Part shown: piece by piece, positions 1-64,000 of the stretch
How positions within the stretch are numbered: position 1 is the first letter of the stretch
Layout: every line of letters begins with the position of its first letter
NCBI GenBank assembly: GCA_021018995.1
Contig: CM037584.1
Span: forward strand, 174,858,317-174,922,316
Reading direction: 5' to 3'
Origin: Chloranthus sessilifolius
Lineage: Eukaryota; Streptophyta; Magnoliopsida; Chloranthales; Chloranthaceae
Length of the DNA stretch: 64,000 nucleotides
Translations under genes and position numbers: made by a program
Notes under the pieces: model-generated
Told to the model about the DNA's origin: nothing
Seen by the model: only the letters and a program-made list of their open reading frames with translations
The model's database searches: none

Positions 1-194
1 GTTTGTGAGTGAAATTTATTTTTCCCAAGAAATAATGATGTCCTCCAAACAAAAGCAGAATGAAAATAGATATAAAGTAAAAGACAAGCAGAGATGGAAA
101 AGACATAATCATAGAAAAAATTAATTAGAAATTACAATTGAATAAAAATCATAGAAAAAATTATTAATTTTTCTCTAATAGCACATATTCTATC
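1..194. other. AT-rich left edge, no gene
   Basis: AT-rich sequence with no convincing coding region. The last 30 bases (AGCACAT onwards) resemble 6350-6360 in the paralogous segment, so this is the left shoulder of a duplicated segment split by the element at 195-1176. Confidence 0.5.
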
Positions 195-216
195 CATAGT
201 GACAAATTTTGTCGAA

Positions 217-340
217 ATGAAGGTTCAACAAAAGTTTCGTCGAAATTTCATCACTTTTCGAAATTTTCGAGAATTTCGTCAAAATTTCAATATTTTCGTC
301 GAAATTTCGATATTTTCGTCAAAATTTCGGTATTTTTCTT
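217..340. repeat. Subterminal GAAATTTC repeats of the hAT-like element
   Basis: Several units of the form TTTTCGTCGAAATTTCGAT follow each other at about 20-22 bp, each with the palindromic core GAAATTTC. They lie just inside the left inverted repeat. hAT transposases are known to bind repeated subterminal motifs, so these are candidate transposase sites (inference). Confidence 0.55.
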
Positions 341-534
341 TTAAAATTTAATTTTTATTTAATGTGGCAAATAAACAGTTACCACTCACCACACGTTGGC
401 ACATGTTGCTCACTAAGTAGGCACCACATGTCTCATTGGGTAAGTGAAAGTAGGTTTTATAGGTGAAGTAAAGTTGGAATTTTTTTTTCTCAACGATGTG
501 AGACTAAACTCGATTGCAGTTTGTCGATGGACAC

Positions 535-952
535 ACTACTCACCCCCAAAACGGCTGCTTTTTCTTCACCACCACCTCCACCTGGCATGCATTGACCGAC
601 TTTGAATAAGATGGTGGAGGTCATTTTTCATCCCCATCTTTTGCACACAGGATCTATAGGTCGTGAGCGTACCATTAGACGGTCTGTTTTTTATTATGCA
701 TAGCACACATCTTAAAAGGTGACGCTAAAATATGCTTGAGCGTGATGGAGGTCATATGATTTAAGGTTCACTTTTTGAGATGTGTGTCATGTGTAATAAA
801 AACACCGACTGTCTGATGATACGCCCACAATCCTTAGATCCATTGTGTAAAAGATGAGGATGAAAAAAGACCTCTACCATCTGATTCAAAGGCGGTCATT
901 GCATGCCGACTAAAGAAGGTGGCGTGAGGAAGCAACCTGGTGGGTGAGTATA
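535..952. mobile_element. Fold-back MITE, copy 1
   Basis: The two halves are near reverse complements: GCATGCATTGACC near 583 answers GGTCATTGCATGC near 894, and the match continues inward through the GGAGGTC...TTTTCATCC arms to a centre near 745. No coding capacity. It is nested in the hAT-like element. Outer limits are approximate and no clear target duplication was found. Confidence 0.6.
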
Positions 953-1186
953 ATGGTATCCTTTGTCAATTTTTCTTCATTAGTTCTATGCTTGAGTTTG
1001 GCGGCAGTGCTTGGATCAATTCCTATTTTTTTTTTAAGTATTAAATATATTTTTTATATATTTTTTAATCTCTGAAAATTTTTCTGAATTTTTTTTGAAA
1101 TATATCAAAATTAATCCGAAATGTATCGAAAAGACCCCCCACCGAAAAATTACCCAAAACAAAATTTGTCACTATGATTCTATCCA

Positions 1187-1971
1187 AGTATCCACTATCC
1201 ACATACTCCTTGTTAAAAGAGACAATACAAAGAAATCCCAAATTCGCATATCAGGCATGAGCAACTTTACATTAGTGTAACTGTATATAATGCAAGAGGT
1301 ACCTATGCGCCTACGTTCGCCTCTATGAAAACCCGATGACTACTTGCAATTAGAAGATAGAGATCATTTTTCACCACAATTTTTCACATGATGATTCTTG
1401 GGACCTTGAGCTTACTACCATCAGACGGTTTGGTTTGTTTTTCATTCTATGTGACACATATCCCAAAAATATCCTAAAATTGTGTCATGTGATTTTAGGG
1501 CTATTGTTTAGAGATTTATACCACGTGGAATAAAAAAATTGACATATGATGGTACGCTTATGATCTCAAGATCAATCATGTGAAAGATTGGGGTGAAAAA
1601 CGATCTCCATCATCCGAATCCAAGTAGTCCACAAGTTTCAATGATTTTGAAATGTAGGGTCCCTCACAAATCATGTAGGCGCTAGCAGAGGCTTCCAATA
1701 CCAAATTTATTTTGATTCGGACTCAAATCGCATCGGAGCCAACTTTACCCCTCATGCCTGATTCACTCGATTGATCAAGTTTATGCGCTCGATCTGGTAA
1801 AAATTTCCGTCGAACGGGTCAGGTATGGGGTCGACCAGATCCATTGACAGCCTTAAGTCACAACCTGCATCCAACTAGTGTCCATGCTTAGAATTAATTC
1901 AAAAAACAAATCTTTTGACCACCTCCCCAGAGGCTCTCCACGTGGGTACGTATTTATTATATTAATTATCA
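1187..1971 (+). repeat. Dispersed segmental duplication, left copy
   Basis: Long stretches match 6362-7285 in the same orientation: the ACTCCTTGTTAAAAG block near 1205, GTAGGGTCCCTCA near 1657, and GGCTCTCCACGTG near 1931. Both copies hold a fold-back MITE at the equivalent place, so that insertion predates the duplication. The hAT-like element and the MULE-like MITE are in this copy only. Confidence 0.65.
1340..1627. mobile_element. Fold-back MITE, copy 2
   Basis: CTACTTG at 1340 is the reverse complement of CAAGTAG at 1621-1627. The arms continue inward through GAGATCATTTTTCACC on the left and GGGTGAAAAACGATCTC on the right. It belongs to the same family as the copies near 535, 6512 and 8025. 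No ORF. Confidence 0.6.
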
Positions 1972-1980
1972 TGTGCCAGC

Positions 1981-2180
1981 ATGGATCAAAATATCGTTCA
2001 AATACCGATACGTATTGGACGATACGTATCAGTATCGGAGGTGGACGATACGATACATTAAATGTATCGTATCGCCCATTTATATTACTAATATGGGATG
2101 ATACATTCAATGTATCGTCCGATATGTACCGGTTTTCGGCTCGAACGATACGTACCAGTTTTCCGGCATTTTGATCCATG
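1981..2180. mobile_element. MULE-like MITE with internal palindromes, copy 1
   Basis: Ends ATGGATCAAAAT and ATTTTGATCCATG are inverted repeats. The flanks are 9-bp direct repeats with one mismatch: TGTGCCAGC (1972-1980) and TGTGCCACC (2181-2189). A 9-bp target duplication is typical of Mutator-like elements. The interior is packed with variants of the palindrome CGATACGTATCG. No coding capacity. Confidence 0.72.
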
Positions 2181-2278
2181 TGTGCCACCATATAGTTGCT
2201 CCGGTATTTTAAGGTAGGCTCTATTAGAAGTTGACATCCGAGTCCAAATGTTTTTGTGATTGAGTGGGAGTGACTTGT

Positions 2279-3942
2279 TGTCACGACTCGAAATTCTATC
2301 ATATCCCGAGGGCTTAGAATTTTTAGTTATGACCTGCACGTATCTCGGATATGCTAAGCGGACATACACCAAATCAAAGTTTTTACGCAATCTGGTTCCA
2401 CAAAATTCGTGAAAGCTAACAACATAAAAGTGGGATATAAAATAATCATAAATACTGAATAAATGTGATAAAATTTCGATAATCCACAAATAATCGAAAT
2501 AAGGAGTCATAGACAAATCCGATAAAGGAAATCATATAGTCAATGATAATAATAAGGACAAAAATTATTACCAAGTTTATAATAATCAATATCTGACACT
2601 TGGATCAAAACCAATACCAAGATCCTCCTGGTACACAGCGACGTCGCCCTCTCAAGGCTCTTGATACTCGGCGTCCACAGGGTCAATGAAATCAACGTCA
2701 ATGGGAACTGAATAACAGGTTTTTACTCCACCATCGTAATCACTTGCAGCTGTTGGGATTATCGTGGGAAGAGTTTACTCAGTCATGTAAACTCAGTGGA
2801 TACACCACCTATCCACCTCATACTAATTAGGTGCATTGTGGGTGTATCATGTGAATGATAAATATAATATCTCAAAGAAATTAAAACAAAATAACGAAAT
2901 CAAGTGTATAACATAAGACTCATATCATAACATAAATGTAGGACCATGATCTAGACACTCATATCCTAACGTACCTCACCATATCTTATATCTTATCATA
3001 TCACATAACATATCATATCTTATTATTCTCGTATATACGTCTGTACATCGTATGAACGTAACTAACATATTCATAAATCCTATATGACCTGTGTCAGGTC
3101 GTTGCTCGAACTATCATATGAGGGTCACCATAGTATCATACCACCATATCATAACCTATCTAATTGTCCTCCCTATCCTCGTCATACTCCCCACACAGCC
3201 TAATGGGAAGACATAATGGCCAAATGTAACTCATAAATAGACTCATACTCATACTCATAATCTCTCTCAGATATTTGTCTTAGCTGAAAGATGTTATTGC
3301 CCTTATGGTGGCTACACAAGTAACAATATGTATATTTTTAATTTTTTGCTGGCCTATACAGCGGTGTCTTATTATCGTACTTATATCATAACTTATTTTA
3401 TCTTATACTCATATTTTATTGTACTCCTACACTTAATTCTAGGACAAACTATAGTGAGATAAATTTCCTAAATCATGCTCTCCAAGAAAAAAGTTCCGTA
3501 GTAACATGGATGTACTTCGTGTGGCAGCTCATACTATTATAGAGGTGTTGCATCCGTACATGAACGATAATATTTCGAGTTTTACGTAACCGTAAAAGAG
3601 ACCTCACTACAGCTAAAGCCTATGGCCGAACCTCATAACTTATACTATCATATTTGAACTCGGAGTGATCGGGTCACCGTATATGCCACCGTATATGAGG
3701 TTACATTGAATTCACAGTCACCCAACTCGTCATGATGTCCCATACCACCATGAGTTGTAAGGTATGTAAATACAATGTATTCCTCGTTTCGATACCATCT
3801 CGATGAATCACCACGCCCAAGCATAAGCATGGTTTCATACACTCGCGTACATATGACCTAACATGTTAATAACTCATATATTATGATAAAGATATAAGTA
3901 CAAAATTATTATATACAGTATAGATTTATATTTAGTTATATT

Positions 3943-3986
<44 letters not shown>

Positions 3987-5852
3987 ACGCCAATACAAAT
4001 ATAGAATAAGATAGTTATTAATGTGATTTTGAGAATGTGCATGATAGAGTTCAATTTTCATGATGACATTGAATTTATAACTTTTAGTGTTATTGAAGAG
4101 GTCGCGTTGAAGCGATAAATTGATATATATATATATATATTATAATTGGATAATAAGTTGTGATTTATCATAACCATCGATCGAAAAATCTTAAGATAAA
4201 ATATACATAGAACTTTTGGTCATAAAAATTAGAAATTAACACTAAATTCATGCAGCCTTGGGTCATTCAAAATTGGGCCCGACTTACTGCTCAATTTTGA
4301 CCTCTAAAATGTTATATTCGTGAAATGACTATTTCACATAAAGTTGTAAAGCTCGTTGTCTTCTTTCCAATGCCGTAAGAATAACGTTAATCTGAGATCA
4401 GAGTAAAACGTTATGGCCAAAATACTAAGACCAGTACATTGATGGTTGCAAGCTCAGATTCGTGGCCGTGAATTTGGGTTTGTAGTTGCGAGTTCGGACC
4501 CGAAACTTCAAAATAATGCAAACTATTATTCTTTTAAATAAAATTTATAACAATAATATATCATTATAGTTTTAGTAAAAGGGTAAATTTCTAATTATAT
4601 AGATATATCAGACTTATAGTATCTTAAGGCTTAATTAGTTTTGCTTATTTTCTTCTTTACATTTAAAATGTCATTAATGAGATTAGATAAATAAGAATAT
4701 GATTTAAATTTTTGTGTTTAATTAGTTTTAGATAAACAATAATATAAAATTACAGTTTTAATAAAAGAGTAAATTTCTAAATTCTAACTATATAGATTTA
4801 GAAATAAGCAATATCAATAGGGCATTATTCCAAATAAGTCAATCTATCAGATTAACAAATATTAGAGTTTAATTAATTTTACAGATTTAAAAGAAGATAA
4901 ATATTAAATATGAAGATCTAATAGAAAAGTATCATATTATATAACCATACAAAGGGATTGCTTAAAAAGAGAAACAAAATATAAACCCAACTTACAAATC
5001 TTGCAACTTTAATAGAAAATAAAATATTAAATATGCAGATTTATCATATTTAAAGATATCTATATTTAATTAGTATGTAGATTTAAGAGGAAGTAGACAT
5101 ATTAAATATGCGGACCTAATAGAAGGTAAAATATTAATAGCCCAACAATAGGATTGTTTGAAAAGAAAAGAAAAACAAAATATAAACCGACCTACAAAAT
5201 ATATAACTTTGAAGGGAAAACATAATATTAAACATATAGGTCTATTAATTTATAAGATATTTGAGTTTAATAAGATTTTTAAATCCATCGATGTTCAATC
5301 AAACACATCCTACGCAATGAGATCTAAAAAGTACAAGATTGATTGATGGGTACTCACCTCTTGAAGCGTGAACGGTAGATCTACGATGATTCGGGTTGAA
5401 AAGTTCGATGCCCAAGATGTCAATTTGACCAAGTCGTTTTATTTTCCTTTCTCCTTTAGAGAATAAAGAGCTCTTAAAGTTTTATTTATAATAGTAAGAA
5501 GTTTTAGATTACTTCTAATTAACACTTTTCCTAGAAGGTTTAATAAAATAGGAGTTTTTCCACGCAAGCAGGGAAGTGATTGGTGTTTTTCTCCCGAAAT
5601 TACAGTTATACCATTTAACTTGTTTCATCACTTAAAATGGGCATAACTTTTTATATTCGTATTAGAAATCGCCAAATTATATATCGTTGGAATCGTATTG
5701 ATGAACACTTCGCAATGAATCTAATATTGGTATAGAAAAATTTATAATTTTTCAAAATAGAGGGTGAGTTTCGGTGTGAAACACTAACACCGTGCACAGT
5801 TCATACACATCAAATACCATTAAAATAAAATAGGAAAATCCGGGTCATTACC
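2279..5852 (-). mobile_element. Old solo LTR of a Ty3 (Tekay/Del-like) element
   Basis: Read on the minus strand, the sequence begins near 5852 with a TGACCCGGATTTTCC-type start and ends at 2279 with CGAGTCGTGACA. Both ends resemble the better preserved solo LTR at 11737-14000. Possible target duplication CTTGT (2274-2278) and CTTGC (5853-5857). At about 3.6 kb it is long, so it may hold further insertions. It also contains TA microsatellites. Boundaries are less certain than for the younger copy. Confidence 0.5.
3948..3982. repeat. (TA)n microsatellite
   Basis: About 35 bp of uninterrupted alternating A and T. A shorter tract lies near 4122-4141. Confidence 0.95.
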
Positions 5853-6361
5853 CTTGCCCAAGCTTCTAATACTTGAAAATTTGTGCAAGTCCATATGTAG
5901 ACAGCATCACGAGCGGACACCCAATACTTGAAAACTTGGCCCTTGCACCGATTTTAAAACAAGGACTTGCAAGTTTGGTGACCACTGCTATATGAAAACA
6001 CCATCTAAACCGATTGATTTGGAGCCCACCATTTAAAGATATTAAGTGCAAAAGATTAGCACCAAATATAATCTTCATCATGTGATTAAACATTGTCAAA
6101 GGCTATTACTTGATTCAATGGTTGACTACGATAGGTCATATGATAAATAACGTGTTTTGCTCCTATCTTAAGTACTAAGAATCTATATAGTTGACGAGCT
6201 TTAAATTAGACGCCCAGATTATATTTTCATATATCATATGCCTCTAAAATATAGTCTTTTTTTTAACTTGGGTGGAAGGGGCAAATTTCCGAATGCAATT
6301 AATGGATCCCTTCTTTAACTCACATAATACATTTGTTATTTGTAAAAGCACATGCTCCATC
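5853..6361. other. Intergenic, short inverted motifs only
   Basis: No gene seen. The phrase AATACTTGAAAA occurs twice (near 5870 and 5922), suggesting decayed MITE sequence. Confidence 0.4.
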
Positions 6362-7285
6362 CTCTATCCACAAGCTCCTTGTTAAAAGCGACAATACGAA
6401 GAAATCCCCAATTGGCATATGAGACATGGGCAACTTTACATTAATATTACTATATATAATGCAAAAGGGTATCTTTCTTCGCGCCTACTTTTGCAACTAT
6501 TGAAACCTATTGATTGCTTGTAATCGGATGATGGAGATTGTTTTTCACTGCAATCTTTCACATGATAGTTCATGAGACCATGAGCTTACAAGTGGACAGT
6601 TTGCTTTTTATTCCAGGTAACACAAATTCAAAAAAAGGTCCTAAAATCTCATTTGAGCAGATCTATGTCATGTGATTTTAGGATCGTTGTTTGGAGATTT
6701 ATGTCATGTGGAATAAAATATTAGAGTCTGAAAAATAATCTCTATCATCTAAATCCAAAACAGTTTACGGGTTTCAATGGTCTTCAAATGTAGGGTCCCT
6801 CAAAAATCGTGTAGGTGCGAAGAGAGGTTTTCAATACCAAATTAATTTTTATTCAGGAGCCAACTTTAACCCTAATTCGAACCGAGCGGATCGATGTCTC
6901 ATGCCTGATCCACCAAATCGGTCTAGTTTATGTGCTCAATAGCTCTATTTTTTACACTAAAAGTCGTTTGTTTCATCGTAATTTCTCGTGGATTGTATCA
7001 CAAAAATTATTTGTAATTTTTTTGACTTACGAGGGTGATGACTCGTAATATTAAAATATTACTTGCAAAAGTAAAAAGCAAATATGTATTTTACATGAAA
7101 AAAAGTAAAATCTACATATAATTCAGTCAGCATCATTTTACAAGTAACGTAATTTTTACATGGAACCAATTACAATGAAACAAACGTACCCTTAGTAAAC
7201 GGGAAAAAAAAAATAAAAAATCTATGAACCACCTCTTTTTGAGGCTCTCCACGTGCAAACATGTTTATTACATTATTTATCATGT
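6362..7285 (+). repeat. Dispersed segmental duplication, right copy
   Basis: Matches 1187-1971 in the same orientation, with an extra AT-rich stretch at about 6945-7215. It lacks the hAT-like element, whose empty site is near 6350-6370, and lacks the MULE-like MITE. No gene. Confidence 0.65.
6512..6763. mobile_element. Fold-back MITE, copy 3
   Basis: Inverted arms run from GATTGCTTGTAATCGGATG on the left to ATCATCTAAATCC on the right. It sits in the segmental duplication at the place matching copy 2. More degenerate than the others. Confidence 0.5.
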
Positions 7286-8024
7286 GCGATCAAAAAGATG
7301 CTCTTTTTTTTTAAGTTGGTCTACAGTGGGCGTCCACTCATCCCGAGTGGACATCAAAGCTCGTATGTCCCTACGACTGACTTGCATATACTTCTAATGT
7401 ATAGAAGTTTGTGCAAGTCCCTCCCTCCTAAGAACATGTGGACTGCGATGTCCATCCATCATTTTGTTTAACTCAACTTTTCCTAATAGGATACTGATAT
7501 TTGCAGCTGAAGATTTTATATTAGGAAATAGGGTGTTTTCCTATAAAATCAGTGATAGCTTACAATCAGATGAGGATGATTGACACAACAGATATAGAGA
7601 TAATGTTACACCTTTTAGACAACAAGATTTTGATTTCATGTGGCAAGCGTCCTCAAAATTGGCCATGATCAAAGGTGTACCATGAGAACGATTCTCCTAT
7701 CACTTTTGAGGATGTGTTTCACTTGAAATATTGACATGATCGTCTAGTAGGTGGGTGATGATCAAAAGATCTAGTGGGTAGCAATGATCAAAACATTTAG
7801 TGGGTAAGAGATTGAGACGTAAAAGATTTCCATCATCAGATTCAAGGCAATCAACATTTGTAACACCCTCATTGCGAATGTAAAATCCTCATTTGTAAAT
7901 ACTGAAACTGAAAAGTTTGACAGCCTTAGACACGGCTAGGCCATTTCACGAAGCACGACCGCCATGGGTAAATAGTGAGAGAGTTGGGTTCTCGGTTGGT
8001 AAATTTCTGAAAAAAATAAACTCT
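7286..8024. other. Intergenic, no gene seen
   Basis: AT-rich. A short stretch near 7570-7850 has phrases of the fold-back MITE family (AATCAGATGAGG near the left, CATCATCAGATTCAAGG near the right), suggesting another decayed copy. No supported ORF. Confidence 0.35.
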
Positions 8025-8437
8025 TATACTCACTCCAAAAAACTATTTTCTCACTCCTTGTCCTCCATCCGGAATGCATTAATCACTCTTGAATAGATGA
8101 TGGAGATAGTTTTTCGTCCCAATCTTCTCCACAATCAATCTATAGCACATGAGCCTAGCTATGAGGCGGTCAGTTTTTCATTACATGTGGCACACATCAC
8201 AAAAACTGATCCTAAAATCATGCTTGAGCGTGAAATGTCCCATTATTTTAGGTTCACCTTTTTAGGATGTGTGCTACTTATAATAGAAAACTGACCGTCT
8301 GATTGTAGATCCATGCTCTATAGATCCGGTCTTGTGAACATGATAATGAAAAATGATCTCAATCATCTGATTCAAAGGCAGTCAATGATTGCCGGCTGGA
8401 AGTGATGGGTGAGAAAGCACCAATTGAGGTGAGAATA
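8025..8437. mobile_element. Fold-back MITE, copy 4, in the gene's promoter
   Basis: TATACTCAC at 8025 answers GTGAGAATA ending at 8437. The arms continue inward through CCATCCGG/CCGGCTGG and GGCGGTCAGTTTTTC/GAAAACTGACCGTC to a centre near 8230. It ends about 30 bp before the gene's putative TATA box. No coding capacity. Confidence 0.65.
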
Positions 8438-8469
8438 ATAACTCTGAAGTTGAACCAACCACTCTCTTT

Positions 8470-8477
8470 TATAAGAA
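8470..8477 (+). promoter_or_regulatory. Putative TATA box of the 708-codon gene
   Basis: TATAAGAA lies about 186 bp upstream of the ATG at 8656, and nothing else in the interval looks like a core promoter. A transcription start near 8500 is inferred. Confidence 0.4.
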
Positions 8478-8655
8478 GAGAAACTCGTCGTTCTCTCGGA
8501 CAACAAGGCAACCTGGTTTGACTTTATGTCATTTCCCACTTGAAGTCTTCCAATTCATCTACCCCTTCCCCTGCCGGCTGCCCATCTAAACCAGTAGCTT
8601 CTCCCATTTCCTCTAAATTTATAACCATATTAAAAATCCAAATAAGAAGCAAAGC

Positions 8656-10782
8656 ATGGTGAAAGCTGTGTGTGTGAATGGAGATCTCGACACTGCCAAG
8701 TATGGTTCCCCAATGCCCATGATTGGTACCTATATAGCTTTGGCCACTTTGGTATGTTTTCTCTCCATCTCTTTTGATATCTTCCATGGGTTTCGTCGTA
8801 GAACTCCATGGTTACCCTGTAAGCTCTTCTCTCTAAATTCATTTACATTGACTGTAGTGTCAGTTGCTGCAAAACTGCCAGTCGATCTTAGCACCCCAAT
8901 GCCGAGAGCAGCAGATCAGCTCTCCAAGATAACTGGCAGTGCCCTTCTTTGTATTTCTATGGGGGTTTTCATGCCTTCTCTTGGATCTATGAGGACATCT
9001 GAATGCTTGGCCAACATGGCCGCCTTAACTGTTCTGATTATAACTGTTGTAGTCAATATACGTATACAAATTGCCACAGGTGTGATCTTCACTTTCATCC
9101 CAGAACATATAATACTCATGGTCTGCATGTTTGTATTTCTTGTGGCTCTGTGGTCTTCTACTTTAACCCTTTATTTACCAAAAAAATTCTGCAATTCAGA
9201 TTATAGAGAGGCAGCAGAGGATTACCCAACTGAATGGAGTTTAGAGAGTATGAGAAAGCAATTAATGAAGCTCTATGGACTTAGTTACTGTTGTAGCCCT
9301 CAATTGTTCTGTTGTGAAACCATGAACTGTATATTTGTGGGCATTCCAAGTGTTGTTTGTGCAGCGATTGCGTCCGAAACTGTAATTCGATCTTTCTTTG
9401 TTAAAGACATCACGTTCTGCAATGGGGTTTCTGATTACAAGTGGTCGGTGTGGGGGGTGTTTGTGATTCAGATCCTTTGTATCGTAATGGGTAGTTTTAC
9501 GGTGCTATTTAGATGGTTCACCATTGTTGCTCACATGGGCATCTCTAATTTCAGTAGTCTACAGTACTCATCTTCAGGTCGAGATTTTGATGAAGATGTG
9601 ATGTTTATGATTTCGAAATTTCTATTGCGGCTAAATTATGAATTTTCTTGCAAGAGTCTCAGAATGATATCTTACGTGTTAGGATTTATTGTTATGGTGA
9701 TACTATTTGTACTGCATAAAATGGTGGAAATAGTGGGCAAGCTGGTTGTACTCTCTTGCTTGAAGGTGAGGAACTTATGTGCATTGATGATGATGGGAAA
9801 ATGCAGAGAGAATGCAAAAAAGCAAATGAGTTCCGCTCCTAATGAGGGTTTGCAAAACAAAGTAATCACTCTCTACGATGACCCTAGGATGACGGAGTGG
9901 AAATTGAGAATGCTTGCCAATGATACACAGAGATCGATAGAAGCTAATAAAAGGGGCGCCCCAACTCATTTAATTTCTCTCTTGTCTAAATCCTTAACTC
10001 CTCAACAACGCTCTTACTCCCTCTTTAGAAGAATCAAAGATAAACTCCTGAGCCATAATGACAGAGTGTCGAGTGGTACACTAGTTTGCTTAGCAATTCT
10101 CAATGTTTTAATATCATCTCCACGAGCTGAATATTTGATGAACTGCTTGAGGGAATCCATGGAACTCATTTTTTTTATAGAAGAGAAAATGAACATGAAA
10201 GATGCAAATGATATATTGACATTAGAGTGGTTTCAAAGAGTGTGGGCAGGCATGGATCTTTTCACTTGCTGGATGAAAAGTGAAGTAAATCATGAATTGA
10301 GGGCTGCTAGTGTACCGCCGGGGGAGGAGGAAGAATCAATTATAGACCATACATTACGAATAATCCAGATTGTAAGAAATGAGAGTCAAATGCTGGCAGG
10401 AAGACAACGTCGGATCATTTGTGATTCCATTACGCGAGGCAGCTATGAATCAATCGACCAGCTGTATGAATGCCTAGAAGTAACTTTTCTAGACATGTTG
10501 AGCATGTTACTTGCTGATCTTCCATGTGCGATTTTTAAGGAGTATCGCGAAAATTACGCAATTGAAGAAAGTGAAGAAAGAGTAATAAATGCCATGAAAT
10601 TTTTTCTAAAAGCTGAGCTATTGGGTGACAAGGTCAATTGGTCTTGGCCTACCCCAAAAGCTGTTACTCAAGTTGTTGCAAATATGGATGCTAGTTCGCA
10701 GGAAGAAGGTGGCCAAGGTATCAAAGGGGACAACGAAAATGATGGAGAAGTTCAAGAGATAGGACCAGAAGACCATGTTTGA
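8656..10782 (+). CDS. Plant multi-pass membrane protein, uncharacterised family
   Basis: Single open frame of 708 codons with no intron needed, and the only convincing host gene here. The N-terminal half carries eight or nine hydrophobic spans, at roughly residues 22-43, 57-73, 92-110, 120-138, 151-172, 222-243, 264-288, 338-358 and possibly 358-372. The N-terminus (NGDLDTAKY, then GFRRRTPWLPCKLFSLN, KLPVDL and FMPSLGSM) matches my memory of a large unnamed plant family of membrane proteins. The C-terminal 300 residues are soluble, helical-looking and end in an acidic tail (about 685-708). No enzymatic motif or known transport signature is visible, so function is unknown. The first ATG is used because hydrophobicity and family similarity begin right after it. 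Upstream are a TATA-like box and a MITE. The frame shows no disruption, so the gene is probably functional. Confidence 0.88.
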   Translation: MVKAVCVNGDLDTAKYGSPMPMIGTYIALATLVCFLSISFDIFHGFRRRTPWLPCKLFSLNSFTLTVVSVAAKLPVDLSTPMPRAADQLSKITGSALLCISMGVFMPSLGSMRTSECLANMAALTVLIITVVVNIRIQIATGVIFTFIPEHIILMVCMFVFLVALWSSTLTLYLPKKFCNSDYREAAEDYPTEWSLESMRKQLMKLYGLSYCCSPQLFCCETMNCIFVGIPSVVCAAIASETVIRSFFVKDITFCNGVSDYKWSVWGVFVIQILCIVMGSFTVLFRWFTIVAHMGISNFSSLQYSSSGRDFDEDVMFMISKFLLRLNYEFSCKSLRMISYVLGFIVMVILFVLHKMVEIVGKLVVLSCLKVRNLCALMMMGKCRENAKKQMSSAPNEGLQNKVITLYDDPRMTEWKLRMLANDTQRSIEANKRGAPTHLISLLSKSLTPQQRSYSLFRRIKDKLLSHNDRVSSGTLVCLAILNVLISSPRAEYLMNCLRESMELIFFIEEKMNMKDANDILTLEWFQRVWAGMDLFTCWMKSEVNHELRAASVPPGEEEESIIDHTLRIIQIVRNESQMLAGRQRRIICDSITRGSYESIDQLYECLEVTFLDMLSMLLADLPCAIFKEYRENYAIEESEERVINAMKFFLKAELLGDKVNWSWPTPKAVTQVVANMDASSQEEGGQGIKGDNENDGEVQEIGPEDHV

Positions 10783-11154
10783 TCGTAGGGGGAAGAAGAA
10801 AGTTATCTCGGCTGATCTCAATGTTGTTGTGAACCATTTGATAGCCATTATGTCTCTTTTACCTTTTCTTTTTGTATCAATAGTCAACAAAAAGCCATCC
10901 GCGTCAACATCTTTATCGCATTATACAATGAACCTTGCTACGCTCTTATAATGTATGAGTTTTTATTATGAGATTAGTCGATCTTGTTCATTCTCAAGGG
11001 GAGTCGTGTATCATTTAAATAAAAAGGATTCCAATTAACATGTGTTAGCAGCTGGATAACTATTATATGGATGTTTGTCTTTATCTTTACAATAAATTCA
11101 AAGTATTTTTCCAAAGAAATACAAGATATGAGCAGGTTATCCTAGTGAAAATTA
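10783..11154. other. 3' flank of the membrane-protein gene
   Basis: Short AT-rich 3' flank. No gene and no clear canonical polyadenylation hexamer close to the stop codon. Confidence 0.4.
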
Positions 11155-11163
11155 GTGATTACC

Positions 11164-11392
11164 ATGGATCAAAATTTTGTTCTATGCCGATATGTATCGG
11201 ATGATACGTATCGGTATCAGACATGAACGATACGGTACATTGAATGTACCGTATCGGTCATTCTAATACATTATATCGAACGATACATTCAATGTATCGT
11301 TCGGTATCGTCCGGTATCGATACGTATCAGACAATACGTATCGGTTTTGAGCTCGGACGATATGTATCGGGAAACAGAAATTTTGATCCTTG
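11164..11392. mobile_element. MULE-like MITE with internal palindromes, copy 2
   Basis: Starts ATGGATCAAAATTTTG and ends AATTTTGATCCTTG. Flanked by a perfect 9-bp direct repeat, GTGATTACC, at 11155-11163 and 11393-11401. The interior is a series of palindromes of the type CGATAYGTATCG and GGTACATTGAATGTACC. Same family as 1981-2180. No ORF. Confidence 0.8.
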
Positions 11393-11401
11393 GTGATTAC
11401 C

Positions 11402-11736
11402 GCTTGAAGGTTGGTTCGTCCCACCTAGATCGTTATCACGCTTCCTCAAGCGAATCGGGGTCGCTAGATCATAATTCACAATCTAAATACAAGACCCAAA
11501 ATTTATCACGACTTGAAATTTTCAAGACGAACGATATAGAAATACAGGGTTGCTAGATCATAATTCACAATCTAAATACAAGATTTCTTTGGTATCAATA
11601 GAGATCAAACCATTATAACTGAATTAAATGTTTCAATGTTAATAATGAAAAATGCAAAACCAAAGAGTGCCAACGGTGACGGCTTTACGTCACTCAAACA
11701 ATGGAACTTACATCAATATCTAAAACGATAAGTCAT
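11402..11736 (-). repeat. Older LTR-like fragment, left part
   Basis: TTATCACGACTTGAAATTTTC near 11497 resembles the terminal part of the minus-strand solo LTRs. A 30-odd-bp phrase starting GCTAGATCATAATTCAC occurs twice, near 11463 and 11551. It probably continues at 14001 beyond the solo LTR. Confidence 0.4.
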
Positions 11737-14000
11737 TGTGACGACCCGACTTTTCCAATCCCTTAAGTATAGGATAGGCCGGTTCGCCAACCTATCGGTT
11801 AAATGATAAGCCAAACAAACATGGCACATATAAGGATAAAACGCAATAAATATTCATAGCCAAAATAAATGCAAAAGCAAAAGTAAAGAACCACCGATGA
11901 TAGCCGACCATCATCGAAACATGATTCGTAACAGTCAAAAGTAAAGACATAAATCCAAATACCCAATCACAGATCAGGCAAACCACGTCCAAGTCTAAAC
12001 TCTCACTGAAAATAAATAAATAAACTAAATCCTAAGCCGGGAAATATTCCTCAGGAGGCACCTTAGGCTTTTCCTCGGGAATGTAATCAGGATCACTCTT
12101 GTTGCCCCGAATTGCCACTTCAATACCTGAACCTGTGACGTATAGTCGAATTGAGCTAACCAACAAGGCTCAGTAGAAAAATATCAACAACGAAATTGTA
12201 TTTTAACTAACGTGGGTTTCAAAACAAGTATCGGAATATTATATGTCAAAACCAAAAATACAGGTAAAAACAGAATTTAAGTGTAGAAATTATATGCAAG
12301 ATCAGTTTCTAAATATGTGAAAACAAATTCAAGAACAATGCAGAATTTCAGTGTCTTAGTACCTCTAATTTCTACATGCAGAGTTCAGTAATTCATGACT
12401 TAATCCTTAACTTAAAATACTTCCCGAGTAAATTATATATCGAGAGTAAGAATATAGCCAATGAGAACCCCTACCTACCATTGTCGTTCATGAACCCTTT
12501 TTCAGAATGCAACAAGCCCCTGCGTCATGAGGAAAACTTGTGCCAGGAAGTTGTTCAGGAATTCTTTTTGAGGGGTTGTTCAGGTCAATCATAAAACAGA
12601 TGCAGATACTAATATAAATCAGATGCAAGTTTCTTATATATAGTTCAGATTCTTGATTTTAGATTTTCAGCTTTTCAAAGCTTAAGCAGATTCAGGTTTC
12701 AGGGTTCAAGTAGATTCAGATTTTCAATTTTTCATCTCAAATTTCAGTTTACATATGTGATTGCGATGACATATGCAAGTTCAAAGATTCTAATTCAAAA
12801 TATTCATGCAAGTTAAAACAAAATACTGTAAAGATAAAATTCTCCTACCAAAACTTGGAGTTGTGTGAAGTCAAGCAAAATCCTATTGATGGCCTCTCGC
12901 CCTTAATCTACATCACAAATATACGATGATGCAATAAGGTTAACTCTAATCACAAATAATTTAGAACTATGTAAGTGTTTCCTCAAAATCGAGTTGAAAC
13001 GGGCAAGTTTGTGCCAATCTTAAAATTTGACGTAACATTTTCCTAATTTGTTTACCTTTAAAATGATTGATTGAGTTAATCAAAACACGAAAGTTGTAGA
13101 TTTTGTTGTTCTATTTTCAACGCAAAAAGAATCATATAAATCGGAGTTCGGAGTAAAAAGGTACAGCTAAAATATCAAGACAGTATCGGAAAGAAAACGA
13201 AAACGAAGACAAAAACCAAATTCTGTCATCGCTCGAGCGATGCGATTTTTCGCCTTGTTTTCACCCTAATCGAATCCCACACATTCCCAAAATAAAATCC
13301 AAGTTTAATCTATTGATTCTAAACCTTAAACTCAATAAAAATCATACCTTTAATCAAGGATTTGACGCTTTGAAACGAGTCACGCAAACGGAGTTTCGGA
13401 ACGAAATCAGCAGATTTCTTCGACGATTCGCACCGCGATCGATCCCTACTCATTCACTATGATCTAACCTCTCCCAAATAATAAAATGAATCCAAAATTG
13501 TTCCGAGCTCTCCCTATAATCAAGGGTTTTAAACAAAAAGAGGGGTTTCAAAGAGAAGGGTTTACAAACGAATCCCCCTCAAGGAATAGCGAGGGCACGA
13601 TGAGTGCGGAGTTTGCGTGGGATCGTACAGTTCAACTCTCGCCTAGGGTTTTCGGTGGATGGGGTTCTCGTTCCCTCTTTCTCTCCACTAAACAAAACCC
13701 CAAACCTAATTGCATACGGGAGAAACTAATCCCTCTTATAATGAGGTTGCTCATGGTGTAAAGCACACACACACAAACTTGTGTGTGAAAACTTCTAATT
13801 TTGTAACTCAAGTCCGGTGTTGAGCGGCCACATCGAGGTTGGTGCACGACTTTCGCACGAGGGTCCAAACAAGCTCTAAATAAAAATCCGTCTGCACAGT
13901 CCCATTTAAATAATAATCCAAAACACATGGCGACATTGGTCATTGAGCCAAACACGTAAACAGGGTCGGTCTAATTCGGGTAAAAATACGAGTCTTTACA
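11737..14000 (-). mobile_element. Solo LTR, Ty3 Tekay/Del-like
   Basis: Begins TGTGACGACCCGAC at 11737 and ends AGTCTTTACA at 14000, flanked by a perfect 5-bp target duplication, GTCAT, at 11732-11736 and 14001-14005. Internal domains are absent, so this is a recombination product (solo LTR). The minus orientation is inferred because the reverse complement of the left end resembles the 3' end of the LTR at 49979-52538, which is followed by a primer-binding site. It contains one 14-bp palindrome, ATCGCTCGAGCGAT, near 13227. Confidence 0.85.
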
Positions 14001-14759
14001 GTCATAATCATTTCAAGGGAACTTAATAAAAATTGTGCAAAGTCTAAAACACCAATAGATTTCTAACGATAAAACTCGTCGGGTGGAAGATCTTCCTTGT
14101 CTCCCGGTACAAATCAGGGTCTCCGTCCGCGTCAGTACCTGTGACACATAGTATTGGGGTCAGCTAAAGGTCCACATGCTCAGTAGGAAAATCTCAATAA
14201 CCATTCATATTATAGCCAACTAACACACAGTTCTTACTGAATCTAATAAGAGTCATTACAATTCACATTCTAAGATGATTATTCTAAGTAAAGAATCGAA
14301 TTAATGATATATTTTTTCGGTGGATTTCAGATGTCATATTCAAAGAGTTTAAATGTAAGTTTCATGTACATGCTTCGATTCGATGCTTTACGTTGATGTC
14401 TTATTGATTTCATATGCTGATTCAGATGTCCATGCATGACTTAAATAATGTAACTTAAAAATCTCTAAACACATATATAGTGCTAGAGCCGATGGGGATC
14501 CTAGCCATCGTCGTTCAAGAATAATTTTCAATGTGCCCAAGCTCCTGCCTTGTGAGGAATACTCGTGTGGTTCGATGGGCCGTTGTCATGGTTTAATGTG
14601 TGCTGAAACACAGTTCACATACGGATATAGCGCCGTAACAGTTTAATGTGTGCAGAAGCACGGTTCACATACGGATACACCGTCGTAACGGTTCAATGTT
14701 CGATGTTTGTACCGTCATACAATATCTGTTTCAATGGAATCACTATAAATCACATGCAT
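14001..14759 (-). repeat. Older LTR-like fragment, right part
   Basis: Contains phrases shared with the solo LTR before it (ACCTGTGAC...; CTCAGTAG-AAAATCTCAA), so it is a related LTR. It was split by the solo LTR and cut off by the 5' LTR of element A. Repeats of ...GTGTGC-GAA-CACGGTTCACATACGGATA lie near 14600-14680. No gene. Confidence 0.45.
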
Positions 14760-15146
14760 TGATGAGTACTGAAATATGATGATATTTCACTCCTAAATAC
14801 CTATATTTAGCTATCCGATGAAGGCTATCTGATGAGAATTATTAGATTTAAAGTATTTCAGGTAAATACAAGCCAAGTTTGGAAAACAGCCCAAAAATTA
14901 TGAAAATAATGTCAAAACACTGTAACTTTGGGTCATTGAGAACTTGGTGCGACTTGCAGCTAAATTTGGACCTTCAAGACGGCCGAATTATGAAATTGTC
15001 AAAACATCATAGTTGTAGATCTTTTCGTCCGCTTTCCAACGGCGTACGAATCACCGCAATCCGAGTTCGAGACAGAAAGTTATGGCTGAAATACTGAAGC
15101 AGTGTCTGATACAAAAAGTGTGCTGAAATTCACGGATTTCTGGGGG

Positions 15147-15277
15147 TTGATGCATCGACCATTTTGGTCGATTAATCGAGGAGAAGGAGAGTCTGACACG
15201 GAATTGACTACTTTAAAGCTGATTTTGACCCTCTTTTGTAGGGTCGATGCATCGACCCTATTGGGTCGATTAATCGA
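15147..15277. promoter_or_regulatory. 12-bp palindrome cluster upstream of the LTR A TATA box
   Basis: TTGATGCATCGA at 15147, TCGATTAATCGA at 15168, TCGATGCATCGA at 15244 and TCGATTAATCGA at 15266. Spacing within the two pairs is 21 and 22 bp. The last palindrome ends about 40 bp before TATTTAAA (15319). Confidence 0.75.
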
Positions 15278-15318
15278 CCCTAAATTGGCGGCTGGGGAGA
15301 CTTCTGCGACCGGGAATC

Positions 15319-15326
15319 TATTTAAA
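15319..15326 (+). promoter_or_regulatory. Putative TATA box of LTR A
   Basis: TATTTAAA, about 560 bp into the LTR. The same motif occurs at 36333 in the 3' LTR. Confidence 0.5.
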
Positions 15327-15805
15327 GCGACTCAAACACTTCGAGGGAGAATTAGAAATTAGGGAGATAGGAGATTAGAGTTTTAGTTTTTTGCTTTTAT
15401 TTTTCATAGTTAGACATAGAAATAGGGAGTTTTTATTTATTCCTTTTTGAGAGCTTTGTTCCTTTAATTTCCAGTACTCATTCCTCCAGTTTATTATATT
15501 TTTGCTCATGTTTATTTTTACATTATTCTCGTTTTTGAAGACCATCGTACTTTTGGATCAAAGTAATTTCTTTTGAAGTTGAGATATTTTTAATTCATTA
15601 AATTAATGTTATTTTCTCTTCTTTATTTATTTATGTCATTTAATTGCAATACGTGTGGCTAAATTCATAAGGATGGGGATCTAATGATTCCCATCCGAGG
15701 GATGTACTTTTAATAATATAAATTTAGGATTAAAATATGAGATCTTATTTTATAGTTGTTGTGCTATCAAGAACGGATGAAATCCCGGCCACTAACAGGG
15801 ATTGC

Positions 15806-16112
15806 GTGTGCCGAGTCATGCCCGGGATCTCAGATCTGTGACGGTAATTTTATCCAATCATTGTTATATGGTCTTTTTGCTTTCATCGTATGGATCTAAT
15901 TACGATTATCATCCGGGATCAAGTGTGCCGAGCCATGCCCTGGATCTTGGATCTATAATGGTAATTTTATCTTAATTATCCCTAATCTAAAATCGAGTGT
16001 GCCGAGCCATGCCCTTGATTTCAGATCTATGGTGGTATTATTGTTGAAATTTTTACCTACTTTGGGGATGATTTTTATTTGAACCTGAGATCAAGTGTGC
16101 CGAGCCATGCCC
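15806..16112 (+). repeat. Four GTGTGCCGAGCCATGCCC repeats in LTR A
   Basis: Starts at 15806, 15923, 15997 and 16095. Each 18-bp core is near-perfect (the first has GAGTCATG). It is preceded by GATC-type sequence and followed by GGATCTCAGATCTAT-like sequence, then a GGTAATTTTATC phrase in most copies. The same four copies are in the 3' LTR at 36798, 36915, 36990 and 37088. Confidence 0.85.
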
Positions 16113-16554
16113 TTGATCTCAGATCTATATATGAAAATCATCTAAGTCCTGATTGCAGGGATGCAATGTGGAACCTATCAGGGTTTTTGACCATTTATCT
16201 TCCATAAAAGATATTTGTTCTCAATGGTATATCTCATAGTTTAATCCGTAGATTTGTATTATGGGAAGAACGGACCAAAGATGGGAGGATTTAGTATCTT
16301 CATCTTTATCTTTATTTTTGAATTATCAGTTAAGTTTTAGTTTGTAGTTAGTAATTATTATCTCATCAAACCACCTAAATCATAAGACTGGTAGAATACT
16401 GTTAGATCTTAGTAGATTTCTGGAATTGCTTGTCTTTTTAGATCTTTCAAAATTAGTCCTTGTGGGAACGATCTCGTACTCCGCACCCACTATATACAAT
16501 CCGATTCGTGCACTTACGACTAAAATATCACAATTAAAAATCACATCAAGTTTT

Positions 16555-16572
16555 TGGCGCCGTTGCCGGGGA
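16555..16572 (+). other. Primer-binding site of element A (tRNA-Asp)
   Basis: TGGCGCCGTTGCCGGGGA is complementary to the 3' end expected for a plant tRNA-Asp, the usual primer of Athila elements. Confidence 0.85.
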
Positions 16573-16721
16573 TTAAATTAAGAAAATCTGAATTTTTGGT
16601 AGACAGTAAATTTTAGGAATTTTCAGAGATTAAAATAGTATTTCTGCTTTTAAAAAAAAAAAAAAAAATTAATTTTCTTGAGGTTTTCCTACCCGAAACC
16701 TCCGCTCTGTGCGTCATTTGC

Positions 16722-18036
16722 ATGCACACTAGGTCTTCTAAAGAAAGAATTTTAGAGCCTTTAAATTCAGAGATCGAACGTGCTTGCCGGTCAAATCGTA
16801 AGGACGCTAGATCAAGGCAGAAATTTTCAAGGGAATCATCCACTGAAGTCAGTATGACTGACAACATGAATGGGCAACTTGAACAAGAGGAAGAACCAAC
16901 ATTAAGAGAACTGTTCTCTTCGATCACTACAAATACCCCATCATGCATTGTATACCGCGCCACACCTGGTGGCCGGTTTGAAATTCGTACAAATGTCATT
17001 CAAATCCTTCCAATCTTTCATGACATGGAAAGAGAAGATCCATACCAGCACGTCAAAGACTGTTGAAGTCTGCTCATCTGTTTACCAAAACTTCAGCGAA
17101 GAATCTGTTAGGCTACGCTTGTTTCCTTTTCTATAAAGGATAAAGTAAAAGCCTGGTTAAACTCTCTACCATCGGGATCCATAACCACCTGGGATCAGAT
17201 GGTCAAAAAGTTTCTGTCAAAGTTCTTCCCTATGGCGAAGACTAATGTCCTTAGACGTGAAATCACGAATTTCACGCAAGAGGAAGATGAGAGATTATAT
17301 AAAGCTTGGGATAGATTCATGGATCTCTTACTCAAATGTCCACACCATGGATACTCAAAGTGGAGACTGGTTCAGTGTTTCTACAATGGACTGAGTCAAC
17401 CAAATAGACATCTGGTAGAGTTAATGAATGGCGGAGGATTCCTGAGTCTTAAGGAAACTGAATCTTATGCTTTCCTAGAAAAGCTTGCTGAGGATTCTCA
17501 GCACTGGGATTTCACAAAGACTCGGGAACAACCAGTCAAAGCCCGTGATCAAGCCGGGAGTTCAACCAAGAAAGGAGGACTATACGTAGTAAAGGATTCC
17601 CCGGATTTGATGGCTAAAATTGATTTCCTCACTCAACAAGTGGAGGAATTGAAATTAAAGAAGAATGTGCATATGGTAAATACACAACCTGAGCCATGTT
17701 CAATTTGTGCAAGTTCAATGCATATGGCAGATGATTGTCCTTCAATGCAGAACTATCATGAAGACACATCTGAACAGCTAAATGTTGTGAATAATTATGG
17801 GCGCAATCAAGGAAACGTTTTCAATGAGAATAACCCAAATAGCTGGAGAAACCACCCAAATTTCTCATGGAAACAAGAGAATCAAAGAATACAGCCCAGG
17901 AAGCAGGGGACGAACTTTTATCCCCAATAAAATTTCAACCAAGGACCGCAGCAGAACTACGGTCAAGGGCAATTTCAGCAGCAAGGGTTCAATAACCCGA
18001 ATCAATTTCAATATAATCAGAATCAGGTTGGGCAGC
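16722..18036 (+). pseudogene. Element A gag (broken; continues past nested B)
   Basis: Gag forms the viral-like particle and binds element RNA. The reading frame from 16722 holds an Athila-type capsid segment (VKAWLNSLPSGSITTWDQM, then FLSKFFP) and a CxxC...H...C knuckle-like stretch (CSICASSMHMADDCP, near 17700). In-frame stops lie at 17064 (TGA), near 17109 (TAG) and at 17928 (TAA), so no full protein can be made. Element B is inserted at 18036/18037. Its 11,205 bp plus the 5-bp duplication shift the coordinate frame by two, and the frame matches the ORF at 29255, so gag and pol were one frame before insertion. Confidence 0.8.
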
Positions 18037-19420
18037 TGATCGATTTAGAATGTAACCCTTGCAAGTGCACAAGATCTATTGCAGTATGGCAAGAACAGGG
18101 GTGTCGAACCCACAGGGAAACGTGAATTTTTAATTAATTCTTTTAGAGATTTTAAAAACGTCCCTAAGGAAGTACCAAAGGGCAGATTCAATTTTACCAA
18201 AAACTTAACGCACTTTTCCTAAATGCAGAAAAATAAATTAATCTAAACAATTAATTACTGATAAATCTACGAACAATATTAAAATGAGATCAAGGAATAT
18301 ACTACCCAGTTACGCACTTTTCTATCATTAAAACCCATTTCATTAAATCATCATTCACACCATCATTCATCTAGAAAATGACTTGAAATAAAATATGATC
18401 ATCAATCCGCATACCTATCTAAAAACAATGACTCAAATAACATTGCGGTATGAGTCATGTAAAAAGCATAAGCGTATCTCATGATATTTAGATCACATAA
18501 ACACATAATCGACCTAGATCACTGCGGGTCCAGATCTAGCGATTCACGGCCGTTGATACGCGAATCAACGTCATAACAAAGCATTTAAAATATTTTCAAT
18601 CACACAAACTTTGAGCAAAACGATTCCATGATAACAATAATAGACGTGGTATTAATCATAAACATAGGTACTTATCCGGGATCGCATCTTCCCGATCTCT
18701 TGATTTAGCCGCTCATCTTTGGTGTTTGATCTCCTTTTCTTTCAAAGTCATTCCTCTTTTATTTCTTCCAAAAGATATTTGCAATTGTTTTTCCTAAATA
18801 CAATCTATGAATTTCTAGAAAAATAATGCAAATCCTAGGTACAATCTACCTAATAAACCCTAGAAGAAGGAGAGAAGAAGACTTGAAAGATGAAGAAAAT
18901 ATTCCCCAAAGTGAAGAGCCCTAAAACTAAAAAGAAAGAATGAATAATATTCTAATTGCAAAAATAATAATCATCCTAAGAAACTCGTGGCTTCCCTTTT
19001 ATAATAGCTAACCCTAATACCTCTCTCGATTGACATCTAAGAGTAATTTTCGTGAATTCCCGCCTAGCTTTGCATCAGATACTGCCTCGGTATTTTGCTC
19101 ATAACTTTCTGTACCGAACTCGGATTGAGGTGATTCTTGAGGCGTTGGAAAGCTGACGACGAGCTCTACAACTTTTATGTTTTAGCAATTTCCTGAATCT
19201 GACGTCTTGAAGGTCCAAATTGAGCTGCAAGTCGCACTAAGTTCTCAATGTGCCAAAATAGCGGTGTTTTGACATTATTTTCGGATTCTTGGGCTGTTTT
19301 AGAAACTTGAATTGTATTTACGAAACACTTCAAATCTAGCAAATCTCATCGATAGCCTTCATCGGACGGCTAAATATAGGTATTTAGGGGTGAAATATCA
19401 TCATATTTCACTACTCATCA
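18037..19420 (-). repeat. 3' LTR of element B
   Basis: Starts TGATCGATTTAG and ends CTACTCATCA (plus-strand reading). The purine-rich tract (CACCCCCAAACC on the plus strand) abuts it at 19421. A TATA-like TTATAA lies near 19000. Confidence 0.9.
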
Positions 19421-21470
19421 CACCCCCAAACCTACACTTTGCTAGTCCTCGAGCAAAGAGAATGATAGAAATATAAAGCAAATCAAACTAACATCCTAAA
19501 ATTTAAATGCCACTTTCGTAGGGAACACGATTGCACTTAGCATGTGCAACAAGCCTTTAAACCCCTAGGTGATCCCTAGTGGAGGAGTTGTGTCGCCTGA
19601 GGGATTGCAGTGAAGTTACCCACAAACTTCCAAAAATTTCAAACCATCGGTAAAATTGAGTTTTCAAAATCTGATTTTTATAACATATATTTAACTTCAA
19701 AGCTCAAAATCAATAATCAATTCAACATGCAAATTCTCAATTTTAAATAACAATGTTACACTAATCATACCAATATCCATTCAAATTAGTCTAATGCTCC
19801 AAATCGTTAGATAACTCATCCATTCACTTAAACGCAGTAGTGTGCATACCAAAACCAAGATTCATCCATCTCGTAACTAGTCCAAACGGGAAATCATCGG
19901 ATCTGTTGTCTTGACTCAATCCTCACTTTAGGTACTCTCAAATAAAATCAAACATGTGAGAGATCAATACAAAGCAAATAAAAAGGTCTCACATGATAAA
20001 TGAAACACGATGCCAATCAATGAACAAAATAAATCTCATAAGAACAGACATACTTGTATATCCTAAGCATGTCATATCAAGTGTCATAAGTATTATATAT
20101 TGACTCTCCACAAGGCGATTTACCAATGCAAGATCGGATCATGAAGGTCTTTTGTAGGGTTGTAATGGGGCTCGTAAGGGTAAGAAAGAAAGGAATTGTG
20201 ATTCAAAATTTCGAGAAATTGGAAAAGGAACTAACTTCGATTTTTTTTTTTTTTTTTTTATTTCTCTTCTTTTTTTTTTTCTTTTCTAATTTCTCACCAT
20301 TTTTTTTTCTTTCAATATTTTTCTTTTCTCATTCTTTCTTCTCTTTTGAATTTCCTTTTCTTGAAGCACCTCATTTTCATTCTTTTTTTTTTTCTTTTCT
20401 CTCCCTTTTTTTCTTTTATATTTGCCATACACTCTCAAGAAAACACCATAACTCATTATCTCCACTTACTCTCTTTTCGCTCATTTTCATCCTCGCTCCT
20501 AATTTCTAAAATAAGAAGGGTAAAGCTAAATTTTCTAAATTGTGAAGGGTTAAAGTTAACGGCTTATCAAAGAATGTATAAGAGGTAAATTTTTCTATAG
20601 GCTCAAAGGGTACTAGAAGGATAAATTTATATGAGGTGGGGCATTTTAAGCACAAACGAGCCAAAGATGGCCTTCAATCATTTCCTTAAAAGATGGTAAC
20701 CTTGCCTATTTGTCTTGAGTAGATATACTGACGCGTTCTAACACAATAATATGAATTTGATATCATGCAAAGTCACAAGCCAAAATAAAATGTATGAGAT
20801 TATGCAAAATAATTCAGATTCAAAGAAAACTCCGAGTTTATATATTCACTCATCAATGACGGAAATTAGCTCTAAAGCTTATCGGGTTTAGTCTCCACTA
20901 AGAACCTAAGATTCAACGCTCAAAATAGTTCATCGATTTCTAAGTCTTAGCTTGGTATAAGTGCAAAAATTCTAAGCATGAATTTCAGTCATCCACAAAT
21001 TATCACATTAAGCTTCATCATCCTAGATACAAGTATTCAAAATATGACATCAATATTCTCAAAATTAAATTCACATGCATCATCAACTAAAGTTTGAAAA
21101 CTATTGCAAAGTAAATCATGTATGGTGGTTCCAAAATTTTTTTTTTTTTTTTTTCAAAGAAAATCAAAAATAAGTGATGAAAGATAGATAATCATACATA
21201 CCCCAAACCTAAAAATGACAATGTCCTCATTGTTTGCAATAAGTAGGCACCCCAAACACATTTGAAAAGTACCTCAACACAAAGATCAAAAAGAGAATAT
21301 GGGCATCAAATTAGAACATGACCAAAAATAGATTGAAGGTAATGTCTACACTAATTTGGAAATTAAAATAACCTAAACTAAACTAAAACTAATATTCTAG
21401 AACTAAACATACGAAAAGAGAAATAAATCCTAAATCCTAAACTAAACCGTGTCCAACTCCTAAATAAAAC
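19421..21470 (-). other. 3' noncoding region of element B
   Basis: No supported ORF. Homologous in order to the noncoding regions of A (33634-35795) and C (43136-45246). Contains a T-rich low-complexity run at about 20238-20420. Two polypurine-like tracts, seen as CCCCAAACCT near 21201 and CCCCAAACAC near 21249, match doublets in A and C. Confidence 0.7.
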
Positions 21471-21517
21471 ACAGGGTTGCCTCCTGTGAAGCGCCGAGTT
21501 TAAGTGTCGATACCGAC
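21470..21517 (-). other. Post-pol hairpin pair, element B
   Basis: On the minus strand, a GTCG...CGAC stem (21506-21517) is followed by CACAGG-AGGCAAC-CCTGTG (21470-21488). It is positioned just after the expected pol end and corresponds to the hairpins of A and C with the same AGGCAA loop. Confidence 0.6.
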
Positions 21518-21534
21518 CTCTTCATTGATCAAGA

Positions 21535-24500
21535 ATCTGGATCACTAAGGTGCATCGCCTCAATCTTAAATCGGGTCATCGGCTCAAACATTGGTTTGAG
21601 TCTTTGCCCATTCACTTTGAAAACTCGATTGTCCAAGGCTTTGAATTTCAATTGCAGTGCTCACTAATGGAAACAACTGAACGGGCCTTCCCATCTAGAT
21701 TTCAATTTGATGAAGCTTAAGTCGGAATTGAATAACCAAACTTTTTGGCCAACATGAAACTCCTTCAGAAATTAATTGATCGTGCAACTTTTGTACCTTT
21801 CCTTGTACATCTTTGAATTTTCATACGCATCGAAGCGTAACTCTTCTAATTCACTCAATCAGTAACCTTCGATTCACCGCCGCTTGCATATCGAAATTAA
21901 ATCGTTTGATCGCCTGTAATGCCTTATGCTCCAATTGACAGGAAGATGACATGCCTTCCGTAGACAATTTCAAGGGAGACATTCCGACGGTGGTGTCTTG
22001 AATGCGACGATAGGCCTAAAGCATCAGATAGCCGGTTTGACCAATCTCTTCTATCCGGTCGTACCGCCTTTTCTAGAATTCGCTTGATTTCCCGGTTAGA
22101 CACTTCCACCTGACCACTAGTCTGTGGATGGTACAGCGTAGCGACTTTGTGAGTGACGTCGCATTTCTTCATTAAAGTGGCAAAATGGCTATTGCAAAAT
22201 GCGAACCGCCATCAACGATGATTGCTCTTGGGATCCCGAATCGGTTAAACACATGTTCTCTCGTAAATTTGACCACAACCTTGTGATCATTTGATCGGGT
22301 GCCACCTTCAATCCATTTGGAGACATAGTCATGACCACCGAATATATGAATACCCAAAGGATGGTGGAAAAGGACCCATAAAGTCAATCCCCAAACATCG
22401 AAAAAATTTCAACAATCGAATTGGATTAAGGGCATCATATTTCGTCAGTGAAATATTGCCAAGTCGTTGACACCGCTGGCATTCCTTTGCGATTGAGCAG
22501 TCACACGAAAGATTGAGGGCCGAGAATCCGCTTTGAAGGATTTTCTGCGGTCTTCGTTCAAATGGCCTCCACAGCCCCAAAGATGGCAAAAATTTAGACG
22601 CTTAGTTGCTCGCCTTCCGCACGCATCTCCTAATGATCCGATCCGAAAGCAGATTTAAACAAATATGGTTCATCCCAAATAGTATTTTATTTGGGAGAAA
22701 AGAGATTCTTATCATTCTTACCCCACTCTGGGAATTACGCCGATGACTGAGATAATTCACGATGTTAGCAAACCACGAACTTTTGCACCGGCTACATCAA
22801 TTGCCATCAAATGTTCATCCGGAAATGTGTCACGATGGTCTCGGTATAGATGATTCTTCAGAATTCTAGGCAGGATGATCGACAACGTTCTCAACCCCTT
22901 TTTATCTTTAATCTCAAAGTTGAATTCGGAGAAGGTGATCCAACGGATCAGCCTTTGGTTTCGCATCCTTCTTTGCTAAAAGATATTTCAAAGCGAGTGG
23001 TCCTGAAAAGACCACTATTTTCGATCCAAGCAAATAGGAACGGAATTTGTCCGAGCATACACCATAATAATTCCTTCCTGGTGGTGGTGTAATTCATTGG
23101 GCATCAATTAATGTCTTATAGCATAATAAATTACGTGAGGTAATTTATTCACCCTTTGCCCTAAGACTCGATCGCATAATCGATGCATCACACATGAGTT
23201 CGAATGGTAAAGAATAATCCGGTGCTTGGATTTTTGGTGCATTTGATAAGAGTTCACGCAATTTTAGGAATGCCTTTATGCAATCCTCATCAAACTCAAT
23301 AGGAACAGCTTTGCCAAGCAAAGTGCACAATGGTTTACCCTCCTAGCTAAAATCGTTAATGAATCTTCTATAAAATCCAGCATGCCCTATAAATGATCGA
23401 ATTTGTCGAACACATTTAGGAGGCGGTGAATTTGCAATTAAGTCCGCCTTCGCCTTATCAACTTCTATTCCTTTGGTTGAAACAATATGCCCCAACACAA
23501 TCCCTAGTTGAATCATAAAATGGCTCTTTTCGCAGCTGAGAACAAGTATGGAATCTACACAACGTTGCAACACTGTGAAAGATGATTCAAACAAGAATTA
23601 AATGTTTTTCCAAAACCGAGAAGTCGTCCCATGAAGACTTCGATGAATTTGTCGATCATGTCCGAGAATATGGCCAACATACATCGTTGAAACGTGGCGG
23701 AGCATTACATAAGCGAATGGCATCCTTCGATATGCAAACGTACCATATGGACACGTGAATGTTGTCTTCTTGGAAAACGCACTTGATTGTATCCCTAATA
23801 ACCATCAAGAAAGCAATAAAACTCTTGCCTAACTTCTCAAGAATTTGATCAATGAACGGAAGGGGAAAATGATCTTTTCTGGTGGGTGTGTTCAATTTTC
23901 GATAATCAATGCACACACGCCATCCAGTAGTTTCACGAGTGGGCACCAATTCTCCCTCCGTAGTTTCTTTCAAAAATTCCACTTTTTCTAACGATTTGTA
24001 CCGACTAACCCATTCACTATCGAGATCGGATAGATGATTCCAGCATCGAGGAGTTTAATGATTTCCTTTAAAACGACTTCTTGCATGTTCGGATTAAGTC
24101 GCCTCTGTGGTTCCCTCGATGGTTTACTCTCATCCTCCAGATGTATTTTATGCATAGATACCGATGGGTCAATCCTTGAGATCGCTAAGGTCCATCCGAT
24201 GGCCTCCTTGTGCTCTTCGACCTTCAACAAATCATTCTCTTGTTCTTCCGATAATGTGGATGAAATTATCACCGGAAGTGTTTCGAGGTCCCGAGAAAAG
24301 CATATTTGAGGGACTGCAATTGTTTCAATTCGCTCAATTGATGGAGTCAGCACATCCTTTACCTCAGTAGGTAGTGGTTCTACCTTAGTCACAACTTCAC
24401 ATAAGTTATCATCTTGACATGATGAATTTGACTTTTTCTCTTCTGACTGCTTCCTTTCAAGCCCTTTGTCCTCATAGATGGCTAACAAAGCAGTTTCAAA

Positions 24501-25217
24501 TTCCTCTTTGGTGAGCATTGATGGTAATGCTTCATCCACCACTTCGTCCATCTGATCGATGTAAAAACATTCGACCTCATCCTCATTAGGGAAATGGTTC
24601 ATCGCATGGAATATGTTAAGCCTGACTTTCATGTTTCCAAAAGAAACGTCCATGACTCCTGTGCGACAATTAATGCAAGCGTTGGCAGTGGCGAGAAACG
24701 GACGTCCAAGAATAATTGGGACTTGATTGATTGATTTCGCAGGTGGTTCCATGTCTAAGACAACGAAGTCCACTGGAAAGACAAACTTGTCTATTCCAAC
24801 CAAAACATCCTCGATAACACCCCTTGGTCTTCTTTCTGATCTATCTGCCAGTTGGAGTGTGACCGTCGTGGGTTTCAATTCACCTAATCCGAAGCTTTCG
24901 TGACATTGAGTATGGGATCGATTAACACTTGCCCCAAATCCAATAACGCCTTTCCAATTGGTTGCCCACCAATGACACATGGAACAATTGGGACCTGTGG
25001 TCTTTCGCTCGGGGGTTTCCAATCGTAATATCGAATCGACTTGATTTGTTAGGAACACTTTCTTTGAAACGTGAGTACGCGTTTTCTCTTCCGAAAGTGC
25101 ACAAATCTTTGAAAACTTGGCATTGTGAACTTGTTTGATTGTTTCAAGTAATGGAAGATTTATCTTTACTTGCTTGAATGTTTCAAAATTTCTTCCATTT
25201 TGTCGGCCCTTTCCCAT
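21535..25217 (-). pseudogene. Element B pol (broken)
   Basis: Read right to left, the order is aspartic protease, reverse transcriptase, RNase H, integrase. Protease region near 24700-24960: GVIGFGASVN stands where A has LLDLGASVN, so the catalytic aspartate is lost. Reverse transcriptase lies at about 23350-24060, RNase H at about 22850-23330 and integrase at about 21600-22600 ([15 protein letters not shown] and GQVEVSNRE retain D, D and E). At least six frameshifts break the frame. The disruptions are mostly small indels when set against the pol of C. It cannot encode a working polyprotein as read. Confidence 0.85.
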
Positions 25218-25579
25218 TCTAGATGGAGGAGTTAGGCATTGAGGGAATGGTGCCTTTGGGACATAAGGTGCATTCCATTTCCGATTTTTTTCACGCCCTT
25301 GTTGGACGGTTGAAGGAAACTCTTCCTCTAATACTTTTTCTTTCCTTTCTCTCTTCCTTGCTCTTGCACTTTTCTTATCTCGGCTCTTTGTCTCTTTCTT
25401 TCTCTTTCCTTTTCCTTTCTCCTTTCTTTTCTCCGATTCTTTTCCTCTATTGCTTCTCTTTCTTCATCGCCTTCTAGGCATTTCCACTTGATTATGAACC
25501 TCTCGTCCACTTCTCAAAGACCGTAATGACTTTCAACGCTGACTATTCGATGGTCCCGCTTCGAGATGGTGCTTGGCCT

Positions 25580-27170
25580 CGAGGATTATTGATGGGTTGG
25601 TGAGCCTACCTTCCTCTCACGACTCAGCTTGATTGGCCAATTGGTCGACTTGGTCCATTATCATCTCTTTGAAAAGATTGCATGCTTCAGCATAAGCTTT
25701 TCTTCCGCATCGAGAATCTTCAATCTTGGCATGAGATTGATTAAGATTCTCGATTGAAATTGATTTTTGAGTCGAATTTGGATGATAATAACATTCTGTT
25801 GGAAATTGGAATTCTGTTGGAAATTAGAATTCTTGGAAATTCTGTTGTAAAATTGTGTTGAAAATTTGGTTGAAAAGGTTGTTGTCCACCCATTGTGAGC
25901 TCTATGTTCTTTGGTTTACTGGCGGTTTGGTTCGATTCACCCCATCCTAAGTTGGGGTGATTTTTCCTCCGGATTGTAGGTATTGAGTACATGTTTCTAC
26001 CAGATAAGATTGAGTCACATTTACGCTCTTGAGGATTAGGTTCATCGGGGAAGAATGACAAGGTAGTAGGGCACTCATTAGCCATATGACAGGTGGTCAC
26101 AAATTGAACACCTTGTGGGGGTGTGGGAGCTTTAGCTTGCTTGGTAGCGACTAACAACATGTTCATCTGTTTGAATGACATGTCAAACTTTGTTGAGAGA
26201 TCTGAGGCATTATTGTTGACATCGTACAATCCGTCTTTTGTCAACACATGAGATTTAGGTGCGGAGTTCAAGTTGGTTAGCGGTGTCTCACTTTGTATCG
26301 AAGTTTGATATAACTTTTCAAACAATGCCCACAATTAAATCGACTTCTTTTAGTGGCACAAGATCCACCACAAGATGCATCAACCATGCGTCTCTCTTGA
26401 GAATCGATCCATTGTAAAACTTTGGACTTGTTGCCACCTTGGAACTTGATGATTTGGGCAACTTCATCAATTCCTTAAAAGCGTTCCCAACATTCATGGA
26501 ATGTTTACAGAGTTGTTGGGAAAAGAAGCGGATCTTCGACGCAATTCAATGGCCTTAGTCATGGGAAAATATTTTTAAGGCGGCGATGCACTCGCCAACT
26601 CGAATAGATTGTGGTTCTAAGGAATAGAACCATGTTTTGCCTTATCTCTTAAAGAGAACGGAAAGAGTGAACTTAGCTATCTCATCGGTGACATTGTGGA
26701 CTCTGAACATTTTGCATACCCAGTGAATTCATTTAAGTGAGCGTCGGATTTTCATTTGCTAACCCATGGAAAATTGGTAGCATTTGAATCATTCTTGATT
26801 TGAATTCATAGTGGTTCCTGGAATTGGAGCATGCATAATACATTCCTGATCCTCGTAAAACCAGGATCGTTATAATACTCCAGTGTTCTAGGGCCCTCAT
26901 CAAAATTATTGTTCCTATTATTTCCATTATTGACATTCCCATTGTTGTTATTCTCATCTCTCTCTTGCCTTTGGTACCGATGGTCTCGGTTGTTGATATT
27001 GATTCCTCTGGACTCTTGATTCTCTCTACAAGCTCTTCGATCTCAAGATTAAGCAGTGGCGAGATGTGGGTGATGAGAGCAGTAAAGCTCATACACCAAC
27101 ACTCAAAGCAGGGTTGAAGAATCCACAACAAACCCACAAAATTACGCTCGCAAGCGATTTAAACAAAGAT
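25580..27170 (-). pseudogene. Element B gag (broken)
   Basis: Fragments in several frames. One from 26334 to 25741 carries a degenerate zinc-knuckle stretch (CHMANECP) and an N/Q/P-rich tail typical of Athila gag. Another, around 26733-27137, has the conserved SRMIQMLPIFHGLANENP phrase that matches FEIRTNVIQILPIFHDMERED in element A. Stops and frameshifts separate them. Confidence 0.7.
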
Positions 27171-27364
27171 GATAAACAGTAGCCAATATCAGCAGGAAAG
27201 ATTTCTTCTTTTTTTTTTTTTTTTTTAATTAAAATTCAAATTTAAATTAATTTTTTTTTATTCAAATTAAAATTAAAATTAAAATTTAAATTAATTAATT
27301 AATTAATTAAATTTTTTTTTTTTTTAAATTCAAATTAAAATTTAAATTCGAATTTAAATTAATT

Positions 27365-27405
<41 letters not shown>

Positions 27406-27863
27406 CGAATTAAATTTTTAAATTTTTTTTTTAATTTTAATTTTTTTTTTTTTTTTTTATTAAATTCGAAAATTAAAAATTAAAATTGAAAATCCTATAA
27501 AATCTTTCCTAAAAGAGAAAAATAAGGAGAAGAATGAAAGATTCCTAAAAATCCTAAAACAAAAGTCCCACAAAAGTTAATGACTAAATTTAGAAAATCC
27601 TAAAAATATCTAAAAGAGGAAAATAAGGAAAAAGAGTCCTACCAAATCTAAAATAAGAAGTCCTAAAAATCTCTACTTCCTAAATTTCCTAAGGAAGGTA
27701 TCCTAAAAATCTAAACTTCCTAAAAAGACTCCACAAAATCTTATCAAAGAGAGAAAAATAAGGGAAATAAATTTTAATAATTATTATTTTTTTTTATTTT
27801 TATTTTTTTTAAACACTCAAAACAGAAAAATCCCTATCCGAATTAATCAAAATTTCACCGATT
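27171..27863 (-). repeat. Element B leader, AT-rich low complexity
   Basis: Long T runs and AATTAA/AAATTT repeats at about 27208-27480, then A-rich sequence with repeated TCCTAAAA phrases. No ORF. It lies between the primer-binding site and gag. Confidence 0.7.
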
Positions 27864-27881
27864 TCCCCGGCAGCGGCGCCA
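27864..27881 (-). other. Primer-binding site of element B (tRNA-Asp)
   Basis: On the minus strand, TGGCGCCGCTGCCGGGGA, one base different from the site of element A. Confidence 0.85.
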
Positions 27882-27887
27882 AAAACT

Positions 27888-29241
27888 TGATCGATTTAGA
27901 ATGTAACCCTTGCAAGTGCACAAGATCTATAATAGATGGCAAGAACGAGTGGTCGAACTAGGAAACGTGAATTTTAATTAATTCTTTTAGAGATTTTAAA
28001 AACATCCCTGAGGAAGTAGGAAAGGGCAGATTCAATTTTACCGGAAACTTAACGCACGTTTGCTAAATGCAGAGAAATAAGTTAATCTAAACAATTAATT
28101 CGATAAATCTACGAACAATATTAAAATGAGATCAAGGAATATGCTACTACCCCGATTCGACTTTTCTATCATTAAAACCCACGGTTCATTAAATCATCAT
28201 TCACACCATCATTCATCTAGAAAATGACTTGAAATAAAATATGATCATCAATCAAGATACCTATCTAAAACAATGACTGACTAACATTGCGGTATGAGTC
28301 ATGTAAAAAGCATAAGCGTATCTCATGATATTTAGATCACGACAATCGGACATAATCTCTACTAGATCGACTGCGAGGTCCGGATCTGATTATTGATACA
28401 AATATTTTCAATCACACAAACTTTGAGCAAAAGCGATTCCATGATAACAATAATAGGCGTGGTATTAATCATAAACATAGGTACTTATCCGGGATCGATC
28501 TTCCCGATTCATCGATGTAGCCGCCATCTTTGGTGTTTGATCTCCTTTTCTTTCAAAGTCATTCCTCTTTATTTCTTCCAAAAGATATTTGCAATTGTTT
28601 TCCTAAATACAATCTATGAATTTCTCGAGAAAAATAATGCAAATCCTAGGTACAATCTACCCTGAATAAACCCTAGAAGGAGAGAAGAAGACTTGAAAAG
28701 ATGAAGAAAATATTCCCCCAAAGTGAAGAGCCCTAAAAACTAAAAAGAAAGAATGAATAATATTCTAATTGCAAAAAAATAATAATCCCCCTAAGAAACT
28801 CGTGGCTTCCCTTTTTATAATAGCCTAACCCTAATACCTCTCTCGATTGACATCTAAGAGTAATTTTCGTGAATTCCCGCCTAGCTTTGCATCAGATACT
28901 GCCTCGGTATTTTGCTCATAACTTTCTGTACCGAACTCGGATTGAGGTGATTCTTGAGGCGTTGGAAAGCTGACGACGAGCTCTACAACTTTTATGTTTT
29001 AGCAATTTCCTGAATCTGACGTCTTGAAGGTCCAAATTGAGCTGCAAGTCGCACTAAGTTCTCAATGACCCAAAATAGCAGTGTTTTGACATTATTTTCG
29101 GGATTCTTGGGCTGTTTTAGAAACTTGGACTGTATTTACCTGAAACACTTCAAATCTAGCAAATCTCATCAGATAGCCTTCATCGGACGGCTAAATATAG
29201 GTATTTAGGGGTGAAATATCATCATATTTCACTACTCATCA
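27888..29241 (-). repeat. 5' LTR of element B
   Basis: Same ends as the copy at 18037. The part from about 28850 to 29080 looks identical between the two copies, while 27930-28400 has clustered small differences and a deletion of about 50 bp near 28390. Confidence 0.9.
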
Positions 29242-29246
29242 GCAGC

Positions 29247-32200
29247 CAAGGTAAATGAACCAGAATTTTCAGTTTGCACAACCAATGGGAGGTTATCAAA
29301 ACCAACCACAGCAAAATTTTTTGCCAATATTTCCACCACCTGGATTTAACATTCCACAGGGAAATACTGCCCAACGTCCTCATACACAAACTCCTTCTAC
29401 TGAGGACCTGATGAAACTCATTCATTCTCACACATCCTCAATCTCTAAAATAGAGACCCAAATTGGGCAATTGGCCACTTTTCTCTGTGAAAGAAAAAAA
29501 GGATCGTTTCTGAGCCAACCAGTTCCTAACCCAAGGGGCCAAATGGTTGTTGAACAAACATTAACTTTAACACAAGAGGATGATCAACAACAAATTCGGG
29601 CGATCACAACATTGAGATCTGGAAAGCAGGTCAATAACAAAGTAGTGTTGCCAGAGGAGGAGGAAAAGTCTGATGGAGAGAAGAAATCTGAGGAGAAAGA
29701 AGAAATTGATGATAAAGTACAAGCGAAAGAAACATCAGAAGAAAAGAGTGAACAGAAGAGAAGTTTTGTTCCTAAAGCACCGTACCCGCAAAGATTGATG
29801 GCACCACTGAAAAATCGCGATGAGGAAGGAATAAATGAAATTTTCAAGCAATTAAAAATTAATATTCCTTTCCTAAATGCCATCCACCAAGTGCCGGCTT
29901 ATGCTAAATTTTTGAAGGAATTGGTCACAATTAAAAGAAAGACAAATATTCCGAAAAAGGCTTTTTTAGCCGAGCAAGTCAGTTCAGTGTTACAAGCAAA
30001 GCTCCCGATCAAATACAAAGACCCAGATTGTCCTACAATCTCGATCATCATCGACGATAATCGTATTGATCAGGCCCTTTTGGATTTAGGAGCAAGTGTC
30101 AACTTGTTGCCTTATTCTGTGTACAAGGAGCTCGAGTTGGGAGAACTTAAGGCTACTACGATGACCCTTCAGTTAGCTGATCGGTTCGTAAAGATCCCTC
30201 GTGAAATTATGGAAGATGTCCTCATCAAGGTGGATTCTTTCTACTTTTCTGTGGATTTTGTTGTTTTGGACACTGAACCGGCATCAAATTTGAAGAATAA
30301 CATTCCAGTGATTATAGGAAGACATTTTCTAGCAACCTCCAAGCTGATCAATTGTCGAAATGGGATCATGAATCTATCATTTGGGAATATGACAGTGGAA
30401 CTCAATATTTTTAATATTGCCAAGCAGCCCATGGAGGATGATGAACATTCACAAGCATGCATACTCGATGAAATCGTTGAAGACAAAGTTCGTGCATCCG
30501 AAGCTGAAGATCCTTTAGCAGCTTGTCTTGCGCATTTCGGAGAGAATTTTGATGTGGATCAACTGATCCAAGAAGTGAATCACATATTGGACTCCACACC
30601 ACGTCTGGGAGAAGAAAAGGAAATAGGGCGTGGAACTCAAATTGAATTAATCAAGGAAAAGCCGAAAGAGGAGGAGAAAGTGTCCTTAGAACTTAAACCT
30701 CTTTCAAAAAATCTCAAGTATGTCTACCTGGGAGAGAATGAAACTCAACCCATTATAATATCTTCAACATTGGATGCGCATCAAGAAGGCCAACTCATGA
30801 ATGTACTCAAAGAGCACAAAAGTGCCCTCGGTTGGTCGATAAAAGATATCAAAGGCATTAGCCCCACGGTTTGTAGGCATCGAATCCATTTGGAAGACAA
30901 TGCTAACCCTTCTAGGGAACCACAGAGGAGACTAAACCGTATAATGCAAGACGTGGTCCGAAATGAGGTAATCAAACTTCTAGATGCTAGAATTATATAC
31001 CCCATCTCTGACAGTAAATGGGTCAGCCCCACACAAGTGGTCCCTAAGAAATCGGGAGTCACAGTGGTGAAGAATGAGGAAAACATACTAGTCCCTACAA
31101 AAATTTAAACAGGGTGGAGAGTGTGCATTGATTATCGAAAGTTAAATTTGATGACGAGGAAAGATCACTTTCCTCTTTCGTTTATCGATCAGATGTTGGA
31201 AAGATTGGCCGGGCATGAGTACTATTGCTTCCTCGATGGCTATTCCGGGTATAACCAAATAGTCATTGCACCTGAGGATCAGGAGAAGACCACTTTCACA
31301 TGTCCTTTTGGTACTTTCTCCTACCGACGAATGCCGTTTGGGCTTTGTAATGCACCAGCTACATTCCAAAGATGTATGCTGAGTATTTTTTCTGATATGG
31401 TCGAGCGATTCCTCAAGGTCTTCATGGACGACTTCTCGATCCATGGAAGCAGTTTTGCTGACTATTTGAATCATTTGTCACTAGTGCTTGAACGATGCAA
31501 AGAGAAGAACCTTGTTCTTAATTGGGAAAAATGTCACTTCATGGTTAAAGATGACATTGTTTTGGGACATATCATATTGTCCCAGGGTATCGAGGTCGAC
31601 AAGGCCAAAGTTGATTTAATTGCCAATCTACCACCACCTAGGACAGTGAAAGAAATAAGATCTTTTCTCGGACACGCCAGTTTTTATCGATGTTTTATTA
31701 AAGATTTCAGCAAGATAGCTCGACCGCTATGCAGTTTACTTTCCAAGGATGCCCCGTTCGTTTTTGATGATGAATGTTTGCGAGCCTTTAAAACCATTAA
31801 GGCCGAATTGATAAAAGCTCTAATAATTCAATCTCCAAACTGGGACTTCCCGTTCGAAATAATGTGTGACGCCTCTGATTATGCAATTGGAGATGTTCTG
31901 AGGCAACGAATAGAAAAATTACCGCATGTAATCTACTATGCGAGTCGTACTCTCAACGATGCCCAGTTGAACTACTCGACCACTGAAAAGGAACTTTTGG
32001 CAGTAGTTTTCGCGTTGGATAAATTTCGATCCTATTTATTAGGATCTAAAGTCGTGGTATTCACAGATCACGCTGCTCTGCATTATCTGTTCGCTAAGAA
32101 AGACGCTAAGGCACGTTTAATTAGATGGATCTTGTTGCTGTAAGAGTTCGATTTGGAGATCAAGGGCAAGAAAGGCTCAGAAAATGTGGTGGCAGATCAC

Positions 32201-33574
32201 TTGTCACGAATAATTATTGAGAGATCTGACGAGCCTGTTTCGATCTTGGAGCACTTCCCGGATGAAAGCTTGTTGTGATTGTCCACCTTGGTATGCAGAT
32301 CTTGTCAATTATCTAGTCACCGAGAAATTACCTCACCATTGGTCGAAGAATGAGAAATCCATTTTCTTAGCTCGGGTGAAACACTATTTTTTCGAAGATC
32401 CGTACTTATTCAAATACTATCCTGATCAAATCATACGAAGATGTATTCCTGAATCTGAGCGACCACGAATCATCTTGTTCTGTCATGAGTTGCCTTGTGG
32501 AGGTCACTTTAGTTCCAAAAAGACTGCCGCAAAGATCTTCCAAAGTGGTTTTTACTGGCCGACGATCTTTAAGGATTGTCATCAGCATTGCAAATCTTGT
32601 CACAGCTGTCAAATGTTGGGCCGAATCTCAAAGCGCCGCTCAATCCAATTTTAGAAGTTGACTTATTTGATATTTGGGGGATCGATTTTATGGGTCCTTT
32701 CCTGAATTCGTTTGGAAATACGTTCATTCTTGTCGGTGTTGATTATGTCTCGAAATGGGTAGAGGCTGTGGCGTGTAAATCGAATGATCACAGAATAGTG
32801 ATCAAATTTCTCAAGGATCAAGTGTTTTCTCATTTTGGCATTCCAAAGGCGATAATCAGCGATGGTGGAAAGCACTTTTGTAATAAAGTGTTCACCCAAT
32901 TAATGAAGAAATATGGTGTCACGCATAAAGTCGCTACGCCATACCATCCTCAGACAAGTGGCCAAGTTGAAGTCTCTAATCGAGAACTTAAGCGGATTTT
33001 AGAAAAGACAATCCATCAGAATCGTAAAGATTGGTCGCTAAAGTTGAATGACGCTCTATGGGCGTATCGAACTGCGTTTAAAACTCCGATTGGCATGTCG
33101 CCGTATCGGTTGGTCTTTGGTAAAGGATGTCACCTCCTGGTTAAGCTGGAACATCGAGCATTTTGGGCCATTAAGTCATTAAATTTTGATCTCTTGCAAT
33201 CTGGTGCCCAAAGGGGTTTCCAAATAAATGAATTAGAAGAAATCCGTGCTGATGCCTATGACTGTGCTAAATTATACAAGGATCGTATGAAACGGGTTCA
33301 TGATCACTCTATTCTACGAAAATCTTTCGTTGTTAGTCAACAGGTTCTACTTTACAATTCCTGACTTTATCTATTTCCGGAGAAACTAAAAACCCGTTGG
33401 AGTGGCCCTTTCAAAATCTCTCGCATACTCCCCAATGGGGCAGTTGATATTATCAACCCGAAACACGGGAATATTTTTTGAGTTAACGGTCAACGATTGA
33501 AACCGTTCCTTGAGAATGCAATTGCATTCTCTGGCACTCTTCCTTTGAGTGATCCAATTGCTCACCCTGATTGA
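29247..33574 (+). pseudogene. Element A gag end and pol (broken)
   Basis: Continues the gag frame after nested B. Domains in order: gag C-terminus (29255-29800, E/K-rich), aspartic protease (LLDLGASVNLLP near 30080, with the Athila-style DLGA instead of DTGA/DSGA), reverse transcriptase from about 30880 (FMDDFS near 31425), RNase H (31860-32140), and integrase with an HHCC-type zinc part near 32480-32620 and a core with [15 protein letters not shown] and GQVEVSNRE. Breaks: an extra TAA codon at 31106-31108, CAA to TAA at 32141, a frameshift between about 32144 and 32280, another near 32600, a stop near 33361 and one near 33479. The polyprotein ends at TGA 33572. Confidence 0.88.
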
Positions 33575-33586
33575 GCAATTCACAAG

Positions 33587-33633
33587 GTCGAGCTATCGAC
33601 TTTAAACTAGCGCTCATTGGGAGGCAACCCAAT
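33587..33633 (+). other. Post-pol hairpin pair, element A
   Basis: GTCGAGCTATCGAC (33587-33600) can form a 5-bp stem. ATTGGG-AGGCAA-CCCAAT (33616-33633) forms a 6-bp stem with a six-base loop. They start 13 bases after the pol stop. Elements B and C have the same arrangement with different stem bases. Confidence 0.7.
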
Positions 33634-35795
33634 TGTGGAGTATCTGTGTGGGGTTTAGGTTTTATTTTATTTTATTTTTTTTCTCATGTTTATTTCTAGC
33701 ATTTTATTTTTTTAGTTTAGGTTGTTTTTTTTTTTAACTCCCTAAAATAGTGTAACCATATTCCCTTCAATAAATTTTTGGTCATGTTCCAATTTAATGC
33801 ACATATTCTCTGCACCTGATCTTTGTGTTGAGGTACTTTTTCAAACAGGTTTGGGGGTGCGCTACTTCTTTCAGTCAATGCGGACATTGTCATCTTTAGG
33901 TTTGGGGGTATGATTATCTATTTTACGTCACTTATTTTTCTATTAAAAAAAAATTTAGTTCTCGATCAATCGACTCAAAGGAGTCGATTGTTCGACCTAC
34001 CACTCGATCGTTTGAGTCGATTAATCGAGCGATTAATCAAAAAAAATTTGAAAAAAAAAGAAACGAAATTTTTTATCTTTGAAGTCATCATGCACATTAT
34101 TTTACGATTGTTTTCAAACTTTAGTTGATGATGCATGTGAATTTAATTTTGAGAATACTGATGTCATATTCTGATTACTTGTATCTAAGATGATGAAGCT
34201 TAATGTGATATTTTGTGGATAATTTTGATATTCATGCTTAGAATTTTTACACTTATACCAAGCTAAGACTTAGAAATCGATGAACTGTTTTGAATGTTGA
34301 ATCTTAGGTTCTTAGTGGAGACTAAACCCAGTGAGCTTTAGAGCTAATTTCTCGTCATTGATGAGTGAATACATAAACTCGGAGTTTTCTTTGAATACGA
34401 ATTACTTTGTATAATCTCATACATTTTATTTTGGCTTACGACTTTGCATGAAATCAAATTCATATCATTATGTTAGAATGTACTGTATATCTACTCAAGA
34501 CAAATAGGCAAGGTTACCATCTTTTAAGGATATGATTGAAGGCCATCTTTGGCTCGTTTGTGCTTAAAATATCTCACCTTATATAAATTTATCCTTCTAG
34601 TACCCCTTTGAGCCTATTGAAAAATTTATCTTTATACATTTTTTGATAAGCCACGTTAACCTTTAACCCATCACCATTTTTGAAAATTCAAGCTTTACCC
34701 TTCTTATTTCTGAGAAATTAGGAACGAGGGATGAGAGTGAACGAAAAGAGAGTAAGTGGAGAGTTACTGAGTTGTGGTATTTACTGAGAGTGTATGACAA
34801 AAATATAAAAGAAAAAGGGGGGAGAAAAAGAAAAAGAAAATTGTGAAAAATAATAAAAAATATGAGGTGCTTCAAGAAAAGGAAATTCAAAAGAAAAAGA
34901 AAGTTGAGAAAAATAGAAGAATATTGAGAAAAATAGTGAGAGATTAGAAAAGAAAAATAAGAGAAATAGAAAAATAAAAAAGGTGTTTCCTTTCCGATTT
35001 CTCAGAAATTTTGAATCCCAACTTCCCTTTTTTCTTACCCTTTCCTGAGCCCTATTACAACCCTACAAAAAGACCTTCATGATCTGATCTTGCATTGGTA
35101 ACTGCCTTGTGGAGAGTGAATATGTGATACTTATGACACTTGATATGACATGCTTAGGATATACAAGTATCTTCTTATGAGATTTATTTTTGTTCATTGA
35201 TTGCATCGTGTTTCATTTATCATGTGAGAACTTTTTATTTGCTTTGTATTGATCTTTCACATGTGGGCGAAAACTTACCCATCATCGGAGTGATTTTATT
35301 TTAAGAGTATACCTAAAGTGATGATTGAGTCTAAACAACAGGGCCGACGGTTTCTCGTTTGAACTAGTTCTGAGATGGATGAATTTTGGTTTGGGTATGC
35401 ACACACTTCACGTTTAAGCATGAATGGATGAGTTATCTAATGATTTGAGCATTAAACTAATTTGAATAGATGCTAGTATGATTAGTATAACATTGTTATT
35501 TAAAATTGAGGATTCGCATATTGAATTGATTAATGATTTTGAGTTTTGAATGGTATATATGTTATCAAAATCATATTTTGAAAACTCAATTTTATCGATG
35601 ATTTCAAAAATGTATTGAAGTTTGTGGGTAACTTCACTGTAAACCCTCAGGAGACACAACTCCTCCACTAGGGATCACCTAGGAGTTTAAAGGCTTGTTG
35701 CACATGCTAAGTGTAATCGTGTTCCCTACGAAAGTGGCATTTATTTTCTTTAGTTTGCTTTGCTCGAGGACTAGCAAAGTGTAGGTTTTGGGGTA
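33634..35795 (+). other. 3' noncoding region of element A
   Basis: No supported ORF. Holds a polypurine-like doublet (AGGTTTGGGGGT at 33847 and 33899), a palindrome cluster (33962-34028), and a terminal purine-rich tract (GTAGGTTTTGGGGTA, about 35780-35795) next to the 3' LTR, the expected plus-strand priming site. Confidence 0.75.
33962..34028. promoter_or_regulatory. 12-bp palindrome cluster, 3' region of A
   Basis: TCGATCAATCGA at 33962, TCGATTGTTCGA at 33984 (22 bp on), TCGATCGTTTGA at 34004 and TCGATTAATCGA at 34017. It lies just after the polypurine-like doublet, the place where element C has its own cluster of a different palindrome. Confidence 0.7.
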
Positions 35796-37546
35796 TGATG
35801 AGTACTGAAATATGATGATATTTCACCCCTAAATACTTATATTTAGCTGTCCGATGAAGGCTATCTGATGAGAATTATTAGATTTGAAGTGTTTCAGGTA
35901 AATACAAACCAAGTGTGGAAAACAGCCCAAGAATTCTGAAAATAATGTCAAAACACTGTAACTTTGGGTCATCGAGAACTTAGTGCGACTTGCGGCTATA
36001 GTTGGACCTTCAAGACGGCCGAATTATGAAATTGTCAAAACACAAAAGTTGTCGATCTTTTCGTCTGCTTTCCAACGGCGCAAGAGTCACCTCAATCCGA
36101 GTTTAGGACAGAAAGTTATGGCTAAAATACCAAAGTAGTGTCTGATATAAAAAGTGTGCTGAAATTCACGGATTTTTGGGGGTCGATGCATCGACCCTTT
36201 TGGTCGATTAATCGAGGAGAAGGAGAGTCTGATACAAAATTGATTACTTTAAAGCTGATTTTGAGCCTCTTTTGTAGGGTCGATGCATCGACCCTAAATT
36301 GGCGGCTGGGGAGACTTTTGCGACTGGGAATCTATTTAAAGTGACTCAAACACTTCGAGGGAGAATTAGAAATTAGGGAGATAGGAGATTAGAGTTTTAG
36401 TTTTTTACTTTTCTTTTTTATAGTTAGACATAGAAATAGGGAGTTTTTATTTATTCGTTTTTGAGTGCTTTGTTCCTTTAATTTCCAGTACTCATTCCTC
36501 CAGTTTATTATATTTTTGCTCAAGTTTATTTTTACATTATTCTCGTTTCTGAAGACCATCTCTTTTGAAGTTGAGGTATTTTTAATTCATTAAATTAATG
36601 TTATTTTCTCTTCCTTATTTATTTATATCATTTAATTGCAATATGTGTGGCTAAATTCATAAGGATGGGGATCTAATGATTTCCATCCGAGGGATGTACT
36701 TTTAATAATATAAATTTAGGATTAAAATATGAGATCTTATTTTATAGTTATTGTGCTATCAAGAACAGATGAAATCCCCGCCACTAATCGGGATCGCGTG
36801 TGCCGAGCCATGCCCGGGATCTCAGATCTGTGACGGTAATTTTATCCAATCATTGTTATATGATCTTTTTGCTTTCATCGTGTGGATCTAATTACGATTA
36901 TGATCCAGGATCGAGTGTGCCGAGCCATGCCCTGGATCTTGGATATGTAATAGTAATTTTATCTTAATTACTCCCTAATCTAAAATCGAGTGTGCCGAGC
37001 CATGCCCTTGATTTCAGATCTATGGTGGTATTATTGTTGAAAATTTTACCCACTTTGGGGATAATTTTTATTTAAACCTGAGATCAAGTGTGCCGAGCCA
37101 TGCCCTTGATCTCAGATTTATATATGAAAATCATCTAAGTCCTGATTGCAGGGATGCAACGTGGAACCTATCGGGGTTTTTGACCATTTATCTTCCATAA
37201 AAGATATTTGTTCTCAATGGTATATCTCATAGTTTAATCTGTAGATTTATATTATGGGAAGAACAGACCAAAGATGGGAGGATTTAGTATCTTTATCTTT
37301 ATCTTTATTTTTGAATCATCAATTAAGTTTTATTTTTGTAGTCAGTAATTATCATCTCATCAAACCACTTAAAGCATAAGACTGGTAGAATACTGTTAGA
37401 TCTTAGTGGATTTCTTGAATTATTGTCTTGTCTTTTTAGGTCTTTCAAAATTAGTCCTCGTGGGAACGATCTCGTACTCCGCACCCACTATATACAATTC
37501 GATTCGTGCACTTGCGAGTAAAATATCACAATTAAAATTCACATCA
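35796..37546 (+). repeat. 3' LTR of element A
   Basis: 1751 bp with the same termini as the 5' copy. Carries palindromes at 36183, 36204 and 36280 and the TATA-like TATTTAAA at 36333. Compared with the 5' LTR it lacks exactly one 22-bp palindrome unit after 36291. It keeps all four GTGTGCCGAGCCATGCCC repeats. Confidence 0.9.
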
Positions 37547-40237
37547 TAGACCATCGAGGGAACCGCAAAGGCGACTTAATCGAATATGCAAGAAGTAGTT
37601 TTAAAGGAAGTCATTAAACTTCTCGATGCTGGAATCATCTATCCGATCTCTGATAGTGAATGGGTAAGTCCAGTCCAAATCGTTCCGAAAAAGTCTGGAA
37701 TCACTGTGAAAGAAACTATTGAAGGAGAATTGGTCCCTACTCGCAAAATTACTGGGTGGCGTGTCTGCATTGATTATAAAAAATTGAACACAGCTATCAG
37801 AAAGGATCATTTTCCCCTTCCGTTCATTGATCAAATCCTTGAGAAGTTAGCAGGGCAAGAGTTTTATTGTTTTCTTGATGGTTATTCGGGATAGAATCAA
37901 GTTCCCTTTTTTCCACCTTATCAAGAGAAAACGACATTCACGTGTCCTTACGGTACTTTTGCATATCGAAGGATGCCGTTCGGCTTATGTAATGCTCCTG
38001 CTACTTTCCAACGATGTATGTTGAAAATATTTTTGGATATGATTGACAAATTCATCGAAGTCTTTATGGACGACTTCTCTGTTTTTGGGAAAACATTTGG
38101 TTCATGTTTGAATCACCTTTCACAAGTGCTGCAACGTTGTGTAGACTCAAAACTTGTTCTTAGCTGGGAGAAGAGCCATTTCATGGTTCAACAAGGAATT
38201 GTGCTGGGGCATATTGTTTCAAAGAAAGGAATTGAAGTTGATAAAGCCAAAGTCGATTTAATTGCTAATCTGCCACCCCCGAAGAGTGTTCGACAAATTC
38301 GATCATTTTTGGGTCATGCAGGATTTTATCGAAGATTCATCAAAGATTTTAGCAAGGTGGCTAAACCTTTGTGTACTTTGCTTGGCAAAGATGTTCCTTT
38401 TGACTTTGATGAGGATTGCATGAAAGCATTTCTGAAACTGCGCGAGCTCTTATCAAATGCACCAATAATCCAACCACCGGATTATTCTCTACCTTTCGAA
38501 CTTATGTGCGATGCATCTGATTACGCAATCGGAGCTGTCTTAGGGAAAAGGGTGAACAAACTACCTTACGTAATTTATTATGCCAGTAAGACATTGATCG
38601 ATGCTCAGCTTAACTACACCACCACTGAGAAAGAGTTGTTAGTTGTGGTGTATGCTCTCGATAAATTTCGATCTTATCTGCTTGGATAAAAAATAGTGGT
38701 CTTTTCAGACCACTCTGCATTGAAATATTTGTTGGCAAAGAAGGACGCCAAACCAAGATTGATCCGCTGGATCCTGCTACTTCAAGAGTTCAATTTTGAA
38801 ATCAAAGATAAAAAGGGAGTAGAGAATGTTGTGGTCGATCACTTGTCTCGCATTTTACCTGAAGAATCTTCTGCACCTGAACCTATCCGGGACACTTTTC
38901 CGGATGAGCAATTAATGGCAATTGATGCGACGGCTATGAAAGCTCCTTGGTTTGCCAATATTGTGAATTATCTGGTCACTAGCAGAATCCCTACTGAATG
39001 GGGTAAGAATGATAAGCATCTCTTTTTCTCCCAAATAAAATACTATTTTTGGGATGAACTACAATTGTTCAAAATCTGTTCAGATCAAATCATTAGGAGA
39101 TGTGTACCAGAGGAAGAGCAACTAAGTGTCCTCAATTTTTGCCATGCTGGAGCCTGTGGAGGTCATTTCGGAGGACAGAAGACCGCACAGAAAATCCTTC
39201 AAAGCGGATTCTACTGGCCCTCCATCTTTCGAGACGCTGCTCAATTTTGTAAAAAATGCCAACGATGTCAGCAGCTGGGAAATATTTCACGACGGAATAT
39301 GATGCCCCTTAATCCAATTTTAATTGTTAAAATTTTTTATGTTTGGGGGATCGACTTCATGGGTCCTTTTCCCCCATCTTGTGGGTATTCATACATTCTC
39401 GTGGCTGTTGACTACGTTTCCAAATGGATTGAAGCTGTGGCAACCCGTTCGAATGACCACAAAGTGGTGGTCAAATTTCTGAAGGAAAATGTCTTTAACA
39501 GATTCGGGTTTCCACGAGCGATCATTAGTGATGGCGGTTCGCACTTCTGCAACCGCCATTTTGCTACTTTAATGAAGAAATATGGCGTTACCCACAAGGT
39601 TGCAACGCCATATCACCCGCAAACTAGTGGTCAAGTGGAAGTGTCGAACCGGGAGATCAAACGAATTTTAGAAAAGACGGTACGTCCGGATAGACGAGAT
39701 TGGTCGAACCGGCTATCTGATGCTCTTTGGGCATATCGTACTGCATTTAAGACACCGATTGGAATGTCTCCGTTCAGAATTGTTTACGGGAAAGCCTGCC
39801 ATCTTCCTGTTGAATTAGAGCATATGGCATTTTGGGCTATCCAAAGATTCAATTTCGATATGCAAGCAGCAGGATCAACTAGACGGCTACAGTTGAATGA
39901 ATTGGAAGAACTACGCTACGATGCTTATGAAAATTCGAAAATGTACAAGGAACGGTACAAAAGGCTGCATGATGAGTCCATTTCTAGAAAGGAGTTTCAT
40001 GTTGGACAAAAAGTTTGGTTGTTCAATTCCAGACTTAAGCTCCATCTTGGGAAATTGAAATCGCAGTGGGAAGGACCCTTTCAGGTTGTCTCCACCACCG
40101 TACATGGTGCAATTGAGATTCGAAGCCTTCAGGACAACCGCGTGTTCAAAGTGAATGGGCAAAGACTCAAACCAATGTTTGAGCCGATCACCCAGTTTAA
40201 GATTGAGGCGATGCACCTCAGTGACCCAGATTATTGA
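37547..40237 (+). pseudogene. Element C pol, 3' part, two nonsense codons
   Basis: One continuous reading frame from the PSREPQRRLN-like segment before the reverse transcriptase to the integrase C-terminus. Reverse transcriptase: [16 protein letters not shown] and FMDDFS. RNase H: YAIGAVLGKR and TTEKELLVVVYALDKF. Integrase: [16 protein letters not shown] and GQVEVSNRE supply the D, D, E residues, with a chromodomain-free C-terminus ending SDPDY. Only two in-frame stops interrupt it, TAG at 37892 (tyrosine in the GYSGYNQ motif) and TAA at 38687 (serine after LLG). It is far better preserved than A or B. The 5' part is missing. Confidence 0.9.
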
Positions 40238-40248
40238 TCATTGAATAG

Positions 40249-40296
40249 GTCGAGCTGTTGACAATTAAACTCAGCGCTTCCTGGGAGGCAACCCAG
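40249..40296 (+). other. Post-pol hairpin pair, element C
   Basis: GTCGAGCTGTTGAC (40249-40262), with GTCGA/TTGAC pairing including one G-T pair, then CTGGG-AGGCAA-CCCAG (40281-40296). It starts 12 bases after the pol stop (40235-40237). The loop equals that of A and B while the stem bases differ in a paired way. Confidence 0.7.
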
Positions 40297-40364
40297 TGTG
40301 TTGATTTTCATTTTCGTCTTTAGTTTTGTCTTCATTTTTTTTTTGTATTAGAATTGAGTGTTTC

Positions 40365-40800
40365 TCAATCGATTGACTCTCACTTAGTCAATCGATTAAG
40401 ATTTCCCTCTCAATCGATTGAGAATTCAAGCATCATCATCATTTTCATCCTTCTGTTTCAATCGATTGACAATCTTGTGTCAATCGATTGAAAATACCTT
40501 TGGTTTTGTGCCAATTTTCGGAATTTGAAGCGCCATCCGACACATCTTGTCATGGCAGCTAACTTTCAGGGCACGAATTGTCTCAATCGATTGAGCCTCA
40601 CCTCTCAATCGATTGACTTAATGACGTATTAACTTCGTTTGTTTCCAAGGCACCTAACTGGTGCAGCTTTTCGAAAAAGGGTATGCTCAATCGATTGACA
40701 TTGAAAGAGGAGAAGTGGATTGTGCCACGTATCACGCGCATGCCCGATGACCTTCCATTTTCGTGCAACGTGGGCAGACCAACCATTCTCAATCGATTGA
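40365..40800. promoter_or_regulatory. TCAATCGATTGA array upstream of the 386-codon ORF
   Basis: Palindromes start at 40365, 40388 (one mismatch), 40410, 40458, 40480, 40583, 40605, 40687 and 40789. Within groups the start-to-start distance is 22 or 23 bp. The last ends three bases before a TATA-like tract at 40803. Confidence 0.85.
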
Positions 40801-40802
40801 GG

Positions 40803-40819
40803 TATATATTATAAAAGAG
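40803..40819 (+). promoter_or_regulatory. Putative TATA box for the 386-codon ORF
   Basis: TATATATTATAAAAGAG lies about 100 bp before the ATG at 40905, directly after the palindrome array. This arrangement suggests an internal promoter separate from the LTR. Confidence 0.5.
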
Positions 40820-40904
40820 AGCTCACAAGCCGTGGCTCCCTCATTCTGCCTCCTTTCAAAACCAATCCCCATCAAGCTCCTATATTCTCCTCATACGTGA
40901 TCAA

Positions 40905-42065
40905 ATGGCGGCGCCTGGCCCACCAATATTTCGTCCGCCACGTCCTGCCAACGATCCGATGCGCATCCCTAATGAGCTCTATTTCGATCGCCAATTCCAA
41001 ACAGAAAACTTCTTCGACCTCGCAAAATACCGTCGCATTGCGGAATGTGCCCGCTCGATCGAGTTCATCAAGGCCCTACGATTGGAGATGTTGCTTGCCC
41101 CACCGCCCATAGATTTCTCTCCGCACATCATTCGGCTATTTTATCAGAAAATGGTATGGGTACCGGAAACACTATCGCCAACTGGAATGCCCTACATTAC
41201 CATCGAGATCGACAACTGGCATTATAATCTGCATGCCACCGATCTCGCGCGTGCCTTCAATTTTTACGTGGTTCGACCTGTGCACCACCACATTAATCCG
41301 GCTATTGATCATAGTCAGGAAGACATGATCAATGATATGTGTGGAGGACGCCGCGGTACCGGTCAGGCTACTAAACGAGCCGTACTTCCGATGGACATTC
41401 TCTTTTGGGATATCGTCATGGCAAATAACCTCCTATCGCATGGCACGAAAACTGAGAGGACAAAGAATAGGGTAATTGCACTTTATGCTACGCATACAAA
41501 CACTTGGTTCGATGCGCCAGGTCTGATGCTCGAGGAGATGTATCGTTGTCACAGTGATATCGCCGGCACCGTCGTACTCGCAAAGCGTGCAGCGATTCTC
41601 CTCCATTTTCCACACTATGTGATGCACCTTTTGGATCACCTCGGCTGCCCCATTTACGATGATGAGGAGTTAGGTGACATGCAATTTTATCAGTATGGTG
41701 TCAATGTATGGGATAAGAGCATCAAAGTGATTCTTCGTGTGCACCCAGTCCCGATTGCAGTTGACGATGTACATCCTCCTCCCTGTCCAAACCCCGCACA
41801 ACGCCAACGTGGCGGTGTAAGACGACCTCGTCCCGAAGAGGTCCTTGATTTTGATGCCGAGGCAGCCGTTGCTCGCCTCGAGGCACGGATGGATGGGCTT
41901 AATGCGAGGCTTGGTGGTATTGATCGACGGTCCAGATTTCAGACTTCTCTCCTCATGCGAATGGCCCGGGAGTCGTTCCCCGGGCGTGTCGACGAATTCA
42001 TCGTAGGAGCGCGAGCGGCGATGAACGAGGAGAGGGAACCTGAGTATGATGATGATGATGTTTAG
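40905..42065 (+). CDS. Accessory ORF of element C, plant-transposon-type protein
   Basis: Intact 386-codon ORF downstream of pol, in the position where Athila elements may carry an envelope-like or other extra ORF. Residues about 45-250 (FSPHIIRLFYQKM; LPMDILFWDIVMANNLLSHG; a FPHYVMHLLDHLGCP block) resemble the family often labelled putative plant transposon protein or Athila ORF1-like, of unknown function. I see no signal peptide or membrane span, so an envelope role is not supported. Residues about 317-365 look like a coiled coil (LEARMDGLNARLGGIDRR) and the tail is acidic (EYDDDDV), which would suit a dimer. Base composition is clearly more GC-rich than its surroundings. A palindrome array and TATA-like tract precede it. 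The family match is from memory and uncertain; openness and codon character are seen directly. Confidence 0.72.
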   Translation: MAAPGPPIFRPPRPANDPMRIPNELYFDRQFQTENFFDLAKYRRIAECARSIEFIKALRLEMLLAPPPIDFSPHIIRLFYQKMVWVPETLSPTGMPYITIEIDNWHYNLHATDLARAFNFYVVRPVHHHINPAIDHSQEDMINDMCGGRRGTGQATKRAVLPMDILFWDIVMANNLLSHGTKTERTKNRVIALYATHTNTWFDAPGLMLEEMYRCHSDIAGTVVLAKRAAILLHFPHYVMHLLDHLGCPIYDDEELGDMQFYQYGVNVWDKSIKVILRVHPVPIAVDDVHPPPCPNPAQRQRGGVRRPRPEEVLDFDAEAAVARLEARMDGLNARLGGIDRRSRFQTSLLMRMARESFPGRVDEFIVGARAAMNEEREPEYDDDDV

Positions 42066-42297
42066 TTTGTTTTTGTGTAGTTTTCTTTATTTTTATGTTT
42101 AGTGTTTAGTGTGTGGTGCTATGTTTTGTTTAGTGTTCTCAGTTGTTTAGGGTGTTTTTAATTTTTATTTTTTTGTTAAAATCTACTAGTGGTGTAGGGA
42201 TCGATGGTGTAATCAATCAAGACCAATCAATGGAATTAGCTTTTCTTTTTGTGTTCATTTTTATGGTACTTATCGGTTTTGTGCACAAGTGCATCAG

Positions 42298-42613
42298 TCA
42301 ATCCATTGAGGCTTCACTCTCAATCGATTGAGCACTTTACTTATGATATTCTGAAAAGCAATTCCTCTGAGTCAATCGATTGAGACACTTTTCTCAATCG
42401 ATTGATTCCTGAATCCGAAAAGATAAACAAATTGCACATTTAAGTCAATCGATTGACACTCAATTGTCAATCGACTGATTTCTACATGGTCAAACTTTCA
42501 ACCTGACACGTTTCTGAAAATAAATCATGTTGAGAGTGGATTTTGTGTCGTGCACCATCATCCTATGTTTACATATGTGCCAATCGATTGACACTAAACT
42601 GTCAATCGATTGA
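42298..42613. promoter_or_regulatory. TCAATCGATTGA array upstream of the 113-codon ORF
   Basis: Four pairs, each 22 bp start to start: 42298/42320, 42372/42394, 42445/42467 and 42580/42602. Single-base variants occur in the first members at 42298 and 42580 and in the second at 42467. It is followed by a TATA-like TATTTAAG at 42728 and the ORF at 42794. Confidence 0.85.
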
Positions 42614-42727
42614 CTGATGCCTAATTCCTGAAATTCACACCGACCCGTCCGAAAATAGAATTCTTTTTTCTTTAGAGTCCGTTTTGTACAAGGTTTCTTA
42701 GGGTCCATCTTTTAGGAGGTTTTTCTC

Positions 42728-42735
42728 TATTTAAG
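42728..42735 (+). promoter_or_regulatory. Putative TATA box for the 113-codon ORF
   Basis: TATTTAAG, 66 bp upstream of the ATG at 42794. The 5' leader would be very short (about 30 bases), so the call is tentative. Confidence 0.35.
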
Positions 42736-42793
42736 GGTTTATTAGTGTCCTTTTAAGTCATACTATTCCTCCTCCTTCCCCAAAGTTTCCACC

Positions 42794-43135
42794 ATGTCTT
42801 CCATCCGGTATTGTACCCGATCTGCCGTGAAAAAGCTGACGGAGCCCGCGCGCAAACGTGCACGTTATCACACTCCGCCGCCACCACTCGACTTGTCCAA
42901 TCACTCCGTCATCGATCTTGATGATGAATTCCCAGTTGAAGACAACTCTATTTTCACGCGCTCCGCCGAGGCCGCTTACGCACCCTTTCCGCCTCTCGTA
43001 CCATCACATCCTACCCCACCATTATCACCACCCCGTGCACCAGTACCACCTGCTGGCGAGTGTGGAATCACCGAGGAGATGTGGCACTACGCGTTTCTAA
43101 AGCCGCGGGAAGACAGTTCCCCCATGGAAGACTAG
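42794..43135 (+). CDS. Small proline-rich ORF with NLS-like motif, element C
   Basis: Intact 113-codon ORF, with its ATG in a good context (CCACCATGTC). A basic stretch at residues 14-24 (KKLTEPARKRAR) looks like a bipartite nuclear localisation signal. Residues about 28-34 and 65-88 are proline-rich, and acidic patches (DLDDEFPVED) lie between. The sequence is GC-rich compared with the noncoding DNA on both sides, like the 386-codon ORF. I do not recognise the family. A nuclear regulatory or adaptor protein is a guess from composition. It might instead be the tail exon or remnant of a longer accessory protein. Confidence 0.55.
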   Translation: MSSIRYCTRSAVKKLTEPARKRARYHTPPPPLDLSNHSVIDLDDEFPVEDNSIFTRSAEAAYAPFPPLVPSHPTPPLSPPRAPVPPAGECGITEEMWHYAFLKPREDSSPMED

Positions 43136-45246
43136 AGGAATAGGATTTTCTGTTTTAGGGTCTAGTTTTCGGAGTCTTTAGGTTGTATTTACTTTTTATG
43201 TTTTAGTTTAGGTTTGATTTTGATTAATTTTAAGGTAGAATTTTAATTTTGCACTATTTGTAAGAGTTTTTTTTTCAATACGAATTTCTTTAGGTAAATA
43301 TTTGTGTTTTTCTTTTTGATCACCTTCTCTTTCACTTGATCTAGTTCTTCTTTTTGGTCCTCTAAGTGCATCAAACAGGTTTGGGGGGGGGTCTCCCCTC
43401 CTATTTCAACATCTTCACTAATGAGGGCATTGGACAGTTCAGGTTTGGGGGGGTAATTTCAGTAATTTTCACAAATTTCCAATTTTATTTTTTTTTAAAA
43501 AAAGGCTGTTTTTCGGACCTTGAAATCTTATTAGTCAATCGATTGAGGTTGTGGTCTCAATCGATTGACTGCTAACCATTAAAAAATTCAATTGGAAATT
43601 GTCAACAATCAATCGATTGAGGCACTGGTCTCAATCGATTGACTGATGACAGGAAGGCTAATGAAATTCGATTTTTTTTATATTCTTAAATTATGAATGA
43701 CCTGAATTTCTTTAAAGATTGTTATCATACCATGATTATTTTTATGAATGTTCATAAAGTTCAAAATTAAAATAGCGATATTCATGATCTATGCCTGAAA
43801 TTTGTACACCACCACTTGGCGTCAATTCCAAGCTTGAGAATTAAGTGTATGATGTGAATTTTTTTTAGATCACAAGAAAGGCTTCAACCCAGTGAGTTTT
43901 GAAACCTTATCTTCGTTCTTGATGAGTGTGAAAATAAATTCGGAGTATCTTTGGATTCCTGCTTCAATTGTTAACATCTCATTTATTTTACTTTGATTTG
44001 TTGATTACACGTGTGGCATACCATTACACTAGAAATCAATGTGTATTAACTCAAAGCTGATAGGCATATTTTACTATAATGAAAGGAAATGATCCAAGGC
44101 CATCTTTGGCTCGTTTTTGCTTAAAATAACCCACCTCATAAATATATCATTCTAGCACCCCTTTGAGCCTATTGGAAAATTTGCCTTTATACATTCTTCG
44201 ATAAGCCACATTAACCTTTAACCCTTCACCATTTCTGAAAGTTCAGCTTAACCCTTCTTATTTCTGAGAAATTAGAAACGAGGGATGAAAATGAGTGAAA
44301 AGAGAGTACGTGGAGAGATACTGAGTTGTGGTGTTTACTAAGGGTGTATGGCAAAAATATAAAAGAAAAGGGGGAAAAAAAAAAAGAGAAAGAAAATAAA
44401 AAAATAAAATAAAATTAAAAAAAAAAAAAAAGGGAGATAGAGAAATCAGAAGTTTGTTTCTTTTCCAATTTCTCAGAAATTTTGAATCCAAATTCCCTTT
44501 CTTTCTTAACCTTTACCCGAGCCCTAGTACAACCTTAGAAAAGACCTTTTTGATCCAATCATGAGTGCTAAATGTCTTGTGGAGAGTGATTACACAGTGT
44601 CTATGGTGCTTGGTATATCCATGTTTAAAATACAAATATCTTTCTTAATGAGATTTCTTTTAAAATTCTTTGATACACCGTCTTTCGTATAAATTGTGAG
44701 ATTTTTCTAAAGTGCATTGTAACTCCATCTCACATGTGCGTAAAAAATAAAATCCATTCATCAGGAGTGATTTCATTCTGAGTGTATATCCATGATAAGG
44801 ATTGAGTCTAGACATGCGATCAAAAGATGCCTGGTTTAAGCTTCTTCTCAGGCCAAAGAATTTGAGCAGTGATGATTGCATAACATTAAGGCATAAAGAA
44901 TGAGCATTGAAAAACAAAGGACTGAATTGAATGAGCATTAATAAAATAAACATGGTCAGATGCATTTTAAAAGATTTTCCAGGGACATTTAACTGTTTAA
45001 GAGCAAGACTAAAAATTCTGAAATTCATAAGCTTTGTAGTTTGTGGGTAACTTCACTGTAAACCCTTAGGAGACAACTCCTCCACTAGGGGTCACCTTGG
45101 GGTTTAAAGGCTTGTTGCATGTGCTAAATGCAATCGTGTTCCCTACGAAAGTGGCATTTAAATTTTTAGGATGTTAGTTTTATTTGCGTTTTATAAGTTT
45201 ATCATTCTCTTTGCTCGAGGACTAGCAAAGTGTAGGTTAGGGGGTG
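43136..45246 (+). other. 3' noncoding region of element C
   Basis: No supported ORF. Contains polypurine-like tracts AGGTTTGGGGGGGGG near 43378 and AGGTTTGGGGGGGT at 43441, four palindromes at 43535-43642, T/A-rich runs near 44370-44430 (complement of the T-rich run in B), and a terminal purine-rich tract (GTAGGTTAGGGGGTG) against the LTR. Confidence 0.75.
43535..43642. promoter_or_regulatory. TCAATCGATTGA pairs, 3' region of C
   Basis: Perfect palindromes at 43535/43557 and 43609/43631, each pair 22 bp start to start. Confidence 0.9.
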
Positions 45247-45495
45247 TGATCGGTGCTGAAATATGACTATATTTCACACTTTAAATCCTACATTTAGTTG
45301 TTCGATGAAAGCATCTGATGGTTGTTGTGAGATTTTGATGTTTACAGATGTTTTTGACCGTTAGATCATTCAAGCGCATAAAAGAAGAAAATTAAAGGCT
45401 ACAAAAGAGCTAAGGACAAAAAGGTCCAAAAAAGCATTGAAAGCCGTGAAGAGAATCAACTTCCATCAAGAAAGGGAAGACTTTGCATTGAAGAA

Positions 45496-45669
45496 TCAAT
45501 CGATTGAGGCATTATTGTTAATCGATTGACAGATGGAGTAAAACTCAACCCTAGCAAATCAATCGATTGATTTGATGAAAATCAATCGATTGACACATAA
45601 AGGCAAAAGTGTCCTAAAGAAATTCAAACTCAAAATCAATCGATTGAGACTTCTGTCTCAATCGATTGA
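45496..45669. promoter_or_regulatory. TCAATCGATTGA pairs in LTR C
   Basis: Pairs at 45496/45518 (22 bp), 45559/45582 (23 bp) and 45636/45658 (22 bp). The last ends 29 bp before the TATA box. Confidence 0.9.
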
Positions 45670-45698
45670 GGCAATTAGGTTTAGGTGTGGTCGGCCAT

Positions 45699-45706
45699 TA
45701 TAAAAA
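45699..45706 (+). promoter_or_regulatory. TATA box of LTR C
   Basis: TATAAAAA directly downstream of the palindrome pairs. Confidence 0.6.
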
Positions 45707-46860
45707 GGAAGCTAAGGCTTTGTAAAAGGTAGTTGTTTTTGGGAGGACTTTTAGAGAGGAATTATTTTTTGCAATTTTAGGCTCTTTACTTTGGGGGAAT
45801 TTAGAGAACTTCTTTTCATCTTTGGAAGGGTCGTCTTCTTTCCTTCTTCTAGGGTTTCATCAGGGTAGATTGTACCTAGGTTTTGCATTATTTTTCTTTG
45901 AGAAAATCATAGATTGTATTTAGGAAAAACAATTTTAAAAAGACATTTTGGGAAGAAATAAAAAGAGGAATGGCTTTGAATGAACAAGGAGATCGTACAC
46001 CAAAGATGAGCGGCTAAATCAGTAGATCGGGGAAGATGCGATCCCCATATAAGTACCCTTATTTATGATTAATACCATAGTCGATTTATTGTCATCATGG
46101 AATTGTTTTGCTAAAAGTTTGTGTTATTGAAAATATATTGAATGCTTGTTATGACCGTTGATTGCGCGTATCAATGGCCGTAATTGCTAGATCTGGACCT
46201 GCAGGCTGATCTAGGCTGTAGAGCGATTATATTTTTATTGTTGTGATCTAAACATCATGAGATACGCTATGCTTCTTACATGACTCATACCGCGATGATA
46301 GGCTAAGTCATTGTTTTTAGATAGGGTATGCCGGATTGATAATCATATTTTATTTCGAATCATCTCCATAGACGAATGATGGTGTGAATGATGCTTTAAT
46401 GAAACTGTCGATTTTAATGGTAGAAAAGGGGTACAAATCTGGGGTAGCATATTCCTTGATCTAATTTAATTATTCTTTTAGATTCAGTGGTAATTAGTTG
46501 TTTAGATTAATTTATTTTTCTTGCATTTAGGAAAAGTGTGATAAATTTTGGTAAAATTGAATCTGCCCTTTGGTACTTCCTTGGGGACGTTTTTAAATCT
46601 CTGAAAGAATTAATTAAAATTCACGTTTCCCTGTGGGTTCGACACCTTTGTTCTTGCCATACTGCAATAGATCTTGTGCACTTGCAAGGGTTACATTTAA
46701 AATACACCAAAGCTCTCTTTTAGTTTTTAGTTTTTATAATAAAAGTTTGTATATTTTATTTTGTGTTTTAGTCGGATTGCTCTTTGCATGCATTAACCAT
46801 TTGTGCATCTCTTCTCTTTTATTTTCTTTTTCGTCACCATTCTTCCCCCAATTCTGTAAT

Positions 46861-46876
46861 TGGTATCAGAGCCATG
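46861..46876 (+). other. Primer-binding site (initiator tRNA-Met)
   Basis: TGGTATCAGAGCCATG, complementary to the 3' end of plant initiator tRNA-Met. It is used by caulimovirids and by many Copia elements. Confidence 0.8.
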
Positions 46877-47067
46877 TCCGGCTAAACCCGTGGTAATTCC
46901 ATATGGGGGGTAGGAGACGTCGAAATAGTAGGAAACAGTGACCGGTTGTCATGTCTGCTATGGATCTGCAGGCGGACTAATGTTCATCGTCTTCCCTGGT
47001 TCTCATGTTACTGTGATTATCTCTCTGCACATGAAAGACTATTCATCGTCTTCTCTAATTTTCAAGA

Positions 47068-47222
47068 TTGCTATTGCCCTTTTAGTAATTACTATTGCCC
47101 TTCTAGGAATTGCTATTGCCCTTCTGAGAATTGCTATTACCCTTCCAGGAATTGCTATTGCCCTTCCAGGAACTGCTATTGCCCTTCTATGAATTGCTAT
47201 TGCCCTTCTCAAGCAACTATTG
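47068..47222. repeat. 21-bp tandem repeat in the leader
   Basis: About seven or eight units of GCTATTGCCCTTCYAGGAATT. The period of 21 bp keeps frames open on both strands, which explains several spurious ORFs here, including a minus-strand one with a seven-residue repeat. Confidence 0.85.
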
Positions 47223-47515
47223 CCCTTTTTAGATGACTCTCGCATTATGATATTATTAACTTTTCCAAGATTCTTAGAAGGATAAATAGGAGGATCTGCT
47301 TGTTACTATTGGGTGTTATCGTGGTGAAAAGTCGCGTTGGGTAGTATGGCGATATGCAGTGAGTGCGAGATGCCGAGATAAATCCCACAAATCGTTGACT
47401 GACGCAGATAGAGAAAACACTATTTGGTAGTTATTTGGCAGATCTAACTATTTATTATTTTTAAGAATTTAGGAAAAGAACATAATTAGTGACCTTTGAG
47501 AAGATTCCAGAAAGA

Positions 47516-47650
47516 TTTAATGATGAGTAGTAGTTTGCGTAGGTTTGATGAGTAGTAGTTTTGGAAGGTTTAATGACGAGTAGTAGTTTTGGGAAGGTTT
47601 AATGATGAGTAGTAGTTTTTAAAAGGTTTAATGATGAGTAGTAACCTTGA
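47516..47650 (+). repeat. Tandem repeat with GGTTTAATGATGAGTAGTAG unit
   Basis: Four or five imperfect units of about 33-34 bp. Further GAGTAGTA/TAGTAGT phrases continue to about 47760. Noncoding leader. Confidence 0.75.
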
Positions 47651-47898
47651 AGGGTAAGGTCAGAAGATGACTAGTAGTCCCTATGCAGAGGTATGATTAG
47701 TAACAATTGGACTATTATGGAAGAAGATAAATAGCAGTCACTATGCAGATGAATAGTAGCTCGGGTCACTATTCACTTTAGTATTACTATTCACGTTCAC
47801 TATGCACATATGGAATTACAGTTTTATTGGTACCACACCAACTCTTTTTCTAAGCTGTTTATTTTTCGTTTCTTTTGAAAAAAAAAAAAAACTTTTAA

Positions 47899-48942
47899 AT
47901 GTCTTTATTTGGATTTAATTCTTCAAAAAAAAAATTAATTAAAATTTCTGAATTAGTCAAATGGGCTAATATCAAAGAAAAATTAGATAAATGGACAATA
48001 CCTCCTATCAATCCAAAAATCTTATACAAATCTGAATGGACAAATTGGTCCACAGATATGTCTATCAAAACCACTGAGCAAACCCTCAGTGTTGGTGAAG
48101 ATCAAGAAGGTCTTCAGCTCTTATGAAATGAAGATCTTATCACAGATCTTAAAACCTTCAATTATCTCCATCTTGCCTGCATTCAGGTAGCCTTCAAACC
48201 TCTTACCCTTTTGGGGAACAATAATAGAATTATGACCACCTTAAGAGATGCAAGATGCCTTGATTGGTATTCTTCTCTCATTGCAGCTGTTGAAACCAGT
48301 CTTTGTCATGGTCCTATATACTTTAATGTTTTTCCCAATTTAACCTTATCTTTAACAGACAAGAATCTGTTATCTGCTTGTACTCTTAATCTACATACCC
48401 AAGGGTACAATTTTATGCCTGGATCAGAGACCATTGCTCTGATCTATAGACTTCATTATAAAGTCATGACCTCTTTGGCTTTTAAAGGCAATTACCAAAG
48501 CCCTCCTGGCCAAACGATTTTAATCGAAACCAATTTGACCACTTCCAAAATTGCCACTCCTTTGATTTCATGGGAAAAAATTGATTTTCCAGAATCATGG
48601 AAAATTACTCAAGCTGTACCTCCTAAACCAATCATTAATAAGGAAATTGAACAAATCGTTCAACAAGACAATGGTGATGTAATATTACAATTTGGTAAAT
48701 TTACATCTCCTACTTATCATACTAGACGATCTTATTCTGGTTCGAGTTCTAGAGACCCTTATAAGGTATCTCTCTCTTCAACCACTAGATCTTCTATGTC
48801 AGAAATAGCTTCTTCAGCTATTCCTGATGTCAATTTTGAAGGAATTCATGTATCTGCACAACAGACACCTCATGGGCTATATACCCAGCAGCAGAGGGAA
48901 TCTCCCACTGCAAGTGAGATGAATTTACAAATAATTAGTTAA
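47899..48942 (+). pseudogene. Viral movement-protein-like gene, one nonsense codon
   Basis: A single frame interrupted by one TGA (48124-48126). The central part (GPIYFNVFPNLTLSLTD, then CTLNLHTQGYNFMPGSETI) has the character of the 30K-superfamily movement proteins of plant pararetroviruses, with the conserved aspartate after the LTLSL strand. Such proteins enlarge plasmodesmata for cell-to-cell spread. The C-terminus is S/R-rich and likely disordered. The next ORF starts with an ATG overlapping the stop (TAATG), an arrangement known from caulimovirids. Assignment is by motif only, and the genus is not decided. Confidence 0.68.
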
Positions 48943-49978
48943 TGGCATTTTTTAGTTCAAATTCATATTATAAACCAGTCCCATGGACTAATATCTTCAA
49001 CAAATCCATTACTGGGCAAATTCCCAGCAATACCCAAATTCAACCACAGGTAGGTCTTAAGCAATTACTAGAACCACCTGTCATCACAACATCAAAAGAT
49101 TTTACAATCAATCGTTCTGAAATTAATATTGAGTTTCAGCAAGAAAAATATAAACCTTTTCAAGATTGGTATTTCAAAACATTTACTAGTCAAGAATTAT
49201 TAAAATTTAAAGAAAGTTTCTATTAATTTATAGAAATTTCTCATATAGTTATTCCTTTTGTCCAATGGTTCCAATGTTACCATAAAGATAAATATCTTAA
49301 AGAACAATCCAATATGACTTCTGTTCAAATATCCTCTGATAATATTCCTATAACAGAAGTTTCCGATCAAAATACTGATCCAACGATAATTTTAAGCCCT
49401 ATTGTTCCTTCTGAAACTCAGCCAGATCAGGAACAAGGTTTACCTATTAATGATCAGGTTCAAATTACACAGCACATTCAACCACCTCTATCCATTGATA
49501 TTTTAGATGAATACACATCTCAAAAGAAATCTTTGAGTGAATTAGAAGTAATCTCTTCTGAATCCATTCAGGAAAACATCTGTGAATTCCCAACTAGTCA
49601 AGACACTAGTATTCCCCAATTAACTCCAACTCAATTTGATTATATCAAACAATTATTATTTATATTGTTACTAAAATCCAAAGTATCTTTTAGTCACAAT
49701 ACCAAACCAGATCCTTTCACATCAAATCAATTAATCCTGAAAGGAAATAATCCTCTCAGCTTTTCTCATAAAGCTCATCAATCACCTTCGTTTTTATTGC
49801 AAACAACTTTTCCTTCAAGGATCCGAAAGCTTATCCCATGCAGCAAATTGCTCATTCCACAATCACATCAATTTTATGACAAAGATCCCAGACTTATTCT
49901 GTCTTCTTTTGATTTCTTATACTTATCCTATACTCCAATCATCACAAATCCTAATCTAGGATCTTATAGCATCCTAAT
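48942..49978 (+). pseudogene. Second caulimovirid-like ORF, truncated
   Basis: Same frame from 48942 to the element D junction, with one in-frame TAA at 49224-49226. The N-terminal part (WTNIFNKSI; FQDWYFKTF) and a long S/T/P/Q-rich linker suggest the start of a larger structural polyprotein, but I see no zinc finger, protease or polymerase before the truncation. Function unassigned. Confidence 0.5.
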
Positions 49979-52538
49979 TGTAATATCCTGAAAAATCACG
50001 TTAAACAGTGACCTAGAGATCCGTGCCCGATTGGTCACAGATTTGACCAATTAGGAGTTCAATAGTTAGCATAGAATGTGATGAACGGATGAGATGTGAT
50101 AAATTGATTGGCTGTGTGGTGTGTGATGAAAATGTGAAGTCACATACACCTATCACGGTGCATGTGCTCAACACACAAGTGAGAGGAGAGATAAAAGGGT
50201 TTAATAACCCTAAATTGCATGTCTTGGGTTGTTGAGAGAGAAGTAAAGAAGAGAGAGAGAGGAGTAAAGAAGGGTTGAGCAAGGAATTATTGTGAGTGAT
50301 TGGAAGGGGGATTCAAACATTAAAAAGACCGATTCAACGCGAAGGATCCGTTCAAGCCAAAGCTGGAACCCTAGCCTTTCCAACCACTTGATTGACATCA
50401 ATTTGAGATTTATTGAAGGTAAAATTCTTGTAGTTTAAATGCATAGATTGAAAGGTTAGATTGTTGTTAGAAATGGGTTAAAGTATAGAATAAAGGCCTA
50501 GAAAAATGGAGGAAAAAAAAATAAGGGAAGAGATTGGGAAGAACAGCCAAAAGGGGGTTGAATCTGGCTATTTCGATTAATCGAAAATGAGTCCGATTAA
50601 TCAATTTTGGCCAAGAAGTTGAAAAGTCAGAGGACCTCGATCTCGATTAAGCGAATTAAGTTTCGATTAATCGACTTTGAATTTCGATTAATCGAATTGG
50701 GTATCGATTAATCGACTGGGAGCCTACAGTGAACTCCAGTGAAGAAAAGAAAAAAGCTTGGAGAAATAGACTAATCGAAATGAGAGTTCGATTAATCGAT
50801 TTAGAATTTCGATTAATCGATTTGGGATCGATTAATCGATTTTGGAAACTTGATTACTCGAATTGAGAATCGACTGGATAGAATAGAGAAATTAGATTAA
50901 TCGAATGGGAATTCGATTAATCGAATGAGAATCTTGATTAATCGATTTGAGAATCGATTAATCGATATTGAATTTCGATTAATCGATTTTGGAAATCGAT
51001 TAATCGAATCAGATTCGATTAATCGATTTTAGAGTTTGATTAATCGATTGTGCCAGTTTATGTTGACTTTTGAGTTTGAATTTAAGATTCTTGGAGGGTC
51101 TTGGACCTTCTTTATTACATCTTTAGTGATATATTCTACATGTTATGTGGTACCATAGGTGGTATGTGTGAGCTTCGGCACAAGGAGCCACGTGGGACCT
51201 TGATGCATGATCAAACAAAGACTTGAGGTAGGGAACACCTTGAACATGTACTTTATTTTGCAAGAGCATGTATGTAGTGATATAGAATTTCATTCAAAAT
51301 ATTTTATTGCTTAAGAGTTTGTGAAATGTGTGTGTGTGACATCAATAAGAGTAATTATAATGAGTCATCCCCAGGGGATGAGGAAGTAAAGAGATAAGAG
51401 CATCAGGTGTGATGCAAGTGAATAAATACATCCCAGGGATGTATCCAAGATTGAATCATGTTTGATAGGGCCTAACTGATATAAGATAGCACACTTACAC
51501 GGTGAATAACTATATGTAAAGCACCTGATATTTTTGTTATTTGAGGTTTGATAGGGTACCCCACCGACGTGGCAGGATATCCACGACTGATACAGCAGGA
51601 TATCCGTGACCGATACGACGGCGAAACCGTAGGCCAGTGCGGAGGCTTATCCGTACACAGTAAGCACACCCCAGGGGTATTGAGTTGAGACAAGTGAAAT
51701 CCCGCCACCAATCCCCAGGGGAAAGGGGCTTGGGTACTATTTGTATTCCCATGGAATACTTTTAAAACTGTCTATATAGATGACGATGATGGGTATCTCA
51801 TCGGGGCTCGATGCTATATTGCTCGGGGATTACTTAAGTTGAAAGTTTAAGTTTGCTTTAGGCCTTTTCAGCATCATTCATGAATAAGTAAAAGACATGA
51901 GTAAACTACCAATAAGAATGTGATTCTTTTCAACTATTTTTCATCAGTAACTGCATAGATACATCATGCATGACATATCATGGAATATATGTGAGTGGTA
52001 ATTTATATGTTCAACTGTGTTCTGTTCCTTATTGAGCTAGGATGTAGCTCACTCTTTAGACTATACGTCGCAGGTCCACTAATAGCAGCTGCCGAGGCTT
52101 CAGGAGACGTTGACCCCGGTGAGTGAGACCTTGCACCTAGAGACGAGTTGGAGCCACCTCCTTAGGACTTCTTCTAGAGGACTCTGTTGTGCAGCTTTGA
52201 GAGTTTTGAGAGATTTTTGTACGGCTTGGTATGTCAAGCCTTGTTTTGATTAAACAATGTATATATATATAGATTTGGGATAATTCTTTTGGGCGAACCA
52301 TCTGTGATGATTAGCTATCATCGATGGTTCGAATCGGTTCTCCGTTCATGTAGAGGCATGAGGGTAGAACTGTATTTTGTGAAATGCTTATATAGTAATT
52401 TAATTTCGCAGCTTCATTTACTATTTCAATTCAATTCATTGCTTGATATACCAATGTTCCATGCATAGCTAAGGGGCACGGTCAAGATGATCATGCTGAT
52501 GGCACGAGTTTTGGGGTGCCAAAATTCGGGCTGTCACA
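49979..52538 (+). repeat. 5' LTR of element D (Ty3, Tekay/Del-like)
   Basis: Starts TGTAATATCCTGAAAAATC and ends GGGCTGTCACA, directly followed by a primer-binding site. 2560 bp. Contains a long palindrome array (50573-51047). Interrupts the caulimovirid-like ORF. Confidence 0.85.
50573..51047. promoter_or_regulatory. TCGATTAATCGA array in LTR D
   Basis: About 20 exact or near copies. Starts include 50573, 50593, 50643, 50663, 50684, 50704, then 50768, 50788, 50809, 50828, 50850, 50870, 50893, 50913, 50934, 50954, 50975, 50996, 51015 and 51036. Steps are 19-23 bp, mostly 20-21, that is, two turns of B-DNA. Linkers are unrelated except for length. Confidence 0.9.
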
Positions 52539-52540
52539 GT

Positions 52541-52552
52541 TGGTATCAAAGC
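52541..52552 (+). other. Primer-binding site of element D
   Basis: TGGTATCAAAGC, a tRNA-Met-type site, two bases after the LTR. Confidence 0.75.
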
Positions 52553-52628
52553 AATTTCTTTTAGCAATTCTGACAATCATTCTTTTGTCAGAACATAGGG
52601 ACTTCTGCTAACGAGACTTTAGTTTCAA

Positions 52629-53451
52629 TTGCAGCCGTCAATGTCGTCTAGAGGAAGAGGCCGACCAAGGGGAGGCCAACACAGGAGTCTGCGTAGTGGA
52701 GATGATTACATCTCTCCTACCAATAGAGTGCCTTTAGGAGGTACTGAGGCCCCAGGGGGTAGCAGTAGTAGACAGCATGATGATGAGGATCGAGATCGTC
52801 AAGATCCAGATCAAAGAGAACAAGAGAGAGTTAGAGAAAGATAAGAGGATAGAGAGGAGCGACAAAGGATGATGCATACCATGGAGACCATGGCAGCTGC
52901 CATGGCACAACAAGCCGCATCCTTTGCAGCTCATGCAGCGAGAGAACAGCAACCACCTACACCACCTGTGGGAACCGCACTGCCTGTGCCTTCGTCATTT
53001 ACAGAGTTTAGGAGGATGAGACCTCCTTCATTTTCTGGGCAGGCAGACACGATGGCAGCTGAAAATTGGTTGATGGAAATGGAGAAGGTCTTTAGCGTGC
53101 TGACATGCACGGAAGATGAGAGTGTGAGATGGGCAGCTTATATGCTAGATGGGGAGGCTGGGCCTTGGTGGAAGTCCATGATACGGACTCGGGCTCAGGA
53201 AACCCCGGAGTTGCCCTGGACTTGGGAGGAGTTTGTTGAGGAGTTCAACAAACAATATTTTCCATAAGTGGTAAGAAATCAGCTTGAGATCCAATTTCTA
53301 CAATTGGTGCAAGGGAGAATGACAATGAGGGAATATGGAGTGGAGTTTCTACGACTTGCCCGTTTTGCTCCGAATTACGTCGCTACCGATGTGATGAAGT
53401 CCAAAAGGTTTCAGCAAGGTTTGAAGCCTGAGGTTAGGGGAGGAGTAGCTC
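52629..53451 (+). pseudogene. Element D gag, two stops and truncated
   Basis: One frame with in-frame TAA at 52842 and 53265, then cut by the LTR-like sequence at 53452. The N-terminus is G/R-rich. The central part has the retrotransposon-gag signature (AENWLMEMEKVFSVL; WWKSMIRTRA; WTWEEFVEEFNKQYFP; FLQLVQGRMTMREYGVEF; RFQQGLKPEVR), typical of Tekay/Del and CRM-like gag. Zinc knuckle and pol are absent. Confidence 0.85.
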
Positions 53452-54517
53452 TGTAACATTCTGAAAAATTTTGACCTTTGAACAATATGCCTCGGTGTGC
53501 GTACCCGACTGATCACGTACCCGATATGGTGAAAATAATTAAGTTAGTTGGGCTAAGTCTTAAGTGGAAAAATATATATATATATAAAGATTGGTTTAGA
53601 CTCGCGTGCAGACCTTTGGATGAATTGTATACACCTAGCTATGGCGTACTGGCTTAACACCTAAGTTTAGGTTGGTTATAAATGAAAATAAAGGCAGGAG
53701 AATTTATTTTTCTTATAATTTTGGTTCTAGAGAGAGAATAAAAGTTTAGTAATGGTTAAATAACTTATTTGACTAATTGGGCCAACTGTATTGGCTGCTA
53801 GTTGGGCCAACTGATTCGGCCGACTATTCGAGCCAACTATAGGTCCTGATCGGGTGCATGTCTGTTAAGAAACATGTCACCGTTTAGATTTTTCAAATGA
53901 GATCATTGTAGGTCCGTTTGAGCTCGTATGAGATTTTTAGGACCAAGTTCATACACCGTGGTGGTGCGTATTGGCTTAACGCCGGGTTCGATTGATAAGT
54001 AGTTTGGGTGTACAAGCCCCACACTGAACCAAGGGATCATTTATATAATAGATAATACCTTAACTAGGTACGCCCGTTTCACACGAAAAACTAGGTCCTT
54101 AGATAAGACTAACACCAAAAATGGGTGTATGTGTTTTACATGAGAGCCGGCCTTTTTAGTTTAAAAAAAAAAGAAAAAAAAAAAAGGGGGCTAGCTTCCT
54201 TTTGAAGCCTTAACCGGTTGCAAGAGTTTGATGGTTTGGGTTTTGAAGAGAGAAGGAAGAAGAAAGAGGAAGAATCGCCGGATTCGTATGCTCCAAGCCT
54301 TGTGATTGCGTGGAAAAGGTTTTGTGAGTTCGTATAAGGGAAGGATCGTTTGTCGGTTTCGACTTTTGGTTTTGCTTTTGTGGGTTTTGGAGCCGTTTGG
54401 GGGTTTTGACCCTCTTCTTGCGAAGAGATCATGAGTTTTGATCCACAAATCATAGCGTGAGTTATGTGAAGTGTGTGTGTAAGGATTGCCATCGATTTTG
54501 TGGGCTTGGGTGTGATT
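53452..54517 (+). repeat. Partial LTR of element E (Ty3-like)
   Basis: Begins TGTAACATTCTGAAAAATT, matching the start of LTR D in form, exactly where gag D is broken. Runs until the Copia LTR at 54518. Includes a short tandem repeat at 53776-53838. The remainder lies beyond the Copia insertion. Confidence 0.6.
53776..53838. repeat. 12-13-bp TTGGGCCAACT repeat in LTR E
   Basis: Five imperfect units: ATTGGGCCAACT at 53776, then near 53789, GTTGGGCCAACT at 53801, ATTCGGCCGACT at 53814 and ATTCGAGCCAACT at 53826. Each has a palindromic GGCC-type core. Confidence 0.65.
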
Positions 54518-54956
54518 TGTTGGGTATTTGTGGCCCACACACTAGCCTCTTTACTTATTTATTAAAACTTAAATTGGTGAGACTTCTAAACGTGGTACAA
54601 TAGGAATCACCACGCAATCTGGTGGAATTCCTAATTTATAGGGTTGTGGTAATCCCTCTTATATTGTGACACATCCTCTAGATTTAGTCTCCTTGATGGG
54701 CTAGGAGACTAATCAAGGTCTATTTAAGGAGAACAACGTCCCCTCTTTATTCACTCTCAATGTTATTCCCATCAATAGAGATAGAAAGAAACAGAGGTGG
54801 CTTGTTCCAAGGGCGGTGATCTTGTACCGAGGATCTCCCGATCAAGCACGTCTTCGCGACCATCCGATCAGGTAAGTAAGATCTATCTTACTAATTAAAT
54901 TATTATATTTGATATGTTGTTCAGACGATTCTGGTCTAGTTATAAAATTTTTTACA
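54518..54956 (+). repeat. 5' LTR of the Copia element
   Basis: 439 bp, TGTTGGGTATTTG to TTTTTTACA. Matches the reverse complement of 55881-56305. Left flank TGATT. Confidence 0.88.
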
Positions 54957-54958
54957 AT

Positions 54959-54971
54959 TGGTATCAGAGCC
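54959..54971 (+). other. Primer-binding site of the Copia element
   Basis: TGGTATCAGAGCC, initiator tRNA-Met type, two bases after the LTR. Repeated at 58501 and, degenerate, at 58862. Confidence 0.85.
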
Positions 54972-55880
54972 ACATGACCTGATTTCGTCTGATCACACAG
55001 ATTTCAAATAACAAAAAAAAAAAAAAATTATGTGTGCCGCTTGATCACTCAGATCTAAAATAAATTTTTTTTTTTTTTTTTTTTAAGGGCGAGGTGGATC
55101 GGTCGGTTCGACCTGACCGGCTGGGTTGGTCGGTATATATATAATATATACACAAAACATGGCTGCCTGCTTAAGTTTTTTTTTTTTTTTTTTTTTTTAA
55201 ATAAATTTTTGAACCTGACGGTCAGTAATCGATCATCGATCACCGGCTGCGTCGACGGCGTGCAGCTAGATGCTGCACCGGGCAAGCAGCGATGCCACAT
55301 CTTTGGTACACACCATTAAAGAAACGCTTCCACGATTTCAAAAAAAAAACTTGCGACGGTCCGGCCGTCCAAGACATCGGTCACCGGGCCTGCCGGTCGA
55401 TTACCGGGCCGCCGACCGGACGGTCCGCCGGGGCCGTCGCCGTCCCCGATGGATCGATCCAAGTCCCTTGTGGATCGGTTACGAGACACAATGTTTGAAG
55501 ACGATGCATTGTTGGCTTTAGGGTTCAACAGGGCCGGGTCGGGTCCGTTCTCAGCCCACCTGACCCGGGGTACCCAAACATGACCCGACCCGTTCCATAA
55601 GGCCCATTTCACCCGGGGTTTCCAAACATGACCCGACCTGTCCAACTCTGGCCCAAAGCAGTGGCCCACTTCGACCCATAGCAGTGGACCACCTCGGCCC
55701 ATTTGACTCTGGCCCACTTGGGCCCACCAACTGATCCGATACGGATCCAAGAACAACCCAAACAATATATATTTTGTTCGCAGCCACCATACTGCACTGT
55801 TTTTTAACGGCTGCAAACAAAAGTTTTCAACTCGGAATTAGTTTCCGAAACCAGACTGAACACCTTTTGGGTTCAAAGTT
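54972..55880 (+). other. Copia leader, first copy
   Basis: Noncoding. Poly-A and poly-T runs, a GGTCGGTATATATAT segment, then a GC-rich part (55530-55735) full of GGCCCA/TGGGCC and GACCCG motifs. Corresponds to 58499-59397. Short ORFs on either strand here are low-complexity artefacts. Confidence 0.7.
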
Positions 55881-56305
55881 TAACTAGACCAGAATCGTCT
55901 GAACAACATATCAAATATAATAATTTAATTAGTAAGATAGATCTTACTTACCTGATCGGATGGTCGCGAAGACGTGCTTGATCGGGAGATCCTGGGTACA
56001 AGATCACCGCCCTTGGAACAAACCACCTCTCTTTCTTTCTATCTCTATTGATGGGAATAACATTGAGAGTGAATAAAGAGGGGACGTTGTTCTCCTTAAA
56101 TAGACCTTGATTAGTCTCCTAGCCCATCAAGGAAACTAAATCTAGAGGATGTGTCACAATATAAGAGGGATTACCACAACCCTATAAATTAGGAATTCCA
56201 CCAGATTGCGTGGTGATTCCTATTGTACCACGTTTAGAAGTCTCACCAATTTAAGTTTTAATAAATAAGTAAAGAGGCTAGTGTGTGGGCCACAAATACC
56301 CAACA
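55881..56305 (-). repeat. Inverted Copia LTR
   Basis: Reverse complement of 54518-54942, lacking the last 15 or so bases of the LTR at the junction with the leader. The minus-strand purine tract (reading AAGTGGGAGAT before TGTTGGG) is at 56306-56320, so this is the 3' LTR of the inverted block. Confidence 0.85.
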
Positions 56306-56918
56306 ATCTCCCACTTGATCCACACACTGGCAAAATATTGTTTTAATAAATTCATGAATTGGTCATTTTGAAAAGCGGATGGCCATCCTTAGAATTTTAT
56401 AAAATCATTGACTTTCAAGGAACTTGGTACAATACATTATCCCCTTAAGTTCAAGAAACAACTATAGTAATGGATCATGAATGCCTATAATGTACCATGC
56501 TTTACAATTGACAATAAGGCAGTTCCATGGTCACTAAAATTATTGCTGTTTAATGAACCTAAGAGTATTACTTGTGGTTTTGTGACACCAATATATGCAC
56601 ACTTTAATGCAATCACTTGTGTGTATACATACATTCGTCCTGCTTCATACCCTAAGGTATGTTATCCTGATATCTTACGGCATACGCCACGTGAAAACCA
56701 TCACCCAACTATCAGGATAAAGGCTATACAACCGTGGTGCCTAATCACGATAGCCCAAGCTTCCTTATTTGAGCACTTATGCTCCCAGGCCAACATTGCA
56801 TATGCTAATAATGATAATCATGAAAAATGTTAAGTAGAAAGAAAAACATGCATTAAATGATAATCAAAGATATAAAGAGTGTCGACAATAGAATAAACAT
56901 TGTGGAAGAAACTCCCAC
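56306..56918 (-). other. 3' noncoding part of the inverted Copia block
   Basis: Between the RNase H stop and the polypurine tract. No supported gene. Confidence 0.6.
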
Positions 56919-58110
56919 TCAAATAATGTACTCGAGTGTTGCTAACACTCCCATCCGGATCACGTGCGCTAAAAAATCTTTTGGTTGAAGTCCCTTTGTG
57001 AGTGGGTCAGCGATCATTTCCTCAGAAGGCAAATGAGGGATTTTAATGAGTCCTTCACGAACCTTTTCCAGCACCATCATATACTTGACCTCGATGTGCC
57101 GATTACTCTTGGTTCGTTTCCCGCTCTCGATGAAATCAATGGCAGCTTTGTTATCGCAATAAATGGTCAAGGGTTTATGAATGGAATCAATAACACCTAA
57201 CTCACCAATGAAGCTTTTCAACCAAATGGCGTGCTTGGTGGCCTCATAGCATCCAATGAACTCGGTAAACATAGTTGAATTCGACGTTATGGTCTGTTTG
57301 GAGCTTCTCCAGGTGATAGCGCCATGAGCGAGTTTGAAGATGAAACCCGAAGTAGATTTGCGAGATCGATCACAGCCTGCATAGCTGGAATCGCTATAGC
57401 CAACGACTTCAAGTTCATTTGATTTTCGGTATACGAGCATGTGGTCTTTGGTTCCTTGCAAATATCGCAATACCTTCTTGACGGCTATCCAATGAGCAAA
57501 ACCCGGATTTAGTTGAAACCTCCCGAGCATCCCAACGCATTTAAACTGATGTCAGGTCGCATGCAGGTCATAGTATACATGAGGCTTCCTACTGCAGATG
57601 CATATATAGTTGGATCTTCTCGCTGTCTTTCCATATCATTTTTTGGGCATTGATCTTCGCTTAAGAGATCACCCTTTACAATTGGAGTACTGGAAGGATT
57701 ACAGTTCTCCATTTTGAAGCGTTTGAGGACCTTGTCGATGTAAGCTCTCTGAGATAATCCTAAGAGCCCAGCTCCCCGTTATCTGTGGATTTTAATTCCC
57801 AGAAAGTATTGTGCATTTCCCATATCCTTCATGTCGAAATAATTGGATAGGAAATGTTTTGTTTCATGTAGAAGATGAATGTCATTACTTGCGAGGAGAA
57901 TATCATCAACATATAGCACTAAAATGATGAAACGACCTTGTCTTCTTAATATATATGCACCTATCCATGGCATTTTCTTGAAAGCCGTATTCCGTAACAA
58001 CTTGATCAAACTTCAGGTACCACTGTCTTGAAGCTTGTTTCAACCCATAAAATATATTGTTTGGTTGTTCTTGGATCCGTCGGATCCGGTTGGTGAGCCC
58101 AAGTGGGCGA
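56919..58110 (-). pseudogene. Copia reverse transcriptase/RNase H fragment (inverted)
   Basis: On the minus strand, the reverse-transcriptase palm (YGLKQASRQWYLKFD; LYVDDILLASND with the YVDD active site) is followed by the linker and RNase H (YSDSSYAGCDRSRKSTSGF; TEFIGCYEATKHAIWLK; HIEVKYMM). Integrase and gag are absent. The segment upstream jumps straight into leader sequence near 58060-58110 through a shared CAAACAATATAT stretch. A stop near 57780 and frameshifts near 57530 and 57940-58010 break it. Confidence 0.82.
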
Positions 58111-58470
58111 GTCAAATGGCAGACGGCCACGATTGTTGTTTTGAATTGAAGTATGAGCGACCTTAATGCTGTGCATCGGAAGTTGAAGGACGTCGGGTCA
58201 TGTTTGGAAACCTCGGTGTCGATTTGATCAGCCGATCGGTCATGTTTGAAACCGGTCAGTTCAAAAATTTATTTATTTAAAAAAAAAAAAAAAAAAAAAC
58301 TTAAGCAGGCAGCCATGTTTTGTGTATATATATATATTATATATATACCGACCAACCCAGCCGGTCAGGTCGAACCGACCGATCCATCTCGCCCTTAAAA
58401 AAAAAAAAAAAAAAATTATTTTAGATCTGAGTGATCATTTGCACACATAATTTTTTTTTTTTTTTTTTTT
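58111..58470 (-). other. Inverted Copia leader
   Basis: 58258-58470 is the reverse complement of 55005-55215 (poly-T, GGTCGGTATATATAT, GCCTGCTTAAG). 58111-58257 is degenerate leader with CATGTTTGGAAACC and GGGCGAGTC phrases. Confidence 0.75.
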
Positions 58471-58473
58471 GAT

Positions 58474-58859
58474 AGATCTAGTTATAAAATTTCTTACAAT
58501 TGGTATCAGAGCCACATGACCTGATTTCGTCTGATCACACAGATTTCAAATAAAAAAAAAAAAAAAAAATTATGTCTGCCGCTTGATCACTCAGATCTAA
58601 AATAATTTTTTTTTATAGATGGATCACGTTTCGACCGACCATTGGGTTGGTCGGTATATATATAATATATATATATACACAAAACATGGCTGCCTGCTTA
58701 AGTTTTTTTTTTTTTTTTTTTTTTTAAATAAATTTTGAACTCGACGCGCCCATACAGCCCTATATATACGCCGCCACGGTGGTCGAGTAAATAGACCATC
58801 TATACACAAAAATTAAAGGTCGCTCAGCTTCAAAAAAAAAAAATTATAAAATTCTTACA
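58474..58859 (+). repeat. Repeated LTR-end and primer-site junctions
   Basis: 58474-58498 is the last 25 bases of the Copia LTR (…CTAGTTATAAAATTTCTTACA), followed by TGGTATCAGAGCC at 58501 and leader sequence. At 58843-58859 the same LTR end recurs (TTATAAAATTCTTACA), followed by a degenerate TGGTATCGACAC at 58862. No full LTR accompanies either. Confidence 0.8.
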
Positions 58860-60251
58860 ATTGGTATCGACACACTTTTCACCGGGCCGACTGACCGCCA
58901 CAATTGCCCTCGATGGATCCAAGTCCTTGTGGATCGGTTCTCGAGACACAAAGAAGCCGATGCAATCGTTGTCTTCTTTGAAGACGATGCACTATTGGCT
59001 TTAGGGTTCAACGGCCGGGTCGGTCTTCTCGCCCAGACCCGTACCCAAACATGGCCCGACCCGTTCCATAAGGCCCATTTCACCCGGGGTTTCCAAACAT
59101 GACCCGACCCGTCCAAAAGGCCCACCTGACCCGAGGTTTCCAAACATGACCCGACCCGTCCAACTCTGGCCCAAAGCAGTGGCCCACTTCGACCCATAGC
59201 AGTGGACCACCTCGGCCCATTTGACTCTGGCCCACTTGGGCCCACCAACTGATCCGATACGGATCCAAGAACAACCCAAACAATATATATTTTGTTCGCA
59301 GCCACCATACTACACTGTTTTTTAACGGCTGCAAACAAAAGTTTTCAACTCGGAATTAGTTTCCGAAACCAGACTGAACACCTTTTGGGTTTAAAGTTTA
59401 AAATGTCATATCTGGAGTTTTACAACTCCGTTTTGCACATATGACCTATCAATTTTGATTTACGCGACGAGATCTACACGTTGGACTAGTCTATGGGACT
59501 GTTTAACACTGTTTTGGAAATGAAAATTCCAGTCAAAGGTTAATAAATAGTTTTTATTCAAAATACATACTTTAACTATTTTTTGAACACTTTGTATGGA
59601 CACTCTTACTCTATCATGTCATTGTTCATAGTTAATGCATGTGTAATTTCCCTTTAGAACTCTACTTTTCTTTAAATTTAGTAGTGAACCTCATTTAGGG
59701 TATGAAACCTTGAACAAATGACATGATAGAATGCCTTGAGATAGGCTATTCCTATAAAGGGGTTTAGGAATACCGGTAAAGCAATCGTTCAGGGAAACGT
59801 TGCCAAAGTAGGTGTGAAGTCTGCCCAAAGGTGACCGGCCTATGGAGGTTACGTTATCCTTTAATTTTGAGACACTCGTCTCATTAAGATTGCCAGAGCA
59901 TTCACCTTCGTGAGCTACTATTTCTGGCTAAAGCTGACTTAGAAAACTTACGAAAGGAGAATGGATAGAATAGTTATACGTGTCTAGGTGAGAGAAGAGC
60001 GAAGCTTCTAGCCTAAGCTGATGACTAGCTTGGATCAAACCAAAACACAAATGACTAGGTCTATGCGTGTCTACGAACACGAACTAGGGAGACATACAAT
60101 AGGTCAAAGCTTCTGCCCTAAGGTGACACTTAGACAATGAGTCATGTCTGTCCCTCAGAGTGGATGGTTTTGCACATGGTTAATACACTCTGATTGATTC
60201 GACCTTGACCCCAGGTACGAACTCAAATTATGTAAAGTTCTAAATGAACAT
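58860..60251 (+). other. Copia leader, second copy and continuation
   Basis: 58985-59397 repeats 55500-55877. 59398-60251 is leader not seen in the first copy, up to gag. No supported ORF. Confidence 0.65.
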
Positions 60252-62192
60252 GTGCTGACAATGATCTATGTCATTGCAGCTATGGACGGATCACTGTTAC
60301 AACAACAAATGGCGAGCATTCAACAGCTCACTAGTACAAACTATTCCACTTGGCGAATGGGTCTGGATTTGACCCTTGGTTACTTAGATTATGACTTCGT
60401 TTTATCAGAAAACCGACCTGCGACTCCTACCGATAATTCTTCAGAGATTGAAAAAGCTCTGCATGCCAAGTGGGAGAAGGCAAATCGTATGTCCATTATG
60501 ATTATTCGCGCTTCCATGTCTGAGGTCATTCGTTGTGGTATTAAGACCATAGACACCGCCCGCGAGTTACTGAAAAACATCGAGGATCAGTTTGTTGGGT
60601 CCACTAAATCTCTACAATATGGTTATCTTGTTGAGTTTGTAAACATGCGCTATGATGGAAGGGGTTCTGTTAGGGAGTTCATTCTCAAAATATCTATGTT
60701 AGCAATGAAGCTCAAGGAGCAGGGTATTCCCATTGAGGAAACAGCTATAGTACATTTAGTTGTTGCATTCCTTCCGAGTCAATTTGATACCTTTAAGGTA
60801 AATTACAATGTCCAAAAGGAAAAATGGGACTTGAACCAACTTATCTCAATGTGTGTAACTGAAGAACAACGGTTGCGGGGCAACAAGGTTGAGTCTGCAC
60901 TTTTTACCTACAATCCTGCTCATAAGAAAAATTATAAGAAGAATGGTCAAAGGAAGAATCACATCACGATTAAAGGGAACAAGAAGAACTTTAAGAAGAA
61001 AGTTGTTGTGAATACTAACGACGATGGCTGCCATTTCTGCAAAAAGAAAGGTCACTTTAAGAAGGATTGCTATTTATGGAAAAGTATTATGAAGAAGAAA
61101 CATCAAGGTATTCATTTCGCTCATGTTTGTTTTGAATCGAATCTGGTTAAGGTTTCCGAAAATTCTTGGTGGGTTGACTCTAGTGCCACTGTACATGTGG
61201 CTCATTCATTGCAGGGATTGGTAAGCAGGAGAAGCCCAAAACCGGATGAAAGGCTTTTCCTAGGAAACGAGCAAGCAGTCAATGTCGAGGCTGTTGGATC
61301 TTATCGGCTTGTTTCAGACACTGGACATATTTTAATACTTGAAAATGTTTATTTCATTCCGTCCTTCAGACGAAATCTCATTTCTATCTCTAGATTGGTT
61401 ACTTTTGGTTATTCTTTTACTTTTGCTAGAGACTCCTTGGTTATTTCTAAGGACATTATTACTATGGGACATGGTTTATTAGTAGATGGATTGTTTCGCT
61501 TATCTCTTAATGATATCTCTGCTACATCCTTTGCATGTGTCTCTAGCACCTCATCCGGATCAAAGCGCCCGCTTTTGGCAGAAAACTCCTCTATGCTTTG
61601 GCATAAACGTTTAGGTCATATATCAAAGAAAAGATTAGAAACTCTGGTCAGCGATGGCATTCTTAATTATCTTGATTTTAACGATTTTACAACATGTATT
61701 GAATGCATTAAAGGGAAGTCAACGAAACAACGAAAATTTGAGGCCGTTAGATCCTCTGTTCTGTTACAACTGATCCACACAGACATTTGTGGACCTTTTC
61801 CCACACCTTCACGAGGTGGACAACGTTATTTCATCAGTTTTATAGATGATTTTTCCCGTTATGCCTATGTCTACCTAATTCATCAGAAGTCTGAGGCACT
61901 TGACATGTTCAAGATCTTTAAAACTGAAGTTGAGAAATCAACTGATAAGAAAATCAAAGCCGTTAGATTGGATCGTAGTGGAGAATATTATGGGAAGATG
62001 GATTCTGATGGTGTTAATCACGGAAACTTTGCTCAATTCTTAAGGGAACATGGGATTGTTCCTCAGTACACTTCGCCTGGTACCCCCCAACAGAATGGTG
62101 TCTCTGAGAGAAGAAATCGCACATATCAGGAGGCTGTTCGCAGCATGATGTGCAACTCGAATCTTCCTGAAAGTTTTTGGGGAGAAGTTTAA
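60252..62192 (+). pseudogene. Copia gag-protease-integrase, first copy, truncated
   Basis: Open frame of 646 codons. Gag with zinc knuckle CHFCKKKGHFKKDC, protease region WWVDSSATVHV (the usual DSGAT has become DSSAT), integrase zinc region (LWHKRLGHISKKRL ... CIECIKGK) and core (HTDICGPFPTPSRGG; FIDDFSRYAYVYL; GTPQQNGVSERRNRT). The motif LDRSGEYYG differs from the DRGGEYYG of the second copy. The true gag start may be the ATG at 60282 (MDGSLLQQQ). The frame ends at a junction with leader sequence (62190), so reverse transcriptase is never reached. Confidence 0.85.
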
Positions 62193-62256
62193 AATGCCAT
62201 ATCTGGAGTTTTACAACTCCGTTTCGCGCATATGACCTATCAATTTTGATCTACTC
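62193..62256 (+). repeat. Leader fragment between the duplicated gag-pol copies
   Basis: AAAATGCCATATCTGGAG... matches 59400-59458 of the leader, then jumps to coding sequence at 62257 (matching 60781). Confidence 0.85.
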
Positions 62257-64000
62257 AATTTGATACCTTTAAGGTAAATTACAATGCCCCAAAGGAAAAA
62301 TGGGACTTGAACCAACTTATCTCAATGTGTGTAACTGAAGAACAACGGTTGCGGGGCAACAAGGTTGAGTCTGCACTTTTTGCCTACAATCCTGCTCATA
62401 AGAAAAATTATAAGAAGAATGGTCAAAGGAAGAATCACGTCATGATTAAAGGGAACAAGAAGGACTTCAAGAAGAAAGTTACTGTAAATACTAACGACGA
62501 TGGCTGCCATTTCTGCAAAAAGAAAAGTCACTTTAAGAAGGATTGTTATTTATGGAAAAGTATTATGAAGAAGAAACATCAAGGTATTCATTTCGCTCAT
62601 GTTTGTTTTGAATCGAATCTGGTTAAGGTTTCCAAAAATTCTTGGTGGGTTGACTCTGGTGCCACTGTACATGTGGCTCATTCATTGCAGGGATTGGTAA
62701 GCAGGAGAAGCCCAAAACCGGATGAAAGGCTTTTCCTAGGAAACGAACAAGCAGTCAATGTCGAGGCTGTTGGATCTTATTGGCTTGTTTCAGACACTGG
62801 ACATATTTTAATACTTGAAAATGTTTATTTCATTCCGTCCTTCAGACGAAATCTCATTTCTATCTCTAGATTGGTTACTTTTGGTTATTCTTTTACTTTT
62901 GCTAGAGACTCCTTGGTTATTTCTAAGGACACTATTACTATGGGACATGGTTTATTAGTAGATGGATTGTTTCGCTTATCTCTTGATGATATCTCTGATA
63001 CATCCTTTGCATGTGTCTCTAGCACCTCATCCGGATCAAAGCGCCCGCTTTTGGCAGAAAACTCCTCTATGCTTTGGCATAAACGTTTAGGTCATATATC
63101 AAAGAAAAGATTAGAAACTCTGGTCAGCGATGGCATTCTTAATTCTCTTGATTTTAATGATTTTACAACATGTATTGAATGCATTAAAGGGAAGTCAACA
63201 AAACAACGAAAATTTGAGACCGTTAGATCCTCTGTTCTGTTACAACTGATCCACACAGACATTTGTGGACCTTTTCCCACACCTTCACGAGGTGGACAAC
63301 GTTATTTCATCAGTTTTATAGATGATTTTTCCCGTTATGCCTATGTCTACCTAATTCATCAGAAGTCTGAGGCACTTGACATGTTCAAGATCTTTAAAAC
63401 TGAAGTTGAGAAACAAACTGATAAGAAAATCAAAGTCGTTAGATCGGATCGTGGTGGAGAATATTATGGGAAGATGGATTCTGATGGTGTTAATCACGGA
63501 AACTTTGCTCAATTCTTAAGGGAACATGGGATTGTTCCTCAGTACACTTCGCCTGGTACCCCCCAACAGAATGGTGTCTCTGAGAGAAGAAATCGCACAT
63601 ATCAGGAGGTTGTTCGCAGCATGATGTGCAACTCGAATCTTCTTGAAAGTTTTTGGGAGAAGCTCTCAAAACCGTAGTTTATATTCTTAACCGAGTGCCA
63701 TCTAAACCTGCTCCAAAAACACCTTACAAACTTTGGACCGGCCGTAGACCAAGTCTTAAACATTTGCATGTGTGGGGGTGTTTGGCAGAAGCAAGACTCT
63801 ATGATCCAAACCTGAAGAAGCTTGATCCACGCACCGTCACATGTTACTTCATTGGTTACCCCGAGCGCACCCGATCATATAGGTTCTATTGCCCATCTCG
63901 ACCGTTGGAGATCATAGAGACCTACAATGCTAAGTTTCTTGAAGCTAGTTTCATCAGTGGGAATCAAAAATAGAAGAAAATTGTCTTTGAAGAAGATACT
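62257..64000 (+). pseudogene. Copia gag-pol, second copy, frameshifted
   Basis: Repeats 60781-62189 with few differences at an offset of 1476 bp, then continues into the integrase C-terminal region (LKTVVYILNRVPSKPAPKT; YKLWTGRRPSLKHLHVWGC) to near the window edge. Here the protease motif is the regular DSGAT and the integrase motif the regular DRGGEYYG. One G is missing in a G run near 63655 (GGG against GGGG in the first copy), which shifts the frame between SFW and EALKTVV. The gag N-terminus is missing. A TAG at 63971-63973 ends the last frame. Confidence 0.85.

Follow-up and report, generated by a model that had tools for sequence, protein, structure and literature searches.

A 12-bp palindrome, TCAATCGATTGA, is repeated in the noncoding parts of a truncated retrotransposon, element C, mostly as pairs whose starts lie 22 bp apart. 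The paired palindromes are real, and they may be read, with a probability of roughly 0.6, as cis-regulatory sites constituting a U3 enhancer and internal-promoter arrays, to which a dimeric protein would bind as two dimers per pair on one face of the helix. The finding bears on the activation of plant LTR retrotransposons and on the expression of genes that follow pol: in element C, TATA-like boxes accompany the palindromes at two internal places as well as in the LTR, and the spacing is easy to test.

The window, a stretch of 64,000 nucleotides from Chloranthus sessilifolius, is in its studied part plant DNA made up largely of nested retrotransposons, and all comparison between elements was confined to this one window. 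Elements A, B and C, which we take to be Athila-like, are located as follows.

14760-37546: element A, with its 5' LTR at 14760-16548 and its 3' LTR at 35796-37546, the two being 92% identical
18037-29241, minus strand: element B, nested within element A
37547-40237, plus strand: remaining pol of element C, comprising part of RT, RNase H and integrase (Pfam RVT_1, RT_RNaseH, Integrase_H2C2 and rve), with homology to pol of elements A and B
45247-46709, plus strand: 3' LTR of element C, with homology to the LTRs of elements A and B, its ends placed by eye

Element B is flanked on either side by GCAGC inside element A, and TGGCGCCGTTGCCGGGG, directly 3' of the 5' LTR of element A, was read as a primer-binding site. 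Element C adjoins element A and begins at 37547 within pol, its left part missing; the order thereafter is pol (ending at 40237), ORF386, ORF113, a 3' untranslated part and one LTR, immediately preceded by the purine-rich GGTTAGGGGG. Within the window, a single LTR of element C and no second copy of the element were seen. The succession of RT, RNase H and then integrase is the Ty3 gene order and identifies element C as Ty3/gypsy-type. Relatives of its integrase numbered 7,957, which is every candidate scored, and the named ones among the 120 listed are plant proteins, some of them called Ty3-I Gag-Pol.

Between 40365 and 45669, element C contains 22 exact copies of TCAATCGATTGA and five with one mismatch, and the window has no exact copy elsewhere. 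When up to two mismatches were allowed, the whole window contained 41 sites (27 in element C, 14 elsewhere), as against a mean of 6.86 (sd 2.61, largest 12) in 100 shuffles. The central CG is kept in 26 of the 27 element C copies, and none of the 27 overlaps pol, ORF386 or ORF113, which together occupy 46% of 37547-46709. Thirteen intervals of 30 bp or less separate neighbouring copies, eleven of them 22 bp and two (40365/40388 and 45559/45582) 23 bp, leaving only the sites at 40687 and 40789 without a partner. In 20,000 trials that scattered equal numbers of sites randomly over the four cluster spans, between zero and five 22-bp intervals arose, except for one trial with seven. An initial annotation of this DNA had counted about 27 copies or near-copies, seen none within the ORFs of element C, and listed ten pairs at 22 bp and two further neighbours at 23 bp; all of this was upheld, and one more 22-bp pair (40388/40410) that had been missed was added.

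The copies fall into four clusters, which are listed here with the TATA-like boxes and additional ORFs near them.

40365-40800: cluster 1, nine palindromes, at 40365, 40388, 40410, 40458, 40480, 40583, 40605, 40687 and 40789
40803-40817, plus strand: TATA-like TATATATTATAAAAG, 3 bp past the end of cluster 1, with the ATG of ORF386 about 90 bp further on
40905-42065, plus strand: ORF386, an additional ORF after pol, GC 0.51
42298-42613: cluster 2, eight palindromes in four 22-bp pairs, 42298/42320, 42372/42394, 42445/42467 and 42580/42602
42727-42735, plus strand: TATA-like CTATTTAAG (TATTTAA), about 115 bp past cluster 2 and upstream of ORF113
42794-43135, plus strand: ORF113, small, basic and proline-rich, GC 0.56
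43535-43642: cluster 3, two 22-bp pairs, 43535/43557 and 43609/43631, in the 3' untranslated part
45496-45669: cluster 4, in U3, six palindromes in the pairs 45496/45518 (22 bp), 45559/45582 (23 bp) and 45636/45658 (22 bp)
45699-45705, plus strand: TATA-like box of the LTR, TATAAAA, 30 bp past cluster 4

TATA-like boxes thus follow three of the four clusters and precede ORF386, ORF113 and the start region of the LTR. By patterns picked after the sequence had been seen, six plus-strand TATA-like places occur in 37547-46701, three of which sit 3-115 bp after a cluster. Directly after cluster 3 the plus strand lacks such a match, which was weighed against the reading of the arrays as regulatory sites, and a minus-strand match at 43682 would place the cluster downstream of that box. 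The observed/expected ratio of CpG in the clusters is 0.98-1.20 at a GC content of only 0.34-0.42; the usual GC limit for a CpG island is 0.5, and the clusters are not CpG islands by this measure.

A self-symmetric 12-mer that is nearly unchanged in differing surroundings is what a homodimeric DNA-binding protein needs. Each 12-mer would bind one symmetric protein dimer, and a 22-bp pair (2.1 turns at 10.5 bp) would place two dimers at a distance of about two turns, on almost the same side of the helix, allowing joint binding. The cluster in U3 would then serve as an enhancer of the LTR promoter, and ORF386 and ORF113 would each have a promoter of their own, with an internal array as its upstream element. 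We infer the protein, its joint binding and transcription from the internal sites from sequence features, among them the 22 exact sites, the 11 of 13 close intervals at 22 bp and the uniform spacings found in the scan described below, for which binding of two dimers is the best reading. From unit to unit within element C, the distances keep step with the helix only marginally (R 0.56, p about 0.045 for 10.5 bp), and this was weighed against the two-dimer reading.

In a scan for which no sequence was chosen beforehand, every perfect 12-bp palindrome containing CG was taken. The window holds 47 of these, compared with a mean of 4.05 (sd 1.9, largest 9) in 60 first-order simulations. Adjacent starts are 40 bp or less apart in 16 cases, and all 16 spacings are 19-23 bp, a range in which the simulations produced none; a further seven spacings are 41-54 bp. 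The 16 close spacings stem from element C, from element A (TCGATGCATCGA, TCGATTAATCGA) and from an array of TCGATTAATCGA near 50 kb, so that similar pairing recurs in two other elements.

15147-15280: sites in the 5' LTR of element A, the same TCGATGCATCGA/TCGATTAATCGA pair as in the 3' LTR and a second pair at 22 bp
33962-34040: sites in the 3' untranslated part of element A, TCGATCAATCGA and TCGATTGTTCGA 22 bp apart, with more sites at 34017 and 34029
36180-36296: sites in the 3' LTR of element A, TCGATGCATCGA (36183) and TCGATTAATCGA (36204) 21 bp apart, plus TAGGGTCGATGCATCGACCCTA
50573-51047: array of TCGATTAATCGA, 19 sites with up to two mismatches, 15 of the 18 intervals being 19-22 bp

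The sites at 33962-34040 are at about the place in element A that cluster 3 has in element C. With up to two mismatches, the intervals in element A are 21, 22 and 22 bp, plus one of 33 bp and one overlapping pair at 12 bp, the last two of which do not fit binding of paired dimers. The array near 50 kb was read as part of an LTR (49979-52538) of an unrelated element, with a gag frame (PF03732) downstream; the limits of this LTR are inferred, because a single LTR was seen. Element B has no palindrome array, only two CG palindromes of other kinds, and element C has the most sites of the three. Because element A and the unrelated 50-kb LTR carry other palindromes at 19-22 bp, the spacing rule is wider than element C, and the similarity of spacing among different palindromes suggests that the spacing itself matters. 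For the refuting condition set at the outset, no excess of 22-bp spacing in other family copies, the outcome within the window is split: element A shows the spacing, and element B, which is kin to the others in pol and LTR, is arrayless, indicating that the array is not needed in every member.

The protein would more likely be a plant host factor than a product of the element, because elements without detected relatives of ORF386 or ORF113 carry similar arrays. As an alternative of rather low probability, a product of element C itself, from ORF386 or ORF113, might bind the palindromes, in the manner of the VANC proteins, which bind noncoding motifs of VANDAL transposons and lift silencing. The sites are confined to noncoding DNA like the motifs of VANC21, element C has more sites than element A or B and two additional ORFs without a tblastn match elsewhere in the window, and a basic stretch of ORF113 could be a nuclear localisation signal. 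However, the arrays of similar spacing in element A and the 50-kb LTR have no accompanying relative of either ORF elsewhere in the window, and neither ORF matches a DNA-binding family in Pfam. ORF386 is unlikely to be a chance ORF, because its stop-free run of 416 amino acids exceeds the longest run, 248 amino acids, in 300 simulations of the region; its match to PF20167 (Putative plant transposon protein) is weak (22.3 bits, cut-off 45), and ORF113 has no match in Pfam. At an E value of 0.001 no homologues were found for ORF386 (4,171 candidates scored) or ORF113 (9 scored), the sequence of ORF386 matched no solved structure at an E value of 1, and an AlphaFold model of ORF386 made from the single sequence without an alignment had a pLDDT of 34.5, too poor to use. 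Seventeen copies of the palindrome lie upstream of ORF386 or ORF113, a position that would correspond to the Sirevirus copies upstream of env if either ORF were env-like.

The two LTRs of element A differ by exactly one 22-bp palindrome unit, which is extra in the 5' LTR; therefore, units can be gained or lost whole. This difference would also be expected if the pairs were functionless, short duplications having multiplied them and template-switch correction of quasi-palindromes having preserved their symmetry. The eleven 10-bp linkers of element C are alike beyond what their composition predicts (a mean of 4.6 of 10 bases shared, 2.7 expected), and when U3 is aligned with the internal clusters by blastn, some of the matches take in two units, the longest being 108 bp at 72%. 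Yet the excess likeness is mostly at the linker ends, the inner six bases being near chance (2.15 shared, 1.79 expected); similar spacing occurs with different palindromes in three elements; and neither the adjacency of TATA-like boxes nor the absence from coding stretches would be explained, so that an origin without function seems improbable. A separate idea, that a large piece of U3 had been copied into the internal region, was rejected: every strong blastn match covers palindrome units, and the two longest, of 108 bp (72%) and 89 bp (70%), extend across two units.

The linkers had been described as variable in sequence and fixed in length. Their sequence does vary, the inner six bases being close to random, but there is constraint on the two bases at either end. 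In 12 of 13 element C pairs the first linker base complements the last (permutation p 0.0004); one base further in, this is so in 8 of 13 (p 0.013), and four more pairs have G-T there. The permutation takes pairs as independent, although some linkers are alike and may share descent. Complementarity is at chance at the third linker position, in the outer flanks of the pairs and in the flanks of each single site (10 of 27). The four listed pairs of element A also have complementary linker ends, two of the four being one pair seen in both LTRs, and the linkers of the 50-kb array give no clear signal (ends complementary in 8 of 15, next position in 6 of 15).

Complementarity of linker ends is not predicted by independent dimer sites and counts against them. 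It would follow if each pair were an inverted repeat forming a nucleic-acid hairpin (stem about 14 bp, loop about six bases) that acts in RNA as a structure or small-RNA trigger or in extruded DNA. Seven of the 13 element C pairs were folded as RNA, and all seven gave -13.6 to -23.9 kcal/mol, which no shuffle equalled; stable folding is to be expected of any inverted repeat. In the pair 33962/33984 of element A, one arm carries CA and its partner TG, which complement each other across the arms and not inside either arm, and the arms differ by one other mismatch; this pair and the linker ends are the strongest evidence for a hairpin. Work cited in PMC10760457 and PMC5311732 further places small-RNA hot spots on the palindromes of Sireviruses, in palindrome-rich regions of their LTRs. 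On the other hand, a hairpin does not need arms that are copies of one self-palindromic 12-mer, the two unpaired sites of element C are exact, and linker ends are complementary in only 8 of 15 cases in the 50-kb array. The LTR pairs of element A combine palindromes that differ and do not pair at their centres; in element C, no change at the five substituted sites is balanced by a Watson-Crick change in the partner site (one gives G-T); and a hairpin of identical arms does not predict that a two-turn spacing recurs with different palindromes. Because of the complementary linker ends, the hairpin is retained for element C as a minor possibility. The initial proposal of two dimers on one face is thus favoured by the fact that element A and the 50-kb LTR repeat the spacing of about two turns with other palindromes, and for element C it probably holds, with the hairpin as its alternative.

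HD-Zip proteins bind CAATNATTG sites. They were considered as binders and set aside, as the literature, among the matches listed, gave no pointer to ATCGAT-centred pairs, and no protein is named here.

The palindromes of element C have a counterpart in the Sireviruses, whose similar layout was proposed to be regulatory and by analogy favours binding of paired dimers. Bousios et al. 2010 (PMC2829016), in the section on repeated motifs (RMs), describe palindromic RMs in 13 Sireviruses, in 8 to 32 copies, located in the LTR upstream of the TATA box and, where env is present, upstream of env (77 of 79 linker copies). Twelve of the 13 RMs have a CGG-CCG core; the motif of Tnd-1, ACAATCGATTGT, is without it and has a 10-bp core, CAATCGATTG, in common with the motif of element C. 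Element C likewise has a dyad motif in at least eight copies (27, of which 22 are exact) and an LTR cluster (45496-45669) upstream of a TATA-like box (45699). In the same source, the Sirevirus motif is termed absent from classic retrotransposons, and an internal env promoter is suggested but not conclusively identified. Sireviruses are Ty1/copia elements, whereas element C has the Ty3 gene order, TATA-like boxes beside its internal copies and a motif, TCAATCGATTGA, from which the CGG-CCG core is absent; nor does the RM section of PMC2829016 mention a paired spacing such as the two-turn pairs of element C. Literature matches listed for the motif, related palindromes and LTR-retrotransposon palindromes, a scope outside which most subscription papers lie, included no description of palindrome pairs in Ty3 elements, and the term "palindrom" is absent from the available text of PMC11656987 on motifs in plant LTRs. 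The initial statement that no such system had been described can accordingly stand for the 22-bp pair among these matches and has to be narrowed in view of the Sirevirus RMs, which are of the same kind and position: what differs is a Ty3 element, a fixed two-turn pairing and TATA-like boxes beside internal copies.

Elements of two other types offer partial parallels. VANDALs are not LTR retrotransposons, and VANC motifs are to our knowledge the nearest example of short motifs in noncoding DNA being bound by a protein of the same element. As described in PMC5735166, the VANC binding motifs are short, repeated, noncoding and different between related elements, and are bound by the VANC protein of the element. 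The motif of element C is similarly confined to noncoding parts (0 of 27 in coding stretches) but is palindromic, and "palindrom" does not occur in the available text of PMC5735166. Comparison of the element C ORFs with a VANC-type product was by Pfam only and gave the weak PF20167 match for ORF386 and nothing for ORF113. Athila, Grande and Retand share with element C a long stretch between pol and LTR with additional ORFs, and the accessory gene of Grande has its own promoter, according to passages of PMC7264820 and PMC11963269; instead of palindrome pairs, these passages report sense ORFs that are env-like, an antisense promoter (Grande) and tandem repeats of 8-100 bp (Retand).

It is conceivable, though we hold it only tentatively, that separate lineages of plant LTR retrotransposons share one enhancer grammar, in which 12-bp palindromes of TCGAT/ATCGA half-sites, 19-23 bp apart, would be bound by one dimeric host family, the sequence of the palindrome drifting while the spacing is held, and internal copies would promote accessory genes. 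If the spacing is indeed shared between elements, it would offer a simple way of searching plant genomes for regulatory arrays.

In a collection of viral contigs, the pair pattern with gaps of 0-30 had no match, and searches with the integrase and ORF386 found patterns in 3 and 17 stretches, respectively, with no relative confirmed. Pairs of TCGATTAATCGA occurred in one viral contig, at a spacing of 25. In a collection of genome contigs, the pair pattern with gaps of 0-30 matched 23 prokaryote loci, which appear unrelated because nine of them have starts 27 bp apart and two have starts 22 bp apart; the nine are from Methylomonas, Methylovulum and records called Methylococcaceae.

The 5′ LTR of element A, the LTR retrotransposon at 14760-37546, carries exactly one more 22-bp palindrome unit than its 3′ LTR (15239-15282 versus 36275-36296), so the length of the array can change in whole units. 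Among element A, element B nested within it and the Ty3/gypsy-type element C, parts of the stretch preceding the 3′ LTR (34097-35743; 44083-45244) are approximately 75-90% identical, in places exceeding the identity of pol (70-82%), and no clear sense ORF was found in this stretch. Matching target-site duplications were not found at the flanks of element A (14745-14759 versus 37547-37560), and element C has an abrupt start within pol, at 37547; a rearrangement is a likely reading.

Two copies of TCAATCGATTGA are present at 23 prokaryote loci, nine of which belong to Methylomonas, Methylovulum or records called Methylococcaceae (loci L006, L007, L009, L013, L014, L018, L020, L022 and L023). The starts of the two copies are 27 bp apart in all nine, and these pairs are possibly a bacterial operator with no relation to the plant case.

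Three further features were identified in the window:

47067-47227, short tandem repeat, unit length approximately 21 bp

47899-49991, plus strand, broken frames matching a viral movement protein (PF01107, E 1.4e-15)

60779-62187 and 62255-63662, Ty1/copia-type stretch duplicated in tandem, with 97.8% identity between the copies

The broken frames, which also match DUF7588 below its cut-off, appear to be an endogenous plant pararetrovirus fragment; the neighbour on their 3′ side is the stretch read as an LTR that begins at 49979 and contains the 50-kb palindrome array (50573-51047). The Ty1/copia-type tandem stretch contains gag-pre-integrase and integrase domains, and conceptual translation of the short tandem repeat in one frame gives a repeated seven-residue peptide.
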